Shown: positions 1-47,144 of the stretch, in pieces
Layout: the number at the start of each line of letters is the position of its first letter
Position numbering within the stretch: position 1 is the first letter of the stretch
DNA from: a virus
IMG/VR virus record: IMGVR_UViG_3300005747_000802
Span: 1-47,144 of that record
DNA: 47,144 nt
Reading direction: 5' to 3' (one strand)
The notes under the pieces: model-generated
Database searches by the model: none
What the model was told of the DNA's origin: nothing
What the model saw: only the letters and a program-made list of their open reading frames with translations
Made by a program: the position numbers and the translations under genes

Positions 1-587
1 AAGAAGATATTAGCTATCCAGTAGTTGTAAGACCTACTAATCATTCTCAAGGTAAAATGTTTTTCTTATGTAATAATGAAGACGAACTTGAGAGAGCAAT
101 AGACAGAATACATTTTCTAGATAAAGACTTTTATATATCTGAGTATATCAACAAAGATAGAGAGTTTGGTGTATTTGTATTCAATGATAGAGTAACTTCT
201 GTAATAGAAAAAGTCCCAAAGACTGAAGAAGCTAAAAAAGCTCATGCTTGGAATGTAGCGCAAGGTACTCATAGATTTGAAAATGTCAAATGGACAGACT
301 GGAATGTAAAAGTATGTAAACTAGCTTTACAAGCAGTAAAAGTTTTAGGACTAGATTTTGGCAGAGTAGATATAATAACAGACTCTGAAGACAATGCTTA
401 TGTCTTAGAAGTTAATTCTGCACACAGTCTAACTTCTGAGTATAGACAAAAAGTATTTGCTAAGTGTTTAGACTATTATATTTCTAATGGTCCAGTTCAG
501 AATGAATTGGTATTCAAGAGTATAAATAGTTTTAAAGGACTTATTCATCCAGCACTTAGGCCAAATAAAAAAGGTTATAATTTATAA
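1..587 (+). CDS. ATP-grasp ligase, 5' end missing
   Basis: The frame is open from base 3, upstream of the first ATG at 57, and encodes YPVVVRPTNHSQGK, an ATP-grasp nucleotide-binding strand. The gene therefore starts before the window. The later part has the ATP-grasp layout: an SEYI strand, a GRVDI strand near 361-372, and the metal-binding strand LEVNSAHS near 406-426 with the Glu and Asn that hold Mg-ATP. Family members join a carboxylate to an amine or thiol through an acyl-phosphate (RimK, D-Ala-D-Ala ligase, glutathione synthetase types). The substrate cannot be read. It could supply the ATP-grasp component usually seen in phage amidoligase systems such as the 10016-16362 cluster, but 9 kb separate them, so that link is inference. 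Confidence 0.8.
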   Translation, partial: EDISYPVVVRPTNHSQGKMFFLCNNEDELERAIDRIHFLDKDFYISEYINKDREFGVFVFNDRVTSVIEKVPKTEEAKKAHAWNVAQGTHRFENVKWTDWNVKVCKLALQAVKVLGLDFGRVDIITDSEDNAYVLEVNSAHSLTSEYRQKVFAKCLDYYISNGPVQNELVFKSINSFKGLIHPALRPNKKGYNL

Positions 588-624
588 TCTTTGTAATTTT
601 TTTCGTAACTTTAAACTTAATTAA

Positions 625-1191
625 ATGACTAAGTTAAAAATAAAAAACGTAGAATTTGAAAATAATGCAGTAGGAGATCCTTTATATAACTCTCAAGGAT
701 TTGGACACTGGCAAGTATTTGGTAGATTTAATTTTACATTTGAAGGTGAAACAAAAGTATATTATATCTGGATTAGTGATATTTCAGGTGGGTGTGGACC
801 AGCCAGTCTTTCTAAATACCCTTGTATAAGTTCTGAAAAGAATGTAGATATTACAATAGCTATGATTAAATATCTTATGGACCTTAGTGCAAAGAGAGGC
901 AAGCCATTTATACACCATTATAACTATTTCACTATTACTCAAGGGTGGTATGAATATGATAGTGAGTCTAAATATTTTAGAAAAGAGCTAAAAAAATTAG
1001 GCTTTCACGAGCATCTAAGTACTCATGCTAGGCATTCTAGTGTATCTACAGAAGATGAATATTTTGATACAGACCATAGTGAATTTCAAAGCTTTTTTGT
1101 TTTAAACTTAGACCATTATTACAAAAATGCCTTTGAAGATTATGATGATTATCTAGAAAAATTAGAAACAATAGAAGATTTAGAACTTTAA
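625..1191 (+). CDS. hypothetical protein, 188 aa
   Basis: I do not recognise this protein. It is soluble and rich in Tyr, Phe and His, with a Gly/Cys turn (ISGGCGPAS, about residues 54-62), a HHYNYF stretch near 93-98, and an acidic C-terminus (YDDYLEKLETIEDLEL). No signal peptide or membrane segment is visible. It is separated by 37 AT-rich bases from the ATP-grasp gene and by 3 bases from the DNA polymerase gene, so it is co-transcribed with replication genes. An acetyltransferase-like fold is possible, but no acetyl-CoA loop is visible and I do not assign it. Confidence 0.75.
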   Translation: MTKLKIKNVEFENNAVGDPLYNSQGFGHWQVFGRFNFTFEGETKVYYIWISDISGGCGPASLSKYPCISSEKNVDITIAMIKYLMDLSAKRGKPFIHHYNYFTITQGWYEYDSESKYFRKELKKLGFHEHLSTHARHSSVSTEDEYFDTDHSEFQSFFVLNLDHYYKNAFEDYDDYLEKLETIEDLEL

Positions 1192-1194
1192 GAA

Positions 1195-3411
1195 ATGATT
1201 TATTTTATAACAGACAAAACACAAATACAATATTATGATAGAGATTTAAATTTTACTAATTTAGATGACTGCTTATTTTATCTAAAAGATAAAAAAGTAA
1301 TAGGTTTAGATATAGAGACTTCTCGTAAATATAAAAAATATAAGTACAGAGAAGATATATATAAACCAGGCTTAGACCCTTATTTCTCTAGGATTTGTAT
1401 GCTTCAGATAGGTGACTTGGATAATCAATATATTATTGATGTTAGGTTTGTAGACATATCTCCATTGAAATCTATATTAGAAGACAAGAGTATTTTAAAG
1501 GTAGGTCATAACTTAAAGTTCGAGACAAAACATTTGTTATTAAACCACGATATTTTTATACAAAATATCTGGGATACTATGATTTGTGAGAGAGTCTTAT
1601 ATAATGGCGAGAGAATAAAATATTCTTTGGAAGCTTTGATGAAAAGACATCTAGGCTATTCTAATAGAGAAGAACTATCACTATTTGATATGTATAATGA
1701 AGATGAAGAATACGAAGAGTATGAGTCTTTATTTAACTTCTTAGATGGTAAGAAAGAAAAACTATATGTAGACAAGAGTATTAGAACTCAGTTTATAGAG
1801 ATAGGTAACACTCCTTTTACTAAAGAACAAATAGAGTATGGTGCTACAGATATTATAACACCTCTGCAATTAAGAGAAATTCAATTAAAAGGTAGGATGA
1901 TAGCAGAAGATGATTTCTACTTACCTGAAGTTGGATTTAAACTAGAGAATGCTTTTGTACCTATATTAGGTAGAATAGAACTTAGGGGTGTATCTATCAA
2001 TCAAGACAGATGGGTAGAGTTAGCAGATGAAAACTTTAATATCTATTTAGAGAAAAAAGATAGGCTAGACAAATGGGTTACTGAGAATCATACTCAGTTT
2101 ACCATAAGTGACTTATTCGAAGGGACTAAATGCAATATAGATTGGAAGAGTCCCAAATCTGTAGTAGAGTTTGCTTTGTATTTAGGAATATGTCCTAAAG
2201 AAAAGTCTAAATTTACTGGAGAAGAAGAGTATACTGTTGGAGCAAAGGCTATGTTTAAATTGTTAACCAATGAAAATAAAGAAAACTTTTTTGCAGGTAA
2301 AGAATTAGAATTTAAAAGTGCAGATGATTATCAGGCTTTTATAACTAATTTCTTACTATTAAAAAAGTATCAGCAGTTGACTACAACATTTGGCAAAGAG
2401 TGGCTAAGATATATCCACCCTATTACTGGCAAAGTATATTCTAACTTTATTCAACTAATGAATACAGGCAGAATGAGTTCTACATCTATTAATTTGCAAC
2501 AGATACCTAATGGTAAAGAGTGGAGAAAAATGTTTATTCCTGATGGAGGATATGATATGATAGCTACTGACTATTCAGCTCAAGAAGTTAGAGTAGGAGC
2601 AGAAGTTACTAACAATAAAACATTGCAATCTCTTTTTACTGAAGGGCATCCTATATTTGGTACTGATGTGCATTCCTTGACTGCTACTAATATGTTTAAA
2701 ATTATAAAGGCAGATGAGTCTTTTATATGTGACAAGGAAGTAAACAAAAAGGAAAGGAATGTAGCTAAGGCTATGATATTTAAGATATTCTACGGTGGCT
2801 CTGAATTCACTATTAGTATGGATTTAGGAGTTAGTCTAGATGAAGCTACTAAGTTTTATAAAGCATTCTTTCAAGCTTATCCAGGACTTCAAGAAGACTT
2901 TGACACTACTAAAAAGCTAGTGATAAAGAGAGGTTGGATAGAGCTAGATAAGTATACTAAGAAAAGATATTTTTATCCTGACTTTGGTAAAATGAAGAGA
3001 GCTTATGAAAAAGCAATGTCTTATTATCCAGAAGGTTATAATTATTTAACCTATGAAGAAAAGCAGATTATAAAGAGTAGATTAAAAGAAGAACACCCTG
3101 AGTTATCAGGTTATTGGAAAGAATACATGATTTTAAAAGGCAAATTAGAAAGAGCTGCGTTGAATTATAGAATTCAAGGTACTTCTGCTACTATGACTAA
3201 ATTAGCTACTATATTAGTTGACAAGGACTCTTCCTTAGAAGAAGGTGTACTATTACTTGTACACGATGAGATAGTTCAACAATTTAATCAAGACAAGTCA
3301 GAACAGATGGCAGAGTTCACTATTGAATGTATGAAAAAAGCAGGTACTTATTTTTGTCAAAATGTCCCTATGGATGCAGAAACAGCTGTAGGAGACCATT
3401 GGATACACTAA
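1195..3411 (+). CDS. DNA polymerase, family A, with 3'-5' exonuclease domain
   Basis: Replicative polymerase of the Pol I/T7 type, 738 residues. The exonuclease domain shows motif I DIET (39-42), motif II HNLKFE (105-110) and motif III YGATD (215-219). The polymerase domain shows motif A DYSAQE (catalytic Asp459), the O-helix motif B from Arg521 through Lys525 and Phe529 to Tyr533-Gly534, and motif C VHDE (689-692) with catalytic Asp691. There is no 5'-3' exonuclease domain, as expected for a phage replicase. Two details differ from common consensus: motif II has Glu110 where Asp is usual, and the O-helix has Lys530 where Gly is usual. PolA here rather than PolB fits a subset of crAss-like phages. 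A helicase and an SSB-like gene lie just downstream. Confidence 0.96.
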   Translation: MIYFITDKTQIQYYDRDLNFTNLDDCLFYLKDKKVIGLDIETSRKYKKYKYREDIYKPGLDPYFSRICMLQIGDLDNQYIIDVRFVDISPLKSILEDKSILKVGHNLKFETKHLLLNHDIFIQNIWDTMICERVLYNGERIKYSLEALMKRHLGYSNREELSLFDMYNEDEEYEEYESLFNFLDGKKEKLYVDKSIRTQFIEIGNTPFTKEQIEYGATDIITPLQLREIQLKGRMIAEDDFYLPEVGFKLENAFVPILGRIELRGVSINQDRWVELADENFNIYLEKKDRLDKWVTENHTQFTISDLFEGTKCNIDWKSPKSVVEFALYLGICPKEKSKFTGEEEYTVGAKAMFKLLTNENKENFFAGKELEFKSADDYQAFITNFLLLKKYQQLTTTFGKEWLRYIHPITGKVYSNFIQLMNTGRMSSTSINLQQIPNGKEWRKMFIPDGGYDMIATDYSAQEVRVGAEVTNNKTLQSLFTEGHPIFGTDVHSLTATNMFKIIKADESFICDKEVNKKERNVAKAMIFKIFYGGSEFTISMDLGVSLDEATKFYKAFFQAYPGLQEDFDTTKKLVIKRGWIELDKYTKKRYFYPDFGKMKRAYEKAMSYYPEGYNYLTYEEKQIIKSRLKEEHPELSGYWKEYMILKGKLERAALNYRIQGTSATMTKLATILVDKDSSLEEGVLLLVHDEIVQQFNQDKSEQMAEFTIECMKKAGTYFCQNVPMDAETAVGDHWIH

Positions 3412-3422
3412 AAAATAATAAA

Positions 3423-3599
3423 ATGTCAGAAAACTTAAAAGAACAAGATTATTATGAGTATGATACATATTCAGAAGAAGACTACGTCAGAGATGTAGCA
3501 AGAGAGCAAATTATTATTGAGATGTCACAAAGAGAACTTATGTATGACAACCTAAGAATGAGAAAAGTCCGACAGGATTTTGAAAAGATAGAATTTTAA
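3423..3599 (+). CDS. small acidic hypothetical protein, 58 aa
   Basis: Start taken at the ATG at 3423, which follows the polymerase stop and an A-rich leader (aaaaaataataaa type). A longer in-frame extension back to 3327 lies entirely inside the polymerase gene and is probably not used. The protein is short, Tyr/Glu/Asp-rich at the N-terminus (EQDYYEYDTYSEEDY) and then amphipathic helical (VRDVAREQIIIEMSQRELMY). No recognised domain. It sits between the polymerase and the helicase-proximal gene, so it may be a small replisome accessory, but only position supports that. Confidence 0.6.
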   Translation: MSENLKEQDYYEYDTYSEEDYVRDVAREQIIIEMSQRELMYDNLRMRKVRQDFEKIEF

Positions 3600-3606
3600 A
3601 AATAAA

Positions 3607-4230
3607 ATGAACGAGAATTTATTAAATAAACTGAAAAATTTTAAGATAAATGGAAACCACTTAATGATTATGTCTCTGCTTAAAGCAGGAGAAAGTGTTA
3701 AAGAATTTGCTTGGACTTTCCAAGTAAAAATGACAGAATTTCAATACTTAATTAGAAAAGGAGTTTTAGAAATGGAGAGAGTAGGTAATACTTTTAACTT
3801 TGATGAAGCTTCCTTGACTAAATTAGGTGAGAAAATGTTAGATGAACTAGAAAGATATAGTTCAGATGAAAAAGTTTCTACGTCAACACAGAAAGTAAAT
3901 AAAATTAAGAAAGAAGAAGACTTAGATTGGTTAGAAGAATGGAGAGATTTATTTAAAGATAAGAAGCCAGGTGGCGCAGGTAACAAGCAAGGCTGTTACA
4001 AGAAAATGAAAGTATTTTTAAGTGAGAATCCAGATGTAACTAAAGAAGAGATCTTTGCAGCTGCAGAAGCTTACTTTGATTCGTTAGATAATTTGAAATA
4101 TATGCAACAAGCTGACTACTTTATTAGTAAAGGTACTGGTCAGAATGTAAGCTCTAGATTATCTCAATGGGTTGAGTATGTCAAAGAAGAAGGTCTTCAG
4201 CAAAAACAAGATTGGCATGAAACAATTTAA
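3607..4230 (+). CDS. hypothetical replication-module protein, possible helicase loader or initiator
   Basis: 207 residues. The N-terminal 60 or so look like a small helix-turn-helix-like unit (GESVKEFAWTFQVKMTEFQY). A charged linker with KKEEDLDWLEEW follows, then a helical C-terminal domain from about residue 110 with DVTKEEIFAAAEAYF and the conserved-looking DYFISKGTG/SRLSQWVE. I recognise this kind of C-terminal domain only as a recurring phage replication-region protein without known function. Its 3' end overlaps the start of the DnaB-type helicase, and it lies between polymerase and helicase, the usual place of a loader or initiator. That role is inferred from position. Confidence 0.75.
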   Translation: MNENLLNKLKNFKINGNHLMIMSLLKAGESVKEFAWTFQVKMTEFQYLIRKGVLEMERVGNTFNFDEASLTKLGEKMLDELERYSSDEKVSTSTQKVNKIKKEEDLDWLEEWRDLFKDKKPGGAGNKQGCYKKMKVFLSENPDVTKEEIFAAAEAYFDSLDNLKYMQQADYFISKGTGQNVSSRLSQWVEYVKEEGLQQKQDWHETI

Positions 4231-5392
4231 TTTTCAGAAACATGTTGAAAGAATAAAAGAGAACAAAGCTAAAATAGAAAGTGGTTCTTATAACTGTATA
4301 CCTTTCACAGAGAAATTTCCTAGATTGAGTACATATTTACCTGGTATTATAAAAGGTACTTATTACATCGTGACAGCAAATTCAGGTGTTGGTAAAACAC
4401 AGTTGACTAAGTATATGTTTGTAAGAACACCCTATGATTTTATTAAAAATCACCCTGAAACAGGTCTAAAGCTAAAGATAATTTACTTTGCTTTAGAAGA
4501 ATCTTTAGAAGAATTTATTAATACCATAATAGTAGCTTGGCTTGCAGAGACATATAATATACACATAGATGTTTTGGCATTACAGAGTATGTTAGAGTCT
4601 CTACCACAAGATATAATAGATAAGATAGAAGAAGGTAAGAGATATTTTGAAGATTTGTTTGAGTGTGTAGATGTAGTAGATTCTGTAAGTAATCCTTATG
4701 GAATGTACAAATATTTAAGAGAGTATTCTAATAATAATGGACATCATTATTGGACTCAGTTAAACTTACAAGGAGGAGAAGAAAAGTTATTTATCACTCA
4801 TGATAAGTATGAATCCTTTGATAAGGGTAAAAAGTCTAATTGGAAATATTCTCATTATGAACCACATAATCCAAATGAGTATGTTGTTGCAATATCTGAC
4901 CATATTAGTTTATTAACTCCAGAAACAGATTTTAATACTGGACAAAAGATGAACTTGCATGGTACTATGGGTAAATGGTCTGCAGATTACTGTAGAAAGC
5001 AAATAACTAAACATTGGAAGTATGTTGTTGTGAATGTACAACAGCAAGCTGCTGCAGCAGAGAATGTTGACCACTTTAAAGCTAATAAATTAGAACCTTC
5101 ATTGGCTAATTTGGCAGACAATAAGTTGACAGCAAGAGATGCTTTAGTAATTATTGGTTTATTTGCCCCTGATAGATACGAGTTAAACAAGTATATGGGG
5201 TATGATATTATAACATTAAAAGATAACTTTAGAAGTCTTTTAATATTGAAAAATAGGATTGGCAAACCTAATTTAAAGTTGCCACTCTTCTATGACGGTG
5301 CAGTCAATCTCTTTAAAGAGATGCCTAAACTTGATGAAGAAGAGAAACTAAGAAAAGTCTACGAATTTGTAGATAAAAAACAAAAAAGATAA
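4217..5392 (+). CDS. DnaB-like replicative DNA helicase (RecA-fold domain only)
   Basis: 391 residues from the ATG at 4217. The frame is open back to an ATG at 4172, but that start would overlap the previous gene by 59 bases instead of 14. Walker A is GVGKT (57-61) after the strand YYIVTAN. A Walker B-like strand VVAISDH lies near 223-229. Later segments (NVQQQAAAAE, LADNKLTARDALVIIGL) match the core of the DnaB/Twinkle class of hexameric 5'-3' helicases. The N-terminal primase-binding domain of bacterial DnaB is absent, so primase contact must be made differently. It is spaced 2 bases from the next gene. Confidence in the superfamily is high, in the exact start moderate. Confidence 0.88.
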   Translation: MKQFNFQKHVERIKENKAKIESGSYNCIPFTEKFPRLSTYLPGIIKGTYYIVTANSGVGKTQLTKYMFVRTPYDFIKNHPETGLKLKIIYFALEESLEEFINTIIVAWLAETYNIHIDVLALQSMLESLPQDIIDKIEEGKRYFEDLFECVDVVDSVSNPYGMYKYLREYSNNNGHHYWTQLNLQGGEEKLFITHDKYESFDKGKKSNWKYSHYEPHNPNEYVVAISDHISLLTPETDFNTGQKMNLHGTMGKWSADYCRKQITKHWKYVVVNVQQQAAAAENVDHFKANKLEPSLANLADNKLTARDALVIIGLFAPDRYELNKYMGYDIITLKDNFRSLLILKNRIGKPNLKLPLFYDGAVNLFKEMPKLDEEEKLRKVYEFVDKKQKR

Positions 5393-5394
5393 AA

Positions 5395-6087
5395 ATGTCA
5401 AAAGCAGCATTAATTGTAGGAGAGAGTGGTACAGGTAAAAGTACATCTGTATCATTTTTAGATCCTAAAGAAACTTTTATTATTAACGTACAAGGTAAAG
5501 ATTTACCTTTTAGAGGGTACTCTAAGAATTATACACCTATACCAGAAGAAGGACCACCTTCAGAAGGTAATTTATTAAATACATCAGACCCAAAGCTTAT
5601 TTCAAAGGTTGTAGTGTATGTATCTGAGAATAGACCAGAGATTAAGAATATCATTATAGATGACTGGCAATATGTAGCAGCTACAGAATTTATGAATAAA
5701 GCAGAGCAAAAGGGCTTTGACAAGTTTACTAGCATAGGTAAAAATATATGGACTATTGCCTATCTACCTAAACTTTGCAAGAGAGATGATTTAATGTTAT
5801 TCTATCTTACACACTCAGAGTCTGCAGTAGATGAGACTACAGGTGGAAGATATATGAAGGCTAAAACTGTAGGTAAGTTGGTAGATAATGTAGTAACCTT
5901 AGAAGGTATGTTTACTATCGTACTATTTACAGATGTTGAGAAAACAAAAGAAGGAGTTAATTATTCTTTCTTAACACAAAATACAGGTAGTAATACTGCA
6001 AAATCTCCAATGGGTATGTTTGAAACATTAAAAGTACCTAATGATTTAAATATGGTAAGAAACACTGTATATGAATATTATAATTAA
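5395..6087 (+). CDS. Sak4-like RecA-fold ATPase (recombination/replication)
   Basis: 230-residue P-loop ATPase with Walker A GESGTGKST (residues 9-17) at the extreme N-terminus and Walker B NIIIDDWQ (Asp89-Asp90). A sensor-like stretch LFYLTHSE and a conserved GGRYMKAKTVGKLVDN segment follow. This layout matches the single-domain AAA_24/Sak4 family that phages pair with an SSB to drive single-strand annealing or recombination. Here it is directly followed by a probable SSB gene (32 bases), supporting that pairing. It lacks the DNA-binding extension of RecA. The role in homologous recombination or replication restart is by family, not shown here. Confidence 0.85.
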   Translation: MSKAALIVGESGTGKSTSVSFLDPKETFIINVQGKDLPFRGYSKNYTPIPEEGPPSEGNLLNTSDPKLISKVVVYVSENRPEIKNIIIDDWQYVAATEFMNKAEQKGFDKFTSIGKNIWTIAYLPKLCKRDDLMLFYLTHSESAVDETTGGRYMKAKTVGKLVDNVVTLEGMFTIVLFTDVEKTKEGVNYSFLTQNTGSNTAKSPMGMFETLKVPNDLNMVRNTVYEYYN

Positions 6088-6119
6088 AAAATTGAATACA
6101 AATAAAAAAATAAACACAA

Positions 6120-6749
6120 ATGAGTAAATTTAATACAAAAGGCAAAGAAGTTAAAGAAGAAGTGAAAGTAAGCAAATGGTTAGAGCCATTGAAAGCACAT
6201 GTAGCAATGATTGATGAAGTAGAATATTTTGAGTCTAGTCAAAAGTCAACTCCAGGTATGAAGGTTATCTTTAGAGGTAAGCCTATGGCAGAGTTGGAAG
6301 GTGTAGGTCAAAAAGCAGAAGAGACTTTGTGGCTAAGTGATGCAGCTTATGAGTATACAGAGAGAACTTTGTTACTTATTGTTGATAAGATGGGAGTAAG
6401 AGCAGAATTTGACAATTTGACTAGTCAGATTAATGCTAATATGTCTCCTGCAGAACAAGCACAAGCTTATGTAAATGCATTTGCTACTGTAACTAGAAAT
6501 AAACCTATGACTTTTATCTTTGGTGGCGAAGAAATTATGCTAACTAATGACGAAGGTGAAAGAAACATTTGGGTAAAACCTGCTTTAGCTAGATATGGTT
6601 TTGTAGGTCAAACTAATGAGCTAGAAGACTACCAAGGTAGAGTAGAAAAACTAGGAGATAAACTTTTAAGAAAATTAGAAGTTGAAGCTACTACTACTAC
6701 TGCTTCTGACATCACTAGTACTACTACAGCAGATGAAATTGAATGGTAA
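6120..6749 (+). CDS. probable single-stranded DNA-binding protein
   Basis: 209 residues with a beta-rich N-terminal two thirds and a C-terminus typical of SSBs: a low-complexity Thr/Ser linker (TTTTASDITSTTT, about 191-203) ending in an acidic, aromatic tip (ADEIEW), the tail that binds partner proteins. No sequence motif alone proves an OB fold. The call rests on the tail and on the position immediately after a Sak4-like ATPase, an arrangement common in phages. It is preceded by an A-rich leader (aaataaaaaaataaacacaa). An alternative is another replication accessory with an SSB-like tail. Confidence 0.6.
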   Translation: MSKFNTKGKEVKEEVKVSKWLEPLKAHVAMIDEVEYFESSQKSTPGMKVIFRGKPMAELEGVGQKAEETLWLSDAAYEYTERTLLLIVDKMGVRAEFDNLTSQINANMSPAEQAQAYVNAFATVTRNKPMTFIFGGEEIMLTNDEGERNIWVKPALARYGFVGQTNELEDYQGRVEKLGDKLLRKLEVEATTTTASDITSTTTADEIEW

Positions 6750-6780
6750 TATATTGAATAATAAAAAAATTGAAAGAAAG

Positions 6781-6960
6781 ATGAGATTTGTAATTGTAAC
6801 AACTATATTATTCTTAGCTTCTTGCGGTACAGGTACAACTACAGAAGTAGCTACTGATGTAGTTACTGATACAGTAGTGGCTGTAGATACAGTTACTGTT
6901 GATACAGTAACAGTTGACACAGTAGTTGAAACTGTAACTGACACAGTAGCAGCAGAGTAA
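6781..6960 (+). CDS. small lipoprotein with Val-Asp-Thr repeats
   Basis: 59 residues. The N-terminus MRFVIVTTILFLASCG is a lipoprotein signal peptide with lipobox LASC, predicting cleavage before Cys15 and lipid attachment. The mature part is nearly all Val, Asp, Thr, Ala and Glu, with repeats of VDTVT and TDTVV types. The frame stays open back to 6682 inside the SSB-like gene, but the ATG at 6781 places the signal peptide correctly and follows an A-rich leader. A hairpin lies 31 bases after the stop. It would sit on the host envelope, since phage virions lack lipid membranes. A superinfection-exclusion or receptor-masking role is conceivable but not demonstrated. Confidence 0.72.
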   Translation: MRFVIVTTILFLASCGTGTTTEVATDVVTDTVVAVDTVTVDTVTVDTVVETVTDTVAAE

Positions 6961-6991
6961 TATTAATAATTTTATTTAATTAATAATGTAG

Positions 6992-7011
6992 GGGGCAGGG
7001 AAACTTGCCCC
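6992..7011 (+). terminator. hairpin after lipoprotein gene
   Basis: A GGGGCA arm (6992-6997) pairs with TGCCCC (7006-7011) across an 8-base loop, followed by an AT-rich but not T-only tract (ttatattta). It lies in the 64-base gap between the lipoprotein and primase genes, the longest gap inside the plus-strand operon. It may be a partial terminator, an RNA-processing site or a leader structure for the primase gene. Confidence 0.55.
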
Positions 7012-7024
7012 TTATATTTAATGT

Positions 7025-7996
7025 ATGTGTATGAAATTTAGAACAAAAGATAAAGTACCTTATTTGACATCAGAAGCTATTCTAGCTAAGACATCTGAAG
7101 CAGAGATATACAGACACTATATAGGAGACTTTTATGTAGGCAGTGTAATGAATGCTCCATACAGGAAAGATAGTAACCCTTCTTTTTCTGTATACTACAA
7201 TAAAGCAGGACAGCTGAAATGGAAAGATTTTGGCAAGAATAAAAGTGGTGATGTATTTAACCTTTTAGAGCTTATACTAAATGTTGATTTCTATTCTGTA
7301 TTGAAAGACATAGACTCTAGTATGAATCTAGGTTTAAGTATAGAACCTGCAGGTCCTAGAATAGAGTATGATTCTTATAAAAATGTAGAAAAGTCATATT
7401 CTTATGGAAGTTATATACAAAGAATTGTACAAAACTTTACTACATCTGACAAATTATTCTGGAAATCTGGTAATATAAGTAAGAAAACTCTAGACTATCT
7501 AGAAATAATGTCTACTAAAAAGCTTTTCCTAAATGGTACATTAGTATGGCAGTATGCACATGATAATCCTATCTACTCTTGGGAGTATAATGGATTAATT
7601 AAAGCATACAGACCATTAGAAGATAACCCTAGATTTAAATGGATTACTAATTTTAAAACAGAAATTCAGGGTTATAATAAATTACCAAAAACAGGAGAAT
7701 TATTATGTATAACTAAATCTATGAAAGATATAGCTGTCTATCATGAGATAGGCATCCCAGCTATTGCTCCACAGTCAGAACATATTGTGATTGCAGAAGA
7801 TGTAATTTTAGAGCTGAAAGAAAGATTTAAATACATATTTACCAATTTTGATAATGATGAGACAGGCTTAGCTTTGAGTGATAAGTATACAGATTTGTAT
7901 CAGCTACCTAGTCTTATACTTCCAGAATACAAAGACCCTTTTGAATACTCTCAAAATAAAGGGTTAATAGAATTTGAGAGAGAAATATTTAAATAA
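7025..7996 (+). CDS. DnaG-type DNA primase
   Basis: 323 residues. The N-terminal 100 resemble the zinc-binding region of DnaG-like primases (PYRKDSNPSFSVY, LKWKDFGKNKSGDVFNLLE), but the zinc-ligand cysteines are missing. The Toprim domain follows: a first strand LLCITKSMKD near 230-239, where the usual catalytic Glu position is not Glu, and the metal-binding DxD motif FDNDETG with Asp276 and Asp278. It would make RNA primers for the polymerase and helicase encoded upstream. The start is the ATG at 7025; the ATG at 7031 is also possible. It follows a hairpin, so expression may differ from the upstream genes. Confidence 0.85.
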   Translation: MCMKFRTKDKVPYLTSEAILAKTSEAEIYRHYIGDFYVGSVMNAPYRKDSNPSFSVYYNKAGQLKWKDFGKNKSGDVFNLLELILNVDFYSVLKDIDSSMNLGLSIEPAGPRIEYDSYKNVEKSYSYGSYIQRIVQNFTTSDKLFWKSGNISKKTLDYLEIMSTKKLFLNGTLVWQYAHDNPIYSWEYNGLIKAYRPLEDNPRFKWITNFKTEIQGYNKLPKTGELLCITKSMKDIAVYHEIGIPAIAPQSEHIVIAEDVILELKERFKYIFTNFDNDETGLALSDKYTDLYQLPSLILPEYKDPFEYSQNKGLIEFEREIFK

Positions 7997-8002
7997 AAAA
8001 AG

Positions 8003-8179
8003 ATGAGACAATTTAAAATTTGGGTATGTTTTGTACCTATGTTACTACTTTGGCTCTTTGCATTTCCAATTAACGCTATTTTATTATTTATACCTCAGCA
8101 TGTATACAAGTTTATAACAAGAGGTAGAAGTTTAATGGATGATGCAGAAGAGTTTTCTATATGGGTAACAGATTTTTAA
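8003..8179 (+). CDS. small membrane protein, 58 aa
   Basis: Short frame between primase and SF2 helicase, starting at an ATG 6 bases after the primase stop with an A-rich leader (aaaaaag). Residues about 5-31 form one long hydrophobic segment (VCFVPMLLLWLFAFPINAI and onward), followed by a basic patch (HVYKFITRGR) and an acidic C-terminus ending in WVTDF. A single-pass inner-membrane protein with the charged tail in the cytoplasm is predicted. Function unknown. Small membrane proteins in early phage operons often act on host physiology or superinfection, but nothing here shows that. Confidence 0.65.
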   Translation: MRQFKIWVCFVPMLLLWLFAFPINAILLFIPQHVYKFITRGRSLMDDAEEFSIWVTDF

Positions 8180-8191
8180 AACAATATTACT

Positions 8192-9307
8192 ATGTTAAAT
8201 AAAGTAAAAGATAAAATACAGCAAGATGCTGAAAAGAAGTGGATTAAGAATGGACACAGGGGTTTAATAGCTTTGTGTACAGGTGCAGGTAAGAGTAAAA
8301 TCTTTGTAAACATTGCTGTAAATAATCCAAAAGAAAAGTGGCTTTTAGTAGTTCCTACAGAAAAATTAAGAGATGAGAACTGGGCTGATGAGTTTATCAA
8401 ATGGAAAAAGAAGACTAGATTTAATTCCATTGATAGAGCTTGTTATGCTAGTTTGTCTAAAATAGATGTAAGTAAGTATGATGGTATTTGTTTAGACGAG
8501 TGTCATAATATTACAGAAAAGAATTCTGCTGAGCTATCTAACTACGAAGGTAAATTACTTTGTCTAACTGCTACTCCTCCAGAAGAAGATGTAAAGAAAG
8601 ACATTTTATACAAAGATTTAAAATGTAAAGTAGTAATGCATATTCCTTTGGATGAAGGTGTAAAACTAGGGATTGTTAGTCCTTATAACATTACAGTTAT
8701 TGAAGGCTTCTTAGATAGTACTACTAAAAATATAGAGACAGGTAGTAAAACAAAGAAATGGAAATCAACAGAGTTTGATGTCTACAGATATAAATCTGAA
8801 GTCATTAGAAAGATGACTTTTTCTAGAAAGCCTGTTCCTAAGTTTATGTACTTAGACAGAATGAGATTTGTATATAATCTACCTTCTAAGACTATCAATG
8901 CTAAAAAAGTATTAGATACTATTCCTAAAGATGAGAGAACTCTAATCTTTTGTGGTAGTATAAAACAAGCAGAAGAGCTTTGTGAAAATAGTTGGCATAG
9001 TCAGAGTACTAAAGACAACCTAAAGTTATTCAAAGAAGGTAAGATTAATAGACTATCAGCTGTAAAGATATTAAATGAAGGTGAGAATATTCCTAATGTA
9101 GATAATATCTTTATTGTGCAGTTAGATAGTAGAGCTAGAAATCTTATTCAAAGAATAGGTAGGGGAGTTAGATTTAGAAAAGGTCATACTGCTAATATTT
9201 ATATTTTAGTAGCTATGCAGACTCAAGATGAAAGCTGGCTTCAAAAGGCAACAGAAGACTTAGATTCTTCTAATATTAAATACACTTCAATAAATAATTA
9301 TGGCTAA
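8192..9307 (+). CDS. superfamily 2 DNA/RNA helicase
   Basis: 371 residues with the SF2 motif set: motif I TGAGKS (30-35), motif II DECH (102-105), motif III LTATPP, motif IV region TLIFCGSIKQAEELC, motif V NEGENIPNVDNIF, and motif VI QRIGRGVR (320-327). The DECH box and the final motifs place it with the ERCC3/UvsW-like or type III restriction-like branch, which phages use for branch migration, recombination or replication restart. It overlaps the UDG gene by 8 bases. The substrate (branched DNA versus RNA) cannot be read from sequence. Confidence 0.92.
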   Translation: MLNKVKDKIQQDAEKKWIKNGHRGLIALCTGAGKSKIFVNIAVNNPKEKWLLVVPTEKLRDENWADEFIKWKKKTRFNSIDRACYASLSKIDVSKYDGICLDECHNITEKNSAELSNYEGKLLCLTATPPEEDVKKDILYKDLKCKVVMHIPLDEGVKLGIVSPYNITVIEGFLDSTTKNIETGSKTKKWKSTEFDVYRYKSEVIRKMTFSRKPVPKFMYLDRMRFVYNLPSKTINAKKVLDTIPKDERTLIFCGSIKQAEELCENSWHSQSTKDNLKLFKEGKINRLSAVKILNEGENIPNVDNIFIVQLDSRARNLIQRIGRGVRFRKGHTANIYILVAMQTQDESWLQKATEDLDSSNIKYTSINNYG

Positions 9308-9998
9308 GAGTAAAAATTTAAAACAATGGTTAGCTAAACTAGATTGTGAGGAAGAGATAAATGAAATCTTTAGGAATCTAGTCTTACTATCAAGTGAGCA
9401 AGGTAAGAAGATTGTACCTGCAAGAGAGAATGTCTTTAGAGCATTTGACTTAACTTCTATAGATGATGTTAGGGTGGTTATCTTAGGACAAGATCCTTAT
9501 CCTCAGATAATTAACAAAGTACCAGTAGCACATGGACTAGCATTTAGTTCTAATGTAGAGCAGTTTAGGCCAAAATCATTAGAGAATATCTTCAAAGAAA
9601 TAGAAGATAGTGTCTTTGATGGCTTTGATTTAAATATTGTGTCTAGGTCTGTTAATCTAGAGGATTGGGCTAGACAAGGTGTTTTATTACTTAATACTAG
9701 TCTAACTACATTTGTAAATGAGCCAGGTGCTCATATTCATCTGTGGAAAAAGTTTACTTTAAGAGTAATAGAATACTTAAATGAGTATAGGAGTGGTCTT
9801 ATATTTTGTTTATGGGGTAATCACGCAAAAGGTTATGCTAAATACATAAATAAAGAATCACACTATATTTTAGAAAGTGGACATCCATCTCCTTTAAGTG
9901 CTAATAAAGGACATTGGTTTGGAAACAAACACTTCAAAGAATTAAATACAATTTTAGAAAAATTAAATGGAAAAGAAAGTTGTATTAATTATTATTAA
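9300..9998 (+). CDS. ung: uracil-DNA glycosylase, family 1
   Basis: 232 residues with all family 1 signatures: the water-activating motif GQDPYP (63-68, catalytic Asp65), GLAFSSN, the VLLLNTSLT strand, WGNHAKGY and the DNA-intercalation loop HPSPLS (His195), ending in GHWFGNKHFKELN. The enzyme removes uracil from DNA. The phage also encodes dUTPase at 21671, so both strategies for keeping uracil out are present. UDG is a regular member of crAss-like replication modules. A 17-base AT-only spacer follows, then the amidotransferase cluster. Confidence 0.96.
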   Translation: MAKSKNLKQWLAKLDCEEEINEIFRNLVLLSSEQGKKIVPARENVFRAFDLTSIDDVRVVILGQDPYPQIINKVPVAHGLAFSSNVEQFRPKSLENIFKEIEDSVFDGFDLNIVSRSVNLEDWARQGVLLLNTSLTTFVNEPGAHIHLWKKFTLRVIEYLNEYRSGLIFCLWGNHAKGYAKYINKESHYILESGHPSPLSANKGHWFGNKHFKELNTILEKLNGKESCINYY

Positions 9999-10015
9999 TT
10001 AAAAAATTAAATAAA

Positions 10016-10954
10016 ATGAGTAAAATACTTAATGAAAAGTTTTATAATGCATTAAATACAGAATTAAAATTAAAATGGCGAGATGGTTATTTAGAGTATA
10101 GAACAGAAGAACAACTAGAAGACTATCTTTCAAAATTTAGTAGTAGTTTTTATACGTTTATAAACCATAGTTTTACTTGGTCTGATACTGCACAAGGCCA
10201 TGAATTTTGGTCAAATATTTCTATAGATTTAAATGATTTTGTAAACTCTCAAGTAATGAGTAATTCTGAATCAATTAAAGTCTATGTAGTAGGTGACGAT
10301 AGAGATTATTTCTATTGGTTAAGAAAAAGTGACAAATTCAATTATCTGTACGAAGAAGATATATACAAAAGTGATTTAGTAATATTTACAGGTGGACAAG
10401 ATGTACACTTTTCTTTATATGCTGATGAAAATAACGAAGAGTTTTCAGGAAGTCACTATAGTATAGAAAGAGATTTAGAAGAGATAATGGAATATAACAT
10501 AGCAACTGAGTTAGGACTGAAGAAGTTAGGTATCTGTAGAGGTGCACAGTTTCTTTGTGTACAAGCAGGTGGTACTCTAGTACAAGATATGAAACATCCA
10601 AGTCGTCATACTATTTTAGATAGAGCAGGAAAAGAGATAAGAGTAACTTCTTCTCATCATCAGGCTGCAGTACCTCCTAGTGATAGTTCTATCTTAGGAT
10701 TTACTGACTTATGTAAATCTGCTTGGATAACATCTTATAATCAAAAGTATGATGTAAATGTAGAGAATGTATGGTATCCTAGTGACAATTCTTTGGGAAT
10801 ACAAAGTCATCCTGAGTGGCAAGATTCTTTTGAGAATAAATACTTTGTAGATTTAGTAGATGATTTTATGTCTGATAAAGGATTCTTTAAGGATAAGAAA
10901 GATCTATTTACAAAAGAAGATGCTTTAAAAATGTTAGAAAAAGAACTTGTTTAA
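10016..10954 (+). CDS. class I glutamine amidotransferase / peptidase C26-like
   Basis: 312 residues. From about residue 105 a class I GATase domain is visible: LVIFTGGQDV (oxyanion strand), the nucleophile elbow GICRGAQ with Cys174, the conserved SSHHQA turn, and the dyad GIQSHPEW with His265 and Glu267. The triad is complete, so it should hydrolyse gamma-glutamyl bonds or release ammonia from glutamine. Peptidase C26 members remove gamma-linked glutamates. The N-terminal 100 residues are not recognised. It opens the amidoligase cluster and lacks a fused synthetase, so it probably works on a partner's product or supplies ammonia. Preceded by an A-rich leader. Confidence 0.87.
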   Translation: MSKILNEKFYNALNTELKLKWRDGYLEYRTEEQLEDYLSKFSSSFYTFINHSFTWSDTAQGHEFWSNISIDLNDFVNSQVMSNSESIKVYVVGDDRDYFYWLRKSDKFNYLYEEDIYKSDLVIFTGGQDVHFSLYADENNEEFSGSHYSIERDLEEIMEYNIATELGLKKLGICRGAQFLCVQAGGTLVQDMKHPSRHTILDRAGKEIRVTSSHHQAAVPPSDSSILGFTDLCKSAWITSYNQKYDVNVENVWYPSDNSLGIQSHPEWQDSFENKYFVDLVDDFMSDKGFFKDKKDLFTKEDALKMLEKELV

Positions 10955-10971
10955 AATTTAAAAATTAAAAA

Positions 10972-11775
10972 ATGAATATAGAACTTGAAATAGATAATAT
11001 AGAACTTCATAAGATACCTTTTGAAGAAGCTACTCACAAAGGAGTATGTTATACTTTGTACAATTCTAAATTTGAAAGTATATTTCCATTGTCTCACTGT
11101 AAAGACTTTTTTAATGAGTTGTGGTATGCTTATTTTGAGAAGGATATGCCTGATTATGTCTATCAGTACAGACCAGAAGAAGAAGAAATTAAGAGAATAG
11201 ACTCTGTTACTAATTTTCTTTTGTTTACTGGAGATAGTGGTACTAATCTAGTAAGAAATATTCAGCTTATAGATAACAAAGAGTATGTTGTAGAGTATAT
11301 CTACAATGCAGTTGAAAGAATACTAGGAAACACTAACATTATTAAAAATGTAGAAGTTTCAGAACGTGGTTTATTAATATCAGTTAGGACTTATATTTTT
11401 AAGTATTCTACTATTAATAGTTTATTGACTTATATATTTAGATCTGCTTTAGAAGCAGGTGAGTATATGCAAAGTGACGTAGATAAACTTACTAATTTAC
11501 TAATAGATTCTGATCATGTATATTATCCTCAACATTTAAAATTCAAAGAGATTATTAATACTCCTCTATTATTAAGAAATTTAAGAGTATTTACTTGGGC
11601 TAATTTTGATTACAAGAATAATATCAAACTTAAAAATACTGTAGAGTTTCCAAAAAGGAAGGTTAACCTTCATAATGAATCTGGATTTGTGTCTTATATA
11701 AAACATTTAAGTCAAAATCCAAAAAATATTGTTAATACTTATTTACAAAACACAAATAAAAAGAAATTAAAATGA
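10972..11775 (+). CDS. hypothetical protein of the amidoligase cluster, 267 aa
   Basis: Not recognised. Mixed alpha/beta, acidic in the first half (KIPFEEATHKG, YRPEEEEIKR), with a FTGDSGTN turn near residues 87-94 and a basic end (NTNKKKLK). No signal peptide, membrane segment or known catalytic motif. It starts after an A-rich leader (aatttaaaaattaaaaa) and overlaps the next gene, a COOH-NH2 ligase, by 4 bases (ATGA), so it is translationally coupled to it. It may be the substrate carrier, an adaptor or an unrecognised enzyme of the pathway; only context suggests this. Confidence 0.72.
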   Translation: MNIELEIDNIELHKIPFEEATHKGVCYTLYNSKFESIFPLSHCKDFFNELWYAYFEKDMPDYVYQYRPEEEEIKRIDSVTNFLLFTGDSGTNLVRNIQLIDNKEYVVEYIYNAVERILGNTNIIKNVEVSERGLLISVRTYIFKYSTINSLLTYIFRSALEAGEYMQSDVDKLTNLLIDSDHVYYPQHLKFKEIINTPLLLRNLRVFTWANFDYKNNIKLKNTVEFPKRKVNLHNESGFVSYIKHLSQNPKNIVNTYLQNTNKKKLK

Positions 11776-12575
11776 AAAATGAATTAATTGCATTAGGGTC
11801 TGACCCAGAATTGTTTTTAAAAGATGAAGATGGTAGAAACTATCCTTCTGAACATTTTATAAAAGGTGATAAATATTCTCCTGAAGATAAAGGAGATGGA
11901 TTTTTCCTTTTATGTGACAATGTTATGGTAGAGTTTAATACTCCTCCATCTTATTCTCTAGGAGAGTGGATGGATAACCATAAAAAAGCATTGGATATGA
12001 TTAGAGCAGAATTACCTGAGTATATTTACTTAGATATAGCTGCATCTAGAACCTTTGAAAAGCAGTTTTTAAAGTCAAAATTGGCTAAAACATTTGGCTG
12101 TGCTCCTGATATGAACTGCTGGACTTTGGATAATAATGTATCTCCTAGTTCTAGAAATCTTTTAAGAACTGCTGCAGGTCATATACATATATCTTATACT
12201 GATGCAACTATTATGCAGAGTATTAAGATAGCTAAGTTATGTGACTATTTCTTAGGCCTACCTTCTTTGTTCTTAGATAAAGATGTAGACAGAAGAAAGA
12301 TGTATGGTAAGGCAGGTGCTATTAGACTAAAGTCTTGGGGCTTTGAGTACAGAGTATTATCTAACTTTTGGTTGGCTAGTCCAGAGTATACTAAGTGGGT
12401 ATATTTACAGACTAAAATGATATTTGAGTTTCTACATGACAATCCTGATTTTGATTTTGCAGATATGGATGACGTAGTAGATGCTATCAACAACTATGAC
12501 TTAGAGAAAGCTCAGTCAGTAATGAATAAGTATAAAGACTATTTTGTAACTATTAAACAAGAATTATATGTATAA
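11772..12575 (+). CDS. phiEco32-like COOH-NH2 ligase (amidoligase, type 2)
   Basis: 267 residues with the signature of the glutamine-synthetase-fold COOH-NH2 ligases described from phiEco32-like phages: GSDPELF (9-15), VEFNTPP (Glu54, Asn56), AAGHIHIS (His137, His139) and the C-terminal YGKAGAIRLKSWGFEYRVLSNFW (about 177-199, with Glu192 and Arg194). The Glu and His residues match the metal- and ATP-binding positions of the family. It is predicted to form an amide or peptide bond using ATP. Substrate unknown; family proposals are peptide tags on proteins or cell-wall peptides. It overlaps the AIG2-like gene by 8 bases. Confidence 0.88.
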   Translation: MKNELIALGSDPELFLKDEDGRNYPSEHFIKGDKYSPEDKGDGFFLLCDNVMVEFNTPPSYSLGEWMDNHKKALDMIRAELPEYIYLDIAASRTFEKQFLKSKLAKTFGCAPDMNCWTLDNNVSPSSRNLLRTAAGHIHISYTDATIMQSIKIAKLCDYFLGLPSLFLDKDVDRRKMYGKAGAIRLKSWGFEYRVLSNFWLASPEYTKWVYLQTKMIFEFLHDNPDFDFADMDDVVDAINNYDLEKAQSVMNKYKDYFVTIKQELYV

Positions 12576-12963
12576 TTGTTTATTTTATGGCTCTCTGAGA
12601 AAAGGAGAGTACAATGAATCCTACTTTAATAAAGGTGGGTTTAATTTCATTTCTACAGTAAAGATACCAGGATACAAATTATACTCCTTAGGGGTATATC
12701 CAGGAATAAAACGAGGAGATAAATCTGATTTTATCATTTGTGATGCGGTACAAATAGAAGACAAACAACTATTTACATCTATACATCTTATGGAACTAAG
12801 TGCAGGATATTCAGTTGATAATATCAAACTGAATCTAAATGGCAAAGAAGAATCTTATGTTCTATATGTATATGATGGAAAAGTAGAAAAAGAATGTCTA
12901 GTAGAAAGTGGAGACTGGGTTAAATTTAATAACAAAAAAGAAGAAACAATATGTGTGGACTAA
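12568..12963 (+). CDS. AIG2-like gamma-glutamylcyclotransferase
   Basis: 131 residues with the YGSLRKG nucleotide-like loop (7-13) that defines the gamma-glutamylcyclotransferase (AIG2/BtrG) fold, and a central HLMELSAGY segment with Glu76 in the position of the general acid/base. Family members release gamma-glutamyl groups as pyroglutamate or related cyclic products. Here it lies between a COOH-NH2 ligase and a class II amidotransferase, overlapping both (8 and 13 bases), exactly the company described for phiEco32-like amidoligase operons. It is therefore likely to edit or trim a gamma-glutamyl amide made by the pathway. Confidence 0.85.
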   Translation: MYNCLFYGSLRKGEYNESYFNKGGFNFISTVKIPGYKLYSLGVYPGIKRGDKSDFIICDAVQIEDKQLFTSIHLMELSAGYSVDNIKLNLNGKEESYVLYVYDGKVEKECLVESGDWVKFNNKKEETICVD

Positions 12964-14735
12964 TAGGCTATGTAGGTAAAAATCCTAACTTAGATAAATT
13001 AAAAATAATGGCTATTTACAATGACTCTAGAGGTGGAGATGGCGTAGGTTTTGTAATAAATGATACTATTTATAAGTATAACAAAACTGGTCAATATGAC
13101 TTTCAAGATGTATTTGAGTATTCTTCTATAAATGAAGAGTTTACTTTAGAAAGTCCTAGTAAAGAGCAAGTAATTTTAATGCACTCTAGGAAAGGTTCTG
13201 TAGGGTCTATTGTAGGTACTGATAATAATCACCCCTTTGAGTTGAAAAATGAAGGAGGTGATTGTTTGATTGGTGTACACAATGGAACTATCAAGAATAT
13301 AAAAGATTTAGCTTCTAAACATGGGATTACAGATGAAGAACTAGATAAGTTAGGTAAGACAGATAGTGAGCTTTTGTTTTATATTATAAACAAAACTCAG
13401 AGCTATGAAGTGTTATCTTACTATGAAGGTGGAGCTGCTTTACTTTGGTATAATCCAGAGAATCCTAAAGAGCTTTTTGCATTTAAAGGTGCATCTGATT
13501 CTGCTAAAAGCTCTGGTTATAACTATACTTATTGGAATAGTTATTCTACACCTGGTCCTGCAGAAGAGAGACCTCTATACTTAGTTATGACTAAGAATGG
13601 TACTTATTTTTCTTCTATAAAGGCTTCTTTATATGCTGCAGGTTTTCCTATGGAAAGCATTAGAACAGTAGAGTCTAATACAGTATATACATTTAGAAAA
13701 GGTGAAGTAAAGAATACTGTAAAGATAGAAAGACAAACTCCTTACTATGTTCCAAAGCAAACTAAAGAGTTTAGTACATTTTCTCCAAAAGATGATGATA
13801 CGGTTAGTATAAAGAATAATCTATATTATCACGAAGGACTTAAGATGAATGGATTTTATTGGATAGAAGAAGATGACCTTTCTGCTTATTTGATAGAAGA
13901 GCTAGATGGCTTTGTTAAAAATATAGAATACTATATAGGTGGCATGTTTAGTGATATATCTAATGATGTAGGTTATTATCTTTTCTATCAAGGTTATTTG
14001 ATTAAAAATCTTGAGACAAATACTTTACAAAGATTTGCAATTGAAATAACTAAGTATCCTAATTTGCATGCTTTTCCTAATATGCTTAGTAAGTTTACAG
14101 CAAATCCTGTTCTAAACTATCAAACTCTTAAGGTTATTGATTTACCTAAAAAGAGTTATGAGTTTGAGTTTCCTTTGGTTAATAAAAAGGTTACTGTAAA
14201 TGTGGATGGTACTATTATACCAAATCCAGATAGAATAGAGAAGTTTGCTTCAGCTAGATTTATAAGTACAGATTCTTATTCAAGAAGTAAATGGGATGAT
14301 GTAAGTGAAGGTAAAGACCTTATAAAAGGTATAATTGTCATAAAGAATGACTTACCTATGTACTTTAAGTGTAAAAGTTCTAAAGCTACAAATGGTCATT
14401 ATCATACTTATTTTAAGATAGATGAAGAAGTTGAGATAGAAGATACGTATGAAGATTATGTAGAAATACTTACTAAAGATAATAAACTAAAAAAGTTTTT
14501 TAGCAAAGAAGATGCCTACAAAATTAGTTCTATAAAAGATTCTAAAACTATCTATGTCTATGATGACAATAGTATGTTAAGAGAGTTAACTCTAGATAAA
14601 TCTTTTAGACTAATTAAATCTTATACACCTTACTTCGAAGAAGAGGATTTCTATGATATGGATGACCCATTTTATAGCTCAGAAAATCCTCAAGTAGTAA
14701 ATAATTATATTAATAAATTAAATAAAACTTATTGA
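12951..14735 (+). CDS. class II (Ntn) glutamine amidotransferase with unknown C-terminal region
   Basis: 594 residues. The protein begins MCGLIGYVG, so Cys2 becomes the N-terminal nucleophile after Met removal. The Ntn domain continues with SRGGDGVGF, the oxyanion-forming HNG (110-112) and the glutamine-binding KTDSELL (136-142), ending near residue 240. This predicts release of ammonia or transfer of the glutamine amide. The last 350 residues are not the ATP-pyrophosphatase of AsnB, nor the sugar isomerase of GlmS, nor the phosphoribosyltransferase of PurF. I see no known motif there. The partner synthetase is probably one of the neighbouring ligases. Confidence 0.87.
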   Translation: MCGLIGYVGKNPNLDKLKIMAIYNDSRGGDGVGFVINDTIYKYNKTGQYDFQDVFEYSSINEEFTLESPSKEQVILMHSRKGSVGSIVGTDNNHPFELKNEGGDCLIGVHNGTIKNIKDLASKHGITDEELDKLGKTDSELLFYIINKTQSYEVLSYYEGGAALLWYNPENPKELFAFKGASDSAKSSGYNYTYWNSYSTPGPAEERPLYLVMTKNGTYFSSIKASLYAAGFPMESIRTVESNTVYTFRKGEVKNTVKIERQTPYYVPKQTKEFSTFSPKDDDTVSIKNNLYYHEGLKMNGFYWIEEDDLSAYLIEELDGFVKNIEYYIGGMFSDISNDVGYYLFYQGYLIKNLETNTLQRFAIEITKYPNLHAFPNMLSKFTANPVLNYQTLKVIDLPKKSYEFEFPLVNKKVTVNVDGTIIPNPDRIEKFASARFISTDSYSRSKWDDVSEGKDLIKGIIVIKNDLPMYFKCKSSKATNGHYHTYFKIDEEVEIEDTYEDYVEILTKDNKLKKFFSKEDAYKISSIKDSKTIYVYDDNSMLRELTLDKSFRLIKSYTPYFEEEDFYDMDDPFYSSENPQVVNNYINKLNKTY

Positions 14736-14736
14736 A

Positions 14737-16362
14737 ATGAGATTAATACATAGCAATACTTATAAAGACCAAGGTAAAAATTATATTTATACCAATGGAG
14801 ATAATGTAGTTGCAATTAAAAAATATAGACAAAAGAATTACAAAGAAGAAGGACTAACTCAGTATAAACTTGCAGATAGTTCTTTCTTTTTAATACAGTT
14901 TGACAATGGTGATGATTTATTTCTCTATGGAAGTTATTATAAAAAAAGATTTCCTTTGGCTATAACATCTTTCTTTCCTTTGGAAGTTAGACCTGTTTCA
15001 GATGAAGACTTGGTAGAGTATCTAGAATATTTTTTCCCAGATAATGATGAAGTTTCTTTGTATGGATCTTTAATCAAGCATGTTGCATTGCATAAAAATT
15101 TAGGAGAACCTGCAAGATTTAATTTTCTACCTATTCATAAAAATTTAGCATCTGAAATAGATTCTAATAATATTGATAGGCAGTTGTTAATAAGTGATGA
15201 AGTTTTTGATATTATAGAAGGAACTAGTACTCTTGGAGATTCAGTAAAATCTATTATTAAACATTTTAATAGAGACAGTACTGCAAGTTCTTTTAGAAAT
15301 GCTAAGTCAAGATTTGGCTATCCTTATTCTATTTCTGATATGTCTTATGCTTATCAAATGTTGTATAAAAACTATCCAATAAAATCTAAGGCAGATGAAG
15401 GTGATACCTTATTGGCTGAGCTTATAAATCCTTTTAGCTTTGGTGTAGAGATAGAAACATCTGAGGGTATAGTAGATATGGTGTCATTGTTAAAAAATGA
15501 TTTTGTATTCTTAAGAGATGGTTCTTTGGATGGTGGTCTAGAATATACTTCTCTACCTTTAAAAGGTGCAGATGGTATTGCAAAGCTTAGAAACTTTTGT
15601 AATTCTTTGTCAGAATGTTCTATAAATGAGTTTTGTTCTTTACATATTCATTTAGGCGGAGTAAACTTGTCTAAAGAAGAAATTGTATCTTTGTACAAAA
15701 CAGTGTTTCAATGTCAGCAAGAGTTATTTGACTTTGTCCCTTCATATAAGAGAAGCAGTAAGTATTTTGCTAAGAAGGCAGAGTGTAAAGACCATTGTAA
15801 ACCTTTGAAATCACTAGGTCTATATCAAGAAGAGAATGTGAATCAGATGTACAGAAGTATTTACAATTTTGTAACTATGAATGGTCAGTTTGGTAATGGT
15901 AATGATGATGATATAGATGAAGATGAAGATGAAGGGTACTACGATGAAGATGATAATCATGTTAATAAGTGGAATAAGCTTTCTAGATACCACCACTTAA
16001 ACCTGTTAAACTGGTTTGAGAAAGGTTCTACTATAGAGTTTAGATTGCATGAGCCTACTACTAATTATCAAAAGATTGTTAGCTGGTTGCTTATAATTAG
16101 TGCTATTACTAAATATGCTAAAAAGTATAGTAATCAAATTATAAATAATGAGTTGAAGATTTCTTTGATGAAAATTATTCTAGATATTTATCCTGCTAAT
16201 TTATCTTCTTATTTAAATAAATACATCAAACATAGAACTATTTTGCATAATAATTCGTATATTACAGGCTCTGACGAAGATTACTATTATTTAAATAGTG
16301 ATAGTGAAGTCTTTATGCCTGCAGAGTTTGCAAGTATTTTAACAAATAAGGAGATGGTATGA
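14737..16362 (+). CDS. amidoligase (Amidoligase_2 / PF12224-like)
   Basis: 541 residues. The amidoligase core runs from about 233 to 450: FGVEIE (Glu238, Glu240), FLRDGSLDGGLEYTS, LHIHLGG (His303, His305) and STIEFRLHE (about 432-440). This Glu/Asp/His/Arg pattern is that of the second glutamine-synthetase-fold amidoligase family. The N-terminal 230 residues are unrecognised. An unusual acidic insertion (GNDDDIDEDEDEGYYDEDD, about 388-406) interrupts the core before the EFRLHE strand. One base separates it from the amidotransferase gene, which could feed it ammonia. Having two different amidoligases in one operon suggests two successive bond formations or two acceptors. Confidence 0.85.
   Translation: MRLIHSNTYKDQGKNYIYTNGDNVVAIKKYRQKNYKEEGLTQYKLADSSFFLIQFDNGDDLFLYGSYYKKRFPLAITSFFPLEVRPVSDEDLVEYLEYFFPDNDEVSLYGSLIKHVALHKNLGEPARFNFLPIHKNLASEIDSNNIDRQLLISDEVFDIIEGTSTLGDSVKSIIKHFNRDSTASSFRNAKSRFGYPYSISDMSYAYQMLYKNYPIKSKADEGDTLLAELINPFSFGVEIETSEGIVDMVSLLKNDFVFLRDGSLDGGLEYTSLPLKGADGIAKLRNFCNSLSECSINEFCSLHIHLGGVNLSKEEIVSLYKTVFQCQQELFDFVPSYKRSSKYFAKKAECKDHCKPLKSLGLYQEENVNQMYRSIYNFVTMNGQFGNGNDDDIDEDEDEGYYDEDDNHVNKWNKLSRYHHLNLLNWFEKGSTIEFRLHEPTTNYQKIVSWLLIISAITKYAKKYSNQIINNELKISLMKIILDIYPANLSSYLNKYIKHRTILHNNSYITGSDEDYYYLNSDSEVFMPAEFASILTNKEMV
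16348..16353 (+). promoter_or_regulatory. Shine-Dalgarno-like site before the resolvase gene
   Basis: AAGGAG ends 5 bases before the ATG at 16359, inside the last codons of the amidoligase gene. It stands out because most genes in this window are preceded only by A-rich sequence. It supports the chosen start of the downstream gene. Confidence 0.5.
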
Positions 16363-16787
16363 GTAAAAATAATAGAAGAAAAGGACATGCATATGAGAGA
16401 TATTTAGCAAAATTGTTTAGGGCATTAGGGCATGAGAAATGTAAAACCTCAAGGGAAGCATCCAGGTTGTATGACAACTGTGGGTATGACCTTTGGGGTA
16501 TACCCTTCCTAGTCCAAGCAAAAGCTGGCTATAGGAAATCAAGAATAAAGCCAGACGAGCTATTTTTAAAGATGGAAAAGGCTATGGAGCAGTTTCCAGA
16601 AGATGAGAGAAATTTATTGAAAAATTATCCTAAACTAATTTTTAACAAATTAGATGGATATAAAGATGAAAACCATATTGTAAGTATGATGTTCAAGGAT
16701 TTTGTAAAGTTACAAATAGAACTAAGTGTTTACAAAGGTATTTTATCTCCAAAAGAAGCAAAAGAATTATATGGACAATTATTATGA
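16359..16787 (+). CDS. PD-(D/E)XK endonuclease, probable Holliday junction resolvase
   Basis: 142 residues. The N-terminal pattern RRKGHAYERYLAKLF with Glu13, then YDLWGIPFLVQAKAGY with Asp44, Gln53 and Lys55, matches the Hjc-like PD-(D/E)XK nucleases (E, D, x-x-K), with Gln replacing the second acidic residue. Such enzymes cut four-way junctions or branched DNA before packaging. The gene overlaps the amidoligase end by 4 bases and the next nuclease gene by 17, making a two-nuclease pair. A general DNA-binding nuclease is the alternative. Confidence 0.75.
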   Translation: MSKNNRRKGHAYERYLAKLFRALGHEKCKTSREASRLYDNCGYDLWGIPFLVQAKAGYRKSRIKPDELFLKMEKAMEQFPEDERNLLKNYPKLIFNKLDGYKDENHIVSMMFKDFVKLQIELSVYKGILSPKEAKELYGQLL

Positions 16788-17802
16788 ATTAAAAGACAGG
16801 GAAAGTTTTAGCAGTTTATCTGCATTAGCTAGTGGCCCACAAGAGTATTTAAAGTATTTACTAAGAGAAGACAATGAGAACATCCCAGAGTATTTCCTAA
16901 AAGGTAAAATAGTGGATGATTTAAGATGTCTACCAGTTGTTAATGAGTATAGTGTAGAAGATTATTTTGCACAGAATTATACTATTAATACTTTAGAAAC
17001 TCCTACAGGTCAAGATCTGACATTTGCAAACTATTTAATAGAAAACTTTTCACTTGAAAAGATTAATAAGTCTGTTTTGTTAGATAGTATATCTGAGTTG
17101 AAGATATACAATAACATCAAAAAGGAAGATACTTTACTTAGCAAATATAATAATATTGAAGAGTATGTGTCTTTTTATTTGAGTGCTAAGGCTAATGGAA
17201 ATCCAGTAATTTCTTTTGAATTGTATACAGTATGTAAGAATATCATTTTTGGATTTCTAGCAGACCCACAGACATCTCGATATATGTCAAATGAGAGTTC
17301 TGGGGATGTAGAAATTATTAATGAGTTGCCTATACTGTGGAGTATTAAAAGAAATCCTGATGTAGATATGTTGATGAAATCTAAGTTGGATAAGGTTATT
17401 ATAGACCATAAAAACCAGACTATCCAGCCAATAGATTTTAAGACCACTAGTAGTCCTACTGATTCTTTTAAATCTTCTTATATAAAGTATAAATACTATT
17501 ACCAGGCTGGTTTGTACAGTCCTGCTCTAATATATAAGCAGATAAAAGAAAAGTGGTGTGAAGGCTACAAAATATTAGATTTTTTATTTATTGTTGGAAA
17601 TGGTGTGAATAAACCATTAATTTATTTAGTACCTGAGTCTCAAATACAAGCTGCCTTCTCTTTAGGTGGTAGGATAGGTTTTAGTCAAGTAAGACCTATT
17701 ATAGACTTGTTAGATGACTTAATATGGTACAAAGTAAATGGTTTTGAAACAGAAAAAAATTATTGTTTAAATGGAAATTATGAGATCAAAGTTATTGAGT
17801 AA
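16771..17802 (+). CDS. PD-(D/E)XK exonuclease, RecB/Cas4-like
   Basis: 343 residues from the ATG at 16771; the frame is open back to 16726 inside the previous gene. The nuclease core is C-terminal: KSKLDKVIID (Asp207), IDFKTTSS (Asp222, Lys224) and YYYQAGLY (Gln245, Tyr249), the full D-(D/E)xK plus QxxxY set of RecB-family nucleases. The N-terminal half is mostly helical and may bind DNA. Phages use such exonucleases to make single-stranded ends for recombination. With the Sak4-like ATPase and the SSB-like protein encoded upstream it could form a phage recombination system. Confidence 0.85.
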   Translation: MDNYYELKDRESFSSLSALASGPQEYLKYLLREDNENIPEYFLKGKIVDDLRCLPVVNEYSVEDYFAQNYTINTLETPTGQDLTFANYLIENFSLEKINKSVLLDSISELKIYNNIKKEDTLLSKYNNIEEYVSFYLSAKANGNPVISFELYTVCKNIIFGFLADPQTSRYMSNESSGDVEIINELPILWSIKRNPDVDMLMKSKLDKVIIDHKNQTIQPIDFKTTSSPTDSFKSSYIKYKYYYQAGLYSPALIYKQIKEKWCEGYKILDFLFIVGNGVNKPLIYLVPESQIQAAFSLGGRIGFSQVRPIIDLLDDLIWYKVNGFETEKNYCLNGNYEIKVIE

Positions 17803-18367
17803 ATTTAATTTTTTAAGATTAAAAACAGAATACGAGAAGAAGAATGATTCTTACTGGTTTTTATTACCTTTGTTGGGATTTAATGAGCCAGATCTATCTT
17901 CTGCTGGTTTATCTAATACATTTTTAGGAGATCATAATTGTGAATATCAGTATGACAACTGTTTATATTTATTCTTTAAGTATCAAACTTTTAATTATAA
18001 ATTGAATAGTTTAGTAAAGAACATGGAGAATCACCCTCTCCATGTTTTTACTTATGATTGTTTTTTAGAAAATGGTATAATGGTAGTTTTTAATTTAGGG
18101 GATGAATTTCTAGAAGTTTTAGAAACTTTTAAATTTGGTAAGTATTCAGAATACCCAGAAGAAGTAAAAGAAATTTATTTTCCTAAATATACAAACACAG
18201 GTACTCTGACTAACAGATGGAAAGTTTTTATGAAACATATTGATATGAAGAAAAGAATAGAAAATAAAGTAGGTATGGCCCTTGCTAATGATGCAGAGGT
18301 GTGGGACAAACCTTCACAAGATAAAGAAATATATTGTTATAACAAAAATTACGAATTATTATGGTAA
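17771..18367 (+). CDS. hypothetical protein, 198 aa
   Basis: Not recognised. It overlaps the exonuclease gene by 32 bases at its start (ATG at 17771, preceded by an A-rich stretch; ATG at 17780 is an alternative) and the next gene by 7 bases. The protein has many aromatic residues (FFKYQTFNYKL, FNLGDEFLEVLETF) and a basic helical end (MKKRIENKVGMALA). No signal peptide or membrane segment. A perfect 10-bp hairpin with a T-run lies inside the frame at 18020-18049, listed separately. Confidence 0.7.
   Translation: MEIMRSKLLSKFNFLRLKTEYEKKNDSYWFLLPLLGFNEPDLSSAGLSNTFLGDHNCEYQYDNCLYLFFKYQTFNYKLNSLVKNMENHPLHVFTYDCFLENGIMVVFNLGDEFLEVLETFKFGKYSEYPEEVKEIYFPKYTNTGTLTNRWKVFMKHIDMKKRIENKVGMALANDAEVWDKPSQDKEIYCYNKNYELLW
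18020..18049 (+). terminator. terminator-like hairpin inside a reading frame
   Basis: AACATGGAGA (18020-18029) pairs perfectly with TCTCCATGTT (18037-18046) across a 7-base loop, and TTT follows directly so that the run t45-t49 completes a U-tract. It has the form of an intrinsic terminator yet sits in the middle of the 17771-18367 frame. It could attenuate transcription of the downstream nucleotide genes unless translation prevents folding. Confidence 0.6.
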
Positions 18368-18894
18368 AGATTACACATTATCCTTCTTATACAGAAACAT
18401 CAGAATATAAAATGTATAGAAGTTTTGACTGGATTTTAAACAACAGAAAAGTATTGAGATTAAAATATGACGAGGAATTATACCCACAAAGCATAGGAGA
18501 AATCTTACTTAGAATGTTTGTATTTAGAGAAGGTAGTATATCTAAAACAGGAAAACCTAGAGTAGAAAATAATAGAATGAGAACAAAGGAAGATTTCTTA
18601 CTAACAGTTAGATATTATTATCCTGATTTAACAAAAGAACAGTTGATGGGCATAACAAAGTATATTGTACATCATACTTCTCTTGATAGTACTGATAGAC
18701 TTTTTAGTCATCAATACTGTCCTAATGTTAGAAAACTTACTCATTATGCTTCTTTTAAACTAACAAAAGAAAAGTGGCATCAGGATTATTTTCCTTATTA
18801 TCATACTAATTATGCTTTTAATAATATAGGTAGTGGAGAGCTTAAAGAGATATTAAATGGGTTAGTAAAAGAATTAACCCCTATAGAAATATGA
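18361..18894 (+). CDS. hypothetical protein, 177 aa
   Basis: Not recognised. Basic and rich in Tyr, His, Lys and Arg (SISKTGKPRVENNRMRTKEDF, HYASFKLTKEKWHQDYFPYYH), which could suit nucleic-acid binding, though no motif proves it. It overlaps the genes on both sides (7 and 4 bases), so it belongs to the same translationally coupled operon, immediately before the nucleotide-metabolism genes. A weaker 6-bp hairpin (GGGTTA/TAACCC, 18859-18880) lies just before its stop. Confidence 0.7.
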   Translation: MVKITHYPSYTETSEYKMYRSFDWILNNRKVLRLKYDEELYPQSIGEILLRMFVFREGSISKTGKPRVENNRMRTKEDFLLTVRYYYPDLTKEQLMGITKYIVHHTSLDSTDRLFSHQYCPNVRKLTHYASFKLTKEKWHQDYFPYYHTNYAFNNIGSGELKEILNGLVKELTPIEI

Positions 18895-19280
18895 AGAAAG
18901 TTTATTTAGCTATTCCTTATACAGGAATGGAGCAAAGTAGTTATGAACAATCATTAGATACTGTGGTTTTATTAACACAGTTATTTAAAGGGGAGATTAA
19001 TGTATTCTCCCCTATTGTTCATTCTCACCCTTTAACTCATTTAGGGTTAAAAGGAGATTGGGAATTTTGGAAAAAAATAGATTACCAGTTTTTAGATTGG
19101 TGTGATGAAGTTTTTGTATTAGTACCTAGAGAAGGATCTGACAAAGTATTTGAATCAGTAGGTGTAATGGCAGAACTTGAGTATGCTAAAGAAAAAGGTA
19201 AAAAAATAAAATACATTAAGAAAAAATCTGCTCACGAGGTTGCAGAAATTGAATTTAAAAAACTAAAAATAAGTGATTAA
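18891..19280 (+). CDS. nucleoside 2-deoxyribosyltransferase-like protein (DUF1937/DUF4406 type)
   Basis: 129 residues with a Rossmann-like beginning KKVYLAIPYTG, then VFSPIVHSHPL, DWEFWKKIDYQFLDWCDEVFVL and GVMAELEYAKEKGK. These are the strand-turn signatures of the DUF1937/DUF4406 branch of the nucleoside 2-deoxyribosyltransferase-like superfamily, which handles deoxyribose or ribose-base bonds. Placed directly before a ribonucleotide reductase and overlapping it by 8 bases, it probably works on nucleotides. The exact reaction is unknown, and the pattern Asp/Glu is compatible with an active hydrolase or transferase. A ggggaga/tctcccc hairpin lies within the frame. Confidence 0.75.
   Translation: MKKVYLAIPYTGMEQSSYEQSLDTVVLLTQLFKGEINVFSPIVHSHPLTHLGLKGDWEFWKKIDYQFLDWCDEVFVLVPREGSDKVFESVGVMAELEYAKEKGKKIKYIKKKSAHEVAEIEFKKLKISD
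18990..19013 (+). other. hairpin inside the deoxyribosyltransferase-like gene
   Basis: AGGGGAGA/TCTCCCCT arms (about 18989-18996 with 19006-19013) form an 8-bp stem with a 9-base loop. The 5' arm AAAGGGGAGA is identical to that of the main terminator at 24630-24639, but here no T-run follows (tattg). Confidence 0.5.
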
Positions 19281-21516
19281 AAGAGAAGTAAATGGAAAGA
19301 AACTATTATCTGAGTTTAAATTTTATTCAGGTAATTATTCAAAATATTTAATTGACAAAAACAGATACGAAAGCTGGGATGAGTCAGTAGAAAGAGTGAT
19401 GAATATGCATAAGCTAAAGTATAGAGACAAACTAGAAGTACTGTCTCCTTACTTAGCTGAAGTGGAAGAAGCTTATAAAAATCAATACTTATTAGGCTCT
19501 CAGAGAGCTCTGCAATTTGGTTTTGCTGCCAAAGGTCAGGGTATATTAAAGCATAATTCTAAGATGTATAATTGTCTTAGTTCTTATGCAGATAGACCTC
19601 AGTTCTTTCAAGAAGCAATGTATTGGTTATTATCAGGTTGTGGAGTAGGTTTTAGAGTATTTCAAAGTGATATTAACAGATTTAAACACTTAGCAGTTAG
19701 AGATAAAGGTGTAAAAACTTTTGTTGTAGATGACAGCATAGAAGGTTGGTCAGATGCTTTTGGTGTATTGATGTCTTCCTTTTTATCTGATCAAAATATT
19801 TCACAGTATGAAGTACCTTTCCCTGAGTATCAAGGTTATAGAATAGATTTTGATTTATCTAAAATACGCAGAAGAGGTGCACTAATCTCTGGTGGATTTA
19901 AAGCACCAGGTCCTGATGGTTTAAAGAACTCTCTAGAAGAGGTTACTTCCTTAATGCAGAGAGCTTTGGAAGGTAGAGGATATTTAGAGACTATAGATGT
20001 CTATGATATAGTAATGCACCAATCTGATGCAGTGCTTTCAGGTGGTGTCAGAAGGTCTGCTACTATATGTCTATTTCATAAATCAGACCAGCTAATGCTA
20101 AAAGCTAAGACAGGTGACTGGTTTTCTGAGAATCCTCAGAGAGCTAGAAGTAATAATTCTGTGCTACTTCTAAAGAGTGACACATCAGAAGAAGAATTTG
20201 CAGAATTATTTGAAAATATTAAAGACTGGGGTGAGCCTGGTTTTATATGGACAGATGACTATAATATTACTTATAACCCTTGTGTAGAGATAGGGAAATA
20301 TCCTCAGACAGAAGATGGTATAAGTGGCTGGCAAGGTTGTAATTTAACAGAAGGTAATGGTGCTAAGTGTAATACAGAAGAAGAATTCTACAAGATGTGT
20401 AGAGTGTCTGCTATCATGGGTACACTACAAGCAGGTTATACTGACTTTGAATATGTAGACAAGACTTCTCCAGCAAAAGAAATATTTGAGAGAGAAGCTT
20501 TACTAGGCTGCAGTATTACAGGTCTAACAGCTAATCCTGATATACTTTTTAATCCTAAGATTTTATCTAAGGGTGCTAAAATATTGATAGATATTAATAA
20601 AGAAATTGCTGAGATAATAGAGATAAGACAGGCTGCTAGACTAGGTTGTATTAAGCCATCTGGTAATGCATCAGTATTGTTGCAGACTCCTTCAGGTATT
20701 CATGGAGAGCACTCTAGAAGATATATAAGAAATGTACAAGTTAACAAAGATGAAGACTTGGCAGAGCTTTTAAAGAATGAGAATCCTTATATGTTTGAGG
20801 ATAGTGTATGGTCTTCTAATAAGACAGATTATGTAGTTTCTTTTCCAGTAGAAAATGAAGCTGAGTATATGTTTAAAGAAGATTTGTTAGGTATTAAGTT
20901 ACTTGAGAAAGTACTTGTTGTACAAAAGAACTGGGTTGAAGCATCTACTAATGTAGACTTGTGTGTTCACCCTGCTACAAGACATAATGTATCTAACACT
21001 ATTAATGTAACAGACTGGGATGAGACTAGAGATTTTATCTTTAAAAACAGAAAATGGTTTGCAGGTGTATCTCTACTAAGCATGTCAGGTGATAAAGATT
21101 ATACTCAAGCTCCTTTTACATCTGTGTCTACTCCTCAAGAGATATTAGATACTTATGGAGAAGGTAGTATGTTTGCATCAGGATTAATAGTAGATGGCTT
21201 ACATGCATTCCACGATAATTTGTGGCAAGCTTGTGATGCAGTTTTGTTTAATATTCCTTTTGAGGATAACTCTTCTACAGTCCTTAAGAAAGACTGGGTA
21301 AGAAGGTTTAAAAAGTTTGCAGAAAATTATCTTAATTGTGATTTGAGACAGACTTCATATCTTCTAAAAGATGTATACTTATATCACAAATGGGTAAAGA
21401 TAACTTCTAATATAAAAGAAGTAGATTGGTTGAATTCTAAAGTACAGCCTAGATTTACAGATATTGCTACAACTGGAGCTATGGCTTGTTCAGGTGGTAA
21501 GTGTGAGATTATATGA
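19273..21516 (+). CDS. class II ribonucleotide reductase, adenosylcobalamin-dependent, monomeric RTPR type
   Basis: 747 residues beginning with a GTG codon (19273) that overlaps the previous stop by 8 bases. It reduces ribonucleoside triphosphates to dNTPs with a B12-generated thiyl radical. The key residues are visible: Cys101 in KMYNCLSSY and Cys356 in WQGCNLTE form the reducing pair, NPCVEI holds the radical Cys337 and Glu339, IKPSGNAS is present, and the C-terminal shuttle is ACSGGKCEII (Cys739, Cys744). The size and the terminal CxxxxC match the Lactobacillus leichmannii enzyme. The spacing between Cys337 and Cys356 is 19 instead of the 11 I recall for that enzyme. The phage depends on host cobalamin. 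Confidence 0.94.
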   Translation: MIKREVNGKKLLSEFKFYSGNYSKYLIDKNRYESWDESVERVMNMHKLKYRDKLEVLSPYLAEVEEAYKNQYLLGSQRALQFGFAAKGQGILKHNSKMYNCLSSYADRPQFFQEAMYWLLSGCGVGFRVFQSDINRFKHLAVRDKGVKTFVVDDSIEGWSDAFGVLMSSFLSDQNISQYEVPFPEYQGYRIDFDLSKIRRRGALISGGFKAPGPDGLKNSLEEVTSLMQRALEGRGYLETIDVYDIVMHQSDAVLSGGVRRSATICLFHKSDQLMLKAKTGDWFSENPQRARSNNSVLLLKSDTSEEEFAELFENIKDWGEPGFIWTDDYNITYNPCVEIGKYPQTEDGISGWQGCNLTEGNGAKCNTEEEFYKMCRVSAIMGTLQAGYTDFEYVDKTSPAKEIFEREALLGCSITGLTANPDILFNPKILSKGAKILIDINKEIAEIIEIRQAARLGCIKPSGNASVLLQTPSGIHGEHSRRYIRNVQVNKDEDLAELLKNENPYMFEDSVWSSNKTDYVVSFPVENEAEYMFKEDLLGIKLLEKVLVVQKNWVEASTNVDLCVHPATRHNVSNTINVTDWDETRDFIFKNRKWFAGVSLLSMSGDKDYTQAPFTSVSTPQEILDTYGEGSMFASGLIVDGLHAFHDNLWQACDAVLFNIPFEDNSSTVLKKDWVRRFKKFAENYLNCDLRQTSYLLKDVYLYHKWVKITSNIKEVDWLNSKVQPRFTDIATTGAMACSGGKCEII

Positions 21517-21674
21517 ATGATTTTAAGTACTTTGATGAAAGTTGGAATAGACCTTTATCTAGAGAGTATTTGATTAAAAAAGGATATTGCTGTGCTTTAG
21601 GGTGCAGCAATTGTCCTTATACTAAACCTAGAAAAAAAGGTAATACGAAATTAGAAAATAAAAATAAGATATGA
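21513..21674 (+). CDS. small cysteine-rich protein, DUF5522-like
   Basis: 53 residues, linked by ATGA overlaps on both sides (ribonucleotide reductase upstream, dUTPase downstream). The core GYCCALGCSNCPY has four cysteines in a CC-x3-C-x2-CPY pattern, which I associate with the small DUF5522 proteins of Bacteroidota. It may bind a metal or an iron-sulphur group. The remainder is basic (KPRKKGNTKLENKNK). Function unknown; its coupling to the reductase makes a redox or metal role in nucleotide reduction a reasonable hypothesis. Confidence 0.75.
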   Translation: MNDFKYFDESWNRPLSREYLIKKGYCCALGCSNCPYTKPRKKGNTKLENKNKI

Positions 21675-22147
21675 AGATAAAATTTAGAAGATTAAATGAA
21701 AATGCAGTAGTACCTGTATTTGCTACTAAAGGTGCTGCTTGTGCAGATGTAGTGGCAACAGAAATTGTTAAACAAGATAGTTATAATGTGACTGTAAAGT
21801 TAGGATTTGCTACAGAGATACCTGAAGGTTACAAAGGAGTAGTAGTTCCTAGAAGTAGCTTTACTCAGAAAGGTTGGGTAATGCAAAATAGTCCTGCTCA
21901 AATTGACTCTGACTACAGAGGAGAGTGGATGTTAAAATTTCAATCCCTTACATTTGATGCAGTTTCTACTAGACATAACTTAATTGATTTACTTCCAGAA
22001 GATTTTCCTTATGAAGTAGGTGATAGAGTAGCACAGGTATATTTTGAAAAAGTAGAACAAGCTGAGTTTGTTGTAGTAGATGACTTAGAATCCACTGAAA
22101 GAGGAGAGGGAGGATTTGGCTCAACTGGAGTGAAGGAGGTAGTATGA
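21671..22147 (+). CDS. dut: dUTP diphosphatase
   Basis: 158 residues with the five trimeric dUTPase motifs: GAACADV (motif 1, a variant of AGYDL), PRSS (60-63), QIDSDYRGEW (catalytic Asp79 and Tyr82 region), GDRVAQV and the C-terminal P-loop-like arm RGEGGFGSTG (about 143-152). It converts dUTP to dUMP and pyrophosphate, lowering uracil incorporation and feeding thymidylate synthesis. This complements the phage UDG. No thymidylate synthase is seen in this window. Confidence 0.94.
   Translation: MKIKFRRLNENAVVPVFATKGAACADVVATEIVKQDSYNVTVKLGFATEIPEGYKGVVVPRSSFTQKGWVMQNSPAQIDSDYRGEWMLKFQSLTFDAVSTRHNLIDLLPEDFPYEVGDRVAQVYFEKVEQAEFVVVDDLESTERGEGGFGSTGVKEVV
22133..22139 (+). promoter_or_regulatory. 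Shine-Dalgarno-like site before 22144
   Basis: AAGGAGG lies 4 bases before the ATG at 22144, inside the last codons of the dUTPase gene. It is a rare purine-rich site in a window of mostly A-rich leaders and may help a start that overlaps the dUTPase stop by 4 bases. The spacing is short, so its use is uncertain. Confidence 0.4.
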
Positions 22148-22785
22148 TAGTAGATACTCCAATAATAGAATGTTATGTAAGAAAATCTCATTTATCAGGA
22201 GCTCCTTCTTTTAGTAAAGAGGATGAGTTGATATTTGCTATATTAATAGGAATTCGTTTTGTAAGAAATAGAAGTCCTTTATTTATTGTATACATCCCTA
22301 GTGTTGGTGCAGTCTATGATAAAGTAAATCAAAATGCTATCTTTAACAAATCTGAGTTAGATTTTGAAGGTGTAATTGATATGGATAATGTTGCTTGGTG
22401 GGATTGTCTTTCTACAAACTGGCAGTTAATACAATTAAAGTTTTTAAAGTATGCTGAAGTAGAAATGACTACTAGAAATAAAGAAGAGAAAAAAGGTATC
22501 TATCTTTTTACTTGTGACCCACAAGAACCTCAGCATGGAAATGACTATGGTGAATCTCAAATTTGGCACGAGCATAAGACTAAAACTTTTTTCTTTGATT
22601 ATGATACTGGTGTACTGTGCTGTACTCCTAATAATAAGATGAGAATATGGAATAGTAGTCTTACTCCTAAGGACAGAGACAATGGAAGCTGGCTAAGAGT
22701 ATATAGAGAAACTCCAGAAGTTATGAGTCACGAAGAAGATCAGTTTTTAGGAGACACAGACAGATTTGATTACAGCGAAAAATAA
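22144..22785 (+). CDS. hypothetical protein, 213 aa
   Basis: Not recognised. A hydrophobic stretch IFAILIGIRFV near residues 28-38 is followed by a beta-rich region and a Trp/Asp/His-rich second half (NVAWWDCLSTNW, WHEHKTKTFFFDYD, CCTPNNKMRIW), ending in a very acidic tail. It overlaps the dUTPase end (ATGA). No catalytic motif is evident. It lies in the nucleotide-metabolism stretch but context gives no specific role. Confidence 0.68.
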   Translation: MIVDTPIIECYVRKSHLSGAPSFSKEDELIFAILIGIRFVRNRSPLFIVYIPSVGAVYDKVNQNAIFNKSELDFEGVIDMDNVAWWDCLSTNWQLIQLKFLKYAEVEMTTRNKEEKKGIYLFTCDPQEPQHGNDYGESQIWHEHKTKTFFFDYDTGVLCCTPNNKMRIWNSSLTPKDRDNGSWLRVYRETPEVMSHEEDQFLGDTDRFDYSEK

Positions 22786-22797
22786 AAAATTAATACA

Positions 22798-23073
22798 ATG
22801 ATAAAATACGAAACAGTTGTACTAGCTAAAAAACTAGGATATGATGATGTATTTACTTTACCAAACTTACAAAATTGGCTAAGGGAAAGTCATAATGTAT
22901 ACATAGTTATAGAACCTTATAAACAAAAAGGTCACTATAAACACTACTCTTTACAATGGGTAGATGATAAATTTGAATATATTAAGACTGTAGACCTTGA
23001 GGAAATAAATTATCACACACTTCTAGAACAGCAAATACAACACTGTTTAAAATATTTAACAGATGGAAAATAA
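22798..23073 (+). CDS. hypothetical protein, 91 aa
   Basis: Not assigned a function. The pattern LAKKLGYDD ... LPNLQNWLRESHNVYIVIEPY ... is one I know as a recurrent short protein of Bacteroidota phages and prophages. It begins after a 12-base A-rich spacer and overlaps the next gene by 11 bases. Mixed alpha/beta, no membrane segment. Confidence 0.72.
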   Translation: MIKYETVVLAKKLGYDDVFTLPNLQNWLRESHNVYIVIEPYKQKGHYKHYSLQWVDDKFEYIKTVDLEEINYHTLLEQQIQHCLKYLTDGK

Positions 23074-23251
23074 AGAAGTAAACCTTTCAGATGTAAATAG
23101 AGTAGAAATTATAAACCATGGGGATAATAAATATCCCTATGGTAATTTTCTTTCTATACACACCAAGTCTGTCTCAAGATTTAGTCAAGTAAAGACTTTA
23201 GAATTTTCAGTACAAGACGAAGGTAAAACATTAAAAATATTTATGAAATGA
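23063..23251 (+). CDS. small hypothetical protein, 62 aa
   Basis: Overlaps its neighbours by 11 and 4 bases. Beta-rich (VEIINHGDN, LEFSVQDEGKTLKIFMK). It contains, within codons near 23115-23143, a 12-bp hairpin. No known domain. Confidence 0.6.
   Translation: MENKEVNLSDVNRVEIINHGDNKYPYGNFLSIHTKSVSRFSQVKTLEFSVQDEGKTLKIFMK
23115..23143 (+). other. strong hairpin inside a small gene
   Basis: A 12-bp stem (ACCATGGGGATA with TATCCCTATGGT, one G-U pair at 23120/23138) closes a 5-base AT loop and is followed by AATTTTC. It lies wholly inside the 23063-23251 frame. It resembles an intrinsic terminator with a weak U-tract or an RNA-processing element. Confidence 0.55.
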
Positions 23252-24099
23252 TTATAGGAATATCAGGAAGAATAAACTCAGGTAAAGATACTGTAGGTAA
23301 GATTGTAAAACTAATAAGACTACTAAACAGAGCTGATACTAAAGAGTTGCTAATAGAATACGAACACTTTGAAAGAAATAACTTATGGGATGTAGTAAAG
23401 GGACCTAGTTCCTTTGAAATCAGAAAGTTTGCAGACAAGCTAAAGGATATGACTTGTGTACTATTAGGTTGTACAAAAGAGCAACTAGAAGATAGAGAGT
23501 TTAAAGAAAAAGAATTAGGAGAAGAATGGAACTACACCTTTTACAACATTAGAGATAATGAAGGAGGTATGTTAGATAATCATCTATCAGAAGAAGATGC
23601 AGAAAATGATTTATCTTTCTGGGATGAAAACATTAACATTGCCCATCCCCCCTATATTGAAAAAGTAGAGCAGAGATTGACTCCTAGACTACTACTTCAA
23701 TTATTAGGTACTGAATGTGGTAGAAAAATTATACATCCTAATTTGTGGGTAAACTCTTTAATGAGTGAGTATAAACCAATAGAAGAGTTTAGCACAGTAT
23801 ACCCTAACTGGGTAATTACAGATGTGAGATTTCCTAACGAGTTAAGAGCTATAAAGGAAAAAGGTGGTATTACTATTAGAGTTAATAGGCCTAAATATGC
23901 ATACGAATCAGATTTACCTGAAAAAAGTAGTCCTCTTCAACATGCTGAAAGAGGCAAAGAACTATACAATCATCCTTCTGAAATAGCTTTAGATAATGCA
24001 GAATTTGATTACACCATTGACAACAATGGAACTATTGAAGAATTAATTGAAAAGATAAAAAATTTAAAAATATGGGAAGATATTATGACGGAGATATAA
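23248..24099 (+). CDS. deoxynucleoside monophosphate kinase
   Basis: 283 residues. P-loop GRINSGKDT (7-15, Lys13) at the N-terminus; then KFADKLKDM, the LLGCTKEQLEDREFKE segment, PRLLLQLLGTECGR and WVITDVRFPNELRAI, which together match phage dNMP kinases of the T4 gene 1 type. It phosphorylates dNMPs to dNDPs. Together with the ribonucleotide reductase and dUTPase it completes a phage-encoded dNTP supply. It overlaps the previous gene by 4 bases and the next by 28. Confidence 0.88.
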   Translation: MIIGISGRINSGKDTVGKIVKLIRLLNRADTKELLIEYEHFERNNLWDVVKGPSSFEIRKFADKLKDMTCVLLGCTKEQLEDREFKEKELGEEWNYTFYNIRDNEGGMLDNHLSEEDAENDLSFWDENINIAHPPYIEKVEQRLTPRLLLQLLGTECGRKIIHPNLWVNSLMSEYKPIEEFSTVYPNWVITDVRFPNELRAIKEKGGITIRVNRPKYAYESDLPEKSSPLQHAERGKELYNHPSEIALDNAEFDYTIDNNGTIEELIEKIKNLKIWEDIMTEI

Positions 24100-24419
24100 G
24101 TGGAAAGTTTATGTTTGCAATACAATCAAGTACTGCAGCAGATAGATTTGGTAGTACTTATTCAGAACCAAGCTATGTAGACTACTATTTTGACGAAGAC
24201 CAGTTACCTACTATAAATGCAGAGTTAAATAGTTTACAAGCAGCATTTGATAAGGTATCTAAATTTATGGAAAAACACGAGACTTATTCAAATAAAATGC
24301 TAGAAGAAGCAAACATAAGTACTCAAGAATTAAGTGATTATGCAGACTATAGACTTGGAAAACAAATTAAAGACTGTGTAGAAGAACAAGGTAGTTGCTG
24401 TTTTACAGCAGAGTTATAA
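24072..24419 (+). CDS. conserved hypothetical protein, 115 aa
   Basis: Begins MGRYYDGDISGKFMFAIQSS..AADRFG, a pattern that looks like a known small phage/bacterial family without assigned function. The rest is helical (LNSLQAAFDKVSKFMEKHE) and ends with a CC pair (GSCCFTAEL). Its start overlaps the kinase gene by 28 bases but follows an A-rich leader (aaaaaatttaaaaat), supporting it. No membrane or catalytic motif. Confidence 0.7.
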   Translation: MGRYYDGDISGKFMFAIQSSTAADRFGSTYSEPSYVDYYFDEDQLPTINAELNSLQAAFDKVSKFMEKHETYSNKMLEEANISTQELSDYADYRLGKQIKDCVEEQGSCCFTAEL

Positions 24420-24422
24420 GAT

Positions 24423-24620
24423 ATGGGAAAATTTTATGTAAATGAACAAGAAGAAGTAAGTGGTATTCGTACTACTACTTATCAAGTAGAAGCAAACTCA
24501 TTAGAAGAAGCTATTAAGAAAATAGAAAAAGAAGACTTTTTAAACATAGACTACAGATCTGTGTCCATACAAAAGTCTGACCCTAAAACTAAGACATTCA
24601 AAAGAGTGTCGGCATTTTAG
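24423..24620 (+). CDS. small hypothetical protein, 65 aa
   Basis: Last gene of the plus-strand operon, 3 bases after its neighbour. The beta-alpha-beta-like segment TYQVEANSLEEAIKKIEKED resembles the repeated 'VEAxSxEEA' motif of small DpnD/PcfM-like proteins, but this is too weak for a call. Basic, no membrane segment. The terminator begins about 10 bases after its stop. Confidence 0.62.
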   Translation: MGKFYVNEQEEVSGIRTTTYQVEANSLEEAIKKIEKEDFLNIDYRSVSIQKSDPKTKTFKRVSAF

Positions 24621-24623
24621 GGT

Positions 24624-24660
24624 AAAAAGAAAGGGGAGACTTTGACATCTCCCCTTTTTA
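24624..24660. terminator. bidirectional terminator between converging operons
   Basis: GGGGAGA (24633-24639) pairs with TCTCCCC (24648-24654) across an 8-base loop. The stem is flanked by A-rich sequence (AAAAAGAAA) on the left and TTTTT on the right, so each strand ends in a U-tract. It lies between the last plus-strand gene and the stop of the 1652-residue minus-strand gene and can end transcription from both directions. Confidence 0.85.
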
Positions 24661-24695
24661 CAAGCACCAAAAAAAATTTGCGTTGCTCTGACCTT

Positions 24696-27600
24696 TTAAT
24701 TAGTAAACATTTTCATCATATCTAATGCTTCTTTAGGATTAGCAGTATACCCATTAATACCTAAAAGTTTTAAACCTTTTATTTTCAATTTATTATCTCC
24801 CTTTTTAGCCATCCCAGACCTTCTCTCATAAGTTTCAAAAGGATTTGTTAACTGTATAAGAAGTCTCATAAGTTTTTCTACAACACTATAAGCAATTGTA
24901 GGTGTTCTAAACATTCTAAGAGTGTCTAAAGGATTAAAGAAAAACATCATTTCTGTTCTTACTCTATAAGCTAAATAGTAAGGATAATATAATAGACTAT
25001 CTTCATCCTCATCATCAGTCATTTTTCCAAAAGCAAGACTTAAAATCATTAAAGCAACTATAATACCCATTTCTGTTAGAGTCCTTTTAACATTTTCTTT
25101 TTCTAAAGATGTTAATTGAGATTCTGTCCCAGGAGTCAAAAACTTTCTTAATTCTGTAAAATCATTCAGCATTAAATTGGCAAAAGTTTTCCAGTAACCT
25201 TCTAACAATTCACCTGACTCTTGTTCTACTCTCATACCAGAAAATCTTCTCATGAATCCAGGTACAACAAATTTTCTATACATCATTAATAATTTTCCTA
25301 CAGAGTATCTTTCTAATAAAGGAGAATCAAATGAATTGTATACACCATGCATATCTTTATTAATTCTATGCAAAGAACTTTGTACTTCAGATATTACTAA
25401 CTGATTACCTACTTTTTTACCATTAACTATAGTATTTGGGTCTATGGTTAATTTACCATCTTTTCCAACAGAATAAGCTTCTAATAAGTTTATTTGCTTA
25501 CCATTTAAAGTAGCAGGAGTAGATAACATTTTAGCTATCATAGCTGTTACTTGAACTTGATGCTCTCCTTTATGTTGTAAATAAAACCAAGTGTCTTTAC
25601 TCCAGGCTTTTTTCATACCACCCATAGTAAGTTTTCTACCAAACTTATCCTTATACTCTCCCTGTAAAGCATCATAAATATCTACTAGCTGTCCTAACTT
25701 AGACTTATTAACAGGGTTTGTAAAATCTTTAATAAAATTTACCTCATTCTTTTCATACTGTACTAAAGCTTTAGCCCAGTTTTTAGTATTAAAATGCTTA
25801 CCTGCTGCAGACTCAATTAGATTAGACAAGTTACCAACTACCACGTTAGCTGCAGATAATAAAGGATTACCACCTATTTGAGTAAAAGATGCAATTCCCA
25901 TCAAAGAGCCTACTATTTTGTTAGCATCTTTTCCATAAATTATTTCTCTTTTGCTGTTCTTGCCGTATATATGGTGAGCTATTAATTCTGTTAAAGCAAA
26001 TTCTATATTACTTTGACCTTCTTTTTTATCAGGTACTTCCATCCCTAATGCTTTAGCTGCTCTACTTAATACTTTTCCTGCAGTACCAGTTTCATTTGGT
26101 TTTGTTTTCTGCACAGTTCTAAGTAAAGAATCTCCTAAAGATTTTAATTCTACTCTAGCTTTATATTGTAAAGAAGCATCATAAAATCTCATAGTAGAAG
26201 AACCTAAGTCTAAAGATACATCTTCTATATCCATAGGTTGCATATAGGTCAAAGGTATAACTTTATTCTTTGCACCATACATTTCTATATCTTCTGAAAC
26301 TTCTTGATAAGAACTACCAAACTTATATTTAAGATAATTCACTATTCCATTCTCTCTAACTCTGTCATTAGATACCTTAGCAATTGAAGGTACTTTAAAA
26401 GAAGTAGATAGATTTACTTCTGGATAATTTTGTAAAGCAGAAAAATGGTAATACATTAATAAATCATAATACTCTTTTTCTTGAGCAGTAAAATTATCTA
26501 TAGTGTTATCTTTAAAATTTGCATTAGGCATAGACAACTCACCTTTAGCTGCAGCTGCTCTCATCCATCTATCAGTCTTTTGCTCATTACCTCTAAATAT
26601 TTCAAGTCTTTCTGCTCTGATTGTTTCTAAACCTTTTATCATTACTACTGTTTCTTTAGTAATAGGATTAGTTACAGTTACATCTTGCATAGGAAGGTTG
26701 GTAGTATTATTTTTATACCAAGACTTTCTTACAGATGAAATCTCATCTTGAGTAGCTCCAGTCTCTTCCATTTGTTTTAAAGTTTCATAGAGTTCATTTC
26801 TAGCTAATCTGTATTTTTCAAAATCAATATTTGATACATAGCTATAATGTTTTCCTACTACTTTGTAGAACTTTTTATTAAACTCAGTCACATTACCTTG
26901 ATTAATACCTAAAGATTTCTGATAGTCTCTAAACTTCTCAAATCCTTTTGTAAAATCCATACTTGCTTCCCAGCTAGTTATCCTAGCTCTTTCAAATGCC
27001 TGCTTTATTTTTCTAGTAAAATTGGCTAGTACTTTGCTAGGGGATTGTATAAAAGGTCTAACCCATAAATCCACAAAATCAATATCTTGCTCTGCTCCAT
27101 ATAGTAATTCTTTTTTAAAATCTTTAGCATCTAAACCACTTTGATCACCTAATTTTTCTATTAGATTTTTCAAATTAGTTATCTTATTTTTTTGACGAAC
27201 TAATACTCTTTGAGGTTTACCATCTTTTTTACTTTGTTCATATACTCCTTGAGCAGCTTCTAATTGTTTCTTTAGTTTTTTTATCTGCTCCTTTACTGCT
27301 GCAGAAAGTTCAGCAGATTGAGGACTAGCATCAGCTAGTACTTGAGCTTGTAAATCTACTAATAAATTGTTTATGTTATTCTTTTCAGTAGTAGACTTAA
27401 TAATTAACTGGTTAAGCTTATCCAAAGTACTTCCTTCAAATACTTCAATTGCTTCTTCCATTACTAATCTATCGTATATCTCTTTTATTTCGTCAAATAC
27501 TTTATCATAAAGATACATAGTAGACTGCAACTCTTCTGCTCTTTTTAACTTTTCTTCTATAGAATCTTTACTTTTAATCAAAAATTTGATGCTATCAGAA

Positions 27601-29654
27601 TATCCATAAAATTTACCTTCTTCCCCCTCAAATTGAGTAAAGGCATCATCAACAAATGCCTCTACAGCTAATAAAGGTTCCATAGTCTGTAGTCTATCTA
27701 TTAACTCTTCTACAAAGAAATCAGTCTTTCCTGAGTTCTTAAGCTCTATAGCTTTATTCTTTAAAGTCACTAGGATTTTCTCCATTAAAGAGTTGTATCT
27801 AGCATCTTCTCTAAAAGTACTTTTCTCAGAAGTTTGTACAGCTAAAGGTCTTACAAAGTTTAAATTAGGAGTAAGTTGTACTATATCTTCAAATTCCACG
27901 TCTTGAACTTCTCCCAAGTCTTCTCCTTGTTCATCTAAGTTGTCTAATTTTACTGGTAAAATATCAAGCTTAGGAGATACTTGAATTCCTAAAGAGTGAG
28001 CTAATCCTTTATAAGAACTCATAGAAGCAGTATGTCTCTTCTTCTTACTAATCTTATAAGAAGTATATTTATCTCCATGCACTGAGTTTATAGAGCTTTT
28101 TAAATCTACTATATGTAAAACTCCTTTATCATCTACTAAAGCAACATCTAAAGTACCTGCTACTCCTCCCCCCTCTACATCTGGGTTACCAATAGTCATT
28201 TGAGGTAATACAATATATCCTTGCTCTCTTTTCTCCTGAACCCAACCATTAAAGTAGTCATATACTTTTTCTATTACTTCATCTTTGATTAGAGCACCAT
28301 CTTCATAAGTCTCTGCTCTACTTCTAATAGTATTTTTTAAATCTTCATCTAGTTCTTTCTCTAAAATAACAGCAGATAAAATCTCATCTATTTGATTACC
28401 CCAACTTCTATTTTTAGTGTAGTCATTGTTGGTATCTTCAAAAGCATAATCTGGAAAAGTCTCTTGTATCCAGTTGGATACTCTCTTGTACAAATTACCA
28501 GATTTATCAGAATAATTAACACCATCATCTGACAAAGAAAAAGATTTACTTTCTAGCATTAATTTACTAGCTACTTCTTTTTGTTCTTTAGTTATGTTTT
28601 CTCCTGTAAATTGAGAAGTTAATATATTATAATCTTCTTGAGAAAGTTCATTATATCTTTCAGAAATTACTACTTGTCTAGTGTCAGTAACCATAGTACC
28701 TAACATCAAACCACTTAGCTTTACAGCTTCTCTTAGAGCTGAAGACTCATTTGAAAAACCTAAAATATCTAATAAACTATTTATAAGTTTTGTTAACCAG
28801 CTCTCATTATTGTTATTTTCTACCTCAGGTTTAATACCAGCTAAATACTCTTGTACTTCTTTATTTGTATATAAAGCAGTAATAAATTCTTCTACGCTCT
28901 CTGCAGCTTGTCCTAACTCTACACCATCTTTGATAGCTTGTTTTCTAACACTCTCCCAAAGAGACATAAATCTCATTATATTTGCATACTCTTTTCCTTT
29001 AAACATTGAAGGATTTTCTCTGTATGCTTTGAATATTCTAACAGTTCCTGCGTGAATTAATTCGTGTAGTAAAGTACTTTCTAAGTTTGTTGCTTGCCTA
29101 GAAACTCTAATTACATTTCTAGCCCCATCATAAACTCCATTTACAGAAATAGGATTACCATCTTCATCATTTTCTACAACATCATCTTGTACTACTATAG
29201 TAAGACCCTCGGGGATATGTTTTTGAATAAGCTTTAAAACATACTTAACTATTGGGCTAGCTCCTTTGTTAACTTGGTCTAGTACTTGTCTAAGAGTAAG
29301 CTCTGTAGGTTCCTGTCCTATCTTTTCACTTTCTCCTTTAAGTACTTCAGTATCACTATTAAAAGATCTTAAATTAACTCTAGCATCTGATCTCTTTTTT
29401 GTTTGAGCAGGTTTTTGATATTGTCTTCCAATTAGATCATTAGTATTTTTAGACCTAACCTCTGAAAAAGTCTGAGATTTAAACTTTTGACTATCTTTAA
29501 ATTCTTTAAGTTCAGAAGCTTTAGGTAAGTAAGTTTCTTCATTACCTGTTACTTTATTAAACTTCTTAATAACTAAGTTAAGCTCTAAATCATTAGAACC
29601 TAAAGAATTTTTTAAATCCTTGTATTCCTGTAAATTTCTGTTTATACAACTCAT
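24696..29654 (-). CDS. giant virion-type protein with zincin protease and PD-(D/E)XK nuclease domains
   Basis: 1652 residues. A zinc metallopeptidase motif LLHELIHAG (His197, Glu198, His201) lies in the N-terminal fifth. About 300 residues later a RecB-like nuclease core is visible: GTLDVALVDD (Asp503) and HIVDLKSS (Asp517, Lys519). Long charged helical/coiled regions follow (about 620-900). The C-terminal third contains hydrophobic helices (NPLLSAANVVVGNLSNLI; MGIIVALMILSLAFG near 1528-1543), suggesting membrane contact. It is the last gene of the giant-gene operon, 3 bases after the ferritin gene. Giant multi-domain proteins next to the RNAP gene are typical of crAss-like phages and are thought to be packaged and injected. 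The domain combination is read here; packaging is inference. Confidence 0.85.
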   Translation of the reverse strand: MSCINRNLQEYKDLKNSLGSNDLELNLVIKKFNKVTGNEETYLPKASELKEFKDSQKFKSQTFSEVRSKNTNDLIGRQYQKPAQTKKRSDARVNLRSFNSDTEVLKGESEKIGQEPTELTLRQVLDQVNKGASPIVKYVLKLIQKHIPEGLTIVVQDDVVENDEDGNPISVNGVYDGARNVIRVSRQATNLESTLLHELIHAGTVRIFKAYRENPSMFKGKEYANIMRFMSLWESVRKQAIKDGVELGQAAESVEEFITALYTNKEVQEYLAGIKPEVENNNNESWLTKLINSLLDILGFSNESSALREAVKLSGLMLGTMVTDTRQVVISERYNELSQEDYNILTSQFTGENITKEQKEVASKLMLESKSFSLSDDGVNYSDKSGNLYKRVSNWIQETFPDYAFEDTNNDYTKNRSWGNQIDEILSAVILEKELDEDLKNTIRSRAETYEDGALIKDEVIEKVYDYFNGWVQEKREQGYIVLPQMTIGNPDVEGGGVAGTLDVALVDDKGVLHIVDLKSSINSVHGDKYTSYKISKKKRHTASMSSYKGLAHSLGIQVSPKLDILPVKLDNLDEQGEDLGEVQDVEFEDIVQLTPNLNFVRPLAVQTSEKSTFREDARYNSLMEKILVTLKNKAIELKNSGKTDFFVEELIDRLQTMEPLLAVEAFVDDAFTQFEGEEGKFYGYSDSIKFLIKSKDSIEEKLKRAEELQSTMYLYDKVFDEIKEIYDRLVMEEAIEVFEGSTLDKLNQLIIKSTTEKNNINNLLVDLQAQVLADASPQSAELSAAVKEQIKKLKKQLEAAQGVYEQSKKDGKPQRVLVRQKNKITNLKNLIEKLGDQSGLDAKDFKKELLYGAEQDIDFVDLWVRPFIQSPSKVLANFTRKIKQAFERARITSWEASMDFTKGFEKFRDYQKSLGINQGNVTEFNKKFYKVVGKHYSYVSNIDFEKYRLARNELYETLKQMEETGATQDEISSVRKSWYKNNTTNLPMQDVTVTNPITKETVVMIKGLETIRAERLEIFRGNEQKTDRWMRAAAAKGELSMPNANFKDNTIDNFTAQEKEYYDLLMYYHFSALQNYPEVNLSTSFKVPSIAKVSNDRVRENGIVNYLKYKFGSSYQEVSEDIEMYGAKNKVIPLTYMQPMDIEDVSLDLGSSTMRFYDASLQYKARVELKSLGDSLLRTVQKTKPNETGTAGKVLSRAAKALGMEVPDKKEGQSNIEFALTELIAHHIYGKNSKREIIYGKDANKIVGSLMGIASFTQIGGNPLLSAANVVVGNLSNLIESAAGKHFNTKNWAKALVQYEKNEVNFIKDFTNPVNKSKLGQLVDIYDALQGEYKDKFGRKLTMGGMKKAWSKDTWFYLQHKGEHQVQVTAMIAKMLSTPATLNGKQINLLEAYSVGKDGKLTIDPNTIVNGKKVGNQLVISEVQSSLHRINKDMHGVYNSFDSPLLERYSVGKLLMMYRKFVVPGFMRRFSGMRVEQESGELLEGYWKTFANLMLNDFTELRKFLTPGTESQLTSLEKENVKRTLTEMGIIVALMILSLAFGKMTDDEDEDSLLYYPYYLAYRVRTEMMFFFNPLDTLRMFRTPTIAYSVVEKLMRLLIQLTNPFETYERRSGMAKKGDNKLKIKGLKLLGINGYTANPKEALDMMKMFTN

Positions 29655-29657
29655 TTT

Positions 29658-30146
29658 TTATAAGTATTTTTCTACATAGTGGTCGAAAACTAACATATCA
29701 GAAGTTAGTTTATATTGGTCTAATAAATCTAGGGCTTTACCAATTTCTTCATCTTGTTCTTTACAGAATCTTAATGCTAGTTCCTGCAAAGAGGGTTTCT
29801 TAAGTACTGTAGCTAATTCATACAGCTTTTCACATTGTCTAGTAATTTCTAATTCATGCTCTAAAGTTTTCTCTAATACATCTCCGCAGCTAGTAAATTC
29901 CATTACAGGAGATTGAATAGGTTTTAAATTAGGAGTAATGTTATAGTTAGTCAAATAATCTATTGCCCATTCTGCATGTGCTCTTTCTTCTTTTGCATAT
30001 TTATTATATAAATCAGATGTATTAGCATATCCTTTAGTCTTTAACCATAGAGACATATATTTATACAATCTAGAACTATATTCTTCTTGATTTATGCGAT
30101 GATTTACTACATCTATTATTTTTTCATTTAATAATTTATTTTCCAT
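29658..30146 (-). CDS. ferritin (FtnA-like, ferroxidase-competent)
   Basis: 162 residues, the normal length of bacterial ferritin. Aligning by eye with E. coli FtnA, all ferroxidase ligands are kept: Glu21 (in INQEEYSSRLY), Glu54 and His57 (KEERAH), Glu98 (LEHELEIT), Gln131 and Glu134 (KEQDEE). The four-helix bundle and the MSLWL and DYLTNYN landmarks are present. No rubredoxin domain follows, so it is not rubrerythrin, and it lacks the Dps subunit-interface ligand pattern. It should oxidise Fe(II) and store iron, probably as a 24-mer. The gene is wedged between the giant genes (6 and 3 bases), behind an A-rich leader, so it is expressed with virion proteins. Confidence 0.93.
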   Translation of the reverse strand: MENKLLNEKIIDVVNHRINQEEYSSRLYKYMSLWLKTKGYANTSDLYNKYAKEERAHAEWAIDYLTNYNITPNLKPIQSPVMEFTSCGDVLEKTLEHELEITRQCEKLYELATVLKKPSLQELALRFCKEQDEEIGKALDLLDQYKLTSDMLVFDHYVEKYL

Positions 30147-30152
30147 TTTATT

Positions 30153-33100
30153 TTATTTAAAACATTTTGTTATTTCTTCTTCAACTTCTTGAGGAGACAG
30201 CCCTAAACTATCTGCCCAGTCCATTAATTTTCGTTGTTTTTGAATAGGATTATTTGTTAATTCAAAAATATTATTCTCAACTAATACTTTAGAATATTTA
30301 CCTGACAATTTACTAAATAAATTTCTAGCCTCAGGAGAATTTCTATCTATTTTAGTAGCAGGTGTAGAAGATGTTCCAACCTCACTAACTTGTTCTACTG
30401 GTCCTAAAGCAGTTTTTAAAATATTTTTATATCCTTCTATTTGAGCCTCACTTAACTTACTTCCACGATTTCCTGCAACATTAAGAACTTTTACTCTATT
30501 ATCAATTAAAAAAGCAGAGAGCTCTTCTGCTGTAGGATTTACAATATAAGGTTTATTGTTTTTCTTTAATAAACTTACAGTAAGTTTAGAACCTGCAGAA
30601 TTTACATTTCCAAAAATTACAGTAGCATCAGATGATTTTACATTTTGTTCTGTGCGAGGGTTGTAATCAGAAGAAGCATCTTCAGTTAATCCATATTCTT
30701 TTAAACTAGTATCTGAACCCTTTTCAGTTTTGTAGCCCTTAGGTGCTACTCCACCTGTTTCAATACCTAGAGCTTTAGCTACTTCTAAACCTAATCTGTC
30801 TGCACCAGTCTGTCCACCAGAGATTACTTTAGTAACCTCACTAGTTTGTTTTGATGATTTTACTTTAGGTTCTTTCACTCCACTTTCTTTTAAGTATTGT
30901 TCTGCTAAAGATGCATAATCAGTTCCTGAAGCACTTCCTCCTTCAGTTGTAGAAGTTTCTTCTGTTACTGCTGGTTCAGAATACTTTAACACATTATCAA
31001 TAGACCACATATAAGGTAACACTTTTTCGTTGTAACCAAATTGTCTAGTCCTAACATACTGCGAAGATACAGAATTTAAATTGAAATCCAAAACATCTTC
31101 AGTAGAATTTTCAACTAATTTTGCATTTTCTATACTTTCATCTATATTATTTGTAAAATAACCTTTGTAAGTAAGCTGAGTGTTATTAATAAAATCTCTT
31201 ACTACAAAATGACCTTTTAAGGTAGGGTGGTAAGAAATAGTTTTACTTATTCTATATGTTCCAGCACTTTTTCCACCATTAATTTTAAGTACAGTTGGGT
31301 TAATAATTTTATGAGTTTTAGAGTTAAACTTTATACCATGAGAATTTAAAATAGTAGAGATAAGATTCTTGTATTCTTTTTTATCCTCGTCTTCTATATT
31401 TTTCATATTAGTAACAGAATGAAACTCCACTATTCCAGAGTCTATATCTTTAAAGAAAACTCTAGAATTCTTTTTGTTATCTTCTGAAATGTCAGTGCTT
31501 AATTCTTCAATTCTATCAGTAGCTTCTTTTATAACTTTAAAAGCTGTAGCGTTATCTATAAAATTTAAATTAAACTCATTACTTTTCATCAATGAGAACA
31601 TCAAAGAAGTTTCATACCTAAATTGTTGCATAGGCATTCCTAATAAATTTTCTATTTCTGCTTTATCTACTCCGTAAGGATTTAAAGTACTAAGATAATC
31701 TTTTAATTTTATAAGTCTATCATTAGTTTTAGTTAAGAAGTAAGGGTCAATATATCTTACATAAGAACCATTTTGGAAAGTTAATCCATTCTTAACCATC
31801 AAATAACTGATAAGTTTAGGGAATAAACTATCAATGTCTTTATCTCCCTTTTTATTTCTACCTATGATACTTAACTCAGCCATTAACTCTGCTACAAAAC
31901 TAGGGTTGCTACTAGTCCAAGAGTCAATTTCTACATCATACATAGTTCTATTAGAAGTCTCAAACTTAATAGGTTTAACTAATAGGTATTTTAAGAATTT
32001 GTTATTAGGATATTCTTCTCTAAGTTTATCTATTGTTACTTTGATAGATTTGTCAAATAATACTTCAGGGTTTAAATTTAGATGACTCCCCATTAATCTA
32101 GAAACCACAGCCTCATTTACTTTAAAAGCATTATCTGCAAATCTCATATAGTTTTCTTTAAATCCTTGTGTAACAGTATTTACTATGGATTTAAAAAATC
32201 TAGACTTTGAAATAAAGAATGAGTCAGAATTTTCTAATAAAGCTGCTGCAGCTTTTACTTCTTGACCTAAAAGAGTATTTGTAAATAAATTTAATATTTC
32301 ACTAGGGCCTGACTCTTCTGATTCTTTTATTTCTTTAATTACAAAATTATTTATATCATTAGTGTTCTTCTCAGGATCTTTTTTCACAACTTTTAAACCT
32401 AATGCTTTCAAAGGTTCTTCTAATTGTATCTCCTCAAAGCTGGATTTAAACCCTTTTATTAATGAAGACAGTTGAGCCATAGGTGTTACAAAGTCAGTAG
32501 AAAAATCTTCAGCATTTAAAAAAGCATCTACAACTGCTAATTGTATTGAATAGTTTTCTAACATTTCTTCCTTAGAAATACTTCCTTCTTCTACATTTAA
32601 GATAGAGATTAATTTTTCATAAAATTCATTAGTATTTTCTATTACTTTAGAATCAAATCCTTTACTTTCAAAAGCTGCAATTTCATTTTTACTAAATCCT
32701 TTTTTAGATAAGAAAGAGTTTATAATAATACTTCTCATAGCTGATTTCTTATCCTTACTATCTTTAATTATTTTAGAATACTCTTCAGCTTTTTTAGTCT
32801 TAATATTAGAGTCTAGAATACTTTTAATATTATTTAACTCAGCTACCATTTCTTGTGCTGCAGCTGTTAACATTATTTCTGGACTAACTCCTTGTCCAAT
32901 TTCTGATAATACTATATTCAATATACTAGGAGTAAGATTAAATACAGCAGCATCTTGCTCATTAGCATTATCTGTCATATTAGAAAGAAGAGCTGAGATA
33001 ACATCATTAATTCTTACTTCTTCTTTAGTTTTTAAAGATAATACTGTATCACTTTTAAAACCATTTCCTTTGAAATAACTACCTCCAGAAAAATTAGCTT

Positions 33101-36100
33101 GTCTTAATTTTTGAAATAAAACATTAAATAAAGCTGCTGGTCCAATGTTTTCAGCACCTACTAAAATATTTCTTCTTGACCTTCTTTTAAAATTTCTAGA
33201 AAAAGAATTTTTTCCTGACTCAACTGAAACTTTCCCTTCATTTTCAAGCCTAGTTCTAAGGTCTTTAATAATAGTCATACTAGCAGGTGTAGCTGCAATT
33301 TTCTTATTACCTTCGTTACTGGCAAGTTGAGTCTCTAATCTATGTAATAAGTTGTTAGTCTCTTTTTGGTTTAAACCTTTTATTTCAGAAAAGTTTTTGC
33401 CTTTATAATTTTTCAAGTTGTCTCTAACTTGACCTTTATATTTTTTACTAAACTGAGCAGGAGAAATATACAACTCATTTTGTTGTAAAGCTAGTTCCTT
33501 AGCTCTTTCATTTAGTTTTAATAATTTTCTAAGCCCTACACTTTGAGCTTTTTCAGCGTTTTGTAAAAAGAACTCAGACAAAGTATCAAACATTGACTCA
33601 TTACCTTCCATAAGAGCTTTAAATGTTTTATTTACACTTAAGTACTCTAATTCTTTTTTGTATTCATTTGCAAGATTGTTTTTGATACTTTCAAATAATT
33701 CTTTGTATCTATCGTTATCCTTAACATTTTTTTCATGCAAATATTGTAGGTATTCTGAATGAGCTTTTTCTAAAGCTTTGTCTATAGTTTTTTCTTTTAG
33801 ATAGTCTCCATAGATAACTTGTTGTTGTAAGTCATTGACATACCACTCAAATGCTGTAGCAAATAAGGAGTCAATATCAAAGTCAGCACCTGATAACTTA
33901 ACAACCTCAAAAGGTAAGTGTATCATATTACCCATGTAAGAAGGTACAGTATCTACTATTTTCATTACTACCATTGAGTGCTTATCTTGTGTAGGAATTC
34001 TTACACCCAACTGTAGTAATATTTCTGGTCTAATTACATCTCCCTTTTTAAGTCCAAATTTATTTAAAACTTTTTCAGACACAATAACTTCAGAAACATA
34101 AGCATTCAAAGTATCATCCCATACTCTGTGTCTTAACCTGTGTTCTACATTTCCTTTTGTTTTGTTTCCTAAAGTTTTAGTTACAAGATGATACTCACCA
34201 TTTACAAATATTACTTTAGATTTATCTTTTTCAGATAGTTTGTTAAATTCTTCTTCAGTTATTACTTTAGAATTGTGTTGTACTTTAATTCCAAAGTCAG
34301 AAACTAATGTATATTTGTTACCTGCTTTTTTATGAGCTAATACCTTTTTAGATAAAAATGACAGGTACATAGCCTGGTATTTCTTCTGTATTACAGGTAG
34401 GTCCATACTATACTTAGGAGTTTCTCCTTGTAAACCTTGGAATAAAATAGACATCAAAGGGTCCTCTGTAGATTGCTCCATAGAAGCTCTCATAGAAGAC
34501 ATTAACTGTTCCCAATTAGGGTCTACCAAATTACCATCTATATCTATATTAAATAAAGAAGGAATTTTAACCTCTTCTAATCCTTGTTTTATTCTTTCTT
34601 GTTGTATTTGAAGAAAAGCTTTTTGTAGCTCAGTAGGATTAGTATCTTGGTCCATAAAATAAGCAGTCATTATTTGATCTTGCTCTGTCCAAATTAACTG
34701 AGATTTTTGTGAACCATCTACAACTTCTACTTTAAAACCATCTGTATTAACTTGCTCTCTAATAGTAGAAGAAGATAATTCCTGGACTAGAGAAAGGTCT
34801 ACTCTTCCATTATCAACTTTATTAATATTAGATTTAAAAGTTTTTACTGCAGAATCAAAAGTAATAAAATCTAGCTCCTGTCTGTACTGTTTTTGTAATA
34901 AATCATATAATACTTCTTTACCAGGCAAAGGTTCAAAAATATTATTAAAGATTACATCATACTTTTTATTTTTCCAAGCTTCCAGTAACTCTTCTTCTGT
35001 AATATCAGTTTGTTTTAATTTAGCAACCTGAGATATAGTAAGAGTATGTAAAGATGTTTTAATATAACTAAACATATCTCCTTGTACAATCTTTTTAGGT
35101 TGTAAAGTAGCATTGTTAGTTTCTAATGTTTTTAACTCTTGACTAGAAAGAGGAGTCACTAAATCTAATCCCTTATCTATTTTAGTTAAAACTTTTTCTA
35201 CTGTATTAGTTACTTTTCCTAAAGCTCTTAAATATTTTGTTAGAAAACTTACCGTACCTATACTTTGTGCATCTGTACTATCTACAGGCTTTTGTTTATC
35301 AGAGTCTATTAACTCTTTATCTACTCCATGTCTTGTAGCTTCAAAAGCAGAAATTAACTCTTCTTGAGATTCTACTATAGCATATTTAACATTGCCAACA
35401 TGCATAGAAGGTCCATTAGCAATTAATTCAGCATTTCTTTTAATAACATTTTCATGGTTTTTAAATTTAGCTGCATAGTTACCATGAATATATAAATTAA
35501 ATTTGAAACTATTTAAAAAGTCTGTAACAAAATATTCTCTTAACTTAGAAAGATTTACTTGTCCATTTCCAATATAAGACATAGGAATAGTATCAGACTT
35601 GTACTCACTATTCATTAGACCACTATCTATAAGGTCTTTCTCATATTGAGAATATTCTTGTGATAAGTATTGGTCTAGTTGTTCTTTTACTGTGTTTTCA
35701 TTATCTAATTTAGTATCTAAATCAAATGTATCTTTTGATAATAAATCTTCAAACTCAGCAGGAAAATTAAAAAACTTGTTACCTCTTGCAGTATTAATAT
35801 CTATTAACCCAGTTGTTTCATCTATCTTTCCATGATAATCTGGAGAGTATTTTATTTTAGACTTTTTAACTTCGTCATCTCCATTTAGTATTTCAACTTC
35901 TTTTCTTACTCTTTTAATAGAAGCTATCTCATGAGACAATAAAGAAAACATCTCTTGAGCACCAGTTTCATTTAAAAAGATAGGGCTTTTCTTACTTTCA
36001 GTAATATAAATATCTGCTGGCATTAATACAGACAATACAGTAGACTTACCTTCATTTTGACCTAAATGTACCCATCTAAGTTTTTGTTTTATAACTTCTC

Positions 36101-39100
36101 CTGTGGTTGGGTTTTTATACTCTATTGTTTTGCTTTCAGTATCAGAAAATAAAGCCATTGAGAATAGCTCAGCTGCAGTATCATCTAATCTTTTAAAAGA
36201 ATTAGCTGAGTCTTTTCTTTTAAATAAAGCTTTGGTATCTCTTTGTACTAAACCATCGTGAACTGCAAAATCTAATTTACTAAATACATACTTTGCAAAT
36301 TCTGGATTCTCTCTGTACTGCTCACTACTAAACATAGGATTGTATCGAAGCATTTCAGAAAGCATCTGAACTTCATACATATCTATATAACTATCCATAG
36401 TGTCAGTATAGAATGTCTGTATTCCTTCTAAGTCATTGTTGTCTAATAACTCAAGAAGTTGTACATAATTATCTTCTTCACTTAATATTTTATTAAGCTT
36501 CATTAATTGTTCGTAAATATAAGAAGGGTATATTTTATCATAAATTTGCTTACCTTCTGCATTCAAGAAAGTAGACTCTGTTAAATGAGGGTTAAATACA
36601 GCATTATATCTAGCAACTCTTTTAGACATACCTATAATGTTAACATCTTTAACATTTTGGTCTTTTTCTGATTTAGTAAATAAACCAGCTACACTATTTA
36701 TAGTATTACCAGAACTTGCGACAGTGTTAATTAAATCATGGAATGGAGTTACACTTTCTTTTCCTTCTACTGCAAATATAGACTCTATACTTCCTTTGTA
36801 GGTATTGTAAAAATTATTTAAGAAAGCATCTTCTTTTATTAATTTTGAACCATCTCTGTCTAAAAGACTCCATTTAATATAATTAAGTTCTAAATTTATG
36901 CCCAAGTCTTTGTAGACTTTTTTAATATCTAAAGCCTTTTTAGAAAGCTCTTTTGATGTATTAACAGGTTTTTCTAGTATTTGTTTTATTTTTAATACCT
37001 TAGATAATACGTATTCTTTTCTGTCACTTTGCCCTTCTAGTATATTAGTATGCTCATTACTCCACTCTTGTACTTGTGTGTCATCTACTCCCTTAGAATT
37101 AGAATGGTACATAGAGGTAGTCCTTGTCTTAGGATCCATCTCTACCATATACATATTTCCTTTTATCTTATAAAAGGTAGAAATAAAGTCATTAAATAAA
37201 GGAGAGTTTTCTAACTCACTTATATTTCTAGCTTCAATCAAATCTTCTACTAAAGCAACAGTCATATTTAACTCATCAGCTATATCTTTTACTAAATTGT
37301 TATATACATCTTTAGAAACATTATCTGCAGTAGCTAATATTCTAAACTTGTCTAATAACTGAGGTTTAGGAGTGCCTACTAAATTTCTTTCAAGATACTG
37401 GTAAGTTTGGAAAGGGTCTATACTAAATTTATAAATATCTTTTTCAGGTAAACCTAAACTATAAATATCTGCATAAGCTTGTGTAAATCCTAAATAAGTT
37501 TTCATTCTTTTAGACAAAGTACCAAAACCACCAGTCTCCCAAATACTTTTTTGAAATCTTACAAAATCTCCATCATCTTCATCTATGTCATCTTCTATTT
37601 GTGTATCATAAAGTTTTAATTTCATAGATACATCTTTTCTTATCTCTTCTTTTATTGTATCCAAAGATAATAAAAATTGATAATCTTTAAATTTTCCTTT
37701 TGATTCTATGTAAGCTACCTTATTAGTTACATCATTTGTATCATAAGATGATGGGTCTAGTTTTTTTACCATCTCATCATAAGCTTCGTCAAAAGACTTG
37801 ACAGATACTTTATTAGTAGAATTTGTTTTAGCTGATTCATATAGCATTTGAGCAATACCACTTACTACTATATTACTCATTCTGTTATTTAAAAATATGT
37901 AATCAGGTCTAACTACTCCATCTGTACCTTTTCTATTTACATTACTTCCATATACTTTGAAAGCAGGATTTTTTCTAATAACAGAATTAGCCTTAGGTTG
38001 AGCATTTTTAAAATCTCCATTGTAAATATCATTGTAAAGTGTAGATAAACCAGAAGACATCACTTTGTCTATAAGGTCTAAGAATAACAAATATAATTTT
38101 TTAAGACCTTTTGCTTCTGCTATTTTTTGTTTTTTAACATCTTTTTTAATAGCTTCTTTTGCAAAATCATCTGACATTTGCTCTTCTAGCCATAACAAAG
38201 ATAATTCTTTGTTAGAAATTTTAGCAGGTCTACCTAGCTCACCACTAATAATATCTTTAAGATCTTTTAATTGTTGAGCTGTAGGTTTGCCAAATTTCTT
38301 AGCTGCTTCTTTATAATAGTAAGCCTGCTCTTCTTCAGATAAATACATTCTAAATACTGCGTGAAAAGCTTCGTGGTATTTAACAGAGCTATTTATTTTA
38401 TCTTTTAGGTAAATAACACTATTAAAAAACATACCTAAGGCATTACCACCTTTAAGAACATTTTCTAATCTTCTTACAGGTATACCTAATATCTCACTAA
38501 GTCTTTGTGCAGCTTCTTCCCTAGTTTCAAACTTTCCAAATCCTTCTGTAGTAAATGGAGTCTCATCATCTTCAGCTACTTCTATTTCTGGAGCATCTGA
38601 TTGTTTATCCTCATCTTTTTTAGACTCTTCTTCAGAAGTTTCTACTGGTTTAGTTCTTTTAAAATCTACGAGCTGACCAACTGAATCAATTATTTCATCT
38701 AAAGTTTCACTACTTTGTGTATTATTAACTATAAAACCTGTCCTATCTAGAAACTCAGTAAGGCTACTTAATAGCTCTAGTCCTTCTATAACATTTTCAT
38801 TGTTATCGGCATCAAGGTTAGCCATTACTGTATCTAATATTTTTTGTATACTAGCTACAGGCCCATCATCTTCTTTTTTAACTGGAGGTTCAGATTCTAC
38901 TTTAGGCTGTGGCTTAGGCTTAGCTGTAGGTTTAGCAGCTTGTTTTTGTAACTCTGAATGCTTTTTCTTACCCTTTTTATAATTAATAGAATTAGGTTTT
39001 ACTTGTAATTCATTTCGTAAATCTGAAGATATAGACATCTTGTCCACTTCGTAAGTTTCTTCTGTAACTCTTTCAAAATCTGTAAGCTCTACTTCATACC

Positions 39101-42100
39101 CAGGATTTTCTTTATTACCTGCAATAAGAGATTGAAGAACTTTTAAGTGCTGTTTGAAAACTGTATTATAATCTTCTAAATTATTTATATCTCCTAAATC
39201 TATAATTAAGGAAGAACTTTCTTTAGATAGCTCATTAAGAATATTGTTATACTGTACTTCTTCATCAAATGATGTTACTTTACCATTTACTTTTTCACCT
39301 AATAGCTCATTTGCAACATACATTATTTTAACACCACTTGGAGTGTTAACAGCCATAAGCTTAGACGACTTACCATTTACAAAAACATTTGTGGCTGTTT
39401 TGTTTTGATAAGTAGATGAGTTTTTTTCCTTATAGGAAGCTCTAAACTGGATATTAGCTAATCTTTTACTTGCAACATTATCCTTCCAGTTTTTGTTATC
39501 AACTGCTAATCTTATTTTAACAAAACTAAGTCTTTCGTCTTTTCCAGATACAACTACTCCTACAGGAGCACCATTCACTGTAACTTCTGTATCAGATAAA
39601 GAAACAAGCTCATCTCCTTTCCTACTAAATAAGTCTGTTATTTTTTCTAATATACCATTATAAATAGCTTCTACTGTTTCTTCTTCTGTTTTAGCTACAT
39701 AAGGTACTTGTAAAAATGGTATATGGTAAGAATTTCCTAATTTAATAACACCTCTAAGTTGATTAGAATCTGACTTGTTAGTCATACTACCTATTAATGA
39801 AGATCTTCTTGTTTTTACTTTATTACCTTTAATACTAGTAGTAGATAAAAAGATACTTAATTTGTTTAACTCTTCAGCATCAGCTTTTTTATCTAGTTTC
39901 TGAGGTGTCTCACTACCTTCTCTCCAGGCATATACAACAGTTTCTGATTTGTTTGTAACGTATATAGTTTTGCCAAATCCTAAATCTATACCATGAGTAG
40001 TTGGTTCGTATTTATCTCTTAGTAGAGGTTGTTCTGATTTGTCATAAATAGTACTAAAGCCAGAGTGTTGTAAGTTTAAAACTTTTGTTAAGTATTTTTC
40101 TACCCTAGAAACATCACCTGTCTTTTCTAATTCTTTCTTAGAAGTTTCCCAAATGTCATTAAGAGCTAAATAGTTAGCTACGAAAGCTTCTCCTTCTGGT
40201 GTAAACTCAAAAGTTTCTGGATCAACTAATGGGTTTTTTTCATTTTGAATTAAAGCTAATAAATTTTTATCTGTAAGGTCTAATGCTCCACCTTTCTTAT
40301 GTTCAAATCTATTAGGGTCTAATAATCCTCCTATAAGAACTTGACCTTGAGCTTTGGCAGGATTATCTCCTAGTATTTTAGAAAAATCAATATATACTTC
40401 TACTCTTCTACCAAGTCTATTTCCTGCTTTAATTTTAAACTTAGGGTGTTCCCATTCAGAATCTGTTAACTCTACTTCTTCCCCTAATCTTACAGATATA
40501 ACATTACTTCTTTCACTATCTGTTAATTCATATAAGAAAGCATGAATAGCCTTTTGAGCAGCAGCTTTTTGCTCTTCTGTGAGATATTTATTATATATCT
40601 CAGCTAGTTTAGAATTACCTATGTAGAATTTATTTTTATTATCTTTTTCTTCTTTTCTTAATTTACTTAACTCTTCTTTAATTCTTTTTAATTCTTCAGA
40701 TAATTTTTTTGAATTAGCTTTAGAAGTAGCAGTATTTAAATTATTTAAAAGTTTAATAGCTTTTTCGTAGATATTCTTTAGTAGTAATAGCTTGGCAGCT
40801 TTAGCTAGAGAAGTATTATTTTCTACTTTTTGTCTCTGTTCTTTAAACCAATTTAAAACTCCTGCTTCATCTAAAGAAGAAGCTTCTGGATTTTGTTCCA
40901 TAGCTTCTTTAGCATTGTTGATGTTTTCTTGCTGTTGATCTATCTTTTTATCATGAGCTTCTAAATCTTTAGAAATCTCTTGGTACTCCAGCATCAAATC
41001 TACATTTACATTTCTAATAGTAAGTAGATTATTTAATTCTTTTTTACCTTCTTTAGATTTTTCAACAGCTTCTATAGCTTTAGACATAGCTCTATAGGCT
41101 TTAATAGCTGCCTTTTCAGAGTTATCTAAATCTTTAGTGTCTTCTTTTTTAAGTAACTTTTCTAAATCCTTTTTTTCCATCAAGAATAAATCTGCTACTT
41201 TTTGTTTTACATTTTCTTCTACATTATTTTTGTATTGCTCATCTGTAAGCTCTGCTGTACTTGTATCTATGTTATCCATTAATACATCTACTATATCTTG
41301 AGGCATAATAGAAACATAAGCATCATTTACTTTTAATTTTAATGCAGAGTTGTTTATTTCTCTATTAGTTTCTCCTTGATACTCACTGTTAAATACATCT
41401 CTATAAATAGGAGCTAATGTATTTTTAATTAAGTCATTTGTAATATCAATAGCTTTCTTATTAAGTTCTTCTACTACAATAGCATTTGTAATAAGTTCTC
41501 TACTAATAGTATCTGCATTTTTTAAATATCCAAGTTTATTCTCTAGTTGAGTTTTTAATTCAGATATTTGATCTATTTTATTACTAACATACCTAGCTCT
41601 CTCTTTAGATTCTTTTTCAAGTTGGGCATCTGTTTTATTTTTGTTAGGGTCTATTAACTCAGAAGATTCTGTCTCAGCATCTAAAGCTTTAGGATTAATT
41701 AACAAAGACTCTCTTATTTCTGCACCTGTACTATTTTCAAGTATTGCTATAGTTTCTTTAAAATCATCTAGTTTTCCAGCTTCTGCAAAAGTAATAATAT
41801 CATTTACTAGCTGCCCTGTTGTATTTACAGCTAAAGATACATCTTCTTGGTTAGCTTCATTTCTTTCTATATCATTCTCATAAGAAGAGTGGATAACAGC
41901 TCCTTTATATAAATTTTTAAAACTAGAACTTTCAATTATTTTATTTAAAGCAGTAACTTGTCCTCCAGCTTGTGCTCTTTCTTGCTTAATTTCAGAAACA
42001 GTTTCCATTACACCACCTGCCCACAAAGGACCACTAGCTCCAAGAACTTTTGATACGTTAGGGCTACCTACCATACCTGTAAATAAACCAGCTATACCCT

Positions 42101-43454
42101 CTTCCCAAGCATGGTCAAAATCTGTATAAGTATCTACAGCAGACTGTAAATACTGCCCTATAATGTCATTTGTAAAAGATAGGCCTTCTCCATCATTAGC
42201 TCTTAAAAGAATTTCTGAAGAGTAGTTATTAATAACTCCTTGTTGCATTTCTTCGTTAAATTCCATTAAAGGATTACCAAGAACTCTTAAAGCAGTTACA
42301 GTTTTTCTTTTTAAATTATTCTCTGCTAATTCATAACCTGTTTTAGTAGAACCTTTTATTAGTCCTAGTCCTAATTTATCTTTTGCTTTTCTCTTTAAAT
42401 CTCCAACTATAGAATTAGGCCCTAAAATTTTATCTATACTAGTACCTTTAGTTAAAGGTTTTAATAATGTTTTAAATTGTACAAAATTAGAAATACTAAG
42501 TAAGCCTACATTCATACCAAACTGAACATTAGCCTTTTGAGTAGACAGTCTTTCAGCATCTTCTGGACTATACCCTTGAGATATTAATTCATTGTAAAAT
42601 TCTTCTTTTCCATGGATGGCTTCTATTCTACCTTCACCTACTGCAGAACCCATAAGACCAGCTCCTTGAGAAGCTAAGTTGATTCCACTTAATGTTTTAC
42701 TAGTAGTTTCTAATTCCTTTAAAATATCAGCAGCTATTTTAGGTTGTTGTTGTCCTAATTTAAATAAATCATCTCCATTTTTTACACCATACTCAGCATA
42801 TTTTTTAACTAAGTCATCTGTTACTTTACCTCCATTCTTAGTTAGAGCTTTTCCTAACTGACCTGCTAATCTTTTACTAAATGCTTTTGTTAAACCTGCA
42901 TAGGCAGCTCCAGAAGTAGCCACCATAGATAAACCTGCTCCAATGGTAAAACCCATATTTTTATAAATAGTATCTGCCCAAAAGTTAGCAGTACCTAGCC
43001 TTTGATACCAAGGAGTATCTCTCTCTTCTCTAGTATAATATAGAGGATTATTTTTTTCTACTGATTTTTGCCATTTAGACATTAAGTTAGAAAAACTATT
43101 ATCTACTAATTTATTAGCATCCCAATTAAGTAAACTTTCTCCAATAGCAAAGGCTGTTCCAATAGTAGAATCAAAAAAAGTAGAAGCAGCTAGAGTACCC
43201 ATTTGTAAAGTAGCTCTTCCCCATTTTTCTCCTGCTGTCTGAGCTAAAGCTCTCTGATCTTGAGAATAACCTAAATTACTAGGATTCCAGTCTATACCTT
43301 TTTCTAAAAAGGTTTGCTGCTCTTCTAATGACATACTTCCAGTCAAGTTAAAAGCATTTCCTTCTAAAAACCCTTGTTGCATTAAACTATTAGGGACAAT
43401 AGCTGAATTAGGTTGTAAGTTTTTTGATTTTAAAAGATTTAATAAATCACTCAT
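30153..43454 (-). CDS. giant virion RNA polymerase-like polyprotein, with zincin and YpsA/SLOG-like domains
   Basis: 4433 residues, one uninterrupted frame of 13.3 kb. (a) Residues 1-480: hydrophobic, Ala/Gly-rich segments (for example 167-191), like phage ejection proteins. (b) About 480-1000: charged coiled coils. (c) A Lys/Pro linker near 1505-1530, then a zincin motif YHEAFHAVF (His1694, Glu1695, His1698). (d) About 2500-3300: RNA polymerase-like region with RIPTQDKHS, GNMIHLPFEVVKLSGADFDID; the DFDID loop (Asp3191, Asp3193, Asp3195) is the metal-binding signature of the double-psi beta-barrel RNAP of crAss-like phages (phi14:2 gp66 type). (e) About 4205-4345: a Rossmann domain with VISGGQTGADR, of the YpsA/molybdenum-carrier (SLOG) group. 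Probably packaged and injected to transcribe early genes. Confidence 0.88.
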   Translation of the reverse strand: MSDLLNLLKSKNLQPNSAIVPNSLMQQGFLEGNAFNLTGSMSLEEQQTFLEKGIDWNPSNLGYSQDQRALAQTAGEKWGRATLQMGTLAASTFFDSTIGTAFAIGESLLNWDANKLVDNSFSNLMSKWQKSVEKNNPLYYTREERDTPWYQRLGTANFWADTIYKNMGFTIGAGLSMVATSGAAYAGLTKAFSKRLAGQLGKALTKNGGKVTDDLVKKYAEYGVKNGDDLFKLGQQQPKIAADILKELETTSKTLSGINLASQGAGLMGSAVGEGRIEAIHGKEEFYNELISQGYSPEDAERLSTQKANVQFGMNVGLLSISNFVQFKTLLKPLTKGTSIDKILGPNSIVGDLKRKAKDKLGLGLIKGSTKTGYELAENNLKRKTVTALRVLGNPLMEFNEEMQQGVINNYSSEILLRANDGEGLSFTNDIIGQYLQSAVDTYTDFDHAWEEGIAGLFTGMVGSPNVSKVLGASGPLWAGGVMETVSEIKQERAQAGGQVTALNKIIESSSFKNLYKGAVIHSSYENDIERNEANQEDVSLAVNTTGQLVNDIITFAEAGKLDDFKETIAILENSTGAEIRESLLINPKALDAETESSELIDPNKNKTDAQLEKESKERARYVSNKIDQISELKTQLENKLGYLKNADTISRELITNAIVVEELNKKAIDITNDLIKNTLAPIYRDVFNSEYQGETNREINNSALKLKVNDAYVSIMPQDIVDVLMDNIDTSTAELTDEQYKNNVEENVKQKVADLFLMEKKDLEKLLKKEDTKDLDNSEKAAIKAYRAMSKAIEAVEKSKEGKKELNNLLTIRNVNVDLMLEYQEISKDLEAHDKKIDQQQENINNAKEAMEQNPEASSLDEAGVLNWFKEQRQKVENNTSLAKAAKLLLLKNIYEKAIKLLNNLNTATSKANSKKLSEELKRIKEELSKLRKEEKDNKNKFYIGNSKLAEIYNKYLTEEQKAAAQKAIHAFLYELTDSERSNVISVRLGEEVELTDSEWEHPKFKIKAGNRLGRRVEVYIDFSKILGDNPAKAQGQVLIGGLLDPNRFEHKKGGALDLTDKNLLALIQNEKNPLVDPETFEFTPEGEAFVANYLALNDIWETSKKELEKTGDVSRVEKYLTKVLNLQHSGFSTIYDKSEQPLLRDKYEPTTHGIDLGFGKTIYVTNKSETVVYAWREGSETPQKLDKKADAEELNKLSIFLSTTSIKGNKVKTRRSSLIGSMTNKSDSNQLRGVIKLGNSYHIPFLQVPYVAKTEEETVEAIYNGILEKITDLFSRKGDELVSLSDTEVTVNGAPVGVVVSGKDERLSFVKIRLAVDNKNWKDNVASKRLANIQFRASYKEKNSSTYQNKTATNVFVNGKSSKLMAVNTPSGVKIMYVANELLGEKVNGKVTSFDEEVQYNNILNELSKESSSLIIDLGDINNLEDYNTVFKQHLKVLQSLIAGNKENPGYEVELTDFERVTEETYEVDKMSISSDLRNELQVKPNSINYKKGKKKHSELQKQAAKPTAKPKPQPKVESEPPVKKEDDGPVASIQKILDTVMANLDADNNENVIEGLELLSSLTEFLDRTGFIVNNTQSSETLDEIIDSVGQLVDFKRTKPVETSEEESKKDEDKQSDAPEIEVAEDDETPFTTEGFGKFETREEAAQRLSEILGIPVRRLENVLKGGNALGMFFNSVIYLKDKINSSVKYHEAFHAVFRMYLSEEEQAYYYKEAAKKFGKPTAQQLKDLKDIISGELGRPAKISNKELSLLWLEEQMSDDFAKEAIKKDVKKQKIAEAKGLKKLYLLFLDLIDKVMSSGLSTLYNDIYNGDFKNAQPKANSVIRKNPAFKVYGSNVNRKGTDGVVRPDYIFLNNRMSNIVVSGIAQMLYESAKTNSTNKVSVKSFDEAYDEMVKKLDPSSYDTNDVTNKVAYIESKGKFKDYQFLLSLDTIKEEIRKDVSMKLKLYDTQIEDDIDEDDGDFVRFQKSIWETGGFGTLSKRMKTYLGFTQAYADIYSLGLPEKDIYKFSIDPFQTYQYLERNLVGTPKPQLLDKFRILATADNVSKDVYNNLVKDIADELNMTVALVEDLIEARNISELENSPLFNDFISTFYKIKGNMYMVEMDPKTRTTSMYHSNSKGVDDTQVQEWSNEHTNILEGQSDRKEYVLSKVLKIKQILEKPVNTSKELSKKALDIKKVYKDLGINLELNYIKWSLLDRDGSKLIKEDAFLNNFYNTYKGSIESIFAVEGKESVTPFHDLINTVASSGNTINSVAGLFTKSEKDQNVKDVNIIGMSKRVARYNAVFNPHLTESTFLNAEGKQIYDKIYPSYIYEQLMKLNKILSEEDNYVQLLELLDNNDLEGIQTFYTDTMDSYIDMYEVQMLSEMLRYNPMFSSEQYRENPEFAKYVFSKLDFAVHDGLVQRDTKALFKRKDSANSFKRLDDTAAELFSMALFSDTESKTIEYKNPTTGEVIKQKLRWVHLGQNEGKSTVLSVLMPADIYITESKKSPIFLNETGAQEMFSLLSHEIASIKRVRKEVEILNGDDEVKKSKIKYSPDYHGKIDETTGLIDINTARGNKFFNFPAEFEDLLSKDTFDLDTKLDNENTVKEQLDQYLSQEYSQYEKDLIDSGLMNSEYKSDTIPMSYIGNGQVNLSKLREYFVTDFLNSFKFNLYIHGNYAAKFKNHENVIKRNAELIANGPSMHVGNVKYAIVESQEELISAFEATRHGVDKELIDSDKQKPVDSTDAQSIGTVSFLTKYLRALGKVTNTVEKVLTKIDKGLDLVTPLSSQELKTLETNNATLQPKKIVQGDMFSYIKTSLHTLTISQVAKLKQTDITEEELLEAWKNKKYDVIFNNIFEPLPGKEVLYDLLQKQYRQELDFITFDSAVKTFKSNINKVDNGRVDLSLVQELSSSTIREQVNTDGFKVEVVDGSQKSQLIWTEQDQIMTAYFMDQDTNPTELQKAFLQIQQERIKQGLEEVKIPSLFNIDIDGNLVDPNWEQLMSSMRASMEQSTEDPLMSILFQGLQGETPKYSMDLPVIQKKYQAMYLSFLSKKVLAHKKAGNKYTLVSDFGIKVQHNSKVITEEEFNKLSEKDKSKVIFVNGEYHLVTKTLGNKTKGNVEHRLRHRVWDDTLNAYVSEVIVSEKVLNKFGLKKGDVIRPEILLQLGVRIPTQDKHSMVVMKIVDTVPSYMGNMIHLPFEVVKLSGADFDIDSLFATAFEWYVNDLQQQVIYGDYLKEKTIDKALEKAHSEYLQYLHEKNVKDNDRYKELFESIKNNLANEYKKELEYLSVNKTFKALMEGNESMFDTLSEFFLQNAEKAQSVGLRKLLKLNERAKELALQQNELYISPAQFSKKYKGQVRDNLKNYKGKNFSEIKGLNQKETNNLLHRLETQLASNEGNKKIAATPASMTIIKDLRTRLENEGKVSVESGKNSFSRNFKRRSRRNILVGAENIGPAALFNVLFQKLRQANFSGGSYFKGNGFKSDTVLSLKTKEEVRINDVISALLSNMTDNANEQDAAVFNLTPSILNIVLSEIGQGVSPEIMLTAAAQEMVAELNNIKSILDSNIKTKKAEEYSKIIKDSKDKKSAMRSIIINSFLSKKGFSKNEIAAFESKGFDSKVIENTNEFYEKLISILNVEEGSISKEEMLENYSIQLAVVDAFLNAEDFSTDFVTPMAQLSSLIKGFKSSFEEIQLEEPLKALGLKVVKKDPEKNTNDINNFVIKEIKESEESGPSEILNLFTNTLLGQEVKAAAALLENSDSFFISKSRFFKSIVNTVTQGFKENYMRFADNAFKVNEAVVSRLMGSHLNLNPEVLFDKSIKVTIDKLREEYPNNKFLKYLLVKPIKFETSNRTMYDVEIDSWTSSNPSFVAELMAELSIIGRNKKGDKDIDSLFPKLISYLMVKNGLTFQNGSYVRYIDPYFLTKTNDRLIKLKDYLSTLNPYGVDKAEIENLLGMPMQQFRYETSLMFSLMKSNEFNLNFIDNATAFKVIKEATDRIEELSTDISEDNKKNSRVFFKDIDSGIVEFHSVTNMKNIEDEDKKEYKNLISTILNSHGIKFNSKTHKIINPTVLKINGGKSAGTYRISKTISYHPTLKGHFVVRDFINNTQLTYKGYFTNNIDESIENAKLVENSTEDVLDFNLNSVSSQYVRTRQFGYNEKVLPYMWSIDNVLKYSEPAVTEETSTTEGGSASGTDYASLAEQYLKESGVKEPKVKSSKQTSEVTKVISGGQTGADRLGLEVAKALGIETGGVAPKGYKTEKGSDTSLKEYGLTEDASSDYNPRTEQNVKSSDATVIFGNVNSAGSKLTVSLLKKNNKPYIVNPTAEELSAFLIDNRVKVLNVAGNRGSKLSEAQIEGYKNILKTALGPVEQVSEVGTSSTPATKIDRNSPEARNLFSKLSGKYSKVLVENNIFELTNNPIQKQRKLMDWADSLGLSPQEVEEEITKCFK

Positions 43455-43457
43455 ATA

Positions 43458-46400
43458 TTATCTTAAGTTTAAATGTACATGCCCATTATGGTAAAATGCT
43501 CCAATTGCATTGGCTATTTTTTTCATTGCTTCCTCATCTTTAGTAGTCCCATCAGCATTTCTAACTACAAAATCTATTGCTCTTCCGTATAAATGGTTAG
43601 AGTTAGGAGCTGCTTCATTGTCTGGGTTTTGCATTAATTGAGCCTGCTCATTTAAACTTCTTAACCCTGATGTTATATCTATGTAAGTATTTTCAGGCAA
43701 GTGCTGTAATGCCATATATAATTGTTGATTTAATACAGGAGCTACAGTTGGGTCAATTCTAAAATTTTCATCCTTAATTTTTACTTTATCGTCAACTCCT
43801 TGTAAAGTAATTGCTGTTGACATAGGAACACTGTTTTCATAGGTTTTGTATATATATTGTTCTCCTGTCTCTGTATTTAAATCTAAAGGTGTATAAGCTA
43901 CTAAAGTCTGTAATAAATCTGTAAGAATTCTATCGTCTAATTTTTCAGTACTCACAGGAGTATTAAAGTCTTGTTTAAGTGTTTGAAGTATCTCACCAGC
44001 GGAACTTGGATTTGCAAGATAGAAAGGGTTTCTAACTATCATTTGAAATGCACTTTCTAAAAGAGCTACTTCTTTTTCACTACCTACTTCTATATTTAAA
44101 GGTACTTTATTATCTCCTATTTTTACAGAGCCTATTAAACTATTTTCTTTGTTTCTTGTCCAGACAATATTTATATCATTTTGAGAGTATGTAGCCCCAT
44201 AAGAATTATCCTCTTTAAATAAACTACTAGAAGAATAACCTTTAGTATCTATATCACTCATAACTTGTTGAGTTCTTTTTAATTCTTCTGCTTTTATTTG
44301 AGTATCTAATTCAGTATCATATATTATTTTTTTAACCATAGCATCAGACATAGGAATTTCTACCCAGTCTGTACTAATACTTTGTTTTTCTAAACCTTGT
44401 TTAGCCTGATTGTATTGATTAGATTTATCATCAATTGGTAAATTAGGAATTCTGACATCAAACATATATTTATCTCTACCTATATCATATCTTACTTGCC
44501 ATTCAAAAATTTCCTCCTTCCCATTAATATTAGTAGTTATTTTTACCCCTTTGCCTTCGTCTAATGAAGTAATATCAACTCCTTTCAGAACATCAAAAAG
44601 ATAATCAGCTTGTTCCTTTTCTAGTTGTTTGTCAGTAGATACTATTCTAAACTCTGAAGCATCTACACTCCTACTTAATAAATCTTTACTTATAAAAGTA
44701 GCTACATTAGTTACTAAATTATTTATAGAAGTGTTGGTAGCATTGTCTGTCAATGCAAAATTAGTTACAGTATAAGAATTGTTATCATAAGTCCTAACAT
44801 CAGTCATGGCTTTTGTCATCTCTTCAAATTCTGCTTGTTTTTGTGGATCCGAAATAATATCTCCAATAGTCAAATTAACAAACTCTTCTTCTACCATATT
44901 TCTTTTAAACTGTTCGTAAGCTGGACCTATTTTATCAATCTCTGCTTGAGTTTCTTCGTCAACTTCTCCTATAAACATATTTGGATCATATAAAGCCTCT
45001 AATCTAAAAGGGCTTTTAAAATCATCCCATTCTTTAGTATAATATTCAGATGTACTAGTATAGTAGTCTTTAAATTCTTCCCAAAATAAAGGATCTTTAG
45101 AAAGGTATCTATATTTAAAATAATCTTCTTCTACAGCTTTTAATTTTTCTTCGTATGTAGCATTTTTTATTTTGTTTTCTATCTCATCTGTTTCTACTCC
45201 AAATCTATCAAATACAGCATTTTTGAAATTTTCTAATATTTTAATATTATTTTCGTAATCTAGACTTGTTTGATTTAAAGTATTATAAGAACTATTATTA
45301 TTTACAAACCCTCTATAACGAGTTACAGCATCATTATATAAAACCTTAGCTTCATTTATATCTTTAATAATTCCATCTTTTATCATAAGATCAAAAGCAC
45401 CTCCTTCTTCTATTAAGTCGTCAAAAGTACTCATAACATTTGCTGTGATAATTCCGTTTTCTATAGTTACATCTATACCTATAGCTCCCATTATTGCAGC
45501 ATTCTCTTCACTTAAGGTTCCAATAAACTTATCAGATTCATCTTTTATCTTCTCATCAATACTTAATTTATGCTCTTCGTATTTTTGGTAAGAAGTAGTT
45601 ACTACATTTTGTAAATCATTTATACTAGTTTTTTCAAAAGCTTTTCCAGTGGATTCTTCTACTGCTTCTATAATTTTACTATCATGCTCTGAATAGACAC
45701 CTTCCTTAACTTCTACAGGAGTCCATATATCTTGCACATTAAACTCTTCATCATCTGAACCTGTCCCTTTTCCTCCTCCTAGTATGTTTCTTTTCTTAGT
45801 CATATCTGTTTTTTCATAAGAAATAAACCTAGATACAGGTTGTAACACATCCATTTGATAATCTTCCCAAGTAGCTTCTCTTCCATAATTATCTAAAAAT
45901 TGTGCTTTATAAAAAAGTACATCGTCATTATTAGAGTTCCATAAACTTTGTCCCATAGAATATCTACCATCTACAGTATTAACTACTACATCCATTATTC
46001 TCTCATAAGTCCTATCCTCTGAGTAAATCTTTGTCTGCTCGTCATATACCTCTATTTTCCCTGTAAGTGTATTTGTTCTATATTTAATACCACTATCTTC
46101 TAAGATACTTGTAGTGTTAGCTCTTACATACTTGTCCAAGAATTCAGATGTATTTTCCATATATGGAACATAATCTAAAAATTGATAGTCTAGTTCAGTT
46201 TTAGAAAAAGCTTGCTTAGGCATTCCATTTTCATTATAGAAATTATGAACACCTTGGTCTAACTTACCTGTTTTCTTCTTCTCTTGATAAAATGGTGTCC
46301 ATACTTTAACATCCTCATTTATGGCAGCAACTCTTTCATCTTGCATAATAGATGAAGTCAAAGCAGTTATTTTTCCTTTAGATACATTTCCAGTAGCATA

Positions 46401-46643
46401 TAGCTCATCTTGTAGCTCTTGAATTTTAGGGTTGTAGTCATCTAATAATCCTTGTTTAGCTTCTACTGTAAATACTCCACTTTCTGGTATTAAACTGTCT
46501 AACAAAGATACAGCCTCTGATTTATCATCAAAATTCTTTTGCTTTTTTTCTAGACCTGCAGCAAGTTCTTCAAAAGGAAGCTGCCAAGGGGTAACTTCTT
46601 GTTGCCCTGCTAATTGTAAAGTTTGACTTATTGGAATTGGCAT
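43458..46643 (-). CDS. large virion-associated protein with C-terminal M15 peptidase
   Basis: 1061 residues. Most is acidic, Asn/Tyr-rich and of unknown fold, with no signal peptide; the first 60 residues include a short helical start (SQTLQLAGQQEVTPWQLPFEELAAGLEKKQ). The last 80 residues form a zinc D-Ala-D-Ala carboxypeptidase/endolysin-like domain: TSGLRS, HLYGRAIDF (His1017, Asp1024) and GHVHLNL (His1055, His1057), the HxxxxxxD...HxH metal site of M15 peptidases. This cuts cell-wall stem peptides. It lies 3 bases before the RNAP-like gene (start of the latter at 43454), so it is probably a virion protein that opens the wall for DNA and protein entry. An internal or tail-hub location is inferred. 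Confidence 0.85.
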   Translation of the reverse strand: MPIPISQTLQLAGQQEVTPWQLPFEELAAGLEKKQKNFDDKSEAVSLLDSLIPESGVFTVEAKQGLLDDYNPKIQELQDELYATGNVSKGKITALTSSIMQDERVAAINEDVKVWTPFYQEKKKTGKLDQGVHNFYNENGMPKQAFSKTELDYQFLDYVPYMENTSEFLDKYVRANTTSILEDSGIKYRTNTLTGKIEVYDEQTKIYSEDRTYERIMDVVVNTVDGRYSMGQSLWNSNNDDVLFYKAQFLDNYGREATWEDYQMDVLQPVSRFISYEKTDMTKKRNILGGGKGTGSDDEEFNVQDIWTPVEVKEGVYSEHDSKIIEAVEESTGKAFEKTSINDLQNVVTTSYQKYEEHKLSIDEKIKDESDKFIGTLSEENAAIMGAIGIDVTIENGIITANVMSTFDDLIEEGGAFDLMIKDGIIKDINEAKVLYNDAVTRYRGFVNNNSSYNTLNQTSLDYENNIKILENFKNAVFDRFGVETDEIENKIKNATYEEKLKAVEEDYFKYRYLSKDPLFWEEFKDYYTSTSEYYTKEWDDFKSPFRLEALYDPNMFIGEVDEETQAEIDKIGPAYEQFKRNMVEEEFVNLTIGDIISDPQKQAEFEEMTKAMTDVRTYDNNSYTVTNFALTDNATNTSINNLVTNVATFISKDLLSRSVDASEFRIVSTDKQLEKEQADYLFDVLKGVDITSLDEGKGVKITTNINGKEEIFEWQVRYDIGRDKYMFDVRIPNLPIDDKSNQYNQAKQGLEKQSISTDWVEIPMSDAMVKKIIYDTELDTQIKAEELKRTQQVMSDIDTKGYSSSSLFKEDNSYGATYSQNDINIVWTRNKENSLIGSVKIGDNKVPLNIEVGSEKEVALLESAFQMIVRNPFYLANPSSAGEILQTLKQDFNTPVSTEKLDDRILTDLLQTLVAYTPLDLNTETGEQYIYKTYENSVPMSTAITLQGVDDKVKIKDENFRIDPTVAPVLNQQLYMALQHLPENTYIDITSGLRSLNEQAQLMQNPDNEAAPNSNHLYGRAIDFVVRNADGTTKDEEAMKKIANAIGAFYHNGHVHLNLR

Positions 46644-46645
46644 GA

Positions 46646-47144
46646 TTATTCTCCCTCTGGTTTTCTAAATTCTAAAAGATTTTCTTCTTTCCCAGTACCT
46701 AAAGCTTTTATGACACTTTTCATATTATCTTGAGTTATAGTAAATTCAGGGAAAGCTTCTTGCAATATTTTTAACTGTGCAGCATTAGTAATACCTTGGT
46801 TTTTAGTTAAACCTAAATCTACTAAAGCTTTACCTGTTTGCTCTGCACCAGTAAGTCCAGTAGTAATGGCTAAATCTTTTCTAGTTTGTCTATCTATTGC
46901 TTCCTTATCTGCTTGTCCAACATTAAACTGAGATCTTTGCATATCTAACTGGTCTTTTGACATAGCTAATTGAGTGTTTAATCTGGCAGCTTCTCGTTGA
47001 GCATCTTGAATAGCTTTAGTAGAACCAGCTGTTACAGCAGATTTCATATCATCACTACCTAACTGAGTTAAACCTGCTCTTGTGGCTGCACCTTCTTGTC
47101 TAGCAGTTCTTTCCATATCAGCAGTACTTATTTTCTGCTCTCTT
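46646..47144 (-). CDS. Gln/Ala-rich virion-type protein, 5' end outside the window
   Basis: The frame stays open to the right edge; the ATG at 47116 is internal, since REQKISTAD precedes it in frame. The visible 165 residues are helical and rich in Gln, Ala, Thr and Lys (EAARLNTQLAMSKDQLDMQRSQFNVGQADKEAIDRQ), with a gly-containing turn (TTGLTGAEQTGKALVDLG) and an acidic end. This resembles DNA-ejection or tail-interior proteins of phages, but no motif proves it. It is 2 bases from the M15-containing gene and heads the giant-gene operon inside this window. Confidence 0.7.
   Translation of the reverse strand, partial: REQKISTADMERTARQEGAATRAGLTQLGSDDMKSAVTAGSTKAIQDAQREAARLNTQLAMSKDQLDMQRSQFNVGQADKEAIDRQTRKDLAITTGLTGAEQTGKALVDLGLTKNQGITNAAQLKILQEAFPEFTITQDNMKSVIKALGTGKEENLLEFRKPEGE

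Follow-up and report, generated by a model that had tools for sequence, protein, structure and literature searches.

What kind of protein a phage encodes in one open reading frame of 4433 codons, and how so long a chain would reach the bacterial cytoplasm, are the questions raised by this locus. The window, i.e. the whole stretch of DNA analysed here, is a 47,144-base IMG/VR virus record, a fragment without head genes, and the giant frame runs uninterrupted along its minus strand from position 43454 to 30153, as read in the initial annotation. A relative with 97% identity (L002) encodes this protein in a version of 4281 aa, and frames of 3772-4593 aa are found in 17 other complete relatives; because comparable frames are kept in all of them, the giant frame is not an accident of assembly. 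Its main parts are the following:

30153..43454, minus strand: giant virion RNA polymerase (vRNAP) ORF, 4433 aa, ATG start, comprising module A, zincin, RNAP module B, C-terminal slot and tail
38535..43454, minus strand: module A, residues 1-1640, by gene order and size the positional counterpart of a separate upstream cargo protein (phi14:2 gp67, crAssphage gp45)
38361..38375, minus strand: HEAFH zincin motif, residues 1694-1698; H, E, F and H invariant in 19/19 relatives
38181..38186, minus strand: invariant Glu pair, residues 1757-1758, in the motif EE(L/M)AD, candidate third zinc ligand (invariant in 19/19 and in 16/16)
32484..35963, minus strand: RNAP core, residues 2498-3657, from the AF2 model, the Foldseek match to 6VR4 and the profile match to phi14:2 gp66
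33870..33884, minus strand: DFDID catalytic loop, residues 3191-3195, invariant in an alignment of 29 sequences

The giant ORF encodes an RNA polymerase and is, as an object, of a known kind. The AF2 model of residues 2498-3657 (pLDDT 74.6, pTM 0.71) has its best Foldseek match among solved structures in 6VR4, the polymerase gp66 of phage phi14:2 (E 1.9e-26, prob 1.00; TM 0.60 on the query, 1276 alignment columns), and its other foldmates are RNAPs of the multisubunit type. An active site near residue 3193 had been claimed from the sequence; the DFDID loop indeed occupies residues 3191-3195, with GNMIHLPFE at 3175, and structure prediction finds a polymerase fold around this point, so that the idea survived the examination proposed for it. 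Relatives, which turned out to be diverse, were gathered from viral contigs by searching for a nucleotide pattern of GADFDIDS. In the alignment of the core with 28 of them, at 21-33% identity (one at 98%), DFDID is invariant, and there are lysines that are invariant or nearly so. BLASTP aligns residues 3140-3271 with phi14:2 gp66 at 30% identity (E 2e-8), and the profile match of the core to gp66 reaches E 6.7e-26; the same profile finds crAssphage, phi14:2, cr11_1, cr8_1, cr128_1 and DAC15, with best E-values from 4e-20 to 5e-38. General searches returned less: a sequence search of the PDB with the giant matched the C-terminal cpYpsA domain only, PHROGs gave nothing for the polymerase, and among database phages none came near the window protein, with 20-32% identity in the matches of better coverage. 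An N4-type virion RNA polymerase was considered and set aside; the T7-like single-subunit domain had no Pfam match, and the fold matches are to 6VR4 and the multisubunit-type RNAPs instead.

Fold, motif and profile matches thus agree with the initial reading of a crAss-like, virion-type RNA polymerase. The transcription block adjoins a gp65-like gene (window 24696-29654), with the same gene order in relatives, and among 24 records (22 of the window's lineage and two reference phages) the phi14:2 portal was matched in 20 and the phi14:2 major capsid protein (MCP) in 16; these homologues point to a crassvirus affiliation of the lineage. In phi14:2 the products of g065-g067 are annotated in the record from virion MS/MS, and in crAss001 gp47, gp49 and gp50 were found in virions, with six copies of each as a possible load (PMC10172136). 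By homology to these proteins, the 4433-aa protein is most likely a polymerase that would be packed in a crAss-like phage particle and ejected from it into bacteria.

The view that the chain is far larger than known phage examples had to be given up. Annotated crassvirus polymerases span 4070-4946 aa (crAssphage gp44, 4070; cr109_1, 4328; cr11_1, 4388; cr8_1, 4422; cr52_1, 4464; cr118_1, 4946), a size range to which the 17 relatives add their own, and a review mentions crassvirus polymerases of up to ~6000 aa (PMC10136315). A zincin-polymerase of 5515 aa, with a C-terminal cpYpsA domain and one cysteine near its C-terminus, is encoded by locus L190 (IMG/VR record G063, 1619-18163). Loci whose frame extends for 1600 residues or more ahead of DFDID number 113, partly redundant; in 110 of them the ORF has an HExxH motif 1200-2000 residues before DFDID. 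Judged by these motifs, zincin and polymerase on a single chain are a lineage-wide and widespread trait, and the layout occurs in gut Suoliviridae too. The correction matters for annotation as well, in that several crassvirus polymerases bear misleading names: DprA-like protein, DNA helicase and nuclear pore complex-like protein are found at L194, L195, L196, L199 and L200 (cr109_1, cr113_1, cr124_1, cr52_1 and cr118_1), the helicase name in cr118_1 stemming from a genuine C-terminal SF1-type helicase. In the cultured Flavobacterium phage FpV4 (L197, 7184-20047), a "virion structural protein" of 4287 aa has a polymerase-like DYDID motif, an HExxH motif near the C-terminus and a single cysteine at 4286; the partner has a cysteine at residue 3.

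Of the further domains proposed for the chain, the zincin stands at the level of its motif, HEAFH preceding DFDID by ~1,500 aa in the giant ORF. The site is probably active, since H1694, E1695, H1698 and E1757/E1758 are invariant in 19/19 relatives. The AF2 model of this region was poor (pLDDT 55.5, pTM 0.37); no significant fold match was obtained with it, and the region had no Pfam match. Hydrophobic N-terminal segments, and the injection channel that they were taken to form, were not recovered. About 1.6 is the usual Kyte-Doolittle level of transmembrane segments, and the best 19-residue window in residues 1-600 reaches 1.12, such that no segment of transmembrane strength is present there. 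As for module A, residues 65-217 show weak homology to phi14:2 gp67 (BLASTP, E 0.034), and direct BLASTP of the whole giant against phi14:2 gp67 and crAssphage gp45 gave no useful similarity; the homology of module A rests on position and order, because BLASTP to these proteins is uninformative.

The surroundings of the giant gene, and the two cysteine codons with which the argument continues, are:

43458..46643, minus strand: upstream protein of 1061 aa with zero cysteines and a C-terminal M15-type peptidase
30162..30164, minus strand: sole cysteine codon of the giant, residue 4431/4433
29658..30146, minus strand: ferritin-like gene between giant and partner, 162 aa, PF00210 (E 1e-20), Cys 87, 105 and 128
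24696..29654, minus strand: gp65-like partner (module C), 1652 aa, HELIH motif, positioned after the RNAP as in phi14:2 gp65
29646..29648, minus strand: sole cysteine codon of the 1652-aa partner, residue 3 (MSCINRN)
29412..29430, minus strand: site of an extra in-frame module of 743 codons in the L002 partner gene, from the comparison of window and L002

The 1061-aa protein is a probable further cargo or tail protein. By-eye comparison indicates that the C-terminus of the partner is similar to that of phi14:2 gp65, and a weak SprT-like match was found in it (E 0.0094). The extra 743-residue module of the L002 partner (L002 23345-30532, compared with window 24696-29654) has an HEIVGH motif, with imperfect short repeats at the insertion site. 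The ferritin-like gene sits between giant polymerase and partner in both the window (29658-30146) and L002 (22853-23341). On the plus strand the window holds a set of amide-bond genes (57-587, 10016-10954, 11772-12575, 12568-12963, 12951-14735 and 14737-16362), whose members are a RimK-like ATP-grasp protein, a class-I glutamine amidotransferase/peptidase C26, a phiEco32-like COOH-NH2 ligase, a gamma-glutamylcyclotransferase (AIG2-like), GATase_6 and Amidoligase_2; they perhaps form a small-peptide or surface-modification pathway.

The special feature of giant and partner is the position of their only cysteines, at the end of the one and the beginning of the other. A cysteine is found among the last six residues in 62 of 64 polymerases of the lineage, with cysteine elsewhere at 0.24 per 1000, while in 89 control genes, chosen by us from few genomes, it occurs in the last six residues in 8, in the first eight in 5, and overall at 8.9 per 1000. 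The difference in terminal cysteine between the 64 relatives and the 89 control genes (Fisher, 3e-31) has to be read with the common descent of the polymerases in mind, so that they cannot be counted as 64 independent cases. In 52/64 cases a cysteine lies within the first eight residues of the downstream protein; in the remaining 12, better start codons, or a gene beyond a ferritin-like insert, supply the N-terminal cysteine for all but L090, which lacks the C-terminal cysteine and in which the N-terminal cysteine of the downstream protein is unclear. In phi14:2 the cargo proteins have cysteines at 1797/1797 (gp67), at 3 and 2179/2180 (gp66) and at 3 (gp65), and nowhere else; in crAss001 they stand third from the end of gp47, whose gene is on the opposite strand, at 5 and 2404/2412 of gp50 and at 5 of gp49. 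The pattern recurs in crAssphage, cr11_1, cr8_1, cr128_1, DAC15, Dulem virus 41, cr109_1, cr52_1, cr118_1 and FpV4, several of the crassviruses that show it also holding some internal cysteines, e.g. in the polymerases of the Intestiviridae; crAss002 gp33, which as annotated has no N-terminal cysteine, is an exception. Joints that are fused carry no cysteine, nor do the starts and ends of the chain, the terminal cysteines standing at ends that face a neighbour.

On this rule, a small insert that separates giant from partner should have one cysteine at either end, and this prediction was made beforehand. All five such inserts have exactly two cysteines, one per end:

L092 insert: 142 aa, Cys 3 and 140
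L093 insert: 147 aa, Cys 3 and 145
L101 insert: 165 aa, Cys 3 and 162
L192 insert: 142 aa, Cys 5 and 140
L191 insert: 345 aa, Cys 4 and 344

The ferritin-like protein of the window, having no terminal cysteine, probably does not belong to the proposed chain.

The polymerase gp66 of phi14:2 shares with the giant the core fold, DFDID, the place before a gp65-like gene and the C-terminal cysteine; it differs in being an unfused protein of 2180 aa next to a separate gp67, in its N-terminal cysteine, which the fused giant lacks, and in that no cpYpsA domain was found in it. The giants of the Suoliviridae (cr109_1 gp53, 4328 aa; cr52_1 gp34, 4464 aa; cr118_1 gp28, 4946 aa) are likewise single chains, with HExxH ~1500 aa upstream of GSDFDID, a C-terminal cysteine and an N-terminal cysteine in the partner, the frames of cr109_1 and cr52_1, in which the standard code gives numerous in-frame stops, being read with TAG as a residue. 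They differ from the window protein in their low sequence identity to it and in their C-terminal cargo, DprA-like by the depositors' annotation or, in cr118_1, an SF1-type helicase. In crAssphage (Carjivirus communis) an RNAP catalytic module and a zincin-bearing module are again present, but the zincin protein gp45 is separate, with its cysteine at 1956/1957, and the RNAP (gp44, 4070 aa) is fused to the downstream module instead. The nearest functional analogue of the giant is the vRNAP of N4 (gp50, Schitoviridae), a polymerase of giant size that is injected and has an HExxH domain; it is Cys-free like the body of the window protein, yet of T7-like single-subunit fold. N4 gp50, gp51 and gp52 (3500 + 644 + 150 residues, L201) have zero cysteines and so no terminal ones, which suggests that ejected cargo generally avoids cysteine and that crassviruses retain it at the joints only. 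Finally, the polyvalent proteins (PMC5512222) and the viral NAD/ADP-ribose domains (PMC9503650) resemble the giant in that injected proteins of several domains combine zincins with effector domains that can be exchanged.

Exchange of this kind is seen at the C-terminus of the giant. The slot, as we call the region that follows the polymerase module and precedes the short Cys-bearing tail, holds in the window:

30834..30843, minus strand: direct repeat TAGTGAGGTT, on the N-terminal side of the cpYpsA module
30429..30827, minus strand: cpYpsA (SLOG) domain, residues 4210-4342, PF12694 (E 9e-29), absent from L002
30378..30387, minus strand: direct repeat TAGTGAGGTT, on the C-terminal side of the cpYpsA module

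The match to PF12694 scores 100.5 bits against a curated cut-off of 26.2 and covers positions 1-138 of 145; PDB entry 3imk is matched with E 4e-15. The Rossmann-type domain noted earlier at this place is accordingly a cpYpsA/SLOG domain. It is a clean in-frame indel between phages of 97% identity: the 10-bp direct repeats, 456 bp (152 codons) apart, bracket it, and the junction in L002 keeps one copy. A role as sensor, also suggested at the outset, is possible, but the domain is accessory and its gain or loss recent, the 97% identical L002 doing without it. Among 63 tails, Pfam found DUF7831 in 6, cpYpsA in 3, NADAR in 3, and ART-PolyVal and GP30.3 in 1 each, and PHROGs gave a DprA-like match in 1; no Macro domain was found in 78 records. 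The cpYpsA and NADAR cases fall on separate branches of the polymerase tree, and at the place where L084 carries NADAR, a close sister of L084 shows sequence unrelated to it. NADAR-like segments in L100, L103, L165 and L168, with phrog_1017 at E 8e-4 (L100), shared similarity and no PDB match, were not counted, the evidence being weak, and a weak NADAR match in G038, below the cut-off and overlapping the RNAP core, was taken as chance. For the cr109_1 tail, the SLOG reading was drawn from two things, its similarity to L165 and the name "DprA-like" given by the depositors; neither Pfam nor the PDB had a match for this tail. In L096 (record G025) a cpYpsA-like domain is, by eye, seemingly circularly permuted relative to that of the window, with GGQTG after and not before NSAG. 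Viral SLOG and NADAR domains are described as typically standalone, RNA-virus polyproteins apart, and have been proposed to counter host NAD/ADP-ribose signals (PMC9503650). The slot thus swaps domains, often of NAD+/ADP-ribose families, which may plausibly deliver counter-defence early, as fusion to the polymerase would bring them in before the expression of any phage gene.

How the long chain, its end cysteines and its slot are to be understood can be argued in several ways. The initial annotation took the chain for a polyprotein that its own zincin cuts into channel, protease, polymerase and sensor. The invariant and hence probably active site would suit such a role, low-complexity linkers are visible at ~1490-1535, 1600-1630 and 4165-4205, and zincin processing of multidomain phage proteins has been proposed (PMC5512222); the reading is nevertheless quite unlikely, and self-cleavage gained no support from the analysis. 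The vRNAP of N4, which has its HExxH domain in the C-terminal part, has been studied as an intact recombinant chain of 3500 aa (PMC12633501), phi14:2 gp67 has, by reading, no HExxH, such that cutting is not universal, no cleavage site was identified in the giant, and modules that are split appear to be re-linked by terminal cysteines, the opposite of a need for cutting apart. The cysteine pattern, in turn, might be a by-product of constraints on the DNA, such as translation coupling and overlapping start and stop codons, or of an overall avoidance of cysteine. Tight packing of the genes and AT-rich genomes, with TGT in 55/59 terminal cysteine codons, lend this a little colour, but we regard it as very improbable. 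The cysteine lies 1-6 residues from the end, with as many codons to the stop and varied flanking DNA; the pattern is kept in crAss001, cr128_1 and DAC15, where module A is encoded on the other strand, and is therefore not due to gene overlap; and general avoidance would strip the terminal cysteines too, as in N4. Rather doubtful, though to be taken more seriously, is the possibility that the terminal cysteines serve as a shared metal site, as a redox switch or in docking, be it on the portal or on some other protein of the virion, in neighbours that form no direct Cys-Cys bond. The rule is known as a sequence pattern, one cysteine per end would fit a site shared with other proteins, and thioredoxin-like proteins are often encoded in crassvirus genomes (annotations). 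A shared metal site would, however, require more ligands, and the restriction to neighbour-facing ends, the disappearance of the cysteines where neighbours are fused, and the inserts with exactly one cysteine per end all speak against such uses.

A similar choice arises for the slot, whose domains (cpYpsA, NADAR and others) might regulate the polymerase as sensors of NAD-type ligands and have nothing to do with host defence. In favour of this are their fusion to the polymerase, the ability of SLOG domains to bind signals of the ADP-ribose type (PMC9503650), and the N4 enzyme, whose C-terminal domain inhibits its own polymerase (PMC12633501). That domains of unrelated families replace one another at a single site and are missing from close relatives fits the position of a cargo better than that of an integral regulator, and we consider regulation unlikely.

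The account that we favour, as the somewhat more probable one, is that of an A+B giant that would be packed, threaded into the cell and linked to its neighbours by cysteine or by fusion, with swappable cargo at its C-terminus. The giant unites the first two cargo modules, A and B, as one chain, with a zincin-site N-terminal module, a gp66-type polymerase, the variable slot and a short tail. It would be packed in the head like phi14:2 gp66 and crAss001 gp47/gp49/gp50, be threaded partly unfolded through the tail, refold in the cell and transcribe early genes. The order of the cargo modules is fixed as A-B-C, and they would be kept on one string either by fusion, of A+B in the window and the Suoliviridae or of B+C in the Intestiviridae, or, where the genes are separate, by pairing of the C-terminal cysteine of one protein with the N-terminal cysteine of the next. 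The link would most likely be a disulfide, formed within the virion and broken by reduction in the host cell; as the bacterial cytoplasm is reducing, it would form late or after lysis, and disulfides have been described as stabilising the tail of crAss001 (PMC10172136). Exclusion of cysteine from the body of the chain would spare a protein that has to unfold from mispaired bonds, and the slot domains, delivered at time zero, would plausibly blunt host defence. The strongest independent support for an end-to-end injected chain comes from the prediction borne out by the inserts, together with the separate families that share the pattern. In its most specific form, which we put forward tentatively and at a little under an even chance, the proposal is one of an ordered protein train: A, B, C and small adaptors would be coupled head to tail by disulfides, with cysteine purged elsewhere, one threading event would import them all together with the NAD/ADP-ribose cargo, and the bonds would be undone in the host cytoplasm.

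The literature searched, mostly outside subscription papers, contains no report of the cysteine pattern or the slot domains of crassvirus polymerases; prior notice is possible, and judged by this literature both the cysteine rule for the ends and the swappable slot look new. The slot would place candidate counter-defence domains on the proteins that would enter first, and provides a list to be tested against NAD-based defence. For the ordered passage of megadalton cargo through a tail channel of <50 Å in crassviruses, N4 and other podoviruses, a chain bonded end to end, if true, would be a simple physical answer.
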